Below are positions 1 through 64,000 of a stretch of DNA of 64,000 nucleotides, piece after piece; position 1 is the first letter of the stretch; every line of letters starts with the position of its first letter. A program made the position numbers and the translations under genes. The stretch spans positions 186,001 through 250,000 of the forward strand of contig CALSPM010000005.1 of assembly GCA_943788235.1 (NCBI GenBank), given 5' to 3'. The notes beneath the pieces are model-generated. The model made no database searches and was not told where the DNA came from. It saw nothing but the letters and a program-made list of their open reading frames with translations. This stretch comes from an uncultured Cyclobacteriaceae bacterium (lineage in GTDB: Bacteria; Bacteroidota; Bacteroidia; Cytophagales; Cyclobacteriaceae).

Positions 1-275
1 TTTCCAAAGTCAATCATTGGTTTCCGGTAATTAATGACATCCATTTCTTGCATACAGCACCCTTGCTCTTGTTGGCTTGCTTAGCAATTCATATTTGTTT
101 CAGTTTGCTCTCAGCACCTCCAAGTCAAGAAAAGATAGAAAAGATGACTTGGACTAAAGCAATTTTTGATTCAGAAACCCAAGAATTAAATACTCTGGTC
201 TGGTATAAAAATTATCGTAATCTTGCAATTTTATTATTATTACTCACAGCCCTCATGGTAGGCTATTTTTTTTAG
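1..275 (+). CDS. Sodium/solute symporter (SSS family), C-terminal fragment
   Basis: This is the last ~91 residues of a protein that starts before the window; the frame is open from base 3. What is visible is the end of one membrane helix (residues after HFLHTAP), the tail signature APPSQEKIEKMTW and a final hydrophobic helix ending GYFF. A 'PPSxEKxxxxTW' stretch just before the last helix is typical of SGLT-type sodium/sugar symporters. The stop lies 2 bp before the GH13 start, so transporter and glucosidase are probably co-transcribed and handle uptake and cleavage of the same sugar. Substrate cannot be told from the fragment. Confidence 0.72.
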   Translation, partial: SKVNHWFPVINDIHFLHTAPLLLLACLAIHICFSLLSAPPSQEKIEKMTWTKAIFDSETQELNTLVWYKNYRNLAILLLLLTALMVGYFF

Positions 276-277
276 AA

Positions 278-1951
278 ATGACATCAACCCAAAGATCAAA
301 AAACTGGTGGAAAGAAGGTATTGTATACCAAATTTATCCAAGAAGCTTTAAAGATTCAAATAACGATGGAATCGGAGACCTCAACGGTATTTTGGAGAAA
401 CTTGATTATATCAAAAGTCTCGGGGTAAATATCATTTGGCTTTGTCCTATTTATGGGTCTCCCAACAAAGATAATGGTTATGATATCAGTGACTATCGCG
501 CCATTATGTCGGAATTTGGCAATATGGCTGATTTTGATCTGCTACTTGAAGGCATTCATGCCAGAGGGATGAGAATTATTATGGATCTAGTTGCTAATCA
601 TACCTCCGACCAACATGAATGGTTCTTAGAGTCAAAAAGCTCAATGGATAGTCCAAAGCGAGATTATTATATTTGGAAAGACCCTATCAATGGAGGGGTA
701 CCCAATAATTGGACGGCCTTTTTCAGCGGATCAACTTGGGAACTAGATTCCCAAACAGGGCAATATTATTTACACTCTTTTGTTAAGGAGCAACCAGACC
801 TCAATTGGGAAAATCCAGAAGTGAGAACAGGTGTTCATGCAGTCATGAAATACTGGTTAAATAAAGGTATTGATGGTTTTAGAATGGACGTGATCTCCAT
901 TATCTCCAAACGCCATTTTAATGATTCCCCTTATGAATCTTTTAGTGAAACAGTTGCTAAGGTTTATGCCAATGGACCGCGCTTACATGAATTTTTACAT
1001 GAAATGAATGTCCAAATTCTTTCAAAATATGATGTCATGACCGTAGGTGAAGGACCAGGTATTTCTCTAGATAATGCAGCGGAATTTGTGGGTGAGGATC
1101 GGGCAGAATTAAATATGATATTCCATTTTGATCACATGTTCATTGATCATGGGGAAAATGGACGATTTGATCCCATTACTTTTAATAAAAAACAGGTTAA
1201 AGATATTTTCATAGCTTGGGATCGAGCTTTGGAAGGTACAGGTTGGGGCAGCATCTTCTTGGGTAACCATGATTTTGCCAGAATGGTCTCGCGCTTTGGT
1301 AATGATGGACTTCACCGAGACCCCTCAGCTAAATTATTGGCTACTTTACTGATGACCATGAGGGGAACTCCTTATGTATATCAGGGAGATGAATTGGGGA
1401 TGGTCAATAATCAAGTCGATCGCATAGAACAATTTGATGATGTTGAAATACAAAACACCTACCAAGATTGGAAAAACAAAGGTAAAGACCTTGATGCATT
1501 TATCTCCATTTCCAATGAAAAAGGGAGGGATAATGCACGCACACCCATGCAATGGGATGCGACGCCCAATGGGGGTTTTAGCGCTGTAAAACCCTGGCTG
1601 GCTTCTAATCACAAATATAAGAATATAAATGTCGCTCTTCAGGAAAAAGACCCAAATTCTATTCTCAATTATTATCGTAAATTGATTCAATATCGTAAAG
1701 ATCACCTTACTTTGGTTTACGGAACCTTTGAAGTCATTCAAGAGGATCATGATACTCTTTTTGCCTATTGGCGTAAAGGCGATGAAAACCTATTGATAAT
1801 TCACAATCTCTCAGATGATGAAACCACCTTGTGTCTGGATAACTCTGTTGAACTCAAAATAGAAATTTCAAATTATCAAGATTCACCGGAAGGGCACATA
1901 GAGCACATCGCCCTAAGACCTTGGGAGTCTATGATATATAGGACCTCTTAA
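278..1951 (+). CDS. GH13 alpha-glucosidase / oligo-1,6-glucosidase
   Basis: A 557-residue glycoside hydrolase family 13 enzyme that releases glucose from alpha-linked oligosaccharides. The (beta/alpha)8 barrel begins with WWKEGIVYQIYPRSF. Catalytic residues are visible: nucleophile Asp204 in GFRMDV, acid/base Glu258 in VGEG, and Asp332 in GNHD. DLVANHTSDQHEWF is the usual region I of the oligo-1,6-glucosidase/alpha-glucosidase subgroup. The C-terminal ~90 residues are the all-beta domain. No signal peptide is seen, so it is probably cytoplasmic and acts on sugar imported by the symporter encoded immediately upstream. Length is normal. Linkage preference (alpha-1,4 or alpha-1,6) is not decided here. 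Confidence 0.92.
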   Translation: MTSTQRSKNWWKEGIVYQIYPRSFKDSNNDGIGDLNGILEKLDYIKSLGVNIIWLCPIYGSPNKDNGYDISDYRAIMSEFGNMADFDLLLEGIHARGMRIIMDLVANHTSDQHEWFLESKSSMDSPKRDYYIWKDPINGGVPNNWTAFFSGSTWELDSQTGQYYLHSFVKEQPDLNWENPEVRTGVHAVMKYWLNKGIDGFRMDVISIISKRHFNDSPYESFSETVAKVYANGPRLHEFLHEMNVQILSKYDVMTVGEGPGISLDNAAEFVGEDRAELNMIFHFDHMFIDHGENGRFDPITFNKKQVKDIFIAWDRALEGTGWGSIFLGNHDFARMVSRFGNDGLHRDPSAKLLATLLMTMRGTPYVYQGDELGMVNNQVDRIEQFDDVEIQNTYQDWKNKGKDLDAFISISNEKGRDNARTPMQWDATPNGGFSAVKPWLASNHKYKNINVALQEKDPNSILNYYRKLIQYRKDHLTLVYGTFEVIQEDHDTLFAYWRKGDENLLIIHNLSDDETTLCLDNSVELKIEISNYQDSPEGHIEHIALRPWESMIYRTS

Positions 1952-1976
1952 ACTCACTAAACTTAGGGCTCATATT

Positions 1977-2462
1977 TCAAGGTGAATACTTGAATTTCTG
2001 ATCAAACCTTGCAAGCACCAAGTGAGATTCGAAACCCTTACTGAACACAAATTGACAGGTTTTCTTTTTTTTGACCAAAAATTTTTCTTCCGTCTGCAGC
2101 TGACCCCATTTTTGATCTATTAACTCCTCAATCTTTAATTCATAATTAGATGGGTCAAGCGTGGACAGTCCTTCTTCAATAAGGGATGAATTAATTTTAT
2201 GTTTCCTCAACTCTATTGCGATTTTAATCTTGCCCCATTCATTGAAAATGAATTTATCATTCACAAAGGCCGATACAAAGCGTTTTTCATTGGTAAGATT
2301 AGCTTTTTTTAAGGATTCTAAGGCCACCAAGGCGTCTTCCAACTCAAGGCCGTATAGCTGTAATTTGGTCAGTACTTGATGGGGAGATCTCTCCGCACCT
2401 ACACAATATCTAGCCGCTTTATTTTTTGCTTGTTGGAGTTGTTCCGGACCTTCGAATTTCAT
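1977..2462 (-). CDS. recX: RecX family regulatory protein
   Basis: 161 residues, rich in Lys and Leu, built of three-helix repeats. Recognisable RecX features are RYCVGAERSPHQVLTKL near the N-terminus and NEKRFVSAFVNDKF followed by WGKIKIAIELRKHKI. RecX binds RecA filaments and limits recombinase activity. The start codon overlaps the stop of the upstream YcxB-like gene by one base, and nadC lies 4 bp beyond that, so nadC-ycxB-recX read as one minus-strand operon. recA is not nearby. Confidence 0.85.
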   Translation of the reverse strand: MKFEGPEQLQQAKNKAARYCVGAERSPHQVLTKLQLYGLELEDALVALESLKKANLTNEKRFVSAFVNDKFIFNEWGKIKIAIELRKHKINSSLIEEGLSTLDPSNYELKIEELIDQKWGQLQTEEKFLVKKKKTCQFVFSKGFESHLVLARFDQKFKYSP

Positions 2463-2935
2463 TATTTTAAATAGCCCTTTCGCTTTAAAATGGTTTCGAA
2501 GAACTTGATCTCATTATCGCTATTAAAAATTCGGTGAGGCAGATAGATCAGTTGGGCTTTACTCACAAAAAGCAGAAAGGCTTCTTTTTTGGCACTTGCC
2601 CTTTTTATTTGATCCCATTTCATCGGCATCCCCTGTTTAGAATTCAGCTTAACTAAAATCTGTTGACTGGAAAGCTCATAGTTCAATTTATTAAATAAAA
2701 ATTTGCTTTGTTCTAGTTGTGTCACGCCTGCGAATTGTACCAACCAAAAGAGTAGGTACAAAATCAAGGCAATTGAAGCACCAATGATCCACCACGCATT
2801 AGGAATAATAAAAAAGCCAGAGCAAATGGAAAAATAGATCAGAAAAACCCACCACTGCTGTTTTAGGACCCCTACTAAGGCCAAGCCAATATACTTCCCA
2901 GTAGCTAATTGATATTTTTTAGTTCTTACGATCAT
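2462..2935 (-). CDS. YcxB-like membrane protein
   Basis: 157 residues with two adjacent membrane helices (about residues 25-75, starting WWVFLIYFSICSGFFI) and a C-terminal soluble domain. That domain contains the pattern MKWDQIKRASAKKEAFLLFVSKAQLIYLP followed by a short Lys-rich tail. This PH-like 'W..I....ET...F.L....A...P.R.F' layout is that of the YcxB-like C-terminal domain. Function in the family is unknown. It sits between nadC (4 bp gap) and recX (1-base overlap) and is probably translated from the nadC transcript. Confidence 0.68.
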   Translation of the reverse strand: MIVRTKKYQLATGKYIGLALVGVLKQQWWVFLIYFSICSGFFIIPNAWWIIGASIALILYLLFWLVQFAGVTQLEQSKFLFNKLNYELSSQQILVKLNSKQGMPMKWDQIKRASAKKEAFLLFVSKAQLIYLPHRIFNSDNEIKFFETILKRKGYLK

Positions 2936-2939
2936 TATT

Positions 2940-3797
2940 TTAAATTGCTTTTAAACTCATATCTAAACTTTTACAGGAATGGGTCAATGCACCAACGGAA
3001 ATATAGTCGACACCTGTATCAGCAATTTCCGAGATACTCATTTCGGTGATTCCTCCTGACGCCTCTGTCTCATATTTCCCGTCAATCAGGGCAATACCTT
3101 GTCTTATTTGAGACGGTATCATGTTGTCGAGCATAATACGATCGACACCTCCTTCTTCTATGACCTCCCTAAGTTCTTGCAAACTACGCACTTCAATTTC
3201 TATTTTTAATTTTTTTTTAGCCTTTTCTAAATAAGACTTTGTAGATTTCAAGGCCTTAGTAACACCTCCAGCAAAATCTATGTGATTGTCTTTCAACATG
3301 ACCATATCGTAAAGGCCAAAACGATGATTAGTACCTCCTCCAATTTCTACTGCCCACTTTTCAGCGATTCTAAAATTAGGAGTCGTTTTTCTGGTGTCAA
3401 GTAATTGAGCAGAGGAATTCCGGATCAATGATTTTAAATAATGAGTATACGTTGCGATCCCGCTCATGCGCTGCAGACAGTTTAAAACCAATCGCTCTGC
3501 GCCAAGCAATTGGATGGCATCTCCAGATACCTTAAACCCCACATCTCCTTCATGAATAGCGTCCCCATCTTTTTTGTATGACTCAAATATTAGATCTTTG
3601 GAAAACACATCAAAAATGATTTGTGCCATTTCCATCCCTGCAACAATTCCTTCTTGTTTAAATAATAAATGCCCCTGAGCTTTTGTTCCTTCAGGTATAC
3701 ATCCCAAAGAAGTATGGTCTCCATCTCCATGATCTTCCTTCATAGCATTCCGGATGAACTCGTGCAACTTTTCTTCTGTTAAGTAGGGTGGATACAT
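2940..3797 (-). CDS. nadC: Nicotinate-nucleotide pyrophosphorylase (carboxylating)
   Basis: 285 residues. Converts quinolinate and PRPP to nicotinate mononucleotide, CO2 and PPi in de novo NAD synthesis. Signatures are DTRKTTPNFR (quinolinate/PRPP binding), EIGGGTNHRFGLYDMVMLKDNH, VDRIMLDNM and EASGGI. Length is normal and all basic active-site residues of the DTRKTTP block are present. It heads the nadC-ycxB-recX operon. The ATG is preceded by a TAATTTTG box only 4 nt upstream, so the message may be almost leaderless. nadA and nadB are not in the window. Confidence 0.95.
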   Translation of the reverse strand: MYPPYLTEEKLHEFIRNAMKEDHGDGDHTSLGCIPEGTKAQGHLLFKQEGIVAGMEMAQIIFDVFSKDLIFESYKKDGDAIHEGDVGFKVSGDAIQLLGAERLVLNCLQRMSGIATYTHYLKSLIRNSSAQLLDTRKTTPNFRIAEKWAVEIGGGTNHRFGLYDMVMLKDNHIDFAGGVTKALKSTKSYLEKAKKKLKIEIEVRSLQELREVIEEGGVDRIMLDNMIPSQIRQGIALIDGKYETEASGGITEMSISEIADTGVDYISVGALTHSCKSLDMSLKAI

Positions 3798-3801
3798 AAA
3801 T

Positions 3802-3809
3802 CAAAATTA
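3802..3809 (-). promoter_or_regulatory. -7 box TAATTTTG directly before nadC
   Basis: Read on the minus strand, TAATTTTG matches the Bacteroidota -7 consensus TAnnTTTG and ends 4 nt before the nadC ATG. No convincing -33 TTG lies 17-23 nt upstream. If used, transcription would start at or very near the start codon. Confidence 0.45.
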
Positions 3810-3819
3810 GTCTTTCTTG

Positions 3820-4215
3820 TTAATCCGTTGAGAAGGATAAGGTAGATAAATAATATTTGCCATCTTTTTCTTTGAATAATAAATAAACTCGATATTGTTC
3901 TCCTGTTTTCGCCTTATAAACACCCATTCTATAGAGTAGGCCATTGGTCACATTAGCGGGTGTGGTATATTCAAAAGACAATGCCTTATGGTTATTAAAG
4001 AAAGTTCTTAATGCTTTTTCAGCCGCTGCTTTATCGGTCAAGATAAGAGACTCCCCTGCTAATTGCAATTTAAAAGGCGTATGCAAGCGGCTTACAACTT
4101 CTTTAGCAATATTGGTACTTAGGGCAATCCCTAGATCTTCTAACATTTGATCCTGAGCTAAACATTGGGTAAAAAAAATAAAATTTAGTACATAACCAAC
4201 CAATACATTTCTCAT
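3820..4215 (-). CDS. DUF4783 family exported protein
   Basis: About 131 residues from the chosen ATG (MRNVLVGY). It has a signal peptide ending in CLAQ, then a small alpha/beta domain resembling the DUF4783 family: an early Ile-Ala-Lys helix, LVLTDKAAAE-type segment, a Phe-Phe-xx-His pair, and the end YYLSTLSFSTD. The fold is probably NTF2/cystatin-like; function is unknown. A TTG nine bases upstream could also serve as start, but the ATG gives the better signal peptide. It lies upstream of nadC on the same strand with a 22-bp gap, and could be co-transcribed. Confidence 0.7.
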   Translation of the reverse strand: MRNVLVGYVLNFIFFTQCLAQDQMLEDLGIALSTNIAKEVVSRLHTPFKLQLAGESLILTDKAAAEKALRTFFNNHKALSFEYTTPANVTNGLLYRMGVYKAKTGEQYRVYLLFKEKDGKYYLSTLSFSTD

Positions 4216-4295
4216 TTTGATCAAAAGGAAATTAAAATTGCTTAAACGTAAGCGTAAATTACAAAAAAATTACTGAGAGGAGCAAGCAGTTCCTT

Positions 4296-4303
4296 TATAT
4301 TTG
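4296..4303 (+). promoter_or_regulatory. -7 box TATATTTG directly before gpmI
   Basis: TATATTTG is an exact TAnnTTTG match and ends 4 nt before the gpmI ATG. The GpmI N-terminus (MDKRVILMILDGWG) fits the family exactly, so the start codon is firm and the transcript would have almost no 5' leader. No clear -33 element is visible. Confidence 0.5.
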
Positions 4304-4307
4304 CCCT

Positions 4308-5828
4308 ATGGATAAACGTGTGATCTTAATGATTTTAGATGGCTGGGGCATCGCCACAGATAAAGAAGTTTCTGCCGTCGATGCCGCCGCTACTCCCTTT
4401 ATCGATAGCCTGTATAAGACGTATTCGCACAGCACCCTCGAAGCCTCAGGCATGGCTGTTGGACTTCCAAAAGGACAAATGGGCAATTCCGAAGTAGGCC
4501 ATATGAACCTGGGTGCTGGCAGAATCGTTTATCAAGATCTTGTAAAAATAAATATCGCTGTAGAAAAGGGTAGCCTTGGTGAAGAAAAAACCTTGGTTGA
4601 GGCCTTTGATTATGCCAAAGAGAACCAACGCGCTATCCATTTTATAGGCCTGGTTTCGGACGGAGGTGTTCATGCTCATTTAGATCATCTCAAAGGATTA
4701 ATTCAGGCTGCCCACAAACATAGTTGTTCAAAGGTATTTGTTCATGCATTTACCGATGGTCGTGATTGCGATCCGAAAAGTGGTTCAGGATTTATCAATG
4801 ACTTATCGGTGTACTTAAAAAATCATGTAGGGTCCATCGCCTCTGTAGTAGGTAGGTATTATGCAATGGATAGAGATAAAAGATGGGAACGCATAAAGGT
4901 TGCCTACGATACCTTAGTTAAGGGCATAGGGACAAAAACAACAAATGTCACCGCCGCTATTGAAGCCGCTTATGCTAAAGACGTCACAGATGAATTCATG
5001 CCTCCTATCATTGCGACAGATGCCTCTGGGCAGCCCATCGCAAAAATTAAAGAAGGCGATGTCGTGATGTGTTTCAATTTTCGGACTGATAGAGGTAGAG
5101 AGATCACTGAAGTACTCACGCAACGTGATTTCCCTAATGAAGATATGTATAAACTGTCTTTGCACTATCTCACCATGACCAGCTATGATGACTCCTTTCA
5201 AAACGTTAAAGTCATCTTCAGAAAAGATAACCTATCCAATACTCTGGGAGAAGTCCTGGAAAAGGCGGGAAAGAATCAAATTAGAATTGCTGAGACAGAA
5301 AAGTACCCCCATGTTACTTTTTTCTTTTCAGGAGGTAGAGAAGACGCCTTCAAAGGTGAAAAAAGACTGCTCTGCCCCTCTCCCAAAGTGGCCACTTATG
5401 ATTTACAACCCGAGATGAGTGCTGGGGACATAGAAAAGGCCATTATTCCAGAACTGGAGCAGCAATGGCCTGATTTTGTTTGTTTGAATTTTGCTAATCC
5501 TGATATGGTTGGTCATACGGGCGTATTTCAGGCTGCCATTAAAGCTTGCGAAACAGTAGATCATTGCGCCGAACAAGTAGTTGCTGCAGCCCTAAAAAAG
5601 GGGTATATCACGCTGATCATCGCAGATCATGGTAATTCAGATTATATGGTCAACGACGACGGCAGCCCTCATACGGCACATACCACCAACTTAGTACCTT
5701 TTATTGTCGTGGATCCTGATTTCTCATCCTCTGTAAAACATGGTAAACTTGGAGATTTAGCCCCAACTATTTTAAAATTAATGGGACTTGAAATTCCTAA
5801 AGAGATGACCGGGGAGCTCCTTTATTAA
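4308..5828 (+). CDS. gpmI: 2,3-bisphosphoglycerate-independent phosphoglycerate mutase
   Basis: 506 residues; interconverts 3- and 2-phosphoglycerate in glycolysis/gluconeogenesis using two Mn ions. The alkaline-phosphatase-like core starts ILMILDGWG. The phosphorylated serine is Ser61 in MGNSEVGHMNLGAGR. Other signatures are HAFTDGRD, GRYYAMDRDKRW, FNFRTDRGREIT, NFANPDMVGHTG and IADHGN. Length and motifs are complete. The following lipoprotein gene starts 1 bp after the stop, so they probably share a transcript. Confidence 0.96.
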   Translation: MDKRVILMILDGWGIATDKEVSAVDAAATPFIDSLYKTYSHSTLEASGMAVGLPKGQMGNSEVGHMNLGAGRIVYQDLVKINIAVEKGSLGEEKTLVEAFDYAKENQRAIHFIGLVSDGGVHAHLDHLKGLIQAAHKHSCSKVFVHAFTDGRDCDPKSGSGFINDLSVYLKNHVGSIASVVGRYYAMDRDKRWERIKVAYDTLVKGIGTKTTNVTAAIEAAYAKDVTDEFMPPIIATDASGQPIAKIKEGDVVMCFNFRTDRGREITEVLTQRDFPNEDMYKLSLHYLTMTSYDDSFQNVKVIFRKDNLSNTLGEVLEKAGKNQIRIAETEKYPHVTFFFSGGREDAFKGEKRLLCPSPKVATYDLQPEMSAGDIEKAIIPELEQQWPDFVCLNFANPDMVGHTGVFQAAIKACETVDHCAEQVVAAALKKGYITLIIADHGNSDYMVNDDGSPHTAHTTNLVPFIVVDPDFSSSVKHGKLGDLAPTILKLMGLEIPKEMTGELLY

Positions 5829-5829
5829 T

Positions 5830-6378
5830 ATGAAATATCTATTTTACTTATCTATTTTACTTTGTTCGTATGGTTGCGCGCGCCCCCAAGAAAGTTTTAA
5901 GGCAGAAAAACACTTCTCCATCGATTCCCTGGTCGTTGAGCAAATTACCTTACTCAAATCAAACCAAAATACCTTGACTAAAACCGTTCAAATCGGTGAG
6001 AATATAGAAACTCAATCGTTCTCAGCTGACGCCATAGACTGGGAAAGCGAACTTAAAATTTTCAGCCTCTTAGAGCTCAATAAATCTAAATTTATTGGCT
6101 CCATAAATACAGAAACAGATCAAAAAAGCACTTCTTATCGCTCAAAACCAGACGCTCTTATGTCAATTAAATTTCTTAGAATCACCAAAGATAAAGGTCA
6201 GTTAACAACCATTGATGGCTACTATTTGGATGATGACGCTGAAGTTATTTATACTTCACAAAGAAATTTGAAAATGAAATTTAAAAAAGGTTTGTTGACC
6301 TCTTTTAAAATTGTGGGCACTCAAAAAGTGCTCTTCACGGATACTACCCAATTCATGATCAAGGGAAGTGTCAATTAA
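5830..6378 (+). CDS. Lipoprotein of unknown function
   Basis: 182 residues with a lipoprotein signal peptide and lipobox (SYGCARPQ, Cys16), so it is probably anchored in the membrane facing the periplasm. The mature part is mostly beta-strand (repeated IETQSF, TTIDGYYL, LKMKFKKGLL). No family is recognised. It starts 1 bp after gpmI and overlaps the convergent small membrane-protein gene by 8 bp. The gpmI link is probably only shared transcription. Confidence 0.72.
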   Translation: MKYLFYLSILLCSYGCARPQESFKAEKHFSIDSLVVEQITLLKSNQNTLTKTVQIGENIETQSFSADAIDWESELKIFSLLELNKSKFIGSINTETDQKSTSYRSKPDALMSIKFLRITKDKGQLTTIDGYYLDDDAEVIYTSQRNLKMKFKKGLLTSFKIVGTQKVLFTDTTQFMIKGSVN

Positions 6379-6607
6379 CCCATTCTTTGTGTTTTTTATT
6401 ATTTTCGACAGGCCCAGAAGGCCATCGCACGCCCGGAGGTAAATCTAATACAGGCCCTCTTTCATAATCAAAAAGCAAGCCCCCCTCGTCATCCTGATCA
6501 TTTGGATTGAATCGTCTAATGACATTCGTTGACCCCCTGTAAATAATCACTAAAAGGATTCCATAAGTAAGCAAGCAAAGTAATAAATCAATATAAAATG
6601 GATGCAT
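6371..6607 (-). CDS. Small single-helix membrane protein, unknown
   Basis: 78 residues from the chosen ATG; a GTG three bases upstream could also be used. One N-terminal membrane helix (FYIDLLLCLLTYGILLVIIY) is followed by a charged tail with DLPPGVRWPSGP. No family recognised. The purEK genes are upstream on the same strand (97 bp gap). The 'DLPPGVxxP' tail resembles small conserved Bacteroidota proteins, but this is an impression only. Confidence 0.5.
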   Translation of the reverse strand: MHPFYIDLLLCLLTYGILLVIIYRGSTNVIRRFNPNDQDDEGGLLFDYERGPVLDLPPGVRWPSGPVENNKKHKEWVN

Positions 6608-6703
6608 CACTTTAAATTTACTTTATTTTTCTAAAAAAAATTGAAAAAGGATCATTAATCATTACCTCGTTGAAAGAAAATAAGCTCATGATTTGAGAAA
6701 ACA

Positions 6704-7228
6704 TTATTTAAAGCCAATCGCATTACCTTTCCAACCATTGCGCTCTAAATAATCGTTATGCTGTAATACGGCCTCCTCCAATGATTTTTTATAGTCATCT
6801 AATCTAATCTCCACTTCTTCATTAAAGGCACCAATAATTTCTGCTGCCAAAATTCCAGCATTTTTAGCGCCATCCAGGGCAACCGTTGCTACAGGAATTC
6901 CACCTGGCATTTGTAAAATGGAGAGCACTGAGTCCCAGCCGTCTATTGAATTTCTTGATTTGATAGGAACTCCGATGACCGGTAAACTCGTCAAAGAGGC
7001 CACCATGCCTGGTAAATGCGCCGCCCCTCCAGCACCTGCTATAATGACTTTCAGGCCTCGTTCCCTAGCATTCTGGGCATATTCTACCATTCGCTTAGGG
7101 GTCCGATGTGCCGATACAATTCTTACTTCTGCCGACACTCCAAGTATTTCCAAAATTTCTGCTGCTTCAGACATAATGTTCAAATCCGATTTGCTGCCCA
7201 TAATAATTCCTACCTTTAAATCGCTCAT
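6704..7228 (-). CDS. purE: N5-carboxyaminoimidazole ribonucleotide mutase
   Basis: 174 residues. Class I PurE, converting N5-CAIR (made by PurK) to CAIR in purine synthesis. Signatures are GIIMGSKSDL, the catalytic loop VSAHRTPKRM, IAGAGGAAHLPGM, PVIGVPIKS and MPGGIPVATVALDGAKNAG. The start overlaps the purK stop by 4 bp (ATGA), so translation is probably coupled. Confidence 0.95.
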   Translation of the reverse strand: MSDLKVGIIMGSKSDLNIMSEAAEILEILGVSAEVRIVSAHRTPKRMVEYAQNARERGLKVIIAGAGGAAHLPGMVASLTSLPVIGVPIKSRNSIDGWDSVLSILQMPGGIPVATVALDGAKNAGILAAEIIGAFNEEVEIRLDDYKKSLEEAVLQHNDYLERNGWKGNAIGFK

Positions 7229-8364
7229 GCTTTAACTTTTAAAATTGTTTTTACTTGATTGGCGGATGCTTTCAGTGTAGACATGTCTTCGTTTGTAATG
7301 GTAACATGGCCCATCTTTCTAAAAGGTTTCGTTATTTTTTTACCATAGAGATGGAGGTGGACTCCTGGCATTTTCATCGCTTCGGATAGTCCCTCATAGA
7401 TGGCGCTCCCCGTATAGTCGGGTGCTCCCAACAAATTGACCATAGCTGCGGGAATCAACATCTGGGTAGTTCCCAACGGTAGATTAAGCACTGCCCTTAA
7501 ATGCTGTTCAAATTGTGACGTTTGATTGGCCTCTATGGTGTGGTGCCCACTGTTATGGGTCCGGGGAGCCACTTCGTTGACCAGCAACTCACCCTCACTG
7601 GTCAAAAACATTTCTACGGCCAATAATCCCACCATTCCCAATTTAGTTATAACCTCGATAGCCAATGCTTGGGCCTTAATTTCAATCTCCTTTCTAAGAT
7701 CTGCAGGGGAAAATAAAAATTCTACAAGATTTGCCTCTGGGTGAAAGGACAATTCCACTGACGGATACGTCGCTACTTCTCCTCGCTCATTTCGCGCAAC
7801 GATGACACTTATTTCTGTTTGAAAATCAATACATTTTTCCAAAATACCCGGTCGATCGAAAGCTTTATCGGTATCGGCAGCGGTTCTGATCATCTGAACA
7901 CCACGACCATCATAACCTTCTGTTCCTAGCTTGTGTACGGCAGGTATCATTTCTACATAATTCAATACATCCGCCTTAGATTCTGTCAATACAAAATCAG
8001 CTGTCGGTATCCCCGTAGACCGGTAAAAATTTTTTTGCTTACGTTTGTCTTGAATGAGCTCAATGATGTGGGGTTGTGGAAAAATCTTGACGCCGGTCGC
8101 CTCTAATTCCTTTAGAGCTTCAATATTTACATTTTCAATCTCGATCGTAATCAAATCCTTATCCTGACCAAAATGTATGACATCCTCGTAATCCGTCAAC
8201 TTCCCCACTGTGAAATGTTGCACCAAATGGGCACAAGGCGCGTTGGGATCTGCGTCCATAATCGCAACCTCAAGATTGAGATCCATGGCAGACTGTAGCA
8301 ACATACGGCCCAGTTGACCTCCTCCCAATAAACCTATTTTGTAATCCGAAATTTCTTTTTGCAT
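7225..8364 (-). CDS. purK: 5-(carboxyamino)imidazole ribonucleotide synthase
   Basis: About 379 residues; ATP-dependent carboxylation of AIR to N5-CAIR. ATP-grasp enzyme with IGLLGGGQLGRM (N-terminal PreATP fold), LGTEGYDGRGV (ATP loop), EKCIDFQTEISVIVARN, VEMFLTSEGELLVNEVAPRTHNSGH and the C-terminal GHVTI. The frame runs 39 bp further upstream, but MQKEISDYKIGLLGGGQ is where the family begins, so I place the start at 8364. A CATCTTTG element (one mismatch from TAnnTTTG) lies 7 nt before it. It couples to purE by a 4-bp overlap. Confidence 0.94.
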   Translation of the reverse strand: MQKEISDYKIGLLGGGQLGRMLLQSAMDLNLEVAIMDADPNAPCAHLVQHFTVGKLTDYEDVIHFGQDKDLITIEIENVNIEALKELEATGVKIFPQPHIIELIQDKRKQKNFYRSTGIPTADFVLTESKADVLNYVEMIPAVHKLGTEGYDGRGVQMIRTAADTDKAFDRPGILEKCIDFQTEISVIVARNERGEVATYPSVELSFHPEANLVEFLFSPADLRKEIEIKAQALAIEVITKLGMVGLLAVEMFLTSEGELLVNEVAPRTHNSGHHTIEANQTSQFEQHLRAVLNLPLGTTQMLIPAAMVNLLGAPDYTGSAIYEGLSEAMKMPGVHLHLYGKKITKPFRKMGHVTITNEDMSTLKASANQVKTILKVKA

Positions 8365-8457
8365 CGCACTGCAAAGATGGTAAAATTGAAATAAAGTGAC
8401 CACTCTATCTCCACAATAAGTCCAAAATCACAATGATTCCTTTTATTTTATATAAAA

Positions 8458-8479
8458 AAACACGGATTAACTCGTGTTT
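8458..8479 (-). terminator. Stem-loop, possibly a minus-strand terminator
   Basis: AAACACG and CGTGTTT form a 7-bp stem with an 8-nt loop. On the minus strand it is followed by a run of seven T, as in an intrinsic terminator. There is no minus-strand gene immediately upstream, so its role is unclear. The rest of the 8365-8640 gap shows nothing else. Confidence 0.35.
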
Positions 8480-8640
8480 GAAAAACATCTATTGGCTTTG
8501 AATCGACTGAGCCCTGTTTTCAAAAAATCATTCGCTTTTAAGCCACAGTCACTATATTTGAACTAATTTCAAAATAATCTAGTTATCCAAATGATAACTG
8601 CTGTCAAGCTACTACTTGTTATAAACGGTAAAATAAAATA

Positions 8641-9507
8641 ATGCTCTATCTCGAAGCTTTTTTAAATGCTCTCACTGGAAGTTTGGATTGGACTTGGAAA
8701 TCGATAATTGGTGAGGTACGTTGGTTCCAAAATTATTTCTGGGGGGTGATCATCATATCTTTATTAGTTTGGGGTTTAGAAATAGCCTTTCCATGGCGCA
8801 AATATCAAGCAATTATTCGAAAAGATTTTTGGTTGGATTTATTTTATATGTTTTTCAACTTTTTTGCTTTTTCGATCGCGATCAGTGGTTTTTATGCGCT
8901 GCTCACCGTTTTTTTTAATGACTTAAATATCCCGCTCACCCAGCTAGCCTTGATCGATTTGGCCTCCCTTCCTCAATGGGCTCAATTGCTCTTGTTTTTC
9001 GTGGTTTTAGATTTTGTGCAGTGGTTCACACACATATTATTACATAAATATTCTTTTTTATGGCAGTTTCACAAAGTCCATCACAGCGTCAAAGAAATGG
9101 GATTTGCCGCACACATGCGTTACCATTGGATGGAAAACATCCTATACAAACCCCTCAAAACTTTTGCCGTAATGATTCTAGGTGGTTTTGAGCCTCAGCA
9201 AGCCTTCGTCGTACATTTTATGGCCATCACCATAGGCCACCTCAATCATGCCAATATCAAATTGACTTGGGGCATCTTCAAATACTTCTTTAACAATCCA
9301 GTAATGCATTTGTATCATCACGCAAAAACCATTCCTACCGGAAAAGTGGGGGTCAATTTTGCCATCAGCCTCAGCCTCTGGGATTATCTTTTCAGGACCA
9401 GCTACATTCCTGAGGACAGTGGTAAAGTCGTTTTGGGATTTCCCGAAGACGAGAACTTTCCAAAAAGTTTTGTAGAGCAACAGCTCCACGGGTTTAAAAA
9501 AGATTGA
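8641..9507 (+). CDS. Sterol desaturase / fatty acid hydroxylase superfamily protein
   Basis: 288 residues, integral membrane, with 4-5 hydrophobic helices. The di-iron histidine motifs of the superfamily are present: HILLH (HX3H), FHKVHHS (HX2HH) and, after the next helices, HLYHH. These enzymes use O2 and a di-iron centre to hydroxylate or desaturate lipids, sterols or carotenoids; the substrate here is unknown. The next reading frame begins over its last 4 bases but is a pseudogene. Confidence 0.87.
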   Translation: MLYLEAFLNALTGSLDWTWKSIIGEVRWFQNYFWGVIIISLLVWGLEIAFPWRKYQAIIRKDFWLDLFYMFFNFFAFSIAISGFYALLTVFFNDLNIPLTQLALIDLASLPQWAQLLLFFVVLDFVQWFTHILLHKYSFLWQFHKVHHSVKEMGFAAHMRYHWMENILYKPLKTFAVMILGGFEPQQAFVVHFMAITIGHLNHANIKLTWGIFKYFFNNPVMHLYHHAKTIPTGKVGVNFAISLSLWDYLFRTSYIPEDSGKVVLGFPEDENFPKSFVEQQLHGFKKD

Positions 9508-10045
9508 CATCCATCTCGTCGCAAGCTACTCCTATGAGCAGAGAAACAATAAAAGGAAGTCTCTGGCAAAATAAAGGTGACTTAAAAACCAAAATATACA
9601 TCGTTGAAAAAGGTTTACTCTGTAACTATTCTATTGATAAAAAAGGGGAAAAACATGTCTTTATGTTCGCTCCAGAAGGATGGTTAATGGGTAGATGCTT
9701 GTGAAGCAACTGATGCAGCAGATCTTTACATTGAAGCCCTTGAAACTTCCTTAGTTTCGTATAGAATGCAAGAACACTAAGTGCGATAATATCTGCCCTT
9801 CAAAATTAGAAAAATGCAATACTACTACTCAGAAAAGAGTCATAATGCTGATGAGTGCCACGGTAATGGAACGCGATGCCCATTTTATGGAAACCTATCC
9901 TGACATCACGCAAAAGGGACCACAAAAAATGATTGCCTCTTATTTGGGCATAAGTCCTGAAGCCTTGAGCAGAATAAGAAAAGAATTATCAATCCATTTT
10001 AAGGGCTTTCCCTTTCTTGGTCAGCATCAATGCTTTTATAGATTA
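9504..10045 (+). pseudogene. Decayed Crp/Fnr-family regulator
   Basis: Pieces of a cyclic-nucleotide-binding-type regulator in different frames. First comes a beta-roll segment (IYIVEKGLLCNYSIDKKGEKH, then FAPEGWLMG). After a +1 shift near 9694 there is DACEATDAADLYIEALE, and later, in another frame, QKRVIMLMSATVMERDAHF, KMIASYLGISPEALSRIRKE. The last piece is the helix-turn-helix of the Bacteroidota Crp group. The N-terminus is short and at least two frameshifts plus internal stops are present. It lies directly upstream of a broken DoxX-like gene; such pairs are common, so the module probably died as a unit. Confidence 0.78.
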
Positions 10046-10076
10046 AGTCTATCATCTTTGACTTTTAAAAAAAGTT

Positions 10077-10427
10077 ATGAATACTACCATTTGGGTTTTC
10101 CAAGGAATATTAGTAGCACTCATGCTCTTTACCGGGGTTTTAAAATTAGCCACTACAAAAGAACAATTTAAGACCCTCGGAAGAGGTCGTCTAGATTGGT
10201 TCGATTCGTTGTCCAGTACCCAGATGAAAATCATTGAGGTTATTGAAGCCTAGATTGGTTTTGGTTTAATGCTCCCTCAATTATTAAACATAGCGGTTTG
10301 GTTAACTCCATTGGCTGCGGTGTGTACCATGATCGGTGCCATCGTGTTGCACATTCGAAGAAAAGATGGTGCCGAAGTGATCGCAACTAATCTTTTCATT
10401 ATTGCCTTGGCCGTTTTTGTTGCCTAA
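10077..10427 (+). pseudogene. DoxX-like membrane protein with internal amber codon
   Basis: A 117-codon frame from MNTTIWVFQGILVALM to LAVFVA is interrupted at codon 59 (10251-10253) by TAG, right at the conserved 'IE..(G).IGL.LP' turn: KIIEVIEA-stop-IGFGLMLP. Four hydrophobic helices and the mid-protein Leu-Pro match DoxX-like family proteins. Except for the stop it is intact, so the lesion looks recent. Alternatively the TAG is read through, but TAG serves as an ordinary stop elsewhere here. Confidence 0.75.
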
Positions 10428-10660
10428 AGCATGTAGGGACTTATTGGATCATTTTTTAATATTCCTGAAATTCCTTAATATCATGGATCCCTCCTCGGTA
10501 AATATTCCATACTTAAATATACTGGATCAGCCAAAAAGAGTCATTATAAAGGGTTAAATCAGTTTTATTTTTATCTGGGTTACTCCATTTTAAGTCTACT
10601 TACATTTGATCGATCGGTCGCTCTGATCAAATATGATAGGTTATAACTTTAAAAAATTAG

Positions 10661-10879
10661 CTAAGTATCATTGGATTTCAATACGCTTATGCTCCATTTA
10701 ATCGCCATAAATAGTGGCCTGATCCCGTACACCAACATCATAATAATCCGCAGAGAGAGGCCCAAGTACCGATCACTCACTTCATAGCCAAAAAGCGCTG
10801 ATAGGACCAGATACTCTAAAATTAAAGCTCCCAGAATTCCTGTCCCTATAAGAATTTCTCTCGCCAAAAACTTTTTCAT
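10661..10879 (-). CDS. Small membrane protein, unknown
   Basis: 72 residues with two hydrophobic segments (EILIGTGILGALILEYLVL and LRIIMMLVYGIRPLFMAIKW) joined by a short polar turn, and a Lys-rich start. No family recognised. It is flanked by decayed genes, so it may itself be a remnant. The stretch 10428-10660 before it shows nothing coding. Confidence 0.4.
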   Translation of the reverse strand: MKKFLAREILIGTGILGALILEYLVLSALFGYEVSDRYLGLSLRIIMMLVYGIRPLFMAIKWSISVLKSNDT

Positions 10880-11081
10880 ATAATCGTAATATAAGAATTT
10901 GTTTTCAAATACTCCTGCTGAATGTAAGAAGGTCTTTTTTAAAAATGTTTTTACATAGCCCTTAATATTACGCCATACCTACTACCTGCCCTTACCTGTT
11001 CTCAAACACTCGAACTGAATGCCTCGATGAGGAAATTCAATACTTTCCCTCTCTAGGACCTCAAGAATTAAAAAAACGGGT

Positions 11082-11405
11082 ATGACACTTACCTTTGCCA
11101 GTGATTTGAATTCAGAAAGTGCAACGCAGATTTCAAATTATGAGGTAAAAAAGTGGGATTTGATTAGAAGCAGAAAATATGGCTCAGAACGATACAACAT
11201 TGAAACCTTAGATATTTCTGATATTAAGATAAGTGCTGATGGGAAAACGGTAAAATTAATTTTAGAAGATATTGTACCTGTCGATGTGATAACCATCAAA
11301 TATAATGTTTTAGATAAAGAAGGTGTTTCTCTCCAAGGAACCTTACAAAATACCATTCGTGCTTTAGGTGATGACGAAGATGATTTCATTACCTCTATTA
11401 AATAA
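11082..11405 (+). pseudogene. C-terminal remnant of a large secreted protein (cytochrome/heme-binding type tail)
   Basis: 107 codons with no plausible native start. The text LTFASDLNSESATQISNYEV, KKWDLIRSRKYGSERYNIE, ISADGKTVKLILEDI and GTLQNTIRALG matches the beta-sandwich tail found at the end of large secreted PVC/Bacteroidota proteins, which carry L-sorbosone-dehydrogenase-like propellers and heme-binding domains. The rest of such a protein (many hundred residues) is absent upstream, so this is a truncated leftover. The family assignment comes from memory of the tail pattern. Confidence 0.5.
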
Positions 11406-11438
11406 GGGAACTGGGCTGCATTGGGTCAGCTTGGATCG

Positions 11439-14400
11439 CTAATTATGCGATAAAACAAGGATGATTCCTTCATTTTTTTTAACAGGAATCAAATCTCCAA
11501 TACTGAATGTTTGAAAGTCTTGGAGTCCCTTAATCTCCGGACTAATCAAACGTACCTCATTAGGATCAAAGCCTAATTTTTCCCAGTCAATAATCAAGGG
11601 CACCCTTTCAAGATTGTTGGACCAAGACCCTATGGCAATAAGTACGCTCTTCTCATTTAGGTAGATGGTACTTTTAATGTTGGGATGATCAGTTTTAATA
11701 GGAGATCGATCTACCCAATAACCCAACATTTCACTGTCTGCAATCTGATATTCATCAAATAAGCCCCACAACGCCCCCGGATCAAAGTTCCCATAAACAC
11801 GGGTCGTCATGCCGTAGACCAACCCTCGGAAAGGATGTCCTCCTTTTTCCAACATTTCTCCTGTCAACCCAAAAGGTAAACCAGAAACCTCCGTAAGCCA
11901 ATAATCAGGTCCCAAATCATATTCAAAATATTCACCGAACCATAACCTTGAGATAAAGGGGAAATGTTCCATATATAGCAAAGCGCTATTAGTAAATCCA
12001 TCTCTAATATTATATTGATTGGCCGAATGGAGGTCTATCACGTAATCCTTTCGATGGGTGTTGAGCACATTTACAATGCGCTTTACGGTCTCTCGACTAA
12101 AGGCAATATCATCTAAATAAAGGCCATCAATCTCCTGATTTTTAGCCAGCCAATTAATCCCCTCAATATAGTAATTGGTCCATCTTGAATTTCCTTTATT
12201 GAGAATGGCAGCGTCATTGACACGGGTAGCATGCCACGCAGAATGATAATGGTCTTTGAGATGTTCTTGAAACCAACTGTGACCGCCACCATCTCCATCA
12301 TTTAATACTTCATCGCCTAAACTCTTTAAAGCAAAAAGTTCAGGTGCTTTATAGGTGAGTTCTCTGATGGTATTGTATAGTTTGACTTTTATCCCTTTGG
12401 CATGTGCTTCATCTATATACGCCTTTTGCTTATCTAAGTTGTAAAACGGATAATTGATGTAAGGATTAATTGCATTGGCGTGGTGAACATTGACTACGGT
12501 CCCTTTAAGGTTAATAACGGAGTCAATGGGAACATATTTATGTACAAATCTTGTATTAAAATGAGTTTGCGTATCAATAGTTTTGAAGGGTGTAATTAAA
12601 AATTTACAAATAAAATGTAAGGTGTCTCCTTGTTTTAAATTTCTGGAGCCACTATAATTTACAACTTCTACTTTATTTGATTTAATCGTTACATTAATGC
12701 CTCCTTTGCCTTCGTTATACCATGAGGTCGGCAGATTCAAGGGTTTGGTTTGATAAAAATTTGTGTTCAAAGGACGCTCGTAATTTTCATCTCTTAAAAC
12801 ATATTGCAAACCTTTATTTACATTTCCCAACCAAAGTCCCTCTTGATGTTTAGATATATCCCATTTCCAATTCAGGTCATGGGTTAATCCTCCTCCCTTC
12901 ATACCTAGTCCAATCAAGTATTTGGCCGCCTTTTTTTGAAAGGGTATGCGCATCCGGATATCTTCAACCGTCACATCTTCTTTCGCAATAACATCAATTT
13001 GATAGGCCAACATACCATCATATTCTATTTTGCCAAAGACATCAAGAATATATTTTTCGGAATTATTTTTGACATTCCAGTGCATACTACTAGGATGGGA
13101 CTGGTTTAAAGTAAGGGGGTCCTGTTGCCAATTAACGATACGTTTATCGCTCTCAATAATTTCAAAAGTGATCGGTTCAGTCAATAAATCCTCAGGATTT
13201 TCATTTAAATGGGTGAGCTCTTGAGAAAAGTAGCTACTGATTTTATGAGGTAAACCAAATTTATTTACCAAGATGTCTCGCCCTAAAATGTGCAAAAGGG
13301 CTTTATTCGCTTTGACAGCAGTAAAAGGCCTGACGATGATATCATCATCACGCCCAATGGTAGAATTAAGCCAGTGCAGCCGCGACATATTTTGGGGATT
13401 GTCATCACCATAATTTTCAATGATTTCGTCTTTTACATGAATTTTTACGAATGTGGTATCCGCCGAAAGCCCTTTAGGTGCAATAATAATTTGCGTCAAG
13501 TAGGTGTCTGCCGTCGCAGTTTTGGGAATTTCAATGCCAAACCAGAGAGGAATCAATTTACTTTTGGGCACGTTAACTTTTTTGGAAAATGAATTCCCAT
13601 TAAGATCAACTCCTTCACTATTATAATTAGTTATCAATGATTTTGACAAATGGTTTCCTGAATTACTTTTTAAATCTGAATAATTTATTTGAAGATCGTT
13701 TAGCGTCATACTAGGAGCATATACTCCTATTTGAAAAGTATAAAAGCTTCCTTTTGGAATCGTATCTGTCAGGCCGTTGATGTTACTTGTTTGCATCCAT
13801 CTTTTAGGCAGGTAATCTTTAAGTTTAATAGAATGTTCCCTATACTCAGGAAACAAGTAATAAGGCTGATCATGATGTTCAAAATAATTTTTTGTTTCGG
13901 TCTCCGTCGCTATAATTTCCATTGGGAAAAAACTATTGAATTGATCAATGGATTGACTGCTTATCACTTTAGCTTTAGGAAATATAATGGCATTTTGAGT
14001 CTCCTTTTCAACCATTGATAACCAACTAGAATCCTGTTCTGCCATTGGTTTGATATATTCTACCTTGGGATAATAGCCTCCAGTTGAGACGTGTGATAGA
14101 TAATAAACGTAGTACTTTTTCGTCCGGTCATTGGCCTCAAAAATAAAGTGGCCAAACTCGTTGTTGATGTCCAATAAAAGTACGTTGGCTATTTTTTCCT
14201 GGGTTTTGGCGTCCACGATGACAAGGGCTTTTTCTGATGGGTTATTATCTCTTCTTCGCCAGGGTATGATTACTTGTACATTACCAGAAATGCCTTTTGG
14301 TGTTTCAATCACAAAACGATGATTCCCTAATGACTGAAATGGCTTATCATATTTTGGGTGTTCCCAATTTCCATTTTCATAGCGTATTGAATCCACAAAA

Positions 14401-14507
14401 ATTGATGAGGGTTTTATTCTGTAGTTAACTCTATCATTCGACTCATAAAAGCATGAATGAGACATAAAAATTAATAATATCGAAATAGTTTTGATCCAAG
14501 TGTTCAT
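11439..14507 (-). CDS. DUF6067 glycoside hydrolase-like lipoprotein
   Basis: 1022 residues. A lipobox ends the signal peptide (FMSHSCFYE). Two beta-rich domains (about residues 30-400 and 420-650) precede a TIM-barrel-like domain (about 650-960). This contains KGIKVKLYNTIRELT, EIDGLYLDDIAFSRET and DYVIDLHSANQYNIRDGFTN, then a long aromatic stretch with HPFRGLVYGMTTRVYG. The layout is that of DUF6067 proteins, related to GH123-like glycosidases; the YLDD motif is a candidate catalytic pair by analogy. It ends the sulfatase/DUF5107/DUF6067 minus-strand run, 40 bp after the DUF5107 gene. A role in cutting complex or sulfated glycans at the cell surface is an inference. Confidence 0.75.
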   Translation of the reverse strand: MNTWIKTISILLIFMSHSCFYESNDRVNYRIKPSSIFVDSIRYENGNWEHPKYDKPFQSLGNHRFVIETPKGISGNVQVIIPWRRRDNNPSEKALVIVDAKTQEKIANVLLLDINNEFGHFIFEANDRTKKYYVYYLSHVSTGGYYPKVEYIKPMAEQDSSWLSMVEKETQNAIIFPKAKVISSQSIDQFNSFFPMEIIATETETKNYFEHHDQPYYLFPEYREHSIKLKDYLPKRWMQTSNINGLTDTIPKGSFYTFQIGVYAPSMTLNDLQINYSDLKSNSGNHLSKSLITNYNSEGVDLNGNSFSKKVNVPKSKLIPLWFGIEIPKTATADTYLTQIIIAPKGLSADTTFVKIHVKDEIIENYGDDNPQNMSRLHWLNSTIGRDDDIIVRPFTAVKANKALLHILGRDILVNKFGLPHKISSYFSQELTHLNENPEDLLTEPITFEIIESDKRIVNWQQDPLTLNQSHPSSMHWNVKNNSEKYILDVFGKIEYDGMLAYQIDVIAKEDVTVEDIRMRIPFQKKAAKYLIGLGMKGGGLTHDLNWKWDISKHQEGLWLGNVNKGLQYVLRDENYERPLNTNFYQTKPLNLPTSWYNEGKGGINVTIKSNKVEVVNYSGSRNLKQGDTLHFICKFLITPFKTIDTQTHFNTRFVHKYVPIDSVINLKGTVVNVHHANAINPYINYPFYNLDKQKAYIDEAHAKGIKVKLYNTIRELTYKAPELFALKSLGDEVLNDGDGGGHSWFQEHLKDHYHSAWHATRVNDAAILNKGNSRWTNYYIEGINWLAKNQEIDGLYLDDIAFSRETVKRIVNVLNTHRKDYVIDLHSANQYNIRDGFTNSALLYMEHFPFISRLWFGEYFEYDLGPDYWLTEVSGLPFGLTGEMLEKGGHPFRGLVYGMTTRVYGNFDPGALWGLFDEYQIADSEMLGYWVDRSPIKTDHPNIKSTIYLNEKSVLIAIGSWSNNLERVPLIIDWEKLGFDPNEVRLISPEIKGLQDFQTFSIGDLIPVKKNEGIILVLSHN

Positions 14508-14547
14508 GAATGTGAGAGTTGGTTAGATAGAGCTGATGAAGGAAAAT

Positions 14548-17500
14548 TTACATTTTAAATAATGTATTAACCGTATTTAACAGTTGATTCAAACTGCTGT
14601 TTCTTTCTTTAGATTCTTTTTGGATTAATCTCTTCTCCCATGAAAAATGGCGAGGATCGTCTTTGTATTTAGCAATCGCCCAATTTAAATACTCATTGTT
14701 AGGATCTAACTTGGTCTTTTGGTCAATGAGACTTAAGATACGTTGATGTTTTCCCAAATGTTTCAGAGCTACCAATTGGGCGTAAAAATTTTCGTTTTCT
14801 GAATCCTTATAAGATTTATAGTTAGTTATAAAAGTATAATAAGAGAGATCTCCTTGAATTTCATAAGCTCGCGCAATGATTAGATCCGCGAGTCGATCAT
14901 CGGTACGATAGGGTTTGCCAACGCCGAGATTTTGTGGCCAAAGTTTTGCCTTTCTTGCATAAGTAGTAGCCTCTTGATAATCCTTCTTTTTAAAGGATTT
15001 TAGCGCCAGCTGTATGCAAATAGTACTATATATTTTTTTTCCTTCTGTTGAGCCTTCAAAAGGTAAAAGGTTAAATTGTTCTAAAAATATTAAAGCCTCA
15101 TGATGCTTATCAGCGGTTAGTAATACCTCCGCATGTCGAAGACCGATTTGTGCATTTTCGGGATAAAAATCTTTGAGTTTTTCACTTAAAGCCAACGCTT
15201 TGGAGCTCTCATTATTGAGTAAATGGTGATCGATCAAGGCAATACCCGAGCGCCAATCTTCTGGATTCATAGATTGCGCAATTTGAAGATTTTTCTTTTC
15301 TATTATTCCTGCGTCTTGTAGAAGGGCATGTTTAGTGAGATAGAATGTAGCTAGGTCTGGTTCGTTTTGACATTGATCAAAAAGATTTTTTGCCTGATCT
15401 ATTTCCCCTTTATGCCAGTAAATGAGGCCTAAATAATATTTAAGTTCCCAACTTTTATCTTCTTTGATAAGCGTTTCTAGAAACTGGGCAGTTTCGACTC
15501 GATAGGGAAAGGTCATTTCTACCGATGATTCTCTGATCTTATTTATGTATAATTGGCGATGATTGACCTCCAAATAGGCCAGCCAAACATTAATTATGGG
15601 ATTTTCATGACTTTCTTTTAGAACCGTGATGGCAGTCGTAGGATTATTAAAATGATAATAAACAGAAGCAAGCTCTAAATATGATTCGTGAGGCAATTCA
15701 TTGGTGATGGCCTTATTGAAGTACGACAAGGGTTTATCGTTCCACAGATATTCTTCATATCTCGCGAAATCAGATAATGGATCTAAAACATAAATCTCTG
15801 CTAATGCAGCCATTGCGGCAGGCTTATCTTTTAGTTTTCTGTTGGAATAGCTGATAATCATAAGGGCCATGATATTCTGACGATTATAAATGAGGGCTTT
15901 TGAGGAAAAGTGTAATGCTTTGGTCATATTGTCTTCATTAAGAAATAATTTTGCCAAGGCGACATAAGCTGCAGACGCCAGTTGGGAAGATTGTGCGGCA
16001 ATGGAAAATCCTGATTTGGCTTCATTATAATTTTCCAAAGCTCTATTAGCTAATCCAAAAGCATAATTACATTCTGGATCATATGTATCTATGGATAGTC
16101 CGATTTGACTGTATTTTAAGGCATTTTTGAAATCCATTTGTCTAAAATAGCCCAATGAAAGCCTACTTAATGCAGGCATGAAAGTTGCGTTCTTTAGTAC
16201 CGACTGATGATACGATTTCATAGCTAATGAATATTGACGCTGTCTTTCAAGTTCCAGACCCTTGATATATAGACCATACGCAGATTCCCAATTAAAATCC
16301 GATGGTGTAGTCAATGGTCGGTCAACTGAAAGATCGTTTAAGGGGGCTCCATAATTTAACAGATCAGGGCCTAGTTTAATTTTAAAAAAAGCATCTTTAG
16401 GTTTGGCCAAAGTCCATTTAGTAATTTCTAGGGGGGATAGGTCTACTGAATAATTAATTTTTTTATTCCCTATTTGTATATATGTGGTATCCTTGAGATG
16501 CTGTAAAGCACTCAGATAAATATCTACAGAATCCCTTTCTTCTTCAACATTTAAGACGGCATATTTGGACGCTGCTACCATTCCTTTGGTTGATTTTAGT
16601 GGAAACCAAATCTCCTTCATGAGGTCCGCAACATGAGGCCCAAAGGAGCGGTGCTTAAAAGGTGAGTAGGTGCTTTGTTCAGCGGCTTGATTAAATAACT
16701 TCCCTGATTGGTACTCTATGTATTGGCCATCGTTATCGGTAAGTAAGTCTTCCCATATCATCCCTTGTTGTGATAAGCCCCAAATCCAAAGTTTTTTCCC
16801 CGGCTTGACATCATAATCTGTATGGTGCCCAAATCCAAAATCATCTTCTTTCCAGTAGCCTCCAAAAAAGTCAGCATAGGCATTGACCACGTGATACGAT
16901 TTATAACCTCCAAAATCATTATTTTCATATTTTGACAGGTCACGTCCACTAGATATTGGCCAACTACTCGGTTCCCCTCCGTGGCCGATAAAGTCTTTTC
17001 CAGGATAAAAAAACTCTAGATTTCCGGATGCTTTTGCTGCCGCATTCATCCAATGGTAGTATGAAGTATACTCATCTGTAAGGTTGAACCAAGAAACCGT
17101 AGTTTCAAGAAAAGCTTTGTCTTTGGGAAGTGTGATTTTAACATTCCAACGCGTTCTAGAAGGCAAATCATAAGCGCCAACGATGCAGGACACACTGCCA
17201 TCATCATTTTTTTTCAAACTATAATCTACCGGTGTGGAGCATGACGGCGCATGTCCGAGATCTCCAAAATTAAATTCTAAGCCGCCCGATGTCCATGGGC
17301 CTCTCATGGCAATGTTTCGAAATTTTACAACTTCATTTTTATATAAAAATTCTTTACCTGTAGATTTTTCGATGGCTCCCCAAATTTTTCCACCAATTTC
17401 GGGAGAGATGAACACTTTTAAGTATTCATTTTCCATAACCACCATTTTCCATGATTGGTCAATCGCATGGTTAGTATATCCATCAAACTTAAAATAAGGA

Positions 17501-17676
17501 TAAATTCTACCTATATTGGGAATTGGATTTGGATCTGAAAAAGGATATGTTTTTAAAATTTGAGTTTCCTCATAAATGACTGCTTTCGATGGATTTAAAT
17601 AGCTGAATTGGCCACTTTTTTCACAACTAAAACATCCTACAACAAAAACAATAAAAAAGGATTTATAATAGTACAT
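14548..17676 (-). CDS. DUF5107 domain protein with TPR repeats
   Basis: 1042 residues, lipoprotein signal (FVVGCFSCEKSG). Residues ~30-400 form a galactose-mutarotase-like beta-sandwich: MVVMENEYLKVFISPEIGGKIWGA, RGPWTSGGLEFNFGDLGHAP and YHWMNAAAKASGNLEFFYPG. From about residue 470 there are many 34-residue TPR units (for example KALHFSSKALIYNRQNIMAL). This is the DUF5107-TPR architecture often encoded near carbohydrate-use genes; some members have been assigned glycosidase activity. It lies between the sulfatase and the DUF6067 gene on the same strand; a 404-bp gap to the sulfatase suggests its own promoter. Confidence 0.82.
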   Translation of the reverse strand: MYYYKSFFIVFVVGCFSCEKSGQFSYLNPSKAVIYEETQILKTYPFSDPNPIPNIGRIYPYFKFDGYTNHAIDQSWKMVVMENEYLKVFISPEIGGKIWGAIEKSTGKEFLYKNEVVKFRNIAMRGPWTSGGLEFNFGDLGHAPSCSTPVDYSLKKNDDGSVSCIVGAYDLPSRTRWNVKITLPKDKAFLETTVSWFNLTDEYTSYYHWMNAAAKASGNLEFFYPGKDFIGHGGEPSSWPISSGRDLSKYENNDFGGYKSYHVVNAYADFFGGYWKEDDFGFGHHTDYDVKPGKKLWIWGLSQQGMIWEDLLTDNDGQYIEYQSGKLFNQAAEQSTYSPFKHRSFGPHVADLMKEIWFPLKSTKGMVAASKYAVLNVEEERDSVDIYLSALQHLKDTTYIQIGNKKINYSVDLSPLEITKWTLAKPKDAFFKIKLGPDLLNYGAPLNDLSVDRPLTTPSDFNWESAYGLYIKGLELERQRQYSLAMKSYHQSVLKNATFMPALSRLSLGYFRQMDFKNALKYSQIGLSIDTYDPECNYAFGLANRALENYNEAKSGFSIAAQSSQLASAAYVALAKLFLNEDNMTKALHFSSKALIYNRQNIMALMIISYSNRKLKDKPAAMAALAEIYVLDPLSDFARYEEYLWNDKPLSYFNKAITNELPHESYLELASVYYHFNNPTTAITVLKESHENPIINVWLAYLEVNHRQLYINKIRESSVEMTFPYRVETAQFLETLIKEDKSWELKYYLGLIYWHKGEIDQAKNLFDQCQNEPDLATFYLTKHALLQDAGIIEKKNLQIAQSMNPEDWRSGIALIDHHLLNNESSKALALSEKLKDFYPENAQIGLRHAEVLLTADKHHEALIFLEQFNLLPFEGSTEGKKIYSTICIQLALKSFKKKDYQEATTYARKAKLWPQNLGVGKPYRTDDRLADLIIARAYEIQGDLSYYTFITNYKSYKDSENENFYAQLVALKHLGKHQRILSLIDQKTKLDPNNEYLNWAIAKYKDDPRHFSWEKRLIQKESKERNSSLNQLLNTVNTLFKM

Positions 17677-18080
17677 TATATTACGGATTCTTCTTCTATC
17701 AAGGGCAGTGATTTTAATAAGTTCTTAGCCTGACTTAAACCGTCAATCAATACTAAAAACCTGAATATTTTGAATGACTGGCATGCAGCTGTTCGTACTG
17801 AATAAGATATATGCTTATTTAATTCATTTATCATTAGGGTAAGCTAATCTATTCCGCGTTTAGATCAAAAGTGTATATGATTAGTGGAATTCGCCTTTAT
17901 CTTTAACCCTCACCTATAAAGAACCCAGTACTTCAATTCATAGAGTAGGTTTGAAGATAATCGACCTATCTAATCTACTCCCTCTAAAAAAGAATGAATA
18001 ATCACTTTCAACATCTTGGGATTTGAATTTGGAAAATATTTAAACCGAAAAAATCAACCACTAAATTGATTTCAAGAATG
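17677..18080. other. Non-coding gap between DUF5107 and sulfatase genes
   Basis: No open frame or structured RNA is recognisable. It probably carries the promoter of the DUF5107-DUF6067 pair. An imperfect repeat (tagagtaggtttgaagat / tctaatctactccct, 17940-17990) could form a weak hairpin. Confidence 0.4.
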
Positions 18081-19532
18081 CTATAACCAGGGATCCTTAG
18101 TTTTTACCAACCACCCTTCTAATTCTTTGGTTAGCGTCTTCCTTACCTCTGTTTGTTTTTCACTAAGATTATTTAATTGAAAGGGGTCTTTTTGGTTATC
18201 GAAGAGTTCGACGTGATCTTGTTTATCAAGATCTTTTTGGATCATTAAAGTATATCGATGAGTCCGGACGCCACGTGCACCCAGCGCTTCTTTGCCCACA
18301 TTGACGGACATGAAGAGTTGAGAATTAGGCCTTTCTCCATCTCCTGTTAAAAACAAGTTTGAGTAATCTGTTCCATCAGTTCCTGGAGGAATATCTTCAT
18401 GAAATCCCATCAATCCAAGTAAGGTTGGAGCAAAATCGGGAGTAGAAATTAAGAGATCATCAAATCTCGGTTTGATATGCTCCGGCCAGCGAATCAAAAA
18501 TGGAATCCTCATAGATTCTTCATAATGGTTGTTTTTTGAGATCTCATCATGAATCCCCAAACAGTTCCCATGGTCAGAGGCGAATAACACAAGCGTATTT
18601 TTTCCCAATCCTTGCGATTTCAAAGTAGCCATAATTCTTCCAATTTGGTCATCTACACCTGAAATCATGGCGTAATAATTTTTGATATTTCTGCGATAAT
18701 AATCCCCCCATTTCGTTCCTTCGTCTGGAATATTTGGGAATTGCACCAACGAATCAAGAGGTACTTGATCATACAACAATTTGTATTTTTTAGGCACTAA
18801 ATCGTAAGGCATGTGTGGGGGATTCATAGAGACCATAAGGGCAAAGGGCTTGTTGGCGTCTCTGAATTTATTTTCCTTATTTTTCAAATAGGCGATAGCT
18901 AAATCTGTTTCATGTTCTGGACCCCATTGATCAACGAAATGAAAGGAATCCCTGGAAGCTTCGTTTGACCAATACATAGGTCGATCATGGTAATCATAAG
19001 TGCCATAAGCATACCAAAAATCAAATCCATGTCTTCGATCTGGGGGAGTCCATTCGTTCCATTTAACCTGTCCTTGATTGTTTTTAACATCAATGTAAGG
19101 AATTCGTGGGTTGTCGAGGTGCCATTTCCCAATATATCCGGTATCGTATCCCTTTTCCTTTAATACATCTGACCAACATTGTGTATCGGTTGGCAGCTCA
19201 TAATTAAATGCCTTTGACAATGAATTGCAGTTAGACCAAACACCATGGCTCTGCGGATATTGGCCAGTCATGAAACTAGCGCGAGTTGGGCTACAAATGG
19301 GATAATTGCTAACGGCTTGATTGAGCACCAAACTTTGGCTAGCAAATTGATCTAAATGAGGGGTTTTTACATATTCGATTCCTAAAAAACCCATGGCTTG
19401 ACCACGCATTTGATCCGGATATATGATGACTAAATTAACGGGAGTCTTGGGTGACTCCCAATGACAACTCGTTAATTTAGTCAGTAGAATTAAACAAGCA
19501 ATTGTCACATAATAAGGTGTTTTCTGGGCCAT
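18081..19532 (-). CDS. S1 family sulfatase (arylsulfatase-type), lipoprotein
   Basis: 483 residues. The formylglycine motif is NYPICSPTRASFMTGQYP, with the modified Cys at residue 80 (C-S-P-T-R). Other signatures are PDQMRGQAMGFLG (metal site), GYIGKWHLDN and FASDHGNCLG. A lipobox (LTKLTSCHW, Cys23) places it at the cell envelope. It removes sulfate esters from a sugar or glycan; the substrate class cannot be set by eye. It is the first gene of the run with DUF5107 and DUF6067, which suggests joint attack on a sulfated polysaccharide. An anaerobic sulfatase-maturing enzyme is not in the window. Confidence 0.9.
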   Translation of the reverse strand: MAQKTPYYVTIACLILLTKLTSCHWESPKTPVNLVIIYPDQMRGQAMGFLGIEYVKTPHLDQFASQSLVLNQAVSNYPICSPTRASFMTGQYPQSHGVWSNCNSLSKAFNYELPTDTQCWSDVLKEKGYDTGYIGKWHLDNPRIPYIDVKNNQGQVKWNEWTPPDRRHGFDFWYAYGTYDYHDRPMYWSNEASRDSFHFVDQWGPEHETDLAIAYLKNKENKFRDANKPFALMVSMNPPHMPYDLVPKKYKLLYDQVPLDSLVQFPNIPDEGTKWGDYYRRNIKNYYAMISGVDDQIGRIMATLKSQGLGKNTLVLFASDHGNCLGIHDEISKNNHYEESMRIPFLIRWPEHIKPRFDDLLISTPDFAPTLLGLMGFHEDIPPGTDGTDYSNLFLTGDGERPNSQLFMSVNVGKEALGARGVRTHRYTLMIQKDLDKQDHVELFDNQKDPFQLNNLSEKQTEVRKTLTKELEGWLVKTKDPWL

Positions 19533-20056
19533 TTTATTTTATTAATTAAGACCAATTAAAAAATTAATTATCTAAAATCTCCTTTATCAATTTATATAAA
19601 ATATGGGAGAGGATAAAATATGAGCCCATTAGATTTCAATTTCTTCCACATAATAGCAGCTACTTTTTTGTAAAATAATTTATATATCAATGCCCAAAGG
19701 AGAGCTATTCGAAACTTTCTAATTGAAAGAAATACATTCTATACATAGATTAAACCGTCAATATCGAGTGCCTGGCTAACTTCATTAAAATTGATTGGAT
19801 TTGGCGTAAGGCGATAAACAAAGAATAAATCTCTAGATTAATGGACTTCTTGCCCGCTTATTTCATTAGGTTTCATCAATCTTTTATTGTGACCAAAAAT
19901 TTTGTGACGCCATTTAATCCTAAAACGGAAGCCTGAGTATGCTTGATGAGGCCCTTCCCATCAGCAGATCACTTTAAAATAGAGTCCTAAAAGGACTACA
20001 ATATATTAAATTAAATTACTAGTTATCAGTATTTTATATAAATTTTTTAATTTATA
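19533..20056. other. AT-rich intergenic region left of the island
   Basis: About 520 bp without a gene. A 6-bp stem-loop AGTCCT-aaa-AGGACT lies at 19983-19997. Otherwise it is AT-rich DNA leading to the left island repeat. Confidence 0.4.
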
Positions 20057-20078
20057 CTGTCGTTATAGCTGTCGTAAA
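20057..20078. repeat. Putative attachment site, left copy (22-bp direct repeat)
   Basis: The sequence is CTGTCGT-TATAG-CTGTCGT-AAA, identical over all 22 bases to 32834-32855 and in the same orientation. The other copy lies against the tyrosine recombinase gene, the usual layout for attL/attR of an integrated element. Each copy has an internal repeat of CTGTCGT with 12-bp spacing, so the two copies could instead be binding sites for Int or Xis. Confidence 0.72.
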
Positions 20079-20285
20079 TTGTTTCAAATCCATATTTTAG
20101 AACTCCCAGTAGAATAAAACTATCAATTTTTACCATTTTTATACCTATTCGAAGTGATTTTTTCTCAGGAGAGACATTTCATTGTGTATTAACAAATTTT
20201 GCTACATCCAGTCTAAACAGATCTTTTTTGAGGTCATTTATTTTGGATAAAAGTAAATTTTTTAATTAAATGTTTAATAAATAAT

Positions 20286-20549
20286 ATGTTTACAACAACT
20301 TTAACTACCGAAGGATTCGAAACTCTCAAATATGAGATCAAGAAAGAATTAGCCTCAGAATTAAAAGATATATTATCCTCTCAAGAGGAAGTTTTAACAA
20401 GAGGTGAAGCAGCTCAATTTTTGAAAATATCAAAACCAACACTTGATAAATTAGTTGCCAAGAAAGAAGTCCCATTTATGATGTTAGGAGATCAAAAAAG
20501 GGTTATAAAATCAGATGTTTTAAACATAGGCAGATCGGATGCCTTATAG
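20286..20549 (+). CDS. Helix-turn-helix excisionase-like protein
   Basis: 87 residues. The C-terminal half is a MerR/excisionase-type winged helix: LTRGEAAQFLKISKPTLDKL, then VPFMMLGDQKRVIKSDVL. The N-terminal half is a charged helix. Proteins of this type control excision or copy functions of integrative elements. It lies 208 bp inside the left island repeat and 37 bp before the replication-protein gene, as in many Bacteroidota mobile elements. Confidence 0.78.
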   Translation: MFTTTLTTEGFETLKYEIKKELASELKDILSSQEEVLTRGEAAQFLKISKPTLDKLVAKKEVPFMMLGDQKRVIKSDVLNIGRSDAL

Positions 20550-20586
20550 TAATCAATACTACTTGACAATTTATATCAAATTATAG

Positions 20587-21528
20587 ATGTACGATAAATT
20601 ACACCTACACTATAATTATGATGATAACGGTTATCCTGATACTGATAAAATTATCTATAAGATCAGTGATGTTAACCACTCTGAATATGCTAACGGATCT
20701 ACATGTACTTCTGGATCTCTTGATAATTTAAGAGTTAATATTAATGAGATGTCTGTAACGATAAAAGGAAGTCTCGCTAAATACTATTTAGGAAATAACT
20801 TTCAAACTCTTTCACAAAAGACAACCTCAGAAGCCATTGAAAAGTTATCTGATGATTTAAATCTAGATATTAATCTCTGTAAAGTTTCAAGGATAGATTT
20901 ATCAACCAATTTCATTACTGATTTTAAACCTACTCTTTATTATGATTATCTAGATAGTTTAATGAGATTTCAAAGATTGGTACAACCTGATAGTCTTTAT
21001 TATCAACAAGGATCAAAGAGATTATTGTTCTATGATAAAACTAAATGGGCAAAGCAAATGCGAATAGAGATCCCTAAACAATTTGAAGATCAGAATATAC
21101 TCAGGTATGAGATGGTCTTAAACAAAGGAATCACTAAATATCTTAAACTGGATAAGATAACTATGCAAGATTTACATGGAGATTCTATGTACAGTAGGCT
21201 AGTTGAGGAGTGGTATAACTTCTACAACAGAATCGAGAAGAAATCAAGTAAAGAAATAGTGCTCAATACTCATAACATCAAATCTCCTAAAGACTTTGAT
21301 AAGGAACTCTTAGTTTATTTAGCGAGAACAAAAGGCTTTGATTACATAGATAACATGATTAAAGATCTCAAAGCGAGAAATGCTTTTACTAGTGATGAAT
21401 ACTATTCAAGGTTAAAGGCTAAATACAGAGATTATGCAAAGGTAGAGATTGATTCAGAAGACATCATATCAGAGATCAGTGAGAAGGGAGAGGAGGTATA
21501 TCAGAGAGAGTTTAATCCTCCTTTTTAA
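20587..21528 (+). CDS. Phage/plasmid replication initiation protein-like (gpII/CRI type)
   Basis: 313 residues. Resembles the phage/plasmid replication (gpII/X, CRI) proteins found in small Bacteroidota elements. Seen are MSVTIKGSLAKYYLGNNF, IEKLSDDLNLDI, KVSRIDLSTNF (the conserved Arg-Ile-Asp strand), QPDSLYYQQGSKRLLFYDK and NILRYEMVLNKGI. These proteins nick DNA to start rolling-circle replication. The assignment is by remembered pattern and the catalytic Tyr is not identified. It follows the excisionase-like gene by 37 bp, so the element may replicate after excision like a plasmid or filamentous-phage satellite. Confidence 0.62.
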   Translation: MYDKLHLHYNYDDNGYPDTDKIIYKISDVNHSEYANGSTCTSGSLDNLRVNINEMSVTIKGSLAKYYLGNNFQTLSQKTTSEAIEKLSDDLNLDINLCKVSRIDLSTNFITDFKPTLYYDYLDSLMRFQRLVQPDSLYYQQGSKRLLFYDKTKWAKQMRIEIPKQFEDQNILRYEMVLNKGITKYLKLDKITMQDLHGDSMYSRLVEEWYNFYNRIEKKSSKEIVLNTHNIKSPKDFDKELLVYLARTKGFDYIDNMIKDLKARNAFTSDEYYSRLKAKYRDYAKVEIDSEDIISEISEKGEEVYQREFNPPF

Positions 21529-21713
21529 ACTAGGTAGTAGTTCTTCTTTATCCTTAATTGAGTAGCTTAGAAGAGCTAATACAACCTCTCCATAGACAAG
21601 CTTTAAAGCTATTGTGAAGACGTATCAGGATAGAATTATAATTCTTATTTAGCGGGAAAGAGAATGCTTTATAGAGGCTTATATGAGCTCTATAGATAAT
21701 GATTTAACCCCTT

Positions 21714-21756
21714 CTACAAGGATGCCAAAGACTATGTTAGGAAGAACGATTTTAAG
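21714..21756. repeat. Fragment of dispersed island repeat 1
   Basis: 43 bp nearly identical to parts of 24436-24478 and 27996-28040 (core atgccaaagactatgtt). On the plus strand it can read YKDAKDYVRKNDFK; the differences between copies fall in whole codons, suggesting a formerly coding segment. The rest of 21529-21780 shows no gene. Confidence 0.6.
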
Positions 21757-21780
21757 AAAAAAAATTGTTGGAATTAGTAT

Positions 21781-22170
21781 TTACTTTTTTGAGAATTCTT
21801 TCATCTCATTTGAACCAAAGTACATATTGCTAATGAGCTCTACAGTTTCTTTCGTTATCGCTTCTGCCGAATTCATCTTTTTTAGCTGAAATTCAGTTTG
21901 ATCCATTGAGATCAATTTATTTTCCTCTTGATTAATGTGAATTTCTGTATACAAATGAAATCTTAATAGCTTTTCTAGGGTAATCTCAGTTCCAGGATAA
22001 TAGTTTTGAAATTCATCTAAATTTTTGAATGTCGTCTTTAAAATTCGATATGGTTTCTGAAAATTTAAATCATTTTTGAAACGCTGAGCTCTAAACACAT
22101 CAGAGGAGTCTTGCCCATAACAAATGGTTGAGGTTAGCATGATTGTTAGAGTGATCAGTATAATTTTCAT
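21781..22170 (-). CDS. Exported protein of unknown function
   Basis: 129 residues with a clear signal peptide (MKIILITLTIMLTSTICYGQ) and a charged mature part of ~110 residues (PYRILKTTF, PGTEITLEKLLRFHLYTEI). No family recognised. It is the first cargo gene after the replication gene, on the opposite strand. Confidence 0.6.
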   Translation of the reverse strand: MKIILITLTIMLTSTICYGQDSSDVFRAQRFKNDLNFQKPYRILKTTFKNLDEFQNYYPGTEITLEKLLRFHLYTEIHINQEENKLISMDQTEFQLKKMNSAEAITKETVELISNMYFGSNEMKEFSKK

Positions 22171-22276
22171 TTAATTTTATTCATCATTAATTTTTTGTTT
22201 GTCATGATTAAGTCTAAACATCAATTCTAATAAAAAAGTTGTCTTAATCAATTCCAAAGACTAGTTTATTTATTTC

Positions 22277-22512
22277 GTTATTCAAAACTAGCGGAAACTA
22301 ACCTTAGTGAATACTTTTCACCAGAAGGTATTGCTTTAGTCCAATTTAATTTTGTGTCATGGATTTGAGCTATGACAAAATCAAGCAGCTGTACAAGAAG
22401 AAAATGTACAAATTCTGTACAGGTGAGTATCAGTGTATTCAACTGGGGATGTATTTGCTGATATGAATTTGAAAGGGGAAGTTGCTCCATTAATGATTCG
22501 AAGTGTGAAGCT
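22277..22512. repeat. Dispersed island repeat 2, copy A
   Basis: About 236 bp of non-coding sequence clearly related to 28815-29042, both containing gtccaatttaattttgtgt-type and gaagcttgtgggag-type blocks. A short part (the end, SIxDxxCEACGS then stop on the plus strand) also recurs near 25938-25990. Frames are broken in every copy. A 70-codon minus-strand frame across it is not treated as a gene. Confidence 0.6.
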
Positions 22513-22624
22513 TGTGGGAGTTAGCAATGTTATTTTATATTTGATTGGAGTAAAACATTAATCATACGCAGATCAATCCAAACATCTGCACTTATTAAGT
22601 GAAGTACAATTAAATTCAGGAAAT

Positions 22625-23341
22625 ATGAATAATAAATTTTTACTACTTTCTTCTTTGTGTATTGTCATTCTGATATCCTCTTGTTCAAAAGATAATGATG
22701 ATATATTGCCAGAATTCATATTAAGTGAATATGAAATTGATGTTATAGATTATTTTAAAGATATCGCATTAGGTTTTGAGTTTGGAAATGGAAGTAATAT
22801 TACTCGAAAATGGAATTCAGAAATGAAAGTATTTATTGGTGGGGAACCAAGTTTTGAATTGTTGGCTGAATTCGAAAAAATTAGAACTGAAATTAATGAA
22901 TTAGTAACCGATGGTTTTAATGTGACAGTTGTGAATGATTCATTACAATCTAATTATTATATCTTTTTTGGCTCAGGTACTAAATATGCGGAAATGTTTC
23001 CAGATGTATCAAATTTAGTCAATTCCAATTGGGGACTATTTAATTTGTGGTGGAACGGTCAAAATCAATTTTATTCAGGCCATATGTATGTTGATATTAC
23101 AAGAGCTAATTCAATGGAACAAAAACATCTCTTGCGTGAGGAATTTACACAATCATTGGGACTTGCACGGGATTCACAATTATATATAGAAAGTATTTTT
23201 CAATCAGATTGGACAACTACAATAGAATATGCTTCTATCGATCAAGATTTAATTAGATTATTATATCATCCTGAAATGAGTGTTGGTCTAAATGAATTGG
23301 AGGTTGATAATGCTTTGAGAGAAATTTTAAGCAGTGAATAA
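22625..23341 (+). CDS. DUF2927-like lipoprotein
   Basis: 238 residues. Lipobox at ISSCSKDND. The mature part has an N-terminal ~100-residue alpha/beta segment and a C-terminal block QKHLLREEFTQSLGL, DSQLYIESIFQSD and DQDLIRLLYHPEM. This order (His-x-x-x-Glu-Glu, then 'DQ.LIRLLY.P..') resembles DUF2927 proteins, thought to be metallopeptidase-like. The HLLREE helix would be the metal site, but this is not proven. Cargo of the island. Confidence 0.6.
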   Translation: MNNKFLLLSSLCIVILISSCSKDNDDILPEFILSEYEIDVIDYFKDIALGFEFGNGSNITRKWNSEMKVFIGGEPSFELLAEFEKIRTEINELVTDGFNVTVVNDSLQSNYYIFFGSGTKYAEMFPDVSNLVNSNWGLFNLWWNGQNQFYSGHMYVDITRANSMEQKHLLREEFTQSLGLARDSQLYIESIFQSDWTTTIEYASIDQDLIRLLYHPEMSVGLNELEVDNALREILSSE

Positions 23342-23413
23342 AAAAGTGCCTAACAATGGCTAAAAAATCATAGCTACCCTTCATACCAATTGAACTTGAA
23401 AAATATTTTACAG

Positions 23414-23560
23414 CTAGTTAAAAAACTCCTCCAATATCATCTCTTTAGAGAAACACTCACAAGTGCTATCAATCTCCTTTAAAACGGCTGTATGCATGCC
23501 AGATTTGAATACTCCAACTCTATACTAATCCTTGGCGTGCTGTATTTAGCCATTCTAAGT
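23414..23560 (-). pseudogene. Remnant of the family seen at 26225-26607
   Basis: On the minus strand the readable part is YRVGVFKSGMHTAVLKEIDS, followed by TCECFSKEMILEEFFN and a stop. It matches the C-terminal half of the gene remnant at 26225-26607. A TAG lies just upstream and the N-terminal half is gone. Confidence 0.6.
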
Positions 23561-23730
23561 TCTCGCTCCAGAACAAAGGTACTAACTAGGTAATTCCATC
23601 AAATAGCTAATCGCCACCACCACTCCTTGCTTTTTTTAAATTCGTTAATATTTTTCTTCATTTCTAATATTTAATTGTCTTCTCCATTAATAGAATCAAT
23701 AAGATTAATGTTATAAAAAGATTAGCTCCT

Positions 23731-23790
23731 GAAGAGAAAAAGGAAAAGAAAAAGGAAAAGAAAAAGGAAAAGAAGAAGGCTACAAAAAGG
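23731..23790 (+). repeat. Lys/Glu-coding tandem repeat
   Basis: A 12-bp unit (gaaaaaggaaaa) is repeated about three times. In one plus-strand frame it reads APEEKKEKKKEKKKEKKK before ATKRNF and a stop. No start codon is available, so it looks like the tail of a lost gene or a simple-sequence tract. Confidence 0.5.
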
Positions 23791-23814
23791 AATTTTTAAA
23801 ACTTGAAATTACTT

Positions 23815-24228
23815 CTAATATTTTATCTTTTTTTTAAGCCCAGCTTGCATTCTTTCGTTTTCTTTTCTCGTTATACGTAGAAGATCAGCCCCTGTGAGTC
23901 CTACTATCTTAGCAGCAAAATTTAATGTGGTCTCCTCTGCTTCTTCGATTATACCATCGGCAAGAATAATCTTAACCATTGCATTAATTAAATCTTCTTT
24001 GAATTGCACATCACAACCAGCAAAAGATTTTGGCATTTCCTTTGACATAATCTCAGTCAATTTTTCAGAAGCGAGTAAATCCGAGAATATCTGTTGATTG
24101 GACATAACATTAAACTGTGCGAAGAATGGGTCTTCAGAAATGACTTTAATTTCAGCATCTTCAGCTCGATAAAACATGCTTGTCTCAAGTTTTCGATCTG
24201 ATTTGACCATGTATACCAAGCAATACAT
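23815..24228 (-). CDS. TerB-like domain protein
   Basis: 137 residues. The C-terminal half contains LINAMVKIILADGIIEEAEE, followed by TTLNFAAKIVGLT. This 'ADG.....E...' helix pair is the metal-binding hallmark of the TerB/tellurite-resistance-like fold. No signal peptide. An internal ATG at 24210 could be the true start. Function is unknown and no ter genes are nearby. Confidence 0.5.
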   Translation of the reverse strand: MYCLVYMVKSDRKLETSMFYRAEDAEIKVISEDPFFAQFNVMSNQQIFSDLLASEKLTEIMSKEMPKSFAGCDVQFKEDLINAMVKIILADGIIEEAEETTLNFAAKIVGLTGADLLRITRKENERMQAGLKKKIKY

Positions 24229-24311
24229 GAAACAGCTTCAGCAAGAGTAAAATTCCGTTGTTTTGATGTTTTTTGAAGATCATAGTTTTAATTAGTTCGT
24301 ATTAAACCTTA

Positions 24312-24531
24312 AAACTAATAAAATTTTGCAACCCTTCGTGAATTATTTTCATCCGAAGGGATTGCTCCAAAGGCTTTGACAGGAGAATCTAGTGGTAGAA
24401 AATCAAGAAAGAGGAAGGTGTTTTACTAACCTATTACCAAGATGCCAAAGACTATGTTGGAAGGAACGATTTTAAGGGTGAGAAATAGGCTTATTCTGTA
24501 CAGTTAGTGAAATTAGGTTTGGGTTCTGTCC
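24312..24531. repeat. Dispersed island repeat 1, copy A
   Basis: About 220 bp matching 27857-28087 closely, differing mainly by scattered substitutions and a short indel. Each copy lies directly downstream of, and overlaps the last codons of, a DUF285 lipoprotein gene. On the plus strand a broken frame reads FSSEGIA, GESSGRKSRK, YYQDAKDYVGRNDFKGEK. The shared block thus spans gene end plus 3' flank, so the two DUF285 genes duplicated together with flanking DNA. Confidence 0.7.
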
Positions 24532-25369
24532 AAGCAGCTGAATTTGCACTGAAATCATTACAAAAAGTAACCTTATCTACGTCCCAAGCGCTGAGATCTT
24601 GATTGAAAGAGGAAGCACTAGCCAACATATCACCCATATCCGTTACCTCGCTCACATCCCAATGACTGATGTCTTGGTTGAAAGAGGAATTATAATAAAA
24701 CATAACTCTCATGTTTTTCACATTACTAATATCCCAATGGGAGATGTCTTGGTTAAAATTAGAACTTGGAAACATATAACTCATATCTGTAATAAAAGAG
24801 GTAATGATTTTGGTAACATCTAAACTATCATTGATCATTTGATACAGCATGGTACTATCCACAATTAAATAACTAACTCCATCTAATACATAACGTTCAC
24901 CAATCACGGCATTTTCACTTGCTTTAATAGTAACCCCATTTTCGTCTAGGTAAATTTCATAAGAATCAGAACACCCATTCTCATCTACCATGGCATCACT
25001 TACTGTTTCCGCACAATTATCTACACTATCTCCAACTCCATCTCCATCAGCATCTTGAATCTCAAAGTTTGCTATTACCGTTTGATTGGTTAGCATGGTT
25101 AATGTCACAGAATTAGAACTCCCTGTAAAATCACCTGTCCAACCTGTGAAGGTATAATCAACATTAGCTGTGGCTGTAAGCTCAACAGTTGTACCTGCAT
25201 CATATGTACCCCCTTGTGGAGAAACTGAACCACCACTACTTGGGAAGATTGTGATGATTAATGTTGGTTTTGAAGTAATCGCATCATCACTGTCTTCACC
25301 ACAATTGGTGAATAACACGAGTGAACAAAGGATGCATAAGCGGAGGAGGAGGTGTTTGAAGATTTTCAT
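24491..25369 (-). CDS. BspA-like DUF285 surface lipoprotein
   Basis: 292 residues. Signal peptide with lipobox (LVLFTNCGED). Residues ~32-95 form a divergent InlB/Flg_new-type repeat (SSGGSVSPQGGTYDAGTTVE, FTGWTGDF). Residues ~100-125 form a thrombospondin type-3 Ca-binding repeat (DADGDGVGDSVDNC). Then come DUF285 units of ~25 residues (FNQDISHWDVSEVTDM) ending EPKPNFTNCTE. Such proteins are displayed on the surface and mediate adhesion or binding; no enzyme motif is seen. Paralogue of 28054-28794. Confidence 0.85.
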   Translation of the reverse strand: MKIFKHLLLRLCILCSLVLFTNCGEDSDDAITSKPTLIITIFPSSGGSVSPQGGTYDAGTTVELTATANVDYTFTGWTGDFTGSSNSVTLTMLTNQTVIANFEIQDADGDGVGDSVDNCAETVSDAMVDENGCSDSYEIYLDENGVTIKASENAVIGERYVLDGVSYLIVDSTMLYQMINDSLDVTKIITSFITDMSYMFPSSNFNQDISHWDISNVKNMRVMFYYNSSFNQDISHWDVSEVTDMGDMLASASSFNQDLSAWDVDKVTFCNDFSANSAAWTEPKPNFTNCTE

Positions 25370-25530
25370 AGTTTAATCTCAATAGCATTCATCGATGTCG
25401 GAGTCCACCCATATTTGTAAATCAGATTTCGTTTAATAAGTATTTCTATCTGGGTCAAAGTTATCCCTATTTAAAATGTTAAACTTTTTTTATTAACTTA
25501 GTAATTAGTTAAGAACTTTAATATACAACC

Positions 25531-25896
25531 ATGAATTTAAAAACTGTTTTTCGAATTGGTGCAATAATCTTGTTAATAAATGGTCTTGGAGCCTTATTTG
25601 CCACTAATATGTTTATGGAGGCTGGAAATTTTACTATGTCTCCAGCTTTATTCACCATAGGTCAATTTATGGGAGTTACTTTCTTGATTTTGGCATTAAT
25701 TGGATGGAGAACTGCTGACTTAGCAAAAGATGCTCTACCAGCTTTTGGTCAATTGTATGCAATAACACAAGGAATGTGGACTGCTATCATTGGCTACCAT
25801 ATAGCAATCGGTGCCACTGGTGGACCGACCGCATATGTTAATATAGGTCTAACTGCTTTATTAGGCATTTTATTCTTTTTTTACAGTAAAAAGTAA
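25531..25896 (+). CDS. Small four-helix membrane protein, unknown
   Basis: 121 residues with four hydrophobic helices: VFRIGAIILLINGLGALFA, then ALFTIGQFMGVTFLILALIGW, QLYAITQGMWTAIIGYHIAI and IGLTALLGILFFFYSKK. It lacks the sequence marks of DoxX, although the size and helix count are similar. No family assigned. It lies divergently from the DUF285 gene on its left (161 bp between starts). Confidence 0.68.
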   Translation: MNLKTVFRIGAIILLINGLGALFATNMFMEAGNFTMSPALFTIGQFMGVTFLILALIGWRTADLAKDALPAFGQLYAITQGMWTAIIGYHIAIGATGGPTAYVNIGLTALLGILFFFYSKK

Positions 25897-26224
25897 ATTT
25901 AACTTGTAATATCTATGGGTTATAAAAAAAACTCCTGGGACATTATACCCCAGAAGGAATTAGCTCCATTGATGATACTGATTGTGAAGCCTGTGGGTCA
26001 TAAAAAAGGGCAGTCAAAACAGAAAGAGAGAAGCCTACTTATCATGCCCTTAAAAATCAATTTAAAAACAAACCTTATATGAAAGGTTGAAATTGATAAG
26101 GAAGTATCATTTTCCACCTAAAATCCTCATAAATAATGTTAAAATAGCTTCTTAAACAATGTTAAAAAAAGCATCTAATAAACCGTACTAAAAGAGTTAT
26201 CCTATAAATCAAACAGTATCACTC
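25897..26224. other. Gap with a fragment of island repeat 2
   Basis: Near 25936-25990 the plus strand reads HYTPEGISSIDDTDCEACGS and a stop, matching the end of repeat 2 (22277-22512 and 28815-29042). CTGGG and CCCAG around 25936-25954 can pair. The rest is AT-rich with no gene visible. Confidence 0.5.
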
Positions 26225-26607
26225 TCACCTCAACACCCTATGAAATACCTCCCTTTCTAACACCTCAAAATAAGCTTCAAATTCCTTCAATATCACCTCC
26301 CTAGAGGAACTCACAAGTACTATTTATCTCCTTTAAAACGGCCGTATGCATCCCAGATTTGAGTATTCCAACTCTGTAATAATCCTTAGCCTTATCACTT
26401 ACTTTTAGCTTACCATGCGCTCGCCTCTTGTGTGTCCCTTTGACTAGGATAAAGTCATGATCTCCCTGAATGATAAAGCTTGAATTTTCCAGTTCTTCCA
26501 TAGCGAGAATGACCATACTACCGTAGGGATTAAGACCAGATCTATGCTTTAGTCCAATATCATTAGCGATATCATTATCATAGTTAATTTTATCTCCAGC
26601 TATCTAA
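26225..26607 (-). pseudogene. Decayed gene of unknown family (frameshifted)
   Basis: A frame without a start reads DKINYDNDIANDIGLKHRSG, then MVILAMEELENSSFIIQGDH and VGILKSGMHTAVLKEINST. After one frameshift near 26310 it continues SREVILKEFEAYFEVLEREV to a stop. The restored C-terminus aligns with the remnant at 23414-23560. A part starting from an internal ATG (26301-26516) is still open but is probably not functional. Confidence 0.6.
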
Positions 26608-26621
26608 TTTAATAAATGTGC

Positions 26622-27735
26622 TTATTTGATAAAGACAGAGTGAATAACTGAGGGATATTTTTCTTTGTTCTCTAAATAGGTCAGTTGGCCATCAACCCAA
26701 AGGGCAGCAACTTGTGAATGTTGTGAAAAGCTTGCCCATCCCCCAACAATTATTTGTTCCTCATGAATAGCGATATCTCTTCCCTCGCCTACCCAATAAT
26801 TATCAAATACAGGACCCCCTGGCAAATCAAATATTTCCCCATTTTTCCAGTAATGAGGCGTTATACCAGGCTCTCCTTCTTTTGGATTCCCATCGGGATC
26901 TACAGTTCCAATATGTTGAATATTCCCTGTTACATAAATATCATTACCATCGGCATAGCCACTGATTCCCTCACCTCCATAAATATTTTGTCGCCACGTA
27001 CCTCCATTATTACAATCAGTCCTTTTGCCGTTAATCCAATAAGATGCTTTTGGCAAAAGACCAACCATATTGTTTGACCGCATTGTCATGCCAAAAAAAA
27101 CAGCAGTATTATTTTTCAATTTAACATCGTAAATTTCTGCATCACCATCATGTGGTTTACTCATATTTTTTCTGCTCGTACCATTCCATCTTGCAGGGAT
27201 TAAAGAATGATGATTATTCATGTAATAGCCTCCTGTAACAACCTTACCATCATCAGTCACTACAATCCCAAACGCTTCAGAATCAGCATTAGTAGTAAGG
27301 TTTATTTTTGAACCATTTTTCCAATAACAAGAGCCATTAGCAAAACTACCCGCAACGTATACGTCGTCGTTATGGACAAATATTGAATGAGCAGATGTCT
27401 CGTTTCCCTGTAAAACAGTTTTAACTCCATCAACCCAGTAAACCGCTTGCCAGCTCTCATCTGTTCCAGTAGCGTAAACAGTACCATCTTTAACATGGAT
27501 GTCGGTGATTTCTCCCTCGCCGAGAATAAATCGATCTCCGTTTAACCAATAAGTTGCATATTGTATACCATTTGGATATCCCTCAATGTAATATCCAGCA
27601 GCATATATATTAACACCATTAATTATTAAGTCATCCGTGATGCTGTAATTTTTACATGAAATCAATGACATCAATACACCTAAAAGGATAAATGATAAAT
27701 GATAATATGTTTAAAATTTTCTCAGTATTATTCAT
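26622..27735 (-). CDS. YWxNG-repeat lipoprotein, currently out of frame in its signal peptide
   Basis: The main frame (stop at 26622, open to ~27710) encodes ~350 residues with at least seven beta-propeller-like units that include a Tyr/Leu-Trp-x-x-Gly turn (YWLNGDRFIL, YWVDGVKTVL, YWKNGSKINL, YWINGKRTDC, YWKNGEIFDL, LWVDGQLTYL). In this frame only MMSLISCKN precedes the mature part, too short for export. The nearest good start, ATG at 27735, reads MNNTEKILNILSFI and then runs out of frame at a tandem GATAAAT duplication (27687-27700). Removing one 7-bp unit gives an unbroken lipoprotein signal peptide, LNILSFILLGVLMSLISC. Either phase-OFF or freshly mutated. Function unknown. Confidence 0.72.
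27687..27700. repeat. 7-bp tandem duplication GATAAAT x2 in signal-peptide coding region
   Basis: Two perfect copies of GATAAAT followed by a partial third (GATAAT). One copy fewer restores the frame of the lipoprotein gene 26622-27735 exactly. It is a possible slipped-strand mispairing site. Confidence 0.8.
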
Positions 27736-27856
27736 GTTTTGATATATGAATTGCGAAAGTTAAAATACGAAATTACAAGACATATTTAACCCCATTTTGG
27801 GGCTTCGGTAATTTGCTTGGCATTTTTGAAAATACTATCTGATTTAATTTCACAGT

Positions 27857-28087
27857 TAAACTAATAAAATTTTTCCACTCTCAGTAAATTATTCTCATCC
27901 GAAGAAGACATTCCTAGTTATAAAAACTTAATGAAGGCTTTAACAGGAGAATCAAGCGGTAAAAAATTAAGAAAGAGGAAGATGTTTTACTAACCTATAC
28001 TTTGATGCCAAAGACTATGTTGAAAGGAACGATTTTAAGGGTGAGAAATAGGCTTATTCCGTACAATTAGTGAAGTTAGGTTTGGGT
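27857..28087. repeat. Dispersed island repeat 1, copy B
   Basis: Counterpart of 24312-24531, located at the end of the second DUF285 gene. It carries an extra short segment (attcctagttataaaaac) compared with copy A. The plus-strand broken frame reads GESSGKKLRKRKMFY and, in another frame, DAKDYVERNDFKGEK. The adjoining 27736-27856 shows no gene. Confidence 0.7.
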
Positions 28088-28794
28088 AAAATCCATTTTT
28101 CAGCATTTATGCTGAATTTATTACAGTCAATCACATTACTTACACCCCAAGAACTGAGATCTTGATTAAACGAAGTAGTACCTGCGAACATTCCTCCCAT
28201 CTTAATGACGTTACTGACATTCCAATCACTTATATTTTGATTAAAAGAAGGACAGTTTGCAAATGTACCACTCATATCTGTGACATTGATAACCTCCCAA
28301 TGACTGATATCTTGGTTAAAAGAAGGTAAATCAATAAAAGCATCAATCATTGAATTCACATTAAATACATCCCAAGAGCCAATATCTTGATTGAAATTAA
28401 CTCCGTAGCTCCACGAGAGATTCCAACTTGGAGAACTATTAAATAAATTGTTCAAGGAGGTTATATGCGTGGTAACTACTTTAGTGATATCTTCCTCATT
28501 GGTTATCATTTCAATGAGAATAGTTGAATCTACTACTAGATAGGAAATCCCATCCAATTCATACTTCTCTCCGATTACTGCTACGTCAGAAGCTCTAATT
28601 GTAACACCATTTTCTGTTAAGAATATAGCTGACTCCGTAGCTCCATCACTACTATTGTCGATATCTCTACTATCTTCATCATATGTAGTATTCGTGATGT
28701 CATCAGAAACAGGGTCATCACTATCACTGCAATGGGTAAACAAGACAATTGAATCAAGAATATTTAAGAAGAGGAGGTATTTGAAGTGCTTCAT
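28054..28794 (-). CDS. BspA-like DUF285 surface lipoprotein
   Basis: 246 residues with a signal peptide whose lipobox is LFTHCSDSDD. A short acidic linker is followed by ENGVTIRASDVAVIGEKYEL (shared with the paralogue at 24491) and DUF285 units (FNQDIGSWDVFNVNSM, FNQDISHWEVINVTDM, FNQNISDWNVSNVIKM, FNQDLSSWGVSNVIDC), ending PKPNFTNCTE. It lacks the Flg_new and thrombospondin repeats of its paralogue. Probable surface binding protein. Confidence 0.83.
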   Translation of the reverse strand: MKHFKYLLFLNILDSIVLFTHCSDSDDPVSDDITNTTYDEDSRDIDNSSDGATESAIFLTENGVTIRASDVAVIGEKYELDGISYLVVDSTILIEMITNEEDITKVVTTHITSLNNLFNSSPSWNLSWSYGVNFNQDIGSWDVFNVNSMIDAFIDLPSFNQDISHWEVINVTDMSGTFANCPSFNQNISDWNVSNVIKMGGMFAGTTSFNQDLSSWGVSNVIDCNKFSINAEKWILPKPNFTNCTE

Positions 28795-28814
28795 TGTATT
28801 ATCAAAAGTACTAA

Positions 28815-29042
28815 AACTTCTCTACCCTAAGTGAATTTCTTTCATCCGAAAGTACTGTTATAATCCAATTTAATTTTGTGTAATGGATTTGAGCTACCAT
28901 GAAATCAAGAAGTCATATAAGGAGAAGAGAGTATAAATTCTCTGTAGGTGCCTATCAGTGGATTCAACTGGTCATGTGTTTGCCGATATGAATTTAAAAA
29001 GGGGCTGTTCCATTGATGACTACTTTTGTAAAGCTTGTGGGA
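28815..29042. repeat. Dispersed island repeat 2, copy B
   Basis: Related to 22277-22512 over its whole length, with many substitutions and small indels. The plus-strand text ends SIDDYFCKACGS and a stop. It sits between the DUF285 and DUF2200 genes. Confidence 0.6.
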
Positions 29043-29075
29043 GCTGAATTAAGTTTGATATCTCTCAATCTATTT

Positions 29076-29450
29076 TTACTTTCCTACTCGCAATATCTTT
29101 TCCATTTTACGACCTCTTGCCAATTCATCAATCATCTTTTCCATACGTCTACATTGTTTATATAGTTCAAATTCATCCTCTATTTCTTCAATTCGATAAC
29201 CACAAACGACCCCTTTAATTAAGTGTGCATTAGGATGTATTTTAGCTTTTTGAAAAAATGTTCTAAAAGGTACTTTTTCTTCAACGAGTGCTTCTAACTC
29301 ATCGTTATCAAAACCAGTTAACCATTTTATTACTTGATTAAGTTCTTCTTTGGTTCTTCCATTCTTCTCCAACCTATTTAAGTAAAGTGGATAAATGGAT
29401 GCGAATATCATATTACCGACTTTTTCTTCTTTTTCAGCTGTGACTTTCAT
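29076..29450 (-). CDS. DUF2200 family protein
   Basis: 124 residues, soluble, no signal peptide. MIFASIYPLYLNRLEKNGRTKEE followed by VIKWLTGF, FFQKAKIHPNAHLIKGVVCGYRIEEIED and MRRMEKMIDEL-type helix are the full DUF2200 pattern; length is normal. Function of the family is unknown. The IS3 element starts 85 bp upstream of its start codon. Confidence 0.85.
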   Translation of the reverse strand: MKVTAEKEEKVGNMIFASIYPLYLNRLEKNGRTKEELNQVIKWLTGFDNDELEALVEEKVPFRTFFQKAKIHPNAHLIKGVVCGYRIEEIEDEFELYKQCRRMEKMIDELARGRKMEKILRVGK

Positions 29451-29591
29451 TTTTTTATTAGATCATATTTTCCCAAGGATGGGTACGATTAGATGATACA
29501 AGCGAATTCTATTGTCTTTTGAATTTTTTAATGGTGTATGTCGTCAAATAAAAGTGGACTTTTTCAGATATAAATTAAGCGAGTGTTGATA

Positions 29592-30560
29592 CTAATTTAA
29601 ATAATTAATTTGATTCTGCTTTTTTCGTTCAATTAAAGTTTGTTGTTTGATTTTTTCCCTATGCCTAAGTTTTCGTTCTCCAGTTCCATAATAGACCTCA
29701 GAAGGAGTAAGGTTATTGATGGACTCATGGTATCTTTCATAGTTGTAATACTGAACAAATTGCTTCATTTTAGACTCTAGCTGCCCTGGGCTGTAATAAT
29801 TATCCAGTTTCACTACATTTTTCATTGATCTGTGATATCGTTCAATTTTACCCTGAGTTTGTGGATGAAGCGGTCGACCTCGTACATGTTTCATGTTTCG
29901 ATCATTTAAATATTCTGCTAATTCAATAGATAGGTAACACGATCCATTATCAGATAGTAACTTTAGAGGAGCATGGGTTTGTGCGACTAATAAAGCCTCA
30001 TCCAAGGTCTGTTTTACATCCTCTGCCTTCATAGTGGCACATAACTTCCAGTTGACAATAAAACGACTGTAATCATCCAATATGGTTGATAAGTAATACC
30101 ATCCCCATCCAACTATTTTAAAATAGGTGAAGTCTGTTTGCCACATCTGATTTACTGAAGTGGTTTTATCTTGAAAACTATCAGAGGCACTCATAATCCT
30201 GAATGAAGGAGTTGTGATAAGACCATTGAGCTTTAATATCCTATACACACTCGACTCACTGATATAATAACTGTATTTATCTATGATATGCCATGCCAGC
30301 TCTCTAGATGATAACTCAGGGCGTTCTAAAGCAATCTCAACCACTTTATCTCTGTCAGCTAAGTTGATCTTATTCCAAACTTCTTTCCTATTACCAGACC
30401 TTCGAGCCAATCCATCATATCCATGCTGTTGGTAGCCATTATACCATTTGTAAAAGGTAGTTTTATTCACTTTTAGTTGCCTGAGAGTTCTGATAACACC
30501 AAGATCACTTTGCTCTACAAGACGGATGATCTCCATCTTTTCGTTTTGACTGTAATGCAT
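29592..30560 (-). CDS. IS3-family transposase OrfB (DDE integrase)
   Basis: 322 residues. N-terminal helix-turn-helix (MEIIRLVEQSDLGVIRTLRQ, KTTFYKWYNGY), then the HTH_21/rve region. The DDE core is visible: Asp in WQTDFTYFKI, Asp in LLSDNGSCYLS, and Glu in QTQGKIERYHRSMKN. Ends with YYNYERYHESINNLTPSEVYYG. All three acidic residues are intact. It starts 14 bp after the orfA stop in another frame; programmed frameshifting may join them. Confidence 0.92.
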   Translation of the reverse strand: MHYSQNEKMEIIRLVEQSDLGVIRTLRQLKVNKTTFYKWYNGYQQHGYDGLARRSGNRKEVWNKINLADRDKVVEIALERPELSSRELAWHIIDKYSYYISESSVYRILKLNGLITTPSFRIMSASDSFQDKTTSVNQMWQTDFTYFKIVGWGWYYLSTILDDYSRFIVNWKLCATMKAEDVKQTLDEALLVAQTHAPLKLLSDNGSCYLSIELAEYLNDRNMKHVRGRPLHPQTQGKIERYHRSMKNVVKLDNYYSPGQLESKMKQFVQYYNYERYHESINNLTPSEVYYGTGERKLRHREKIKQQTLIERKKQNQINYLN

Positions 30561-30574
30561 GTACTTCTTCCTCT

Positions 30575-30922
30575 TTACTCGGGTGAGCCAATGTTTTTTT
30601 TCAAGTCTCTCACTTCTAGTGAAAGATCTGCCACAAGTTCCTTTAAAGAGGCGTTCTCCCCTTTTAATTCTTGAACCTCTGAGGTATTGGCTTCTCGCAT
30701 GGTATCACCATTTAACCTGTGCTTGCCAGCTTCCATGAAATCCTTACTCCACTTGTAATAGTTTGCTTGATGAATGCCTTCCCTACGACAGAGTTCAGCA
30801 ATACTCAACTCACCTCGAATACCCTCAATTACAATTCTGATCTTTTCTTCTGAATTATATGCCTTGCGTGTCTTCCTTTTTAGTTCACTTATTAATGAAC
30901 TTGCATTTCTCTTCTTTCCCAT
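30575..30922 (-). CDS. IS3-family transposase OrfA
   Basis: 115 residues. Helix-turn-helix RKAYNSEEKIRIVIEGIRGE and SIAELCRREGIHQANYYKW, followed by a leucine-zipper-like coiled coil (VQELKGENASLKELVADLSL). DNA-binding partner of OrfB. Confidence 0.9.
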   Translation of the reverse strand: MGKKRNASSLISELKRKTRKAYNSEEKIRIVIEGIRGELSIAELCRREGIHQANYYKWSKDFMEAGKHRLNGDTMREANTSEVQELKGENASLKELVADLSLEVRDLKKNIGSPE

Positions 30923-31065
30923 TGTAGTTAAATTTAAGTGTTTACTCTGTTTAAAACACGCTCTTATAATTTAACCCTTATTAGTTCACTTTTTGCTGAC
31001 GGTATACAATCAGCAATAGTGGGGTTATTCTTTATAATATTACTCTTTACTTTAAAATAAATAAA

Positions 31066-31545
31066 ATGAAATATTCAATTTTCTTTCTGTTTATTCTGAT
31101 CGCAGTATGTGTATTTGCTCAAAATTCAGAATATCAAGTTTCCTCATATTCGACAGAAGGAACAAGAGCTCCAAATACCCACTACATAGGAGAAGCTTGG
31201 TTGAATGCCATTATTCACGATGATAAAGAATTAGGATATAACATCACAAAAGCAACCTTTAAAGCGAATTCGACATTAGACTGGCATAAACATAGTTCCG
31301 CACAGGTCTTAATAATTTTAGAGGGAGAAGCATATTATCAGGAGAGAGGAAATGAGTCTGTAATTTTACAAAAAGGGGATGTAATTAAATGTGAGAAAGA
31401 TATCGAACATTGGCATTCCGCAACCAAAGTTAGTGATGTCACCTATTTGGCTTTATATGGTGGTGGACAACCGACAACTTGGACTGAAGTTTTAAAACAA
31501 GAATATTATGATAACGTAGCCGAAAGTTTCATTTCACGGAAGTAA
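31066..31545 (+). CDS. Exported cupin-domain protein
   Basis: 159 residues. Signal peptide (FFLFILIAVCVFAQ). Single cupin barrel with WHKHSSAQVLIILEGEAYYQ (motif 1, two His plus Glu) and GDVIKCEKDIEHWHSA (motif 2 with metal-binding His). Similar to periplasmic cupins related to mandelonitrile-lyase or quercetinase types; the substrate is unknown. Last cargo gene, between the IS and the integrase. Confidence 0.82.
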   Translation: MKYSIFFLFILIAVCVFAQNSEYQVSSYSTEGTRAPNTHYIGEAWLNAIIHDDKELGYNITKATFKANSTLDWHKHSSAQVLIILEGEAYYQERGNESVILQKGDVIKCEKDIEHWHSATKVSDVTYLALYGGGQPTTWTEVLKQEYYDNVAESFISRK

Positions 31546-31628
31546 TCCACTGCATTAAAAAAGCAAAAATCTGTAGCGTTAAGACCATGGGTTTACCTGA
31601 CGATTGACCGCTCGGCTTGATGCATGAT

Positions 31629-32819
31629 TTACCTCCTCATCTTATTCGCAATCTCCTCAATATCTGCTCCTGCATAATGCTTGATGATTGTCTCAGGAGA
31701 AGTACCTGTGATCTTGGATACTTCGGTGGCACTTAGATTTAATGTATTGATAGCATAGGAATGAAAAGTTTTCCTAGCGGTATGGGAGGTACATACCTCA
31801 TGTAAGAGAGCAGCGTTTTCGCTTTTAATGATCCGATCAAACTTGAGTTCTTTTAGAAATGTTTTGATGGCTTTATTGTACTTCTGCTCAGCGATAAATG
31901 GAAGCTTAAAATTATATTTTTCCAGTATATTAAATGCCTCAGGAAGAATGGGAATATTAATTTTTTCATCTGTTTTATAGGCTCTAGTTTTGATAAATCT
32001 TCGATCTTCACTTACCATGTGTATGGTAAATCTATTTAGATCGCTGATTCTAAAACCTGTATAACATTGAAAGATAAATATATCTTTTTGCTCCTGTAGT
32101 TTTTTGGATTTTGGATTTGATTTCCGTAGTCGCTTGAGCTCCGCTTCAGAAATATAAAATATGGACTTATTAGAATTAGACCTTGCAAAGGAGAATACGG
32201 CTTCGTTGACTTCGATATCTAGTTCTTTAAGTTTAGCGCAAAGACTTTTAAGATATCTAATTTGATTACCAATGGTGCTTGTTGCTTTACCTTGATCGGT
32301 TAAAAATTTTTTGAAGTCAAGCTCAAATTTTTTATTTAGATCCAAAAGCTTATGGTCTTTCTTTCTGAGTGTATTGTAAGTAGTAATGTTATACCTTAGG
32401 TTATTATCATAATTTTTTATGGTTGACTCGCTCAGTTCATTTCTATATTTTGAAATCATTACATCAATACCTTCGATAATAGTTTGAACTTCCGATTGGC
32501 TATGGATGCGTTCATAAATCCTTTTGACAGTATTTGGATGAAGGTCACCTAATTTTTTCGCATCGTATATGATCTCTAAGATATGGCTATACTGCTCGTT
32601 TAAATCTTTATTTACTGAATGGTGACCTATATACTTTTTATTTAATGGTTTGGTGTTGTTGATCTTTTTTCGACCTTGATTCGTTATCCAGTTCAGTTGA
32701 TTTGACTCAACTGTCGTTTTAGTCGAGAATAAAACTTTAAGTCCATTATGGTCATATCGAAGATATAGTACATTATTGAGTCTATTTTGATGTTTTTGAA
32801 TAAAAAAGTTAAGTGTCAT
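31629..32819 (-). CDS. Tyrosine recombinase (integrase)
   Basis: 396 residues from MTLNFFIQKHQ; the frame runs further upstream through the attachment repeat to 32885, but that part lacks the family pattern. An N-terminal Arm-binding domain and a SAM-like core domain precede the catalytic domain with CYTGFRISDL (Arg), HTARKTFHSYAINTL (His-x-x-Arg) and TGTSPETIIKHYAG (Tyr nucleophile). Bacteroidota mobile-element type. Its start lies 15 bp from the right 22-bp repeat, so it probably integrates the 12.8-kb island. Confidence 0.92.
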   Translation of the reverse strand: MTLNFFIQKHQNRLNNVLYLRYDHNGLKVLFSTKTTVESNQLNWITNQGRKKINNTKPLNKKYIGHHSVNKDLNEQYSHILEIIYDAKKLGDLHPNTVKRIYERIHSQSEVQTIIEGIDVMISKYRNELSESTIKNYDNNLRYNITTYNTLRKKDHKLLDLNKKFELDFKKFLTDQGKATSTIGNQIRYLKSLCAKLKELDIEVNEAVFSFARSNSNKSIFYISEAELKRLRKSNPKSKKLQEQKDIFIFQCYTGFRISDLNRFTIHMVSEDRRFIKTRAYKTDEKINIPILPEAFNILEKYNFKLPFIAEQKYNKAIKTFLKELKFDRIIKSENAALLHEVCTSHTARKTFHSYAINTLNLSATEVSKITGTSPETIIKHYAGADIEEIANKMRR

Positions 32820-32833
32820 GTGCTTTAAAATAG

Positions 32834-32855
32834 CTGTCGTTATAGCTGTCGTAAA
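32834..32855. repeat. Putative attachment site, right copy (22-bp direct repeat)
   Basis: Identical to 20057-20078 over 22 bases, same orientation. It lies 15 bp upstream of the integrase start codon. Right boundary of the island. Confidence 0.72.
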
Positions 32856-33082
32856 ATAGTGATAAATGGGGTAAAATACAAACAAAGGGTTTTTTAAATA
32901 TTCCTTTAAAGGTAAATTAAAGTCATTTTATGATAAATATGATAAAATACTAATAGTCTTAACGGGACTTCTTTAGCCATATTCCCCTTCGATCATACAA
33001 TTTTGGGCATTTGTTGTCTATATTATTTGTTTCTCCTTCGTTTTTTTGAATAAATTAGTAAAGCTTTAAACCAAAAAAATCA

Positions 33083-34462
33083 ATGATGATTTTTAAATTT
33101 ATAAAATCCTCCGTTTTATTAATTACAATAGGTATGATTATCCTAGCCTGTCAAAAGCAACCCGAAGTGCCTTGGATATCTTTATTTGATTCCAAAACTT
33201 TGAATGGTTGGACGCAAAAAGGGGGCGAGGCGCTTTATGAAGTACGCGAGGGTGCGATTGTGGGCATCACTGTCAACCACAGCCCAAATTCTTTTCTTAC
33301 CACTAAAAAAATGTTTGATGATTTCATCTTAGAACTTGAATTTAAGATAGACTCCAGCATGAATTCTGGGATTCAAATCAGAAGTAATAGTGATGTCCAT
33401 TACCTCAATGGCCGGGTGCATGGCTATCAAATTGAGATAGATCCATCCGAACGTTCTTGGAGTGCTGGCATCTATGATGAAGCACGACGCGGGTGGTTGC
33501 ATCCATTAACTGATGAGAATGTGATTGCCAAAAAAGCCTTTAAACAAAATGATTGGAATCATTACCGGATCGAAGCCCTGGGAGATACATTAAAGACTTG
33601 GATTAATGAAATTCCGGCGGCACATTTGATTGATGACCAAACTTCTAGAGGGTTTATAGCTTTACAAGTTCATTCCATCTCTGGAGATCAAAAAGAGGGC
33701 ACTGAGATCGCTTGGAAGAACCTTCGTATACTGACCCAGGATTTACAAAAATATGCCCAAAAGAGTCCGCTTCCTACCTTAACCAAAAAGAATCGTTTGA
33801 CTTCCAATGAGCTTGAAGAGGGTTGGACTCTGCTTTGGGATGGCCTGACGACTGAAGGTTGGGTGGGAGCCAAATTAAAAGGATTTCCCAATAAGGGCTG
33901 GACCATAGAAGATGGTGAACTGACTGTATTATCAACGGGAGGCAAAGAATCTGAAGAAGGAGGTGATATTGTGACCCTTCAGCAGTATGCAGATTTTGAG
34001 TTGATGCTTGATTTTAAGTTGACTCGAGGGGCTAATAGTGGCATCAAATATTATGTGGATACTACAATAAATAAAGGTTCAGGTTCGGCCATTGGTTTAG
34101 AATATCAAATTCTAGATGATGAAAGACATCCTGATGCAAAGGAAGGAAATCATGAAGGCAGCCGGACACTGGCTTCGCTTTACGATCTAGTTCAAGCAGA
34201 TCCTAACAAACCTACCAAGCCTATTGGTGAATGGAACACTGCTCACATTATCTCGAAGAATAATCAGGTGGTACATTACCTCAATGGAGCTAAAGTACTC
34301 ACCTATGATCGTAAAAGTAGGGGCCACAGAAAACTTGTGATGGCCAGCAAATATGCCAAATGGCCCAACTTTGGCGAGTTGGAACGAGGTCATATTTTAT
34401 TACAAGATCATGGCGATCGTGTAAGTTTCAGAAATATTAAAATTAAATCCCCTCTCAAATGA
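33083..34462 (+). CDS. Lipoprotein with two DUF1080 (3-keto-disaccharide hydrolase) domains
   Basis: 459 residues. Lipobox IILACQKQ. Two LamG-like DUF1080 domains: first (~30-215) WISLFDSKTLNGWTQKGGEA, FKIDSSMNSGIQIRS; second (~225-455) GWTLLWDGLTTEGWVGAKLK, DFKLTRGANSGIKYYVD. DUF1080 proteins have been linked to cleavage of 3-keto-glycosides. Its TGA overlaps the ATG of a Gfo/Idh oxidoreductase (ATGA), an arrangement in which the oxidoreductase would form or reduce the 3-keto sugar. That partner is frameshifted here. Confidence 0.86.
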   Translation: MMIFKFIKSSVLLITIGMIILACQKQPEVPWISLFDSKTLNGWTQKGGEALYEVREGAIVGITVNHSPNSFLTTKKMFDDFILELEFKIDSSMNSGIQIRSNSDVHYLNGRVHGYQIEIDPSERSWSAGIYDEARRGWLHPLTDENVIAKKAFKQNDWNHYRIEALGDTLKTWINEIPAAHLIDDQTSRGFIALQVHSISGDQKEGTEIAWKNLRILTQDLQKYAQKSPLPTLTKKNRLTSNELEEGWTLLWDGLTTEGWVGAKLKGFPNKGWTIEDGELTVLSTGGKESEEGGDIVTLQQYADFELMLDFKLTRGANSGIKYYVDTTINKGSGSAIGLEYQILDDERHPDAKEGNHEGSRTLASLYDLVQADPNKPTKPIGEWNTAHIISKNNQVVHYLNGAKVLTYDRKSRGHRKLVMASKYAKWPNFGELERGHILLQDHGDRVSFRNIKIKSPLK

Positions 34463-35782
34463 CCACCAGAAGAAGTTTTATAAAAACAACAGGCCAGTTA
34501 GGGCTGGGCATGGCTGCCATAACATTGCCTCGTTTAATTCAGCGGACAAATTCTAGGTGCAAATGATCATATTAATTGTGCTGTAATTGGTGTTAGAAGC
34601 CGTGCTAAAGCCCATGTATCTGCTATTAATGCGCTCAAAAACACAACCCTTTTATACAGTTGTGATGTGGACGATATTATTTTGGAAGCGCACAATATTT
34701 GGTGTCAACAAAACATAGCCCATGTACCTAAAGTTGAAAAAGATTTTCGCAAGATCCTTGAGGATCAAGAGGTAGACGCCGTATTTATAGCCACGCCCGA
34801 ACATTGGCATGCTCCCATGGCTATTTTAGCAATGCAAGCGGGTAAGCATGTATACTTAGAAAAGCCTTGCAGTCACAATCCATATGAAAATGAATTATTG
34901 GTTGCTGCACAAAAAAAATATGGGAAGAAGGTACAAATGGGCAATCAACAACGCTCTGCCCAAACTTCAATAATGGCCATCAAAGACATTATTGATGGCG
35001 AGATAGGAGAAGTTTATAAAGGAGAAGCCTATTATTCCAATAATCGCGGTTCGATAGGGGAGGGTAAAACCATTCCAGTACCAAAAACTTTGGATTGGGA
35101 GTTGTGGCAGGGTCCTGCGCCACGCGAAGCCTATCGGGACAATATTCATCCCTACAATTGGCATTGGTTTAGGAATTGGGGTACGGGAGAAATACATAAT
35201 AATGGCACCCATGAAATTGATATTTGTCGCTGGGCGTTGGGCGTTGATTTACCCGAAAGTGTTACTTCATATGGAGGGAAATATACATTTCAAGATGATT
35301 GGGAGTTTGTAGATAATCAACAAGTGACCTTTCAATATCCCGACGATAAATTCATTACTTGGACGGGGCACAGTCGAGGATTGATCCAACCCACTCAACC
35401 GGGTCGAGGCGTCACCATCTATGGCAGCAAGGGAACCGTACAATTGGATCGTAATTTTTATAAATTGTTTGATCTGCAAGGAAATCTGATCAAATCTAAA
35501 TTTGAAAATTCGATCAGTGCAACCATTGATGCTACCGGTCAAGGCCAGCTAGATGTAAACCATATAAATAATTTTTTTGATGCCATAAGATATGACAAAT
35601 CGCTGCATGCTGAAATCAAGGATGCCAGTATTTCTACCCTCTTATGTCATTTAGGTAACATGGCACAAGACGCTGGTGAGACCCTAAGGATTGACCAAAA
35701 TACGGGTAAGGTGTTGAATCATAAAAAAGCCATGAACGCCTGGAAAAGGGAGTATGCCCCTGATTGGGAACCCCATTTATGA
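34459..35782 (+). pseudogene. Gfo/Idh/MocA family oxidoreductase, frameshifted
   Basis: Starts in an ATGA overlap with the DUF1080 gene: MTTRRSFIKTTGQLGLGMAA, a twin-arginine-like export signal. About 30 codons later the frame ends; one base away it resumes as ILGANDHINCAVIGVRSRAK (Rossmann fold) and runs on to 35782, including VYLEKPCSHN (the conserved Glu-Lys-Pro) and WHWFRNWGTGEIHNNGTHEIDICRW in pieces. So one single-base indel near 34540-34555 separates signal and enzyme. An in-frame internal ATG at 34667 would remove part of the NAD-binding fold. Could be a sequencing error. Confidence 0.82.
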
Positions 35783-35949
35783 TCAAGTGAACCCGAGACG
35801 CTCAAATAAAGAAATAAAAAGTAAGTAAAATCAGTAACCACTCAGGATACGGCCTTTAGCCTTGGCTCATTCACATCCGTTGGTCCTATAATATTCCCAA
35901 TTAGAGTTTGTTTGCGTATAACTGAATACAGAAAGCGCAATTAAAAAAA

Positions 35950-36721
35950 ATGAAAAAACCGCCTTAATCGTATCTACTTTATTTTGTATTTTGTTGCTGA
36001 ATGCGCAAATCGCTACTATAGAAGCTTATGTCATCAAAGATGGCATGACCGATGAATATGAAGCCCTCGAAGACTTTGTATCTCCCCTTAAATCAATGGC
36101 TATCAAGGAGATTAACCTTCAGACCTGGATGGTAATGAAAAGAAAGTCCGGTGGGAATTTGCAAGAAATTGATCCACAGAAAAAAGTAGTTGATTATTTG
36201 GTATTTAATATCTACCAAGATGAAGCCCAGATGGAAGCAGACAGCAAGAAGGCCTACTCCAATTATGCTACTAATATGCTATCCCATTGCAAAAATAAAA
36301 TGTCAAAAAAGAATATTGACAAAATGATGAGCACCAATCCCAAAGAATCGGCAAGAAGTATGTCATCGAAAATATCTATCAAACACCCAACTACTGACCT
36401 CAAGTTGGTGATACCATCAACATGGCGCCCATGGAGGCATTAAATATTGATTATGAGCAATTTGAACTTGGATACTTTATGCCCAATTGGAGTAAGATCA
36501 TAGATCAAGGAGGTTTGAGAATGTGGGGGCTCGCTCGGGTCAAATCATCTAGCGATAATGCCTATAAAAACTTAACTCATTTTGTTTTTCATAATCCAAT
36601 AGGCATGGAATATACTTTTGAAGAACCTACATTCATTGAACAAAAAGTTCAAGAAATAGACATGGCATCTAGGAAAATGTATGAAATGGCTGAAATGGAA
36701 ATTATATTTTTAGCGAACTAA
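35950..36721 (+). pseudogene. Exported protein of unknown function, broken by two frameshifts and a stop
   Basis: ATG AAA AAA with one A missing from a run, then ALIVSTLFCILLLNAQIATI (signal peptide) in the next frame, an open stretch to ~36350, a second frame change, an in-frame TGA near 36404, and finally MAPMEALNIDYEQFELGYFM to 36721. Restored length ~255 residues. It resembles in size, signal and layout the intact gene at 40380-41123, so the two may be distant paralogues; I cannot confirm this by eye. Confidence 0.7.
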
Positions 36722-36999
36722 GGATTTAATCCTTTCGCATGATTAAAATTAGGCATACGTTTGGGCAATCTCACGGTTAGAGAGCGTTAAGTCTTCGATT
36801 AAATCATATGGTTGGGATGAGGTAGCCAAGCGATCATGAAATATTTCTAAAAAGCGGAATCATCCGAGCCCTCGTTGCACGCAGTGCTATCATTTATTTT
36901 TGATTGCGCTTTTTAGTCTGATATTTAGAAGCGATTACCCTTTATAGACAGTTCCAATTGGTTTACTCACCGTTATTTACCCTGACATCTAATGGTACC
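36722..36999. other. Gap without recognisable genes
   Basis: Contains a short stem AAGGAT-tta-ATCCTT at about 36720-36735, right after the broken gene, possibly a weak terminator. Nothing else visible. Confidence 0.35.
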
Positions 37000-37575
37000 T
37001 CACCAATTATCATAAAGGATCCGTGGCTCATTAATGCTTTTTTTCCAAGCATCAATTATGTCGATAAAATTAGACTCAACCCTGCTTTGTAGCTGGGCCA
37101 TGCGTTTACTAGTTAAATGTTTTTCTCGACAATAATACAACTCAATCGCAGAGGTTATGGTTCTGGATTGCCTTCCATAAGCTCCCTTCCTTTTTTTCTG
37201 AAGCCGATAACTTTCAATGTTTTCAATAATCATTCTTGCGCTATCATCTTTAGCTAAAATAGTTATCCTAAAATCTATCCACCTATCCATGCTGAAAGAC
37301 GCATAAAGTTCAAAACTAGACTCCCTTACAAGTCTATCACTATGTTCCATTTCACGTGCACAAGATGGATTTTTTAGTACATCGATGAGTCCATCAGAGC
37401 TCAAATCAATAATTTGCTTTTTCGATAATCCCTCAAATTTTATTATGGTATCTATGGTGATGAGCTCCTTTTCAAAATCAAAATTGAATAAACGTTTGGC
37501 TTGAGGCGATTGGGAGCGCGCAAAAAATCCTATCAACAAAAAAGAAATTATTATTATAGATTTCATATAAAGCAA
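37000..37575 (-). CDS. Exported protein of unknown function
   Basis: 191 residues with a signal peptide (MLYMKSIIIISFLLIGFFAR, then SQS). The mature part is charged and alpha-rich; notable are CAREMEHSDRLVRESSFELY and a basic SYRLQKKRKGAYGRQSRTI segment. No family recognised. Its internal ATG (second Met, four codons in) could be the real start. Isolated between non-coding stretches. Confidence 0.55.
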   Translation of the reverse strand: MLYMKSIIIISFLLIGFFARSQSPQAKRLFNFDFEKELITIDTIIKFEGLSKKQIIDLSSDGLIDVLKNPSCAREMEHSDRLVRESSFELYASFSMDRWIDFRITILAKDDSARMIIENIESYRLQKKRKGAYGRQSRTITSAIELYYCREKHLTSKRMAQLQSRVESNFIDIIDAWKKSINEPRILYDNW

Positions 37576-37966
37576 TAATAATCATTATTTTTTTTATGGA
37601 AAATAATATCTCCCTTAGGCGAGCAACCGTCCTCTGCGGCACGAAGCTGACCCAAACGACGAAAAGCCCGTAAATGTTCCCTTTTCGCCTAAAATGGGCT
37701 TATATCAAGATGGATTCACAAAAACTTCTGGCTTATCCAAGTCGAAAAGCGTATCATACCGATATCTAGTTGTTATTTTAAGTGGGTCATATGGATCCTT
37801 GCATAAGATTGGACATTGATATTTTATTACTTTACTATAGGTAGTTGGACATTGATTAGACTCTTTACCCTCTAATGGTTCAATAAAAAAGGACAATCGT
37901 GAAATAGCTGCTCAAGTGGGTTTAGATGTCCGAGAAATGGATCTTCTTGACTTTATACAATGTATT

Positions 37967-38037
37967 ATTTTGATAGGTCAGATGTATTTAAAAAGAGGAG
38001 GCTTATGCCCCCCCTTTATAAACATTCCTATCAAAAT
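37967..38037. repeat. 71-bp inverted repeat / cruciform
   Basis: Outer arms ATTTTGATAGG (37967-37977) and CCTATCAAAAT (38027-38037) pair perfectly over 11 bp. Inner arms AAAGAGGAGGC and GCCCCCCCTTT (37993-38018, loop ttat) pair at 9 of 11 positions. No gene covers it. Could be a bidirectional terminator, a small MITE-like element or a structured RNA. Confidence 0.65.
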
Positions 38038-38340
38038 ACATCTTCTTTTCAGCCTTAGCGTTCCTGATACTACAGATGACCCAAATTTGTAGTTAGTTAA
38101 AAATTGGTTGGGTGATGACCTCAGGGACTTGCAGCCTTTTATATTATACTTGCAGTCTTTAACCCAAAAAACTATTTAAACCAAATCTACTTTCATACCA
38201 TAAATCTAAAGGTCCATAACAGTTTTCTTTATGCAATAGTCACATTGGCTTATTTGGAATGAATTAGGAATAAGTGAAGAAGAAACCTCATTCGGTAAAC
38301 TATAAATATTCTCTTGAAATTAAGAATAAACAACAGTAAT

Positions 38341-38562
38341 ATGAAAAAGATAAAATTATATTTTTTATCGATTTACCTACCAAAGGAAATGACTGCATTA
38401 AGTCTATAAATTAATGTCTTTGGGGAAGATTCGGCAAGTAATCTAGAATTCTCACTCGTCTGGTTTGGCACATTTGTAATCCTTCATGGGGCTATATTAT
38501 TACTCTTAATAAATCAAGCATTACGTTTCATGCATATTGTAAAAACCGTTCAATACAAATGA
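38341..38562 (+). pseudogene. Broken small membrane-protein frame
   Basis: ATG AAA AAG ATA start gives MKKIKLYFLSIYLPKEMTAL, then a TAA at codon 23; the same frame continues FSLVWFGTFVILHGAILLLL to a TGA. A hydrophobic helix on each side of the stop suggests a small former membrane protein. No family recognised. Confidence 0.4.
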
Positions 38563-38761
38563 AAACTGTAAGGGTTAGTGAAAAATCGCTGCCCCTTCAG
38601 TGATTCATTGAGAGGACCTTCTTTATTTGTCTTCTCAATCCTGAATAATTCCTCCTTTTTGTACACTTTGAAAGTAATTAAATTAAAAGATCTTGAAAAA
38701 AATTGCCTTTTGTTTGCTAAAAAAAGAAACAGAGGTCACTGAAATAATTTGATTATTTATC

Positions 38762-39205
38762 TCATTTTTTCAGCTTAGGTATTGGCCCCTTATTGGGATC
38801 ACTAAATGTCCTGGTCGCATCCCAATCTTTATGGTTGGTGATTAATTCTTTATGATTGAGATAGTATTTATCGTGGTTATAAGATTGTACCTTCCCGTCT
38901 TTGGTCTGGTAGGTAAGTAGCAATCTGCGTCCCAACCAAGCTTCATTGATGATGAAATGATCTGTCTGTTTGGTCTCCAAGATAACCCATGGAGGTAATG
39001 GACTTTCTGAGGGCACACTAAAAAGTCCTTCCTCAGTCCATGAGGATTCTTCATTTTCAAGCCAGCGACTGTTGTACTCTACCACTTTATCATGATCATA
39101 GGCCAACGCAATCATTTGTCCCTCCTGATTGATGATGCAACTGATGATCTGACCTTTCCCTAACCACCTTTTATCCAACTGGAAATGCTCTTTTTCTTCT
39201 GCCAT
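38762..39205 (-). CDS. Cytoplasmic protein of unknown function with an internal repeat
   Basis: 147 residues, no signal peptide. Two similar halves: FQLDKRWLGKGQIISCIINQ with YDHDKVVEYNSRWL, and FIINEAWLGRRLLLTYQTKD with YNHDKYYLNHKELI. So it is a tandem duplication of a ~60-residue beta-rich unit. No family recognised. Confidence 0.6.
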   Translation of the reverse strand: MAEEKEHFQLDKRWLGKGQIISCIINQEGQMIALAYDHDKVVEYNSRWLENEESSWTEEGLFSVPSESPLPPWVILETKQTDHFIINEAWLGRRLLLTYQTKDGKVQSYNHDKYYLNHKELITNHKDWDATRTFSDPNKGPIPKLKK

Positions 39206-39342
39206 TGTATTTCTGATTTATTACCAAACTTATTAAGTTTCTGATTTCTATTACCAATTTTATTTTATTTTTCAAAGTAATATTTGATAATTCAACACTT
39301 TGTACTTAGCTGATGAATAGTGTTCTATTAATATTGCAGATC

Positions 39343-39378
39343 AAAAGAAAGCCCTTCTTTTGAAGGGCTTTCTTTTAT
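39343..39378. terminator. Strong bidirectional intrinsic terminator
   Basis: AGAAAGCCCTTC-tttt-GAAGGGCTTTCT gives a perfect 12-bp stem with a 4-nt loop, flanked by T-runs on both strands. It follows the TPR lipoprotein gene (39422-40231) read on the minus strand. Confidence 0.85.
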
Positions 39379-39421
39379 TTTCCAATGCATTTCTTGAATT
39401 AACAAATGGCCTCACTATGAT

Positions 39422-40231
39422 TTATTTCATTAAAGTCTTAATCTCGGCAATCATTGTTTTGGCATTGCTGGCTGCTGGATAGTTGTCCAAAGCCATTTGA
39501 TAATGTAATAGTGAATTTTCATAATCTTTATTATTAAAATAATACTCTCCCATAGAGTCATGAGAATTATACCCATTGGGCCGAATCTGGCAATACCTTT
39601 CAAAATATTCCTTGGCTTTGTCCATGTTTCCATTTTTCATGTAGAAATATCCTAGATTATTCAACACTGGGCCGTAATTACTCCCTTCACTTTTGAAATC
39701 TCCCAACATTTTGAGTAACGCATCCTCTGCTCCTTCTTCCGCTGCCATCCCAAAAGTGTACCAGAACCTCATGAATCTCCCTCTAGGCTCATTTTCGTAC
39801 ATTTTTTTCCAAATTAGATGATTGTCAGCACCCCAAACTTGCCGCTTTCCTTTCTCATTTTTTTCATCCAAAAGGGAAACAAATAATTTTGAGTTGACGT
39901 TTTTGTCAGCTGCCAAGACTTTGGCTCTTGCATAGTGAAATTCTTGATTTTCAGAATTTGCATTAGAAAATTGGGCCAACATTACATGTGGTCCAAACAA
40001 GGTGCTGTCAAGCTGCATGGCAGCTTCAAAAAGCACAAATGCCTTATCAAACTCAACATTCATAACATGTTCTATTCCACGAGTTACCATTTCATTGGCG
40101 ACCTCGTTATCTCCATACCATTCTATATAAAGACTAGGTGTTTCTGCCTCAGACGTTTGCGCTTCTGGTGATTTTTGATTGCAAGAAAGGGCAATCAAAC
40201 TAGTAAAAAATAGATAAAATAGATTTTTCAT
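39422..40231 (-). CDS. TPR-repeat lipoprotein
   Basis: 269 residues. Lipobox SLIALSCNQKS. The mature protein is built of TPR-like helix pairs: MVTRGIEHVMNVEFDKAFVL, YGPVLNNLGYFYMKNGNMDKAKEY and MGEYYFNNKDYENSLLHYQMAL. It probably acts as a periplasmic protein-protein adaptor; partner unknown. A strong terminator follows it. Confidence 0.8.
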   Translation of the reverse strand: MKNLFYLFFTSLIALSCNQKSPEAQTSEAETPSLYIEWYGDNEVANEMVTRGIEHVMNVEFDKAFVLFEAAMQLDSTLFGPHVMLAQFSNANSENQEFHYARAKVLAADKNVNSKLFVSLLDEKNEKGKRQVWGADNHLIWKKMYENEPRGRFMRFWYTFGMAAEEGAEDALLKMLGDFKSEGSNYGPVLNNLGYFYMKNGNMDKAKEYFERYCQIRPNGYNSHDSMGEYYFNNKDYENSLLHYQMALDNYPAASNAKTMIAEIKTLMK

Positions 40232-40379
40232 TTGGTTTTAATTAAGTGATTTGATTAAAAAAGAGCTACTCCTTCCTCCTTTGAGGATACATCCCGCTTG
40301 TCTTATGCCCATTGAGGATTTAAGACTCCATCCAAGTAATTAATTTTAAGCTTGATGAGGGATCTAGAGTAGCTTAAGT

Positions 40380-41123
40380 TTATTTGTTTAAAAAGATGAA
40401 TTTTTCTAAAACGACCCGATCCGTTAAATCTCTCAATTTCATCATTTTTTCATAGGCTTTATCGGCATCTTTTGAAGGTTGTGAAGCTTCTTTGAGATAA
40501 TCAGAATAGGTATCATACCAATCTACGGTAAAATGAGTCCAAGACATTTCTGTCCCTATTCGGTCAATTCTTTTGGCCAAACTCCATCCTTTTCGGGCAG
40601 CATTGTCAGGGATTGAAGGTGTCAACGATTTTTCTAAGTCTTCATAGGATTTATATTTCCCTTGCTTGGCTTTCATTAAATTCATCACCACAACATCAGG
40701 ATATTCAGTGACCCCTTTTTGTAAAACCTCGGCGACATTGACGACGGTAGTCGTTCCGACAATTTTTCGGTTCTCTCCAATACTTTGTCCGATCATTTCT
40801 CTGTGACTTTGCGTGATATTCGGCATCCGCTCTGCCCAAGTATCTGAAGTATAATCATCATCCATTTTATCTAAATCATAAATAGCAACGACCACATGGG
40901 TAAATGGCTCTTGAGGGCCATTGATGACCTTCCAAACATGCCAGCCCATTATTTGTCCATCATCAATCAGCTTTTGATTATATACTTTGAAATATGTATT
41001 TAGATGGTCGTCGTAAACTCCTGGATTTTTAGCGTCTATAAAAGAAAAGTCAAGGGCCATGTTTTGACCGAAGACGACATTGACCTGGAACAGAATAGTA
41101 AATAAAATAAGTAGTTTTTTCAT
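40380..41123 (-). CDS. Exported protein of unknown function
   Basis: 247 residues. Signal peptide ending VVFGQ. The mature part looks like two dimeric alpha/beta-barrel-type (ferredoxin-like) halves: the first around DHLNTYFKVYNQKLIDDGQI and FTHVVVAIYDLDKM, the second around DVVVMNLMKAKQGKYKSYED and WTHFTVDWYDTYSDY. No family name can be given. It lies upstream of the TPR lipoprotein gene (148 bp) on the same strand. Confidence 0.65.
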   Translation of the reverse strand: MKKLLILFTILFQVNVVFGQNMALDFSFIDAKNPGVYDDHLNTYFKVYNQKLIDDGQIMGWHVWKVINGPQEPFTHVVVAIYDLDKMDDDYTSDTWAERMPNITQSHREMIGQSIGENRKIVGTTTVVNVAEVLQKGVTEYPDVVVMNLMKAKQGKYKSYEDLEKSLTPSIPDNAARKGWSLAKRIDRIGTEMSWTHFTVDWYDTYSDYLKEASQPSKDADKAYEKMMKLRDLTDRVVLEKFIFLNK

Positions 41124-41257
41124 AATTGGTTGTTTTTAGATTTAAAAATCAAATATATGAAAAAGAGTTCTTTAATTTGCTTTGAAAGCTAACTGTTACA
41201 AGATTTCTCTAAATAATTTCTCTTAGCTTTTTTTATGAAGACACTTAATTGTACTTA

Positions 41258-42310
41258 TTAAACACTGCCATCAGGCAACATTTGGGTAGGGATCCTACTA
41301 TTCATCACTCGAAACCACATCGGAGGAACCAATGCTAAAATCATGGCCGCAGGGTAACCAAAAGGGAGCTGTGGACTTTCTTCTTTATGTTCTAATACTT
41401 GATACTTCTTATTTGACTTGAAATGGTGATCACTGTGTCGGGTCAGTTCATATAAAACAATACGCCCCATGATGTGATTTGAATTCCAGGAGTGAAGGGC
41501 CGTGATCCGCTCATATTTTCCAGAGGGCAACAGTATCCGTCGCAAGCCATAATGCTCGATGTAGTTGATCGTTTCTAAAAACAAAAAAGAACTGATCCCC
41601 ACGATCAGACCCATAAGTAAGCCATCGGTACCCAAATAGGCAAAAATTAAACCTAAATAGAGCCCCTGAAACAGTAAATAAAAGAGCATTTCATTGTCAA
41701 AAGAAAAGAATGACTTTTGTTTTTTGGCCAGAAAACCGAATTGAATGTTCCACGCATTTTTATATTGGTTGATCACCGAACTGATCCAAAAAGAATAGAG
41801 CGGTTGATTGTATTTTGCCGTAGCCGGATCATCGGGTGTGGCCATATGTTTATGATGGCCATAGTTGTGTTCAAGAAAAAAATGCATGTACAAGCAAGGC
41901 ATGTAAAGCAGTTTGGATAAGGTGCGTTCAAATCTTGATGATCGATGGCCCAGTTCGTGAGCAACGTTGATTCCATTAGTGGCTAACAAAATCCCCAAAG
42001 AAGACAATATTCCTATCCGTTCATACGTCCACAAAGCATCTTGATGCAAGGTTATCAGACCATATCCGAGCAAGCCAAAAACAATAGGGACATTGATATA
42101 AAGCATCAAATTAAAAAGTTTCTTTTTGATTCTGGCTTCCTTTTCTTGATCAGAATAAACGTTATTGGACTGCTTCAACCAAAATTCCAAAAATGGAATG
42201 ATCACAAAAGCATAAAAAACCGAGCTGTACGCCCACATGCCCTGAAAATAAATTGAAAAAAAAGCACTCAGCGGGATACTATAGGCAAATAAATATTTTA
42301 AATCACGCAT
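41258..42310 (-). CDS. Alkane 1-monooxygenase (AlkB-like)
   Basis: 350 residues, six hydrophobic helices. The histidine clusters of membrane alkane hydroxylases are complete: HELGHRSS, EHNYGHHKHMATPDDP, NYIEHYGLRR and LTRHSDHHFKS. It uses O2, a di-iron centre and electrons from rubredoxin to hydroxylate terminal methyl groups of alkanes or related chains. No rubredoxin or rubredoxin reductase gene is nearby. A degenerate -7-like element lies before the start (acaatttg, 5 nt upstream). Confidence 0.9.
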   Translation of the reverse strand: MRDLKYLFAYSIPLSAFFSIYFQGMWAYSSVFYAFVIIPFLEFWLKQSNNVYSDQEKEARIKKKLFNLMLYINVPIVFGLLGYGLITLHQDALWTYERIGILSSLGILLATNGINVAHELGHRSSRFERTLSKLLYMPCLYMHFFLEHNYGHHKHMATPDDPATAKYNQPLYSFWISSVINQYKNAWNIQFGFLAKKQKSFFSFDNEMLFYLLFQGLYLGLIFAYLGTDGLLMGLIVGISSFLFLETINYIEHYGLRRILLPSGKYERITALHSWNSNHIMGRIVLYELTRHSDHHFKSNKKYQVLEHKEESPQLPFGYPAAMILALVPPMWFRVMNSRIPTQMLPDGSV

Positions 42311-42473
42311 AGCTGCAAATTGTATTTAGGGGTAAACTACAAAAAAAACGATACTCCCACAAAAAACTTGAATATTTATAGACAGGCTGAAAAAGAAATA
42401 TCATTGTAAATTTACTTTACAAAAATTACATTAACTTTTATAAATATTGGGAATAAACTATTTTTAGAAACAA

Positions 42474-43499
42474 ATGAATTTCATCAGTCAGTGTCTCTTT
42501 TTAGCAGTCTTCCTAAGTTATCCTTTTAAAACATTTAGCCAATATGATATAAAAAGGGGTCAAAGCAACTCTCCTCCATGCCTCAAAGAGGCTTCGGAAA
42601 TCTACACAAGTGATGGGCTTATCAGCTGGCCTCATTTCAATGGGGGCGACCTGCTTAAAATCAATTCACTTACCGCTCTTGAATATCCCAGCACGGTTGC
42701 CACTCAAAAGTTATATTACCTAGAGGAAGACACACCCGAAGGTTTTAATCAGTGGTGGCGACAAGGAAGGATTAAATCTTGGTGGATGAAACCTGGATTG
42801 GATCCTTGGAGTAAAAAGCCCTTTTGGGGAGATTATTATGAACAACCTACCCATAATTTTGAAGCATTTATTGATGACCATTTGAGATGGAGATGTGGGT
42901 ATTCCTTTGTTGTTGAGTTACCGAAAAAATACTCTCCCTCCAAAAAATACCCTCTCATTATTTATCTTCACGGGAGCGTTACTGCAAAACCTGAATATTT
43001 TATATCGCGAGACCATACTAGAAAAATCTTTTACAAGTCAGAAGAGGATCCTTATGTATTTGTCGCCCCTATTCGATTGGAAATTGATTGGGATCCCAAG
43101 AAGATCCTTGATATAATTGAAAATATAAAAGATAACGTAAATATTGATGTGAGCAGAATCTATCTTACCGGCCTAAGTATGGGAGGCCGAGGGACATTTA
43201 TAGTTGCTGCCCAAGAGCCCAATATCTTTGCTGCCCTGATGCCTTTATCCCCTCATCATGGCCCCTTTAATTACCTTCCACTGGCTGAAAAAATTAAAGA
43301 TATTCCTATATGGATGAGTCATGGGGACATCGATCAGATTTCCTCCTATGACTTAGCGAAAAAAATGGCTGACACGCTGCATTCTTATGGTGCAAACATC
43401 AAATTCCGTACAGAACAAAACGTCGGTCATTGGGGCTGGGACGCTATTTACAGTGATTCTAGTGCCATAAATTGGCTATTATCATGGACTAAATTATAA
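42474..43499 (+). CDS. Secreted alpha/beta hydrolase (esterase/prolyl-oligopeptidase-like)
   Basis: 341 residues. Signal peptide (LFLAVFLSYPFKTFSQ). Catalytic parts: oxyanion region LIIYLHGSVTAKPEYF, nucleophile Ser in TGLSMGGRGTF, Asp in SHGDIDQISS and His in NVGHWGW. The arrangement is that of PhoPQ/'predicted peptidase' and carbohydrate-esterase-like hydrolases (LpqC/COG4099 style). Substrate unknown. Confidence 0.82.
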   Translation: MNFISQCLFLAVFLSYPFKTFSQYDIKRGQSNSPPCLKEASEIYTSDGLISWPHFNGGDLLKINSLTALEYPSTVATQKLYYLEEDTPEGFNQWWRQGRIKSWWMKPGLDPWSKKPFWGDYYEQPTHNFEAFIDDHLRWRCGYSFVVELPKKYSPSKKYPLIIYLHGSVTAKPEYFISRDHTRKIFYKSEEDPYVFVAPIRLEIDWDPKKILDIIENIKDNVNIDVSRIYLTGLSMGGRGTFIVAAQEPNIFAALMPLSPHHGPFNYLPLAEKIKDIPIWMSHGDIDQISSYDLAKKMADTLHSYGANIKFRTEQNVGHWGWDAIYSDSSAINWLLSWTKL

Positions 43500-43563
43500 A
43501 AAATCAATCCGTAGTCCTTTTTTTAACTCTTCTTGATTTTATCTCTTTTTCCCATAAAGGCAA

Positions 43564-43761
43564 ATGACTCCAACCCTCACTAAATTTTCTGCAGTGAGCG
43601 CATTACTTAAGTATGGCATGAGATCAGGAGTAAATATAAAATGATGCCTTAAAGAGATTGGTGATGACTGCGCTTTTGACCCTCCTGAATTTGATATTCA
43701 CATGAACTCATTTTTTAATGCATGTAGTATTGATTATTTTGGTACTGAAATCTATTATTGA
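43564..43761 (+). pseudogene. Small frame interrupted by an in-frame TGA
   Basis: 66 codons: MTPTLTKFSAVSALLKYGMR, then SGVNIK, TGA at codon 27 (43642-43644), then CLKEIGDDCAFDPPEFDIHM to a TGA. The downstream half keeps a protein-like composition, so this looks like one broken gene. No family recognised. Confidence 0.35.
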
Positions 43762-43776
43762 TCTAAAACTTTTCAA

Positions 43777-44193
43777 ATGAAAAATCTATTATATGTTCTA
43801 TTTATTATTCCCTTTTTTGGCTTTGGACAATTTAAATACAGCAGCGAATTTCCGGTCCATTTTAAAATAGACAATGTGACCTTAGGTCTCGCAGAGGATA
43901 TAGTCAACGTCTCAGGCGGAACCCTGGATGGGAAATGGGCCATAAAAATGACTTGGACATTTACCAACCTCTATAAAACTACAGACAGCGGCGAATACAC
44001 TGCTTTGGGATGGGCTCAAGATGGTGAATTTTTTTTAGAAACTACCGTAAGAGGCGTTTGGAAAAGAAATGGAAAGGTATTTGAGGTAAAACATTTTGAG
44101 AACGGAACAGACGGTAATCAATTACTTACAACCGGGGTATTTGATTTTGTAAATAATACTTACCATTGTACCGTTCGAGTCATTCAAGATTAG
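43777..44193 (+). CDS. Exported beta-rich protein of unknown function
   Basis: 138 residues. Signal peptide ending FGFGQ. The mature part is all beta with KIDNVTLGLAEDIVNVSGGT, KMTWTFTNLYKTTDSGEYTA, FLETTVRGVWKRNGK and an end HCTVRVIQD. Size and pattern suggest a single lipocalin-like or beta-sandwich domain; no family assigned. Confidence 0.58.
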   Translation: MKNLLYVLFIIPFFGFGQFKYSSEFPVHFKIDNVTLGLAEDIVNVSGGTLDGKWAIKMTWTFTNLYKTTDSGEYTALGWAQDGEFFLETTVRGVWKRNGKVFEVKHFENGTDGNQLLTTGVFDFVNNTYHCTVRVIQD

Positions 44194-44458
44194 ACCTTTG
44201 ATCCTCAGTCATTGGCGATTATCTTTTGTTGCAAACTATTGATTTTCCAAGTATGAGATTTTTAGTGTGACGCTTTTAGGCAAAGGATGAAGTATTCTTT
44301 TCATCGTTCAAAAGACAGATTAAATTGTGGTTACAAAAGAAGCGCTCGTCGAATAATAGTCATTGAAAATAAATATTGATTTAATTTTTCTGTGACTAAG
44401 GGAGTTATGACGGACCTCGCACCTACAGCATGAATTTATAAACACTGCTATTCAGATA

Positions 44459-45826
44459 CTACTCTTTGCGTGGGGATTTAGTAGTATAGGCATACCAGTC
44501 AATTTTTCGAGAGAGGTACATGGTTATGGCCAAAACGAATAACAATCCTGAACTTCCCACAAGGAGTGCATAATCCTCAATTTGAATAGTTAAATAAATA
44601 AACGCGTAAAGTAAGATTAAAATCCCACCAATGATTTGAGTCAATTTCCTTTTTTTTGAAAAACTATGGGCAAATAACGTAATCATCAAAATGATGGTTA
44701 CACTGCTAACCAAATAACTGAGGCCAAATGAGAGGTGCTCACTCAAGGCAATCAAAAGGGTGTAAAAAATACAGATTGCCAAGCCTACGATCACATATTG
44801 CACAGGATGGATGCGTAATCCATTGAGCAATTGAACAAAAAAGAATAGTAAAAAAGTGAGGGCTATAAACAAAGAGGCATATTTTGCCGCCCGCATGGTC
44901 TGCTGGTAGTCATTGGCGGGCACCCATAAGTTGATACCAAAAGCAGATTCATAAATGCCTTGAACCGTTCCTCTAAAACTTTGTGGATATGATCGATTTA
45001 AGTTTAAAACCTCCCATGATGCATGAAAACCCTCCTGATCAATCGTTCGCTCATCTGGCAAGAACGTACCATCAAAACTTGGACTTGGCCATGATGAATT
45101 TAATTCGACAAGGGTTGATTTTCCTAAGGGTACCATACTCAAGCTTGTGCTGCCATTAATGCTGAGGTCAAGTGAAAAGTCCCAAGGTTTATTTGAACTA
45201 GGGGGTATAAGAATTCGAGTACTGATCCCCTTTTGAATCACCTCATCTGATTCAATCCCTGGCTTAAAACCATAAGTATCATTTCCCCAATGTAGGGTTA
45301 CTTCCTCTTGTATGCCCCTCAAATCAGATAATCCCAAAGCAACATAGGCCTCCTCCCAGAAGATATCCGCTACTGGTATTTTCCAATCCTCAAATTTTGG
45401 AGGTGAAAATATCCCTGAAATTTTCATTTTGGAACGATAAACGGTCACCTCGTAAATCCCTCGATACCTCATTTCAGGCAATATTTCACCCTCAATGTTT
45501 AGTTGATCAGGTAAAAAATGGGCATACGCTCTGGATTCAATCCTTTTGATCATTTTGCCATCGTTGTTGTAGACTTTGGAAGAAGTGGTGTAAGGCACTG
45601 TCAGTACTAATCCAAGAAGGGTTTGAGCACTCCCCCACTTGTCGCTGACCTCTTTTATGGCTTCCTCTTGACGTTCATGGCGCTCTTTGATTAAATCTTG
45701 CACCATTGAAACAGGAATTAGCAACAACAAAATAAGCAACCCAATGGTCAGCAATCGGATACTTATAGATGCCTTTAACCAAGCATTTGCTTTTTCAATC
45801 AAAGTAACGGCTTCTGGTTCTTTCAT
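44459..45826 (-). CDS. creD: Cell envelope integrity protein CreD
   Basis: 455 residues. N-terminal membrane helix (IRLLTIGLLILLLLIPVSMV), a large periplasmic domain with LTVPYTTSSKVYNNDGK, AHFLPDQLNIEGEILPEMRYRG and SRAYPQSFRGTVQ-like text, then five to six closely spaced helices near the end (LFIALTFLLFFFVQLLNGLR, HPVQYVIVGLAICIFYTLLI). This is the CreD layout (inner-membrane protein induced by CreBC in enterobacteria). Its exact job is unknown. It follows the gamma-glutamyltransferase gene by 24 bp on the same strand. Confidence 0.9.
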   Translation of the reverse strand: MKEPEAVTLIEKANAWLKASISIRLLTIGLLILLLLIPVSMVQDLIKERHERQEEAIKEVSDKWGSAQTLLGLVLTVPYTTSSKVYNNDGKMIKRIESRAYAHFLPDQLNIEGEILPEMRYRGIYEVTVYRSKMKISGIFSPPKFEDWKIPVADIFWEEAYVALGLSDLRGIQEEVTLHWGNDTYGFKPGIESDEVIQKGISTRILIPPSSNKPWDFSLDLSINGSTSLSMVPLGKSTLVELNSSWPSPSFDGTFLPDERTIDQEGFHASWEVLNLNRSYPQSFRGTVQGIYESAFGINLWVPANDYQQTMRAAKYASLFIALTFLLFFFVQLLNGLRIHPVQYVIVGLAICIFYTLLIALSEHLSFGLSYLVSSVTIILMITLFAHSFSKKRKLTQIIGGILILLYAFIYLTIQIEDYALLVGSSGLLFVLAITMYLSRKIDWYAYTTKSPRKE

Positions 45827-45850
45827 GGGTTATTTGTTCATTTATAATTT

Positions 45851-47593
45851 CTAATGAGTCGTACACATACTTTCGACAGGACCTTTTGCTGTGCCTTCCC
45901 AGTCCGCATCTGCGACCCCCGTCCAAAGTTGAGTCATCTCGTCATAGCGCAAAGCATGAACTCGGGCAAAAGCGCCATAGCGCTCGAGTGGCGTAACCTC
46001 AAAACCAGCATCCAACCAGAGCAAAGAATCTGCTGCTGCCCAACCATTATTGGGTGTAAATTCGGCATTGATTTGAAGCCCTCTGCCCACATAATTGCCT
46101 GATAATGAATCAAAGGCAGACATGGGATGTACTCGTGGTCCCAACACTGCGGCTTGTAAAGACTTTCCTTGATCAATAAATCGAGAAATCGTTTGTACAA
46201 TTCCTGACAAAATTCTTAATCCTCCAGCCGCACCCAGCACCATGACTGTTTTCCCATCTTTAGTGACAATGGTCGGTGCAATGGTCGTTCTTGGCCGTGA
46301 ACCAGGCGCTTGATCCGTTCCGGATAAATATGATCCCATCGTGGATGCATAAACAAACCCTAATCCAGGCGTAATCACTTTAGAACCAAAAAGAGGGCCT
46401 ATGGTTTGGGTAATTGAAACCACCATGCCCTGACAATCCGCTGTAGTAAAATGCGTGGTATGATGACTGTCTTCTCCCCACGTATCTCCTGACCAGTCGA
46501 CATTGGTTACGAGTAGATTTTGTGCCTCTTGATGGCAAACGGCTGCCTGGGCAGTGGTCCGTTTAGAAACGATGAAGTCTTCAGAGGCCTTTTTCGCCCA
46601 TTTTTTGTCTTGCACGGACTGTAAATCTAGTTCATAGTAGTCTTCATATCTGCTGTTCGCAGCAAGGGCCAAGGCTTGATTGATGATTAAGGCCCATTCA
46701 GCTGGATTCATAAGGGATAACTCAAAGGGTTCCAAAAGATTCAATGCCTTGATCACCAAGCCGCCTCCTGCTGGGGCCGCAATGGAGTGAATGTCATACC
46801 CACGGTATTGGGTAGTCACCATACGTCCTTCCAACACCTTATATTTTGCCAAATCTTCCAACGTAACAAAGCCACCATTAGCTGCCATGTCTTCAGCTAT
46901 GCGAAGAGCCGTCTCCCCTTCATAAAAATCTCTGCCTCCACTTTGGGCAATCCGTGTCAGAGTCTGTGACAAATCAGCCTGAATCAATCGCTCCCCTGCT
47001 TGGTATAGCACTGAATCCCCCTTGAGCATTTGTGCACTTAAACCGACATTTCCACGTATATTTTCATAGGCCATTTTATGTCGCGCCGCCTCTCCTGGCA
47101 AAATTTCAAATCCTTTGATGGCTAATTCAATGGCCCCCTGCATGAGTGTTTCCAAAGGCAATGATCCGTGAGCCTCATGCAATTTCACCAAACCCGCGAT
47201 CACTCCTGGAATAGCAATTGTACCATGACCATGAGACACTACTGAATCAGGTATCCTATAACTAGCAGGTATTTCGGTCATGGCATTATAAGATTGAAAA
47301 GAGCCATCCGTTTTTCGAACCAATATTTGACTTCTCCCTCCAATGCCATTCATAGTAGGCTCAACCACTGCCAAAGCGAAACCTGTGGCCACCGCAGCAT
47401 CCGCAGCATTCCCTCCCAATGCCAATATTTTATTGCCTACTGCTGTTGCCAGTGGTTGTGCGGCCACTACCATGCCTTGTTTAGATTGGGCAAATTGAGG
47501 GTTTTCTGCTTCTATCCTAGGGCTCTTTTTATTTTGACATGAAAAGAACAAAATAGAGAAAATTATGTAATAATTGATAGATGTTTTGACCAT
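45851..47593 (-). CDS. ggt: Gamma-glutamyltransferase
   Basis: 580 residues with a lipoprotein-type signal (SILFFSCQNKKS). Hydrolyses glutathione and transfers the gamma-glutamyl group. Visible are GMVVAAQPLATAVGNKILAL, GGNAADAAVATGFAL, GIGGRSQILVRK and the autocleavage site with catalytic Thr379 in SHHTTHFTTADCQG. Further downstream are SYLSGTDQAPGSRPRTTIAP and the GGLRIL loop. Both future subunits are complete. Creates a 24-bp gap pair with creD. Confidence 0.92.
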   Translation of the reverse strand: MVKTSINYYIIFSILFFSCQNKKSPRIEAENPQFAQSKQGMVVAAQPLATAVGNKILALGGNAADAAVATGFALAVVEPTMNGIGGRSQILVRKTDGSFQSYNAMTEIPASYRIPDSVVSHGHGTIAIPGVIAGLVKLHEAHGSLPLETLMQGAIELAIKGFEILPGEAARHKMAYENIRGNVGLSAQMLKGDSVLYQAGERLIQADLSQTLTRIAQSGGRDFYEGETALRIAEDMAANGGFVTLEDLAKYKVLEGRMVTTQYRGYDIHSIAAPAGGGLVIKALNLLEPFELSLMNPAEWALIINQALALAANSRYEDYYELDLQSVQDKKWAKKASEDFIVSKRTTAQAAVCHQEAQNLLVTNVDWSGDTWGEDSHHTTHFTTADCQGMVVSITQTIGPLFGSKVITPGLGFVYASTMGSYLSGTDQAPGSRPRTTIAPTIVTKDGKTVMVLGAAGGLRILSGIVQTISRFIDQGKSLQAAVLGPRVHPMSAFDSLSGNYVGRGLQINAEFTPNNGWAAADSLLWLDAGFEVTPLERYGAFARVHALRYDEMTQLWTGVADADWEGTAKGPVESMCTTH

Positions 47594-47673
47594 AAGTGCT
47601 GAGAATATTAGGATAATCTAGTCAAAAAAAGCATCTTATTTTATCACTACTTTATTAACGGTCAAATAATTAC

Positions 47674-50088
47674 TCATCCAATAAAAATTCTGCTTACCCG
47701 TTGACTTACGCTAGTCAGAATCTCGTAGGGAATGGTTTGTGCCCATTCGGCCAAATCTTCAATCGTCGGATTTTCCCCAAAAACGACCACAGTATTCCCT
47801 TCAAAGCAGCTGATACCTGTGACATCGAGTATGGTCATGTCCATACAGATGTTACCGATCGTTGGCACCTGATGGTCGTGGAGACCCATATAGCCCCTCC
47901 CCTTACCGAAAACTCTTGCATAGCCATCGGCATAGCCAATGGGAACGATGGCTATCGTAGTATCGCGATCGGCACGTCCAGCTGTACCATAGCCGATATA
48001 CTCCCCCTTTTTAACTGTTTTTATTTGAGAAATCCGTGTCTTCAAGACACTTACTGGAGATAGGGTCATGGACCCTGAGGGATCAAACCCATAGAGACCG
48101 ATACCCAATCGGACCATATCAAATTGATATTCAGAAAATCTCACTATGGCCGAAGAATTGCAAGCGTATTTAAGTGGCTGATGAGATAAGCCCATGGTCA
48201 GCTTGAGATAGGTTTGCTCAAAAATATAGGCCTGATTGTGGGTAAAATCATCTTCCGACGGTAAGTCAGCCATAGAAAAATGAGTAAAAATCCCCGCCAC
48301 CTCTAGAGCGCCCTTCGAAAGCAAACTCTTGATTTCATTCACCTCACTAGGATCAAATCCCATGCGATGCATGCCCGTATCTATTTTCAAATGAATTTTA
48401 GGCTTCGAGGCTAAGGTCATTACCTGCTTAAGGCCGGCTAAATTGTAAATTTCAGGCTCCAACTGATAATCACAAAAAATCTCCAATTGGTCTAAATCTG
48501 GATTCATCACCATAATTGGGGTTTCAATTCCATTTTTTCTGAGCGCTATGGCTTCATCTAAATAAGCCACGCCTAAATAATCAATGTGATGATATTGTAA
48601 TACATTGGCTATTTCGAGACCCCCTCCTCCATAGCCAAAAGCTTTCACCATGACCATTAATTTTGTCTTTTCAGACAGGCGTTGCTTGTATTGATTTAAG
48701 TTTTGAACAATTCCTTCCAGTCGGATTTCCAGTTGGGTTCGATGCTTTTTGGCTTCCACTCTATGAATAATTCGTTCTAAAGCAAACTTTCTTGCCCCTT
48801 TAACTAAAATCATCTCATCCTGAAAAGTAGGTTGATTTGATAAAAAATCTGCTACTGTGAGATAAGAAATAACGGGTATCTCAAATTGATCTTGAAATAC
48901 CGCAATTTGTTTACCAATGGTAAACAATCGATTGATCTGATGACTGACCAATAGTTCATTCACCTTTTTATAAAGGATGGCATTGTTTAACCCAGATTGT
49001 TGGATATCTGTTAAAATAACCGTTTTATTTTGCCGCTGCTTTTGTTGTTTTAGGAAATCAAGTGCCACCGTAAGACCTTGAAAATCGTTGTTATAAGTAT
49101 CATCAATCAAATAACAATTATCGATCCCCTTTTTAATTTCCAACCTCATTTCCAAGGATTTAAGTTTATACAAACCCTCTTGCAGGGTCGCTTGGTCCAA
49201 TCCACAAAGTAAGGCTGCTGTGAGGGCATGCAGGGCATTCTCTATCCAAATTTCAAAAGAAAAAGGAAATTGAAAGACATAACAAACTCCTTCGAATTGA
49301 AGGGATACACTGCTTTCGGAAAGTGCATAATAAAAGCACGCTTGCGGGTTGGTCGTTGACCAATCAAATACCCTATTGGGATATAACCCTTTTAAATAAT
49401 CAAAAACATCGCCATGATCTCGCCGACAAATGATTTGCTGAGTCCCTACAAACAATTTTGCTTTTTCAGTAATTTTATTTGCTAAATCTTTAAAACCTTG
49501 ATCATGAGCTTCTCCAATGTTGGTGAAGATCCCTATGCTCGGTTGAAGAATTTTTTCCAAGTGCTCCATTTCTCCTTGTTGAGAGATCCCTGCTTCAAAA
49601 ATACCTATCTGATGATGCGCTGAGAGATTCCATACCGAAAGAGGGACCCCGATTTGAGAATTAAAGCTCTGGGGACTTTTGGCCACCACAAACTTTTCTG
49701 AAAGGAGCGTAGCCAACCACTCTTTCACCAAGGTTTTGGCATTGCTCCCAGTAATGGCAATCAGCGGGATGGGGTGATGCGCGACTGCGCATCTTCCCAA
49801 ATCTTGTAAGCAAGCCCTACCAGAGGGAGTCAAAAAGATATTGGCTTTCGGATAAAGATTAACATCAATGGCCCTTTCAACCACAAAACAACGCACTCCT
49901 TTGGCATAAAGCTCAGGAATAAAATCATGCCCATCCGCTCGTGTGCTTTTCAGAGCTACGAAAAGTAACCCTTCCCACAGGGAAATCAATCGTGAGTCAT
50001 AACCCAACCGGGTAATTACTACTTCTGAATGATAACAGAGTTCTGTCCCTTCGACTTCCTTGACCAGCTGTGACCAAGCCATCTTCAT
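47674..50088 (-). CDS. Bifunctional MurF ligase / alanine racemase fusion
   Basis: 804 residues. Residues ~1-440 are UDP-MurNAc-tripeptide:D-Ala-D-Ala ligase (MurF): RLGYDSRLISLWEGLLFVAL, the ATP loop ITGSNAKTLVKEWL, EAGISQQGEMEHLEKI and DDTYNNDFQGL. Residues ~455-804 are a PLP alanine racemase: Lys482 in VMVKAFGYGGGG, HLKIDTGMHRMGF, VRLGIGLYGFD and IGYADGYARVFGKG, and NICMDMTILDVT. The fusion is typical of Bacteroidota and couples D-Ala supply with its use in peptidoglycan. The P-loop has Ala where Mur ligases usually have Gly (GSNAKT). Its start overlaps the upstream acetyltransferase stop by 4 bp. Confidence 0.94.
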   Translation of the reverse strand: MKMAWSQLVKEVEGTELCYHSEVVITRLGYDSRLISLWEGLLFVALKSTRADGHDFIPELYAKGVRCFVVERAIDVNLYPKANIFLTPSGRACLQDLGRCAVAHHPIPLIAITGSNAKTLVKEWLATLLSEKFVVAKSPQSFNSQIGVPLSVWNLSAHHQIGIFEAGISQQGEMEHLEKILQPSIGIFTNIGEAHDQGFKDLANKITEKAKLFVGTQQIICRRDHGDVFDYLKGLYPNRVFDWSTTNPQACFYYALSESSVSLQFEGVCYVFQFPFSFEIWIENALHALTAALLCGLDQATLQEGLYKLKSLEMRLEIKKGIDNCYLIDDTYNNDFQGLTVALDFLKQQKQRQNKTVILTDIQQSGLNNAILYKKVNELLVSHQINRLFTIGKQIAVFQDQFEIPVISYLTVADFLSNQPTFQDEMILVKGARKFALERIIHRVEAKKHRTQLEIRLEGIVQNLNQYKQRLSEKTKLMVMVKAFGYGGGGLEIANVLQYHHIDYLGVAYLDEAIALRKNGIETPIMVMNPDLDQLEIFCDYQLEPEIYNLAGLKQVMTLASKPKIHLKIDTGMHRMGFDPSEVNEIKSLLSKGALEVAGIFTHFSMADLPSEDDFTHNQAYIFEQTYLKLTMGLSHQPLKYACNSSAIVRFSEYQFDMVRLGIGLYGFDPSGSMTLSPVSVLKTRISQIKTVKKGEYIGYGTAGRADRDTTIAIVPIGYADGYARVFGKGRGYMGLHDHQVPTIGNICMDMTILDVTGISCFEGNTVVVFGENPTIEDLAEWAQTIPYEILTSVSQRVSRIFIG

Positions 50089-50933
50089 AACCTCATTTCC
50101 ATCTCATATTGATCCACATTATTGATCAGTCCTGTATTTATTAAAAAATTGAACATAGCCTTTGCTTTATAGGGGATATTCATCAAGGTCAGGTCTCTTT
50201 GACATACCTGTTGGGCATGTTGCAGCAAAGCGGTCCCCACGCCATGTCTTCGGTTATCCTTTCGTACCCCCAACTGTGATATCCTCCCCAAATGTTTCTG
50301 AAAAATGATATAACCTATTAACGTGTCCCCCTGATAACACTCTATTAATTTTTCGTATTTCCAGTTGGCATTTAAACGTTCGTTGGCATCTATAAAAGAG
50401 GGCGAAAAGTCAACAAATGTATTAAATCGATCCAATTTAAAATCCTGCGATTCCCGAAAAACAAGATGATTCAATCCCATATCCGCAACAACAGATCCCT
50501 TGAAGCAATGCAGCAGTTGTTTTTTTTGAAATCCCATAGCCTCATATAATTTCAATGCGCGCATGTTGGTCGTGATGACTTCCAGTAAAATTCTGTCCGC
50601 GCCACTTTCCCTCATATAGGGTAGTAAATTTTTATATATTTTCTGAATGATTCCTTTTCCCCGATACACTGCTATGACACCGGTGCCTCCATTATAAACG
50701 GTATCTAATCCTTGAAAATGGGCCCGGCTCTGCAATACAAAACCAATAAGTGCTTTATCCTCAAACATCACGCCACTAATACCCCCATCCAGCCCTAATT
50801 TTTCTAACATTCTGATGGAAAAATCCTCATAAGACAACTGTAAGGGAGCGTTGGCTTGGGCAAACGTCCATATAAAACTCGAATAGAGGTCTCGAAGGAA
50901 TGCAGGTTGATAATATTGAAAAGACAAGGGCAC
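50085..50933 (-). CDS. GNAT family acetyltransferase (two domains)
   Basis: 282 residues from a GTG start. Two GNAT domains: residues ~5-140 with GVIAVYRGKGIIQKIYKNLL (acetyl-CoA loop) and LLEVITTNMRALKLYEAMGF, and ~165-282 with ISQLGVRKDNRRHGVGTALL. Substrate unknown. The stop overlaps the MurF-Alr start by 4 bp, so the pair is translationally coupled; a link to cell-wall precursors is only an inference. Confidence 0.85.
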   Translation of the reverse strand: MPLSFQYYQPAFLRDLYSSFIWTFAQANAPLQLSYEDFSIRMLEKLGLDGGISGVMFEDKALIGFVLQSRAHFQGLDTVYNGGTGVIAVYRGKGIIQKIYKNLLPYMRESGADRILLEVITTNMRALKLYEAMGFQKKQLLHCFKGSVVADMGLNHLVFRESQDFKLDRFNTFVDFSPSFIDANERLNANWKYEKLIECYQGDTLIGYIIFQKHLGRISQLGVRKDNRRHGVGTALLQHAQQVCQRDLTLMNIPYKAKAMFNFLINTGLINNVDQYEMEMRL

Positions 50934-51218
50934 AATAAGATAGAATATTAAAATAATGATAAAGTAAATGAAAAATATGACTAACTCCTTTACACAAAGA
51001 AAGAAACCCTCTTCTTCATGGGAGAAACCTATTGAATTAGGCCTCCGTTTCTATATCCTTACAGCCGTCAAGTTATTCAGACCTATCTAAAAAGGATCCT
51101 CCAATCATAAAGTAAAATTATATTAATAATCATTTAGATTCCTTACGATGTTAACGGGCGATTATTTAAGTTTGATAGCTGATTTTAAAAGAGAAGCCAA
51201 GCCTATTTTTTTAAAAAT
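50934..51218. other. Gap before tRNA-Val
   Basis: 285 bp with no gene visible; separates the minus-strand murF-alr operon from the plus-strand tRNA and two-component genes. Confidence 0.4.
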
Positions 51219-51293
51219 GGGAAGTTAGCTCAGTAGGTTTAGAGCACCGCCTTGACAGGGCGGGGGTCGCTGGTTCGAATCCAGTACTTCCCA
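51219..51293 (+). tRNA. tRNA-Val (anticodon GAC)
   Basis: 75-nt cloverleaf. Acceptor arms GGGAAGT and ACTTCCC pair fully. D-stem GCTC/GAGC. Anticodon stem CCGCC/GGCGG with loop TTGACAG, giving anticodon GAC (Val). T-arm GCTGG-TTCGAAT-CCAGT. Discriminator A; CCA is not encoded. It lies 100 bp upstream of the histidine kinase. Confidence 0.95.
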
Positions 51294-51382
51294 CATCTTG
51301 GTCCGTATCGCTTTTAAGCCCTCTTGGCTAGCCTTTTTTGTTAAAAACAGTTAATCTACTGCGCTCAAAGTGTAGATCTACC

Positions 51383-51390
51383 TATTTTTG
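51383..51390 (+). promoter_or_regulatory. -7 box TATTTTTG directly before the histidine kinase gene
   Basis: Exact TAnnTTTG match ending 3 nt before the ATG at 51394. No clear -33 TTG at normal spacing. If used, the rprX-like message would be leaderless or nearly so. Confidence 0.45.
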
Positions 51391-51393
51391 TAC

Positions 51394-53031
51394 ATGAGTA
51401 AAAATAGGTTAGGCTGGATTATTACCCTAATGAGCGTTGCGCTCACAGGACTCATTGCTTTTCAATGGTATTGGATTGATACGGTAATCACTGGAAATCG
51501 TGACCATTTTGAACGTGATGTCATGACAGCTTTATCAAATGTAACTAAGAAGCTAGAACAACAAGAGGCCTTATTTTATGTCAATCGGAAAATGAGTAAT
51601 TTCTCCTCTCAAGGTCAATCAAGAGGATTTCAACCCTTTCAATTTCAAGCAACTCCCCCCCTAAATCAAAGACAGATCCTTAAAGGAGAAAAAAAGGTTC
51701 GGTTTGATGACAGTCTCTCGAGTACAGGAAGTTTCAATTTTTCTTTTGAAGTGGTAGGTGCACCCCTTAGATCCAATCAGGTGGGAAAGGCCTTCTTCGA
51801 TGTGCTCAAATCCAATATCAACAACATTCAATTTTCTTATCCTAAGGATACGCAGGAAACTGAAACTCTCAATTCAAATCTTAAAGAAATTTTGGAAAAG
51901 ATTTCTAATAAATCTAATATGATGATGAGTCTTTTGGAGGAAATGATGTTACCTAAGATTGGGCTCACCAATCGTTTTGATCCTGATAAACTTGATTCTC
52001 TTCTTCATATGGAGTTAAAGAAAAAGAGTATTAATATACCCTATGATTATGCCATCATCAACCCGCGCTCCGGTCGATTAATTGAAATCAGCAAAGATTA
52101 CTCAAATGAACGGCTGTTACAAAGCCACTTCAAAACCAATCTATTCCCCAACGATGTCACCAATGAACCTAATTTACTGGTCATTGATTTTCCGAGTCAA
52201 GAGAAGTATCTCATGAGTAAAATCTGGTTTCCCTTATCTAGCTCAGCTTTGTTAATTCTCATTATTTTAATTTGCTTCGGCTATGCGGTTTTTACCATTG
52301 TTAGGCAGAAAAAAATTTCAGTAATGAAAACCGATTTCATGAACAACATGACCCATGAATTCAAAACGCCCATTTCCACCATCGGATTGGCCATCGAAGC
52401 CCTTCTTGATCCAACAATTCCGCAGAAGCCCTCTATGAAAATGAAATATTTAGGCATCATTGCAGGTGAAAATAAACGCTTAGAGAGCCAGGTATCCGAC
52501 GTTTTGCAAATGGCACAACTCGATAAAAATGAATTAAAATTAAATTTAGTAACCGTGGATCTTCATGCCATTATCCAACAAGCAGTAGACAAAATTTCCA
52601 TTCAAATGGAGCGTAAATTAGGACATCTAAAATTGGCATTAAATGCCACCCAGTTCAAATTTAAAGGGGATGAAGCTTATCTCTTGGGTGTCCTTCTCAA
52701 TCTATTAGATAATGCTTTGAAATATTCAAAGGATGCCCCCAATATCATGATCCGAACACAAAACATCAGAGGTCAGCTCATCTGCTCCATCAAAGATCAT
52801 GGAATGGGTATGAGCAAAGAAGCCCAAAGAAGTATTTTTCAGAAATTCTATCGTGTGGCCAGTGGCAATGTACATAATATCAAAGGTTTTGGACTTGGTC
52901 TGGCTTATGTCAAAGAGATTATTACGCTTCATCATGGAAGCATCGAAGTGGAAAGTGAGCTTAAAAAAGGGACCAATTTTATAGTTAAATTCCCTCTAGA
53001 TTATGAATTATACAAGAATATTAGTGGTTGA
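51394..53031 (+). CDS. rprX: RprX-like sensor histidine kinase
   Basis: 545 residues from MSKNRLGW; a TTG two codons upstream is less likely. Membrane helix 1 (~5-27), a periplasmic sensor region of ~250 residues, helix 2 (~282-305, ALLILIILICFGYAVF), then the kinase. The phosphorylated His321 is in MTHEFKTPISTI. N-box LLNLLDNALKYS, G1 SIKDHGMGMS, G2 GFGLGLAYVKEI. It overlaps the response regulator gene by 29 bp. Sequence and pairing resemble Bacteroides RprX/RprY, known to respond to envelope/oxygen-related stress; the signal here is unknown. Confidence 0.9.
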   Translation: MSKNRLGWIITLMSVALTGLIAFQWYWIDTVITGNRDHFERDVMTALSNVTKKLEQQEALFYVNRKMSNFSSQGQSRGFQPFQFQATPPLNQRQILKGEKKVRFDDSLSSTGSFNFSFEVVGAPLRSNQVGKAFFDVLKSNINNIQFSYPKDTQETETLNSNLKEILEKISNKSNMMMSLLEEMMLPKIGLTNRFDPDKLDSLLHMELKKKSINIPYDYAIINPRSGRLIEISKDYSNERLLQSHFKTNLFPNDVTNEPNLLVIDFPSQEKYLMSKIWFPLSSSALLILIILICFGYAVFTIVRQKKISVMKTDFMNNMTHEFKTPISTIGLAIEALLDPTIPQKPSMKMKYLGIIAGENKRLESQVSDVLQMAQLDKNELKLNLVTVDLHAIIQQAVDKISIQMERKLGHLKLALNATQFKFKGDEAYLLGVLLNLLDNALKYSKDAPNIMIRTQNIRGQLICSIKDHGMGMSKEAQRSIFQKFYRVASGNVHNIKGFGLGLAYVKEIITLHHGSIEVESELKKGTNFIVKFPLDYELYKNISG

Positions 53032-53707
53032 AGATGATGTTAACCTGGGTCAGATCCTTGAGGAATATCTCAAATTAAAGGGATTTACGACCTACTTGGC
53101 CACTGATGGTGAGGCCGGTCTCACTGCTTTTTATGAGGGCCAATACGACTTGTGTTTACTGGATTTAATGATGCCAAAAAAGGATGGCTTTTCACTAGCC
53201 AAAGATATCAGAGCGGTCAATACTGATATTCCTATCATTTTCTTGACGGCTAAATCTATGAAAGAAGATGTCTTAAAAGGCTTTCAGATAGGTGGCGATG
53301 ATTACGTAACTAAACCGTTTAGTATGGAGGAATTACTGCTCAGAATTACTGCCATTTTACGACGATCCAGTTCTAAAAAATCAGCCGCTTTTCCAAAAGA
53401 ATATGTTGTTGGAAATATTCGATACCATTATGACGAAAACACATTAATTATCGATCAGCATAATATCTCCTTAACTACCAAAGAAAACGAACTAATGAAA
53501 TTGTTTTTGGAAAATTTAAATCAAACCGTGGATAGGACCTTAGCTCTCAAGCGTATTTGGAAAAACGACAGCTATTTCAATGCCAGAAGTATGGATGTAT
53601 ATATTGCCAAACTTCGTAAATATTTTCAATTAACAGATACATTTAAAATCATTACGATCCATGGAGAAGGATTTAAATTGATTCAAGTCAATTCTGATAG
53701 CTATTGA
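53003..53707 (+). CDS. rprY: RprY-like OmpR-family response regulator
   Basis: 234 residues. Receiver domain with Asp11/Asp12, phosphorylation site Asp54 in LCLLDLMMPKKDGF, Thr82 and Lys104 (YVTKPFSMEELLLR). The C-terminal winged helix (~130-230) has LTTKENELMKLFLENLNQTV and NARSMDVYIAKLRKYF, ending HGEGFKLI. Close in pattern to RprY. Its start lies inside the kinase gene. Confidence 0.93.
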   Translation: MNYTRILVVEDDVNLGQILEEYLKLKGFTTYLATDGEAGLTAFYEGQYDLCLLDLMMPKKDGFSLAKDIRAVNTDIPIIFLTAKSMKEDVLKGFQIGGDDYVTKPFSMEELLLRITAILRRSSSKKSAAFPKEYVVGNIRYHYDENTLIIDQHNISLTTKENELMKLFLENLNQTVDRTLALKRIWKNDSYFNARSMDVYIAKLRKYFQLTDTFKIITIHGEGFKLIQVNSDSY

Positions 53708-53712
53708 CCTAT

Positions 53713-53720
53713 TATATTTG
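53713..53720 (+). promoter_or_regulatory. -7 box TATATTTG upstream of the hisA-like gene
   Basis: Exact TAnnTTTG match, 50 bp before the ATG, in the 63-bp gap after the response regulator. It suggests a separate promoter for the hisA-like gene. Confidence 0.4.
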
Positions 53721-53770
53721 TATTTTAGGGATCAATAATTTATCTCGAGCAACACATAAACTTATCCACA

Positions 53771-54499
53771 ATGGAGATCATTCCTTCGATATTAATTCAT
53801 AATGGCCAAACGGCGCGATTGATCAAAGGAGATTTTAAAAAGGAAAAAGTATATGACTTAAGCCCACTTGATCTGGCCAAACAATTTGAAAGTGCCGGCA
53901 TACACAAACTACATTTAGTTGATTTGGATGGTGCTAAAAAGGGGCAAATTGTGAATTACCCTACCCTTGAGATGCTTGCGGGCCACACCTCCCTTAAAAT
54001 AAATTTTACTGGGGGCTTGCACACCGATGGTGACGTCAACAAAGCCTTTGAATTTGGTGCAGACAGCATTACGGCCTCCACGATTTCTATTTATCGCCCA
54101 GAATTATTTAAAGCTTGGATGATCTCTCATGGGCGAGAGAAGATAATGTTGGGTGCAGATAGTTTAGATCGTCAAATTAGAGTGGGGGGTTGGCTAAAGA
54201 AAACCAAAGTTGATCTTTTCAAACACATTGCCTACTACTACGAAAGAGGGCTAAAATACATCAAAACAACAGATATTTCTAGGGAAGCACTGCTCGAAGG
54301 GCCTCCAATGGAGTTATATCAAGAACTCCTCGCTAATTTCCCAAACCTTCATATTCTAGCCAAAGGGGGGGTGCGTGATCTCGCCGATATAGAGGAATTA
54401 AAAAAGATTGGTATACACAGCGTGATTTTCAGCAGCTCTTATTACGAAGGTCGGATAACACTTCAAGAATTAAGTAATTTTATTGCTTCTAATCATTAA
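53771..54499 (+). CDS. HisA-like (HisA/HisF superfamily) protein lacking catalytic Asp8
   Basis: 242 residues, TIM barrel. Family marks are VYDLSPLDLAKQFESAGIHK, LHLVDLDGAKKGQIVNYPTL, NFTGGLHTDGD, LGADSLDRQIRVGGWLKKT, LEGPPMELYQELL, LAKGGVRDLADIEEL and VIFSSSYYEG. HisA isomerises ProFAR in histidine synthesis. In the usual start 'IIPAIDLIDG' the Asp at position 8 is the general acid/base; here the text is IIPSILIHNG, with Leu8. The second catalytic Asp (GAD...) is kept. No other his gene is in the window. So it may be a HisA paralogue with another role, or a variant with altered catalysis. Confidence 0.72.
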   Translation: MEIIPSILIHNGQTARLIKGDFKKEKVYDLSPLDLAKQFESAGIHKLHLVDLDGAKKGQIVNYPTLEMLAGHTSLKINFTGGLHTDGDVNKAFEFGADSITASTISIYRPELFKAWMISHGREKIMLGADSLDRQIRVGGWLKKTKVDLFKHIAYYYERGLKYIKTTDISREALLEGPPMELYQELLANFPNLHILAKGGVRDLADIEELKKIGIHSVIFSSSYYEGRITLQELSNFIASNH

Positions 54500-54825
54500 T
54501 CTATACTGAGTCCCTCAAGCCCATCGTGGCTTCTGTTTTCATATTTGTGCTTGTAAATAAAATAAAACACAAAGTTGTATTTAATCAATGAACTGTAAGA
54601 TGAGTCTGCAACATTCGCTTGACTTTTTTGCAGTTCTTTTTTTTCCTCATCGGAAGCTTCCTCGATGGGGTCCTCATTTTTGGTTAGAGGATCATTTCCG
54701 TAAACCTCGATCACTGGTTCGTGGAAACTTTTGATTTCTTCGGTATAGGGGTTGGTCGCCTTTACTGAATGGGTTATCGCAAGCATTGAGCAAGCCATAA
54801 TTCCAAAGCATTGATAAATTTTCAT
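54496..54825 (-). CDS. Small exported protein of unknown function
   Basis: 109 residues. Signal peptide MKIYQCFGIMACSMLAITHS, then an acidic stretch (EDPIEEASDEEKKELQK) and a C-terminal Tyr/Phe-rich segment (YNFVFYFIYKHKYE). Overlaps the end of the hisA-like gene by 4 bp, convergent. No family recognised. Confidence 0.5.
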   Translation of the reverse strand: MKIYQCFGIMACSMLAITHSVKATNPYTEEIKSFHEPVIEVYGNDPLTKNEDPIEEASDEEKKELQKSQANVADSSYSSLIKYNFVFYFIYKHKYENRSHDGLEGLSID

Positions 54826-55200
54826 ATCGGCGTTGATAAAATGTCAGACAAATTAAACATTTTTCGGAAGAGTTCATCAAATTGGTCCTCTTTTTTGTGT
54901 TGTTTTACGAATTTCAAAAGCTTTCGTTACATATCCGTCATAAAGCCTTCACTCCAACATGAGAAAAAGCTTCAAGAAGTTCTTTGGCCGCTTTAGTCTA
55001 TCCTCTCATGTCTCTACCCTGGTTTCGAAAAAAAAATTATAAAACCATGACTAATCGGAACAGTTACGTAAATAAATTGTCCATATGAATTTCCCAATAG
55101 ATAAAGGTTATCCGATCAGTCCTTACGTGGGATTATGGCTGATTATTTAGTTCTGCTTTAAATCAATCATCTAAATGCAAAATCAAGCCTGGCACAATAA
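54826..55200. other. Gap left of the decayed integrase
   Basis: No intact gene. It probably contains the lost N-terminal part of the integrase at 55201-55768, but nothing readable remains. Confidence 0.35.
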
Positions 55201-55768
55201 ATGAGATCCATATCCCATTAAATCTCGGAAACAAGAGGAGGTTTTACATAAGCCTATTGATAGCATTGAAGAACTTCTTGATCAAGGTCATAAGTTCAAT
55301 AAATATTTACATTTGTGTTCTGTGATTACTTACTGCTGTTTGCTTCGTCCGCATCAAGAAATAAGATTACTTAAATGGAAAGATTTTAGTACTGATTTAA
55401 AGACTATTCATTCGGGTGGAAATAAAGTAAAATCTAAACGTAATAGGTTGGTTCCTGTACCCCCTTATATCAGAGATTTATTGGTAAGAAGGCAACCCAA
55501 TTATAACATCTTTTCCAACAAGATAAAGCCTTATAATAATGATTATTTTAAGACACTTTTTGGACGTTTTAAGCAACTCAATCCACAGGTAGATAGATTT
55601 TCACTCTACTCTTTTAGACATTCAGCAACCTTAGACATCTTTAAACGAACAGGTGCTATTACCAAACTTCAGAAGGCAATGGGACACTCTTCTTTGAAGG
55701 TAAGTTTAACTTATCTCAGAGGTTTAGAAGTACCTGAATTAACCGAAGAAGATATGCCTATGCTTTAG
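55201..55768 (+). pseudogene. Tyrosine recombinase, C-terminal remnant
   Basis: An open frame without a start. KSRKQEEVLHKPIDSIEELL leads into the catalytic domain with LRPHQEIRLLKWKDF (Arg), SLYSFRHSATLDIF (His/Arg box rearranged as Arg-His) and MGHSSLKVSLTYLRG (Tyr). The N-terminal ~180 residues of a Bacteroidota integrase are missing. A remnant of a second mobile element, ~1.4 kb from tRNA-His. Confidence 0.82.
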
Positions 55769-55920
55769 TCCTTTTAAAATAATTGCTTTGATGTCTTCTT
55801 GAGTATTCCTTAAAAGAAAATATATTGGCAATTCCAACAAGGAAAATATTTAAAAACGATTTTCGTAACTTTTTCATAAATCCAAATTACAAAATTAAAG
55901 GAATAAGATCTGACTATGTT

Positions 55921-56321
55921 TTAGTCAGTTGTTTTCTTTGAGCCATATAACCCTAGCAAAGTTGCTGAAACAATTAGTATGAAAATGGGAATAGGTGGTC
56001 CTCCTCCCAATAATAAAAAATTGAATAATGCCACTAATAAAATAGTCCCTCCAAAGACTGAATATGCAAGAAATACTTTTTTATTTGATTCATTATGAAA
56101 TTTTAGTCTCCATAACACAAAAATAAATAGACCCACAGCAATTTGATGCATTGCGGTAACATCAATTATACCTTGCGCAAAGAAAATAATTCATCAGATA
56201 TCTCACCCTTGAAGTAAGGAGATATAAATTCTACGGGTGCCGTGAAAGCAACAAATAATAATCCTACTCCACAAAGAGCATTGATTATTGAAATTATTGG
56301 ATAAATATATTTTGACTTCAT
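55921..56321 (-). pseudogene. Small four-helix membrane protein, frameshifted
   Basis: MKSKYIYPIISIINALCGVG from an ATG at 56321, running to DELFSLRKV and a stop at 56166. The protein continues in another frame as IIDVTAMHQIAVGLFIFVLW and on to GLYGSKKTTD. One indel near 56170 separates the halves; joined, they give ~133 residues with four membrane helices. No family recognised. Confidence 0.6.
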
Positions 56322-56475
56322 TTTAAATTGATTTTGGTTGGTTATACCCAAATATAATAAATTCCGAAATATTAATGATTGAGAGAAGATATGAGTTTAG
56401 TTAATTCGATTATAAACCCTAGTATTAGTGATGCTACTACTTAATGTAGTGAGTGATTTTGGCTATCTCTAGTTA

Positions 56476-56507
56476 TTGATTGAAAGTACCGTGTTTAAAT
56501 ACATTTG
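56476..56507 (+). promoter_or_regulatory. Promoter of the small-RNA candidate
   Basis: TTG at 56476-56478, a 21-bp spacer and TACATTTG at 56500-56507 match the Bacteroidota -33/-7 promoter (TTG, 17-23, TAnnTTTG). Start of transcription would be about 56512-56514. Confidence 0.6.
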
Positions 56508-56511
56508 TACA

Positions 56512-56646
56512 GTGAATTGTTTTCTATACTGAGGGGTATGGAAACAGCAGCCATCTTTGGGTAAAGGTGGTTGCTTATTCTTACTAATCATATGTCAATC
56601 TTTTTTCCTCTTTTGAAGCAGTTGCAATTTTGTGGCTGCTTTTTTA
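56512..56646 (+). ncRNA. Small RNA candidate with switchable hairpins
   Basis: About 135 nt between a good promoter (56476-56507) and an intrinsic terminator (56616-56645, T-run following). Hairpin 1 is AGCAGCCATCTTT-gggt-AAAGGTGGTTGCT (56546-56575): 13 pairs including two G-U. The terminator stem is AAGCAGTTGCA paired with TGTGGCTGCTT. The 5' arm of hairpin 1 (AGCAGCC) is also perfectly complementary to GGCTGCT in the terminator, so the two structures could exclude each other. No ORF follows within 2 kb on this strand. It does not match tmRNA, RNase P or SRP RNA as I know them; a 6S-type RNA is possible. Confidence 0.6.
56616..56646 (+). terminator. Intrinsic terminator of the small-RNA candidate
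   Basis: Stem of about 11 pairs (some G-U) with a short AT loop, followed by at least five T. Confidence 0.7.
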
Positions 56647-56737
56647 GTTTAATCACTAAGTATAACCTCCGTTAAATAAGCCTTTTTAAGAGCCTTTGTG
56701 ATTTTGTCAGAGTATTGAGATGTTTTAATTAACTCCT

Positions 56738-56790
56738 TTGAGGAGGCTTATTCCTCGGAGTTAGTGAAGTTAGGCTTGGGTAATTGAAAT
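56738..56790 (-). pseudogene. C-terminal scrap of a DUF285 protein
   Basis: The minus strand reads LPKPNFTNSEE and a stop, almost the C-terminal PKPNFTNCTE of the two DUF285 lipoproteins in the island at 24-28 kb. No longer frame is left. The following 56800-57090 shows no gene. Confidence 0.5.
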
Positions 56791-57094
56791 TATAGGCAGA
56801 AAATAATTATTACTATTTCTTTTTTCCATCTGCCTCTACACTGTAAGAATTACCATCAGATATGTTTTCTTTAATTATTTACGATTGCATCATTACCACA
56901 AATGAAAATACCGATCTAGTTAAAACCCTTCTTATCAAAAAAGTAAAAGAAACATATCAGAGTGTATTATCTAAAAATAGTGATTTGGATAAATTGTTTA
57001 AGGTTGAAAAAGTGTCAGAAATTATTACCTACAATTGACTAATTTGAATAACGTTCAAGAAATATGTAGATTTAAATGTAATTTCTGCTAATAA

Positions 57095-57124
57095 AAAAAG
57101 CAGTTAATCACTTAACTGCTTTTT
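57095..57124. terminator. Intrinsic terminator next to tRNA-His
   Basis: AAAAAGCAGTTAA-tcac-TTAACTGCTTTTT forms a 13-bp stem with a 4-nt loop. On the minus strand it follows the tRNA-His 3' end by 4 nt and is itself followed by T. Confidence 0.85.
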
Positions 57125-57128
57125 GAAG

Positions 57129-57203
57129 GGTGGAAGACCGGACTTGAACCGGCGACCTCCTGAACCACAATCAGGCGTTCTAACCAACTGAACTACAACC
57201 ACC
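57129..57203 (-). tRNA. tRNA-His (anticodon GTG)
   Basis: Cloverleaf on the minus strand: anticodon stem CCTGA/TCAGG with loop TTGTGGT gives GTG (His). T-arm GCCGG-TTCAAGT-CCGGT. The 5' end includes the extra G-1 typical of tRNA-His opposite C73. The acceptor stem, GTGGTTG against CTTCCAC, has two adjacent U-U mismatches (pairs 5 and 6). A terminator follows directly. Confidence 0.9.
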
Positions 57204-57252
57204 ATTTATAAAAGAAGGCAAATTTAATCTTTTACTATAAATATTAAATGTT

Positions 57253-58593
57253 TTAAGGATTAAAAGATAGGCGCTTGCCTTTTATTTTCTCATCGAACTG
57301 TCCGGTGTCATAAGCAAGGTGCCCAGACACAAAAGTTTTTTCTACTTGAGAACGGAACAAATCCCCCTCAAATGGGCTCCAACCACATTTGGCAACTATA
57401 TTATCTGGACCCACTCGCCAAGGACGATTCAAGTCCACCAGTGCCAAATCTGCAAAATAACCTTCACGAATGAAGCCTCTTTGCTGCACTTTATAACAAA
57501 CAGCTACCGCATGACTCATTTTTTCAGCAATTTGCTCCAATGAAATTTTCCCTTGATGATAAAATTCCAACATGGCCACTAAACTGTGTTGAATCAATGG
57601 TCCTCCTGAAGGTGCATTAGCATAAATCTGATTCTTTTCTTGTTGTGTATGGGGAGCATGATCTGTTGCAATCACATCAATTTTATTCGCCAAGAGACCA
57701 TCCCATATTTGGGCTCTATCTTTAGATGTCTTTATGGCAGGATTCCACTTAATTAATGCTCCTTTTTGCTGATAATCTTCATCACTGAACCAAAGGTGGT
57801 GAATACAAGCTTCTGCGGTAATTTTCTTGGAGGATAGCGAGGTCTCATTTTCAAACAGTTCCAGCTCCTCACCAGTGGATATATGGAGGACATGGAGTCT
57901 AGTTCCATATTTTTTTGCTAAACTGACCGCACGTGATGACGAAAGGTAGCACGCCTCTGCTGATCGAATGATGGGATGTTGTTCAAAGGGGATCTCCTGA
58001 CCGTATTTTTGAAGGGCATGTGCCATATTGGTTCTGATTGTCAGTTCATCCTCGCAATGTGTAGCAATCAACATAGACACTCGACTGAAAATGCGTTCCA
58101 AGGTCTGAGTGTCATCCACCAACATGTCTCCAGTGGAAGAGCCCATGAAAACCTTAACCCCACAAACCTGTCGAGGATCTGTTTTCATAACCTCCTCTAA
58201 ATTTTCATTCGACGCACCCATATAAAATGAAAAGTTGGCCAAACTCTTTTTTCTTCCTATTTCATATTTTTCTTCCAGTAAGGATTGAGTCAATGTTTGG
58301 GGTTGTACATTAGGCATCTCCATAAAGGAGGTTACGCCTCCTGCCACGGCAGCTTTGGCTTCCGTATAAATCTCCCCCTTCTGAGTGAGTCCTGGCTCTC
58401 TAAAGTGCACCTGGTCATCGATCACTCCTGGAAATAAATGTTTCCCTGCTGCATTGATTTCCTTGTAATTGATCTTGGGCTCCAAGGATTCCTCGACCTG
58501 CTCGATACACTCATTTCTTATTAATACATCCTGATGCGAAACCTTTCCTTCATTTACAAGGGTTCCAGCCTTAATCAAATAAGTTTCACTCAT
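57253..58593 (-). CDS. pyrC: Dihydroorotase
   Basis: 446 residues, amidohydrolase fold. Cyclises carbamoyl-aspartate to dihydroorotate in pyrimidine synthesis. Metal and substrate motifs: GVIDDQVHFREPGLT, the carbamylated Lys in VCGVKVFMGSSTGDM, His in IATHCEDE and LHVLHISTGEE, and the catalytic Asp in IATDHAPH. The DDQVHFR text, with Gln in place of the first His, is as I recall usual for Bacteroidota dihydroorotases. No signal peptide, length normal. tRNA-His is 50 bp downstream. Confidence 0.9.
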   Translation of the reverse strand: MSETYLIKAGTLVNEGKVSHQDVLIRNECIEQVEESLEPKINYKEINAAGKHLFPGVIDDQVHFREPGLTQKGEIYTEAKAAVAGGVTSFMEMPNVQPQTLTQSLLEEKYEIGRKKSLANFSFYMGASNENLEEVMKTDPRQVCGVKVFMGSSTGDMLVDDTQTLERIFSRVSMLIATHCEDELTIRTNMAHALQKYGQEIPFEQHPIIRSAEACYLSSSRAVSLAKKYGTRLHVLHISTGEELELFENETSLSSKKITAEACIHHLWFSDEDYQQKGALIKWNPAIKTSKDRAQIWDGLLANKIDVIATDHAPHTQQEKNQIYANAPSGGPLIQHSLVAMLEFYHQGKISLEQIAEKMSHAVAVCYKVQQRGFIREGYFADLALVDLNRPWRVGPDNIVAKCGWSPFEGDLFRSQVEKTFVSGHLAYDTGQFDEKIKGKRLSFNP

Positions 58594-58846
58594 TGGGTCT
58601 TTCTTTTATCATACTCACCGTTAAAGTTACAACTAAATCACAGGGATGACCTTCAGGAACATACCTAATTCCTTCTTTCATTTAAAAGCGCCGTTGACAT
58701 TCATTTTTTTTCTTTTTTTTTAAAAATATTGGTCTTATTTTATCTAAAATTTCAGCGTATTGCATGTTTTTTTTTGGTGAGGTAAAGGCGCGGAACCATA
58801 TATCAAAACTCATTGCACTTTTTAACCAAAAAAAGTGTTTTGGATT

Positions 58847-58854
58847 TAAATTTG
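58847..58854 (+). promoter_or_regulatory. -7 box TAAATTTG upstream of gcvP
   Basis: Exact TAnnTTTG match 35 bp before the gcvP ATG; a -33 TTG at correct spacing is not clear. The 58594-58846 gap holds long A/T runs but no glycine riboswitch could be recognised. Confidence 0.4.
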
Positions 58855-58889
58855 TAAAAAATTAAAGAAAGGCCTAATTTATCGAAATA

Positions 58890-61754
58890 ATGATCATTGA
58901 TTTAAACCTCCGAGATTCTTTTCAGGATCGACACAACAGTCCTTCGCAGCAAGAAACTGAGGAAATGTTAGCGGCTATTGGGGTAAACTCCATGGAAACC
59001 TTAATTACACAAACTCTTCCCTCATCCATACGGTCTAAAAAGAACTTAGACTTACCCGCTGCCAAAAGTGAATACGACTACATTAAAGATCTGAAAATAA
59101 TGGCTCAAAAAAACACGGTGGCCAATTCTTTTATTGGCCAGGGTTATTATGACACCATTGTTCCTCCTGTCATTCAACGAAACATCCTGGAAAACCCAGG
59201 TTGGTATACGGCTTACACGCCCTATCAAGCTGAAATTGCTCAAGGACGACTGGAAGCCCTTATCAACTTCCAAACGATGGTTATCGAGCTGACGGGTATG
59301 GAAATCGCCAATGCATCACTTTTAGATGAGGCGACGGCTGCCGCAGAGGCTATTTCGATGCTTGTGCAAACAAGATCAAGGCATAAAAGAGAAGCCAATA
59401 AACTTTTGGTAGATCAAAGTGTTTTTCCACAGACTCTCGAAGTTTTGACCACGAGGATGACACCCATTGACATTGAAATAGAATGTTTAGACTTATCTCA
59501 AGCAGATTTATCAGACCCTAAAGTATTTGGTGTTTATGTCCAATATCCAAATAATGAAGGTAGATTGATGGACTGGCAGGACTTTAGTGAAAAAGCCACG
59601 TCTCATGACATTAAGGTCGCCGTGGGGACTGACCTCCTGGCGTTAACCTTATTTACTCCACCAGGAGCATGGGGGGCCGATGTAGTCATTGGCACCTCGC
59701 AACGGCTGGGGGTACCTATGGGTTTTGGAGGGCCTCATGCGGCTTTTTTTGCTACTAAGAAAGTGTACAAAAGAAACGTCCCGGGAAGAATCATTGGTAT
59801 TTCAAAAGATCGCGAAGGCAATAGGGCTTACCGGATGGCTTTGCAAACAAGAGAACAACACATCAGAAGAGAAAAGGCTACCTCCAATATTTGTACTGCA
59901 CAAGTCCTCTTAGCGGTTATGGCGGGGATGTATGCGGTGTATCATGGACCTGAAGGGCTCAAAAAAATTGCACAAAAAATACATGGTTTAGCCAAATCTT
60001 TCGAAAAAGGACTCCTTGAACTTGGCATTACTACACAACAAGATACCTTCTTTGATACTGTTTATTTTTCAGTCGGTGACACGAAAAAACTACGCGCCCT
60101 TGCCGAGGCACAATATCTGAATTTCCGGTATCATCAACAAAATGATGTAAGTGTTTCCTTTGACGAAACTCATGACCAAGCAGATGTGATTTTAGTGCTC
60201 ACAATAATTGCCCAATCGATGGGAAAGAGTATCCCTTTGGTTGAAAGATCAATAGAAGTATCTATTGAGGGTAAACTTCAAAGGAAACAAGATTTTTTAA
60301 ATCATGAGGTCTTTTACAACTACCATTCTGAACATGAAATGTTACGCTATTTGAAGCGTTTGGAAAATAAAGACCTTTCATTGGTTCATTCCATGATTTC
60401 TTTGGGATCGTGTACCATGAAACTAAATGCCACCACCGAAATGCTACCGGTAACCTGGCCAGAGTTTGGTCAAATCCATCCTTTTGCCCCGGAAAATCAG
60501 ACCCAAGGCTACCATCATCTGGTCGAAGAATTACACGCGTGGTTGTCAGAAATTACCGGCTTTGCGGGCGTTTCTTTCCAACCCAATAGTGGTGCACAGG
60601 GTGAATACGCTGGCCTGATGGTCATCCGTCAATACCACCTCAATAACGGTGATTCGCAGAGAAAAATTGCTATAATCCCCTCATCTGCTCACGGAACCAA
60701 TCCAGCAAGTGCTGTGATGGCAGGCATGCAAGTGGTAATTGTCAAATGTGATCCGGAAGGGAATATTGACTTGGTTGATTTAAAAGAAAAAGTCATTGAG
60801 CACAGTCCAAACCTTGCCGCGCTCATGGTCACTTATCCCTCTACGCACGGTGTTTTTGAGCAAGCGATCATAGAGATCTGTGCCTTAATTCATGAGCATG
60901 GTGGCCAGGTGTATATGGATGGTGCCAATATGAACGCGCAGGTAGGACTCACCTCACCCGGCATGATTGGTGCGGACGTCTGTCACCTCAATTTGCATAA
61001 GACTTTTTGTATTCCCCATGGAGGAGGAGGCCCCGGAATGGGTCCCATTGGTGTCGCCCAACACTTGGTACCGTTTTTACCTCATCATGGGGAAAAAAGT
61101 ATCAAATCAATTTCTGCTGCAAAGTTTGGGAGTGCCAGCATTTTGTCCATCTCTCATGCCTACATTGCGATGATGGGAAGTGACGGCTTAACGGCGGCGA
61201 CCGAGATGGCCATCCTTAATGCCAATTATATAGGAAAAAGATTGGCTGACCATTATCCTGTCCTTTACAAAGGAAATAATGATCGCAATGCGCACGAACT
61301 GATCATTGATTGTAGACGTTTCAAAGAGGTGGGTGTTGAGGTAGAAGACATTGCCAAAAGATTAATGGATTATGGCTATCATGCTCCCACGGTATCTTTT
61401 CCTGTTGCGGGTACGATGATGATCGAGCCTACGGAAAGTGAAACCAAAAAAGAATTAGATCAATTTTGTGACGCCATGATTTCCCTTCGCTCTGAGATTG
61501 CCGAAATTGAAAGTGGTTTGGTTGATGCTAAGGACAATGTCCTTAAAAATGCTCCTCATACGCAAAGAATTGTCCTAGGTGAGTCATGGGAACGCCCTTA
61601 TACCCGAGAAAAAGCAGTATTTCCAATGGCAGGACAACGATTTTACAAATTTTGGCCTACTGTAAGCAGAATTGACAGTGCTTTTGGTGATCGAAATTTA
61701 GTTTGCAGCTGTCTACCTATTGAAGACTATGAGCCTGCGCCGATAACTTCATGA
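58890..61754 (+). CDS. gcvP: Glycine dehydrogenase (decarboxylating), P-protein
   Basis: 954 residues, full-length fused alpha-beta P-protein of the glycine cleavage system. N-half signatures: [61 protein letters not shown]-half: [42 protein letters not shown] and the PLP lysine Lys704 in [20 protein letters not shown]. It decarboxylates glycine and passes the aminomethyl group to GcvH. gcvH and gcvT are not in the window. Confidence 0.97.
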
Positions 61755-61781
61755 TCCCTACAAAAGTTAAATTGTCCAAGA

Positions 61782-62234
61782 TTAATAACAATTATCTAGG
61801 ATGAAGGTCCCCCCAACTCTGTTTAGGGAGTCATAATCCGCTTCCAAATAGGCGTTGATACGGCCCAAGTTAACACCCAATACTTCAATAAAACCAGAAG
61901 TGGCTTGATAACTTTCATCAGTGACTCCTGGCTGATGAAAGGTGATAGAGACATCTGAAGGTACTTGATAAAAGCCTTCCTTAAAGGGAAACTGAAGGGA
62001 AATATAGCCCCTTGGAGAAAAGGTAATGAGGCACGGCTCTTCTTCAATTTGATCTTCACTGAACAGCTGGATATCAAATAAATCCGAGGTTGCGACTGGC
62101 TGAGCCCGCCCATACTGATAGCGGTAAGTTGCTCCTGCAATCACCCCCTCTAAAAGAGCTGGCTGTACGTTGTTTTGATTACAGTACTGAAAAAATATCA
62201 GCCCAATAAAAATCCCTTTGAGTAACTTGTTCAT
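61782..62234 (-). CDS. Lipoprotein of unknown function
   Basis: 150 residues. Signal with lipobox-like FFQYCNQNN. Mature part is beta-rich and contains GVIAGATYRYQYG, CLITFSPRGYISLQF, VSITFHQPGV and a C-terminal Cys (DNCY). Its start overlaps the stop of the NRDE gene by 4 bp, so the two are co-translated. No family recognised. Confidence 0.62.
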   Translation of the reverse strand: MNKLLKGIFIGLIFFQYCNQNNVQPALLEGVIAGATYRYQYGRAQPVATSDLFDIQLFSEDQIEEEPCLITFSPRGYISLQFPFKEGFYQVPSDVSITFHQPGVTDESYQATSGFIEVLGVNLGRINAYLEADYDSLNRVGGTFILDNCY

Positions 62235-62986
62235 ATTATTTTAAAGTTAACATGCTTTTGATTGCCATTTTGTTTGAGATGATGGATAATTTCTGTCAGT
62301 TCGACCACACCCTCGTTGTCTATGGTGATTAAGGTCGTACTTCGAGTACCATATGTTGGCAAATTGATAAAAATAGAAGGTAAGGCATGCTCCATCTCTT
62401 GCGTTATTCCCGTCTCAGAAAGGAATTTATCCTCAGCCATTTGTTTATCCATCATTAAGTCAAGTAACGTTAAATTGTCAATATTCTTATCAATGGAAGC
62501 CTTAACACGGGGTTTTAATTGATCTAATTTGGGCCATGAGGTATTCAAACTGGAATTGCACAGTCCATGCATCCCTGCGGGTACCTTATTGATGATCCCC
62601 AATTGATTATTGAAATGGAGGAAAGCATTCCCTTTTCTGGTCAAAAAATTAAATCCATTATGGTTGATATTCTGAGCTTGTAACCCTCGCATAAACGCTT
62701 GATTTGTTTGAGGAGACTTCAAAAAGTCTACGGGCAAATGTCCCCTACTTTTGGCATTAAGTTGTACAGCAGATGCCCTAACGTTGGTCACTACAGCAAA
62801 GTTTCCCGACTTATTCATGGCCAGCCACATACCCCCTGCGCGCAAATCCCATCCTCCAATAAGATCCAGTTCCTCCTCCCAAAAATCCATCTACTGGGGG
62901 GACATTTCATGATACTCATCTCGATTGGCCAATAAAATAAATGGGTATTTGGGGTGGGCATGGTGAGCAAATACAATCAAGCACAT
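62231..62986 (-). pseudogene. NRDE / TANGO2 family protein interrupted by an amber codon
   Basis: The full frame begins at ATG 62986 with MCLIVFAHHAHPKYPFILLA, then the family-defining NRDE, then EYHEMSPQ followed by TAG (62891-62893). The very next codon is ATG (62890) and 219 further residues run on in frame: DFWEEELDLIGGWDLRAGGM, WLAMNKSGNFAVVTNVR and so on. The first 31 codons supply the N-terminal nucleophile-like Cys2 and the NRDE motif, so a protein restarting at 62890 would lack the signature. Family function (heme or lipid handling) is debated. The stop may be a mutation, a sequencing error or a restart site. Confidence 0.82.
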
Positions 62987-63001
62987 ATATTTAAGGTCTT
63001 T

Positions 63002-63940
63002 ATGAAATCATTGTACCAATACATCATCAACTATTTGCGTCAATATTTTGATATGAAACTGTATGTGAGCATTTTATGCTTCTTACTTATTTTCATCATT
63101 ATCAATTATAAACTTGACTTTGAGGCCAAATATATTAAGACCCTCTCAAATCTTGGGGTAAGATCCTTGATAATGTCTCTTTTTCAAGGCTTTCCTTTTC
63201 TGGTCACTGCTTTACTTCTCAATTTCTTTGGAAAAGCCAGCAAATGGCAAAAGGATCCTATATTTTGGGTTACCTTCCTCTTGGGGTTTTTAATTATTGG
63301 CCTTTCAAGAGGTATTCATTGGGGCCTTTTGATACAATGGGCTTTAGCGCCCGAAGATTGGTTTCTACTTAGATCAAGTATTAATTGGGCCATGAAGTTG
63401 ACAATGGTACTGGCCCTTTTTGGTGCTTTTTATTTGACTTTCAATATGTCTTTGGGTCACTTTTACGGTTTTACATTTCGTAAATTTAATATGAGTCCTT
63501 ATTTAACTCTATTGGGAATTGCTCTTATTTTCATCATTATTGGCTCTTTTTTTGGTGATCTTCAATCTTATTATCCTCGTTATAAGATAGCCCATGGCAC
63601 ATCTTTTGCTGCCCATCATCAGGTGCCTACATGGGTTTCTGTTCTTATTTATGAAATAACCTATGCTACTAGTTTTATTACCGTAGAATTTATTTTTAGA
63701 GGGTTTTTAATTTATGCCTTTGTTAAATATTTTGGGCCTTATTGTATCCTACCTATGGTTGCTACTTATTGCTTTTTGCATTTTGGGAAACCTGCTACCG
63801 AAACACTTAGTTCCATCTTTGGAGGTTATGTCTTGGGTATCGTCGCCCTTAAAAATAAGAATATTTGGGGGGGTGTTATGGTTCATGTGGGGGTAGCATG
63901 GTCCATGGAATTATTTGGATATCTGCAGACAAGATTCTAG
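63002..63940 (+). CDS. CPBP-family membrane protein with degraded protease motifs
   Basis: About 312 residues from MKSLYQYI; upstream in-frame ATGs (62954) overlap the divergent NRDE gene and are less likely. Seven to eight hydrophobic helices. The C-terminal ABI/CPBP core is recognisable: TVEFIFRGFLIYAFVKYFG, YCFLHFGKPATETLSSIFGG and GGVMVHVGVAWSMEL. The catalytic EExxxR motif reads VEFIFR, so the first Glu, the water-activating residue in Rce1, is Val. The last His motif lacks its Asn partner. Probably a non-proteolytic CPBP homologue. Confidence 0.75.
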   Translation: MKSLYQYIINYLRQYFDMKLYVSILCFLLIFIIINYKLDFEAKYIKTLSNLGVRSLIMSLFQGFPFLVTALLLNFFGKASKWQKDPIFWVTFLLGFLIIGLSRGIHWGLLIQWALAPEDWFLLRSSINWAMKLTMVLALFGAFYLTFNMSLGHFYGFTFRKFNMSPYLTLLGIALIFIIIGSFFGDLQSYYPRYKIAHGTSFAAHHQVPTWVSVLIYEITYATSFITVEFIFRGFLIYAFVKYFGPYCILPMVATYCFLHFGKPATETLSSIFGGYVLGIVALKNKNIWGGVMVHVGVAWSMELFGYLQTRF

Positions 63941-63949
63941 AGTTAGTTA

Positions 63950-63957
63950 TAAATTTG
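63950..63957 (+). promoter_or_regulatory. -7 box TAAATTTG directly before the last gene
   Basis: Exact TAnnTTTG match ending 4 nt before the ATG at 63962, the same spacing as before gpmI and nadC. Confidence 0.4.
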
Positions 63958-63961
63958 AACT

Positions 63962-64000
63962 ATGGAGGATAATATGATTTGGTTATTGTTGATGGGAATA
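63962..64000 (+). CDS. Start of a gene running off the window (probable membrane protein)
   Basis: ATG followed by an open frame MEDNMIWLLLMGI to the window end; a second ATG is four codons in. The hydrophobic run suggests a membrane protein. Too short for a name. Confidence 0.4.
   Translation, partial: MEDNMIWLLLMGI

What the first reader, a model, noticed from the sequence alone, without database searches (positions are those of the whole stretch)
20057..32855. 12.8-kb xis-rep-int island bounded by a 22-bp direct repeat
Seen: two identical 22-bp repeats in the same orientation. The left one lies 208 bp before an excisionase-like gene and a phage/plasmid-type replication gene; the right one lies 15 bp from a complete tyrosine recombinase. 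Between them is cargo of exported and lipoprotein genes unlike the flanking core genes, plus an IS3 element. Known: tyrosine-recombinase elements are bounded by attL/attR. Inference: this is an integrated element that may excise and replicate as a circle, carrying surface-protein cargo instead of phage structural or conjugation genes. The site is not in a tRNA, and each repeat has an inner CTGTCGT duplication.
Basis: partly seen in the sequence, partly recalled or inferred. Interest (0 to 1): 0.75.

Follow-up and report, generated by a model that had tools for sequence, protein, structure and literature searches.

The report
Relocated mobile island with mis-placed ends
A 13-kb stretch of a marine Bacteroidota genome is an inserted mobile element with its own cutting, excision and copying genes; the repeats that seem to mark its ends lie inside it, and its closest relatives sit at a tRNA gene whereas this copy has landed somewhere else.

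Summary
The 22-bp repeats are real and identical; their 18-bp core occurs twice in the genome. Excisionase, G2P/Phage_CRI replication gene and tyrosine recombinase are intact. In one same-genus genome the flanking genes lie about 625 bp apart. A free two-piece alignment to that empty site joins window 19999|32971 (score 373; 130 for a join at the repeats). There lie two similar cores, AGTCCTAAAAGGACT and AGTCTTAACGGGACT. The first runs on into the last bases of tRNA-Glu, where ends of this element type sit in four related genomes (xis seen in three), each with a diverged copy of the repeat 44-57 bp inside. So the element is about 19988-32964 at a non-tRNA site; each 22-bp repeat is a tandem pair of sites inside it, most likely Int arm sites. 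Four other elements show tandem repeats inside cores at both ends; three did not resolve. Cargo (PARCEL lipoproteins, secreted proteins, an IS3) is threaded on repeats that recur, mostly co-oriented, across the genus. Excision and replication are inferred. In passing: a sibling element sits inside a CRISPR repeat.

The parts
19983..19997 (+). attL core AGTCC-TAAAA-GGACT; continues as ACAAT, i.e. GGACTACAAT (19993-20002) as at the 3' end of tRNA-Glu in G003
32955..32969 (+). attR core AGTCT-TAACG-GGACT, 12 of 15 identical to attL at the offset (12972) of the best empty-site join
19988..32964 (.). the integrated element, about 12.97 kb; the alignment alone fixes the ends to about 20 bp, the cores narrow it
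20003..20052 (+). decayed counterpart of the terminator-like hairpin between tRNA-Glu and repeat in relatives (-21.3 to -23.8 kcal/mol in 3 of 3 folded, -2.1 here)
20057..20078 (+). left 22-bp repeat: two CTGTCGT units at 12-bp pitch, proposed Int arm-type pair, 59 bp inside the core
32834..32855 (+). right 22-bp repeat, identical, 99 bp inside the core and 14 bp before int
20286..20549 (+). xis, HTH_17/excisionase family; dN/dS 0.24 against G003
20587..21528 (+). rep, G2P/Phage_CRI-type rolling-circle initiator; dN/dS 0.30 against G005
31629..32819 (-). int, 396-aa tyrosine recombinase; R, K, HTAR and Y visible, usual second His is Thr (TGTSPETIIKHY); residue roles recalled
21593..21756 (+). 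scaffold repeat R5, shortly after rep
22298..22525 (+). scaffold repeat R1-R3, copy 1
23420..23540 (+). scaffold repeat R2
24301..24495 (+). scaffold repeat R6 (R1-head plus R5-tail); second copy 27858-28058
25956..26399 (+). scaffold repeat R3-R4-R2, contiguous with a 447-bp copy in G000:C4 at 86% identity
28822..29043 (+). scaffold repeat R1-R3, copy 2
21781..22170 (-). cargo: 129-aa protein with a signal-peptide-like start (by eye), no Pfam family
22625..23341 (+). cargo: DUF2927, lipoprotein-like start (by eye)
23815..24228 (-). cargo: TerB-like (just under Pfam cut-off)
24491..25369 (-). cargo: lipoprotein-like, PARCEL/DUF285 repeats
25531..25896 (+). cargo: 121-aa hydrophobic protein, no Pfam family
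26622..27674 (-). cargo: 350-aa protein, no Pfam family above cut-off
28054..28794 (-). cargo: second PARCEL/DUF285 lipoprotein-like gene
29076..29450 (-). cargo: DUF2200
29535..31010 (-). IS3-type element, 99.7% identical to a copy in the own tRNA-Glu region
31066..31545 (+). cargo: cupin with a signal-peptide-like start (by eye)

Best explanation
An integrative element of the int-xis-rep (G2P initiator) kind. Its recombinase makes the crossover at a degenerate core of about 15 bp (19983-19997 and 32955-32969), not at the 22-bp repeats. Each 22-bp repeat is two tandem units at a 12-bp pitch lying inside the element at either end; most likely these are the arm-type sites that Int (with Xis) binds to bridge core and arms. 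The closest relatives with a visible end are inserted at the 3' end of tRNA-Glu and carry a terminator-like hairpin next to it; this copy lies in a non-tRNA site with a core-like sequence and its hairpin has decayed. Shown: empty site and ends in one relative, tRNA-Glu relatives, repeat geometry, intact genes, purifying selection on xis and rep. Inferred: Int binding at the repeats, Xis-aided excision, rolling-circle copying of the circle by Rep, movement from tRNA-Glu to this site. Cargo of secreted and lipoprotein-like genes was gained as a piece of a genus-wide repeat-threaded array (inferred).
For: Empty site in G001: flanking genes 89% and 83% identical, about 625 bp apart; best join 19999|32971 scores 373 against 130 at the repeats. 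The cores agree 12 of 15 at the offset of that join (1.7e-4 of 132,775 flank pairs as good). Homology to the G003 element runs outward past the repeat to window 19993 and stops at the tRNA-Glu end. The repeat's diverged copy lies 44-57 bp inside tRNA-Glu in G003, G004, G005 and G007; within 5 mismatches the loci then held gave otherwise three isolated single places. G007 keeps repeat and xis but has an unrelated gene in the place of rep, so the repeat is not a Rep iteron. Tandem repeats inside cores at both ends in L012, L093, L105 and L107; gap at int end 110, 116, 117, about 148, at far end 41, 65, 54, 54, against 99 and 59 here. Hairpin in 3 of 3 relatives folded, lost here. dN/dS 0.23-0.30.
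Against: One empty site only, in a draft genome, and its right side is diverged; joins from 19978 to 20021 on the left score 363 or more. The window cores are not identical. No tRNA-Glu relative shows its right end (contigs stop), and no full-length close relative of int was listed in the 9 other genus genomes, only fragments and distant recombinases, so that tRNA-Glu elements use an int of this kind is assumed. In G004 only the end sequence is seen, no xis. L106, L108 and L111 gave no shared end repeats. The second far-end unit of L093 has 2 mismatches (by eye). Arm-site function rests on geometry and recalled knowledge of lambda, CTnDOT and NBU1 integrases. No reads were available to show a circle. 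The changed His in int could mean low activity.
Confidence: 0.82

Rival explanations
1. The 22-bp repeats themselves are attL and attR: excision leaves one 22-bp copy.
For: Identical direct repeats, one next to int, one before xis.
Against: The join at the repeats scores 130 against 373; about 58 bp and 99 bp outside the repeats are absent from the empty site; a diverged copy lies inside the element end at tRNA-Glu in four relatives; four other elements have tandem repeats inside cores.
Confidence: 0.06
2. A fossil: integrated once, now immobile, with the repeats kept by chance or recency.
For: Its relatives show decay: rep broken in G003, recombinase broken at the own tRNA-Glu, int relics or fragments in G000:C3, G001, G003, G009; no circle shown.
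Against: int, xis and rep are all open here, the two 22-bp copies are identical, and xis and rep show dN/dS 0.23-0.30.
Confidence: 0.3
3. The 22-bp repeats are operators (repressor or Xis sites controlling int and xis) with no part in recombination geometry.
For: One copy lies 14 bp before int and the other 207 bp before xis.
Against: Gap to the core of like size in five elements at both ends although the repeat sequence differs; repeats of another sequence at a 12-bp pitch lie 44 bp from tRNA-Glu in G000, beside a different, broken recombinase, and in G006, where the contig ends there. An arm site may also act as an operator.
Confidence: 0.12
4. The stretch is ancestral and was deleted in G001, so there is no insertion.
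For: Only one genome shows the short form.
Against: The left part of the same element is found at an unrelated locus (tRNA-Glu) in G003 and G005; the core is shared with that locus; the element is AT-richer than its immediate flanks (30-36% against 36-41% G+C).
Confidence: 0.03

Closest known systems
Actinomycete integrative elements with rolling-circle replication (AICEs, pSAM2; PMC3218068, passages seen)
   Same: int and RCR initiator, integration at tRNA 3' ends by tyrosine recombinases, copying of the excised circle
   Different: no FtsK/TraB-type transfer gene recognised here; initiator is Phage_CRI; that paper had PF05144 among its search profiles and reported only one further element, with a Rep2-type initiator, from the added families; phylum differs
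Integrative and mobilizable elements with RCR-type initiator/relaxase (PMC5704250, passages seen)
   Same: int plus an RCR-type protein that may serve copying and transfer
   Different: no coupling protein recognised, no oriT known, initiator of another family
Riemerella anatipestifer 10K genomic island (PMC6764341, passages seen)
   Same: Bacteroidota island of about 10 kb at a tRNA with an integrase, reported to excise
   Different: 53-bp perfect repeat reported as att; excision said not to need other island-encoded proteins; no xis or rep pointed out in the passages seen
NBU1 and CTnDOT (recalled, not read; the NBU1 paper is not held)
   Same: Bacteroidota tyrosine recombinases with core and arm sites, tolerance of mismatch in the overlap, tRNA target of NBU1
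   Different: those carry mob or tra genes; sequence relation of int not tested here
G2P-bearing int-xis-rep elements found here (L012, L093, L105, L107)
   Same: genes and end geometry; L012 also has the layout of the window, int at one end and xis-rep at the other
   Different: L093, L105 and L107 have int, xis and rep in a row; none of the four was seen with the repeat-threaded cargo (not searched for it); sequences differ widely

Membership tests
Tyrosine-recombinase integrative element | intact recombinase of the family | tested here: met
   catalytic residues read by eye, second His is Thr
Tyrosine-recombinase integrative element | core sequence at both ends and an uninterrupted site in a relative | tested here: met
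   one relative, cores 12 of 15 alike
Tyrosine-recombinase integrative element | excised circle | not testable with these tools
   no reads
AICE-like element | RCR initiator | tested here: met
   Phage_CRI; catalytic motifs not checked
AICE-like element | FtsK/TraB transfer gene | tested here: not met
   none in Pfam scans of the main ORFs
IME | relaxase or oriT used with a helper | tested here: inconclusive
   no canonical relaxase in Pfam scans; Rep could serve; oriT not tested
Filamentous prophage (Inoviridae) | Zot-type morphogenesis ATPase and coat genes | tested here: not met
   no such Pfam match; PHROGs run on six of the ORFs only
Integron | IntI integrase | tested here: not met
   NCBIfam scan of int lists no integron integrase model at E 0.1
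Integron | attC-like folding sites between cassettes | tested here: not met
   of five cargo-repeat stretches folded, four fold no better than shuffles, R1 has z -2.3; junction points vary
Strand-biased circularising element (SE) | two recombinase genes intA and intB | tested here: not met
   one recombinase among the ORFs scanned; definition from passages of PMC9345347

The most novel reading that the evidence does not exclude
The element is the mobile arm of a genus-wide cassette system: secreted-protein genes threaded on co-oriented repeats form arrays of tens of kb, probably at tRNA-Glu, and xis-rep-int elements pick up and carry away pieces of them to new sites, doing for surface proteins what integrons do for other genes but by another route (shared repeats instead of attC).
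Probability: 0.2. Interest if true: 0.78.

Novelty: new variant of a known kind. Interest (0 to 1): 0.52.

Why it matters
It shows how the usual rule, longest direct repeat beside int equals element end, can misplace boundaries: in this and four other elements the tandem repeats are inside the cores. It gives an exact, testable circle junction and empty site for a G2P-type integrative element in Bacteroidota and a likely case of an element off its tRNA target. The cargo links mobile elements with a large, variable stock of secreted and PARCEL proteins in a marine Bacteroidota genus.

Tried and rejected
Rep in genome contigs: one near relative, the G003 contig; in viral contigs none; GenBank phages none; plasmids one distant Parabacteroides hit; in relatives outside the genus two distant (G036 28%, G048 26%). 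Int in viral contigs: none. xis in viral contigs: one weak hit, L104, not followed up. Int at E 1e-30 in 390 genomes of the order: the own and two at 30-31%; weaker matches were not asked for. Rfam over 17000-36000: none. Integron reading of the cargo repeats: no IntI model, no attC-like folds in four of five, variable junctions. Iteron reading of the 22-bp repeat: rejected because G007 keeps repeat and xis with another gene in the place of rep. Search for a second CRISPR-targeting recombinase of that kind: 1 of 87 genomes of the order of G495, itself. Sibling replication or putative phage-like proteins in GenBank phages: none; in plasmids the Parabacteroides record again. L114 and L115, distant int relatives, were fetched and scanned: int profile hits, no rep. 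Structure prediction was not used. Literature: searches gave one or no paper; I make no claim that the kind is absent from print beyond these, of which I opened passages of five papers and saw the others as listings only.
Full report
Place and host. The window is G000:C5:186001-250000 of a 3.25-Mb draft genome in 14 contigs.

Observation. The 22-bp direct repeat is exact, twice in the window, and its first 18 bases occur only there in the genome within 2 mismatches. It is two CTGTCGT units at a 12-bp pitch. xis, rep and int are as described and open. Rep matches Phage_CRI (G2P; 48.6 bits, cut-off 21.7), positions 62-222 of 232; catalytic motifs were not checked. Int shows R, K, HTAR and Y of the family, with Thr where most have the second His (residue roles recalled).

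Ends. Of 10 genus genomes, the own included, only G001 besides the own has close orthologues of both flanking genes, as neighbours: sulfatase 89% and 3-keto-disaccharide hydrolase 83%, about 625 bp apart against 13.55 kb here. I aligned left flank and right flank to the G001 gap with a free join. The best join was window 19999|32971, score 373; joins from 19978 to 20021 on the left, with 32952 to 32989 on the right, score 363 or more, so the alignment alone fixes the ends to about 20 bp; a join at the repeats scores 130. At the offset of the best join (12972) the window holds AGTCCTAAAAGGACT (19983-19997) and AGTCTTAACGGGACT (32955-32969), 12 of 15 alike; 1.7e-4 of 132,775 flank pairs do as well. 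The left core has inverted arms AGTCC/GGACT around a 5-bp spacer; the right one is AGTCT/GGACT.

Relatives. Rep is found in 5 of 59 genomes searched as relatives, the own included; G003 (81%, broken) and G005 (74%, intact) have xis-rep at the 3' end of tRNA-Glu(ttc). DNA homology to G003 runs outward past the 22-bp repeat to window 19993, GGACTACAAT, where its tRNA-Glu ends. tRNA-Glu was found in 8 of 10 genus genomes, in one of them, G008, cut by the contig end. G003, G004, G005 and G007 carry a diverged 22-bp repeat 57, 57, 44 (assembly gap) and 57 bp from the tRNA; xis is seen in G003, G005 and G007, while the G004 contig stops before it; the G002 contig stops 22 bp after the tRNA in like sequence; the own genome and G006 carry another repeat pair of the same pitch, GCGTACACAAGAGCGTACACAA, 44 bp from the tRNA, in the own genome beside a different recombinase, broken there. 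Within 5 mismatches the 22-bp sequence was otherwise met at three isolated places in the loci held then: one in the window on the minus strand at the start of xis, one in L054, one in L073. Between tRNA and repeat the relatives have a strong hairpin with a T-run (G003 -23.8, G007 -21.3, G004 -22.6 kcal/mol; 0 of 200 shuffles as good in each), while the window counterpart folds at -2.1. This fits an element that left tRNA-Glu. G007 keeps repeat and xis (50%) but has an unrelated 440-aa protein in the place of rep with no Pfam match at E 0.1 or PHROG match at 0.01. Against the reading: no full-length close relative of int is listed in the 9 other genus genomes, so the recombinase of the tRNA-Glu elements is not known.

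Generality. Phage_CRI at E 1e-6 was found in 10 of 395 genomes of the class, 0 of 14 controls. I fetched all nine loci outside the own genome. With profiles built from five int, seven xis and five rep sequences, four of nine have int, xis and rep together (L105, L106, L107, L113), one int and rep (L111), one rep with a weak xis match (L108), three no rep hit (L109, L110, L112). L012, L013 and L093 served to build the profiles and are not counted; L012 and L093 have all three, L013 xis and rep near a tRNA-Arg. I looked for shared end repeats in seven: L012 (tRNA-Met), L093 (P. distasonis plasmid record, tRNA-Phe) and L105 have a 15-19-bp core outside and a tandem repeat of 11-bp pitch inside, at both ends (the second far-end unit of L093 has 2 mismatches, by eye); L107 has the like with a 7-bp core; L106, L108 and L111 gave nothing; L113 was not examined, its contig ends. 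Gaps from repeat to core: int end 99 (window), 110, 116, 117, about 148 (L107); far end 59 (window), 41, 65, 54, 54 (the L107 gaps are worked out from its positions). Arm-type binding by Int is the reading that best fits this near-constancy under changing sequence; it is inferred.

Selection. dN/dS of rep against G005 0.30, of xis against G003 0.24 and G005 0.23.

Cargo. Genes are separated by repeats R1-R7 in a set order. R1 alone has 29 matches in the genome, 17 of them in C4 and 16 of these within its first 43.6 kb, and 87 in 10 of 10 genus genomes. Of 39 neighbouring pairs within 20 kb, 35 are in the same orientation (sign test 3e-7, which treats pairs as independent). C4:1-45000 and G007:C40 hold arrays of this kind, largely genes with secreted or lipoprotein-like starts, alike at the far end and different in between (by eye); the own tRNA-Glu region (L063) has the same repeats and related cargo, closest for the DUF2200 gene (84% and 97% in two pieces), 46-76% for others. 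That C10 and C4 join there is a guess. Junction points between repeats and genes vary and four of five repeat stretches fold no better than shuffles, so an integron is not supported; serial insertion at tRNA-Glu with homologous exchange is my preferred guess. A piece of the tRNA-Glu recombinase type lies in the C4 array; no rep or xis relic was found in it by tblastn at E 0.05, which does not help that guess. PARCEL domains are described as spread by transfer and linked in some taxa to mobile elements (PMC2996958, passages).

Mechanism. Shown: insertion, ends, repeat geometry, intact genes. Inferred: Int binds both CTGTCGT pairs and the core, Xis favours excision, Rep nicks and copies the circle, Int places it at tRNA-Glu or, less strictly, at a core-like site such as this one. 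In the circle att would lie between int and xis, reading away from each other, as also in L012.

Verdict.

Noticed in passing
L107 (G495:C48), 8240-13926: An int-xis-rep element with a HigB-type toxin and an HTH gene beside it is integrated inside a CRISPR repeat: 13 intact 47-bp repeats on one side, 5 on the other, and one repeat split with a 7-bp TTGAAAG duplication; joining the halves restores the repeat exactly; cas1 and cas2 are adjacent. A CRISPR repeat serving as attachment site; one case, the same recombinase not found again in 87 genomes of that order.
   Followed up: partly
G000:C4:1-45000 (L075-L077), G007:C40 (L084-L086), G002:C20 (L087): Arrays of genes with secreted or lipoprotein-like starts threaded on mostly co-oriented repeats in set order, genus-wide.
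   Followed up: partly
L063 900-1842 (G000:C10), L065 (G006:C14): The own tRNA-Glu is occupied by another element with a broken recombinase and its own 12-bp-pitch repeat pair 44 bp from the tRNA; G006 has the same repeats at a contig end.
   Followed up: partly
L064 72-1743 (G007:C22): Like arm repeats and xis at tRNA-Glu, but the gene in the place of rep is an unrelated 440-aa protein without Pfam or PHROG family.
   Followed up: partly
L074 9329-9505 (G000:C3), L072 8340-8486 (G003:C9): C-terminal relics of a related int between the same two genes (by eye) in two genomes: an old shared insertion.
   Followed up: no
L106 and L111: Two int-rep elements start about 150 bp after a gene that looks like mnmE (named by eye), which suggests its 3' end as target.
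   Followed up: no
L093 9458-12839, L012 8460-10651: Sibling elements in P. distasonis and G036 carry small hydrophobic or phage-like genes (by eye) after rep; nothing above Pfam cut-offs, only weak PHROG matches for those of L093; no match of one L012 protein in GenBank phages. Possibly unrecognised ssDNA prophages.
   Followed up: partly
window 29535-31010, L063 9252-10727, G000:C4 11433-12763: IS3-type copies, 99.7% identical between island and tRNA-Glu region, with like ORFs in C4, point to recent movement.
   Followed up: no
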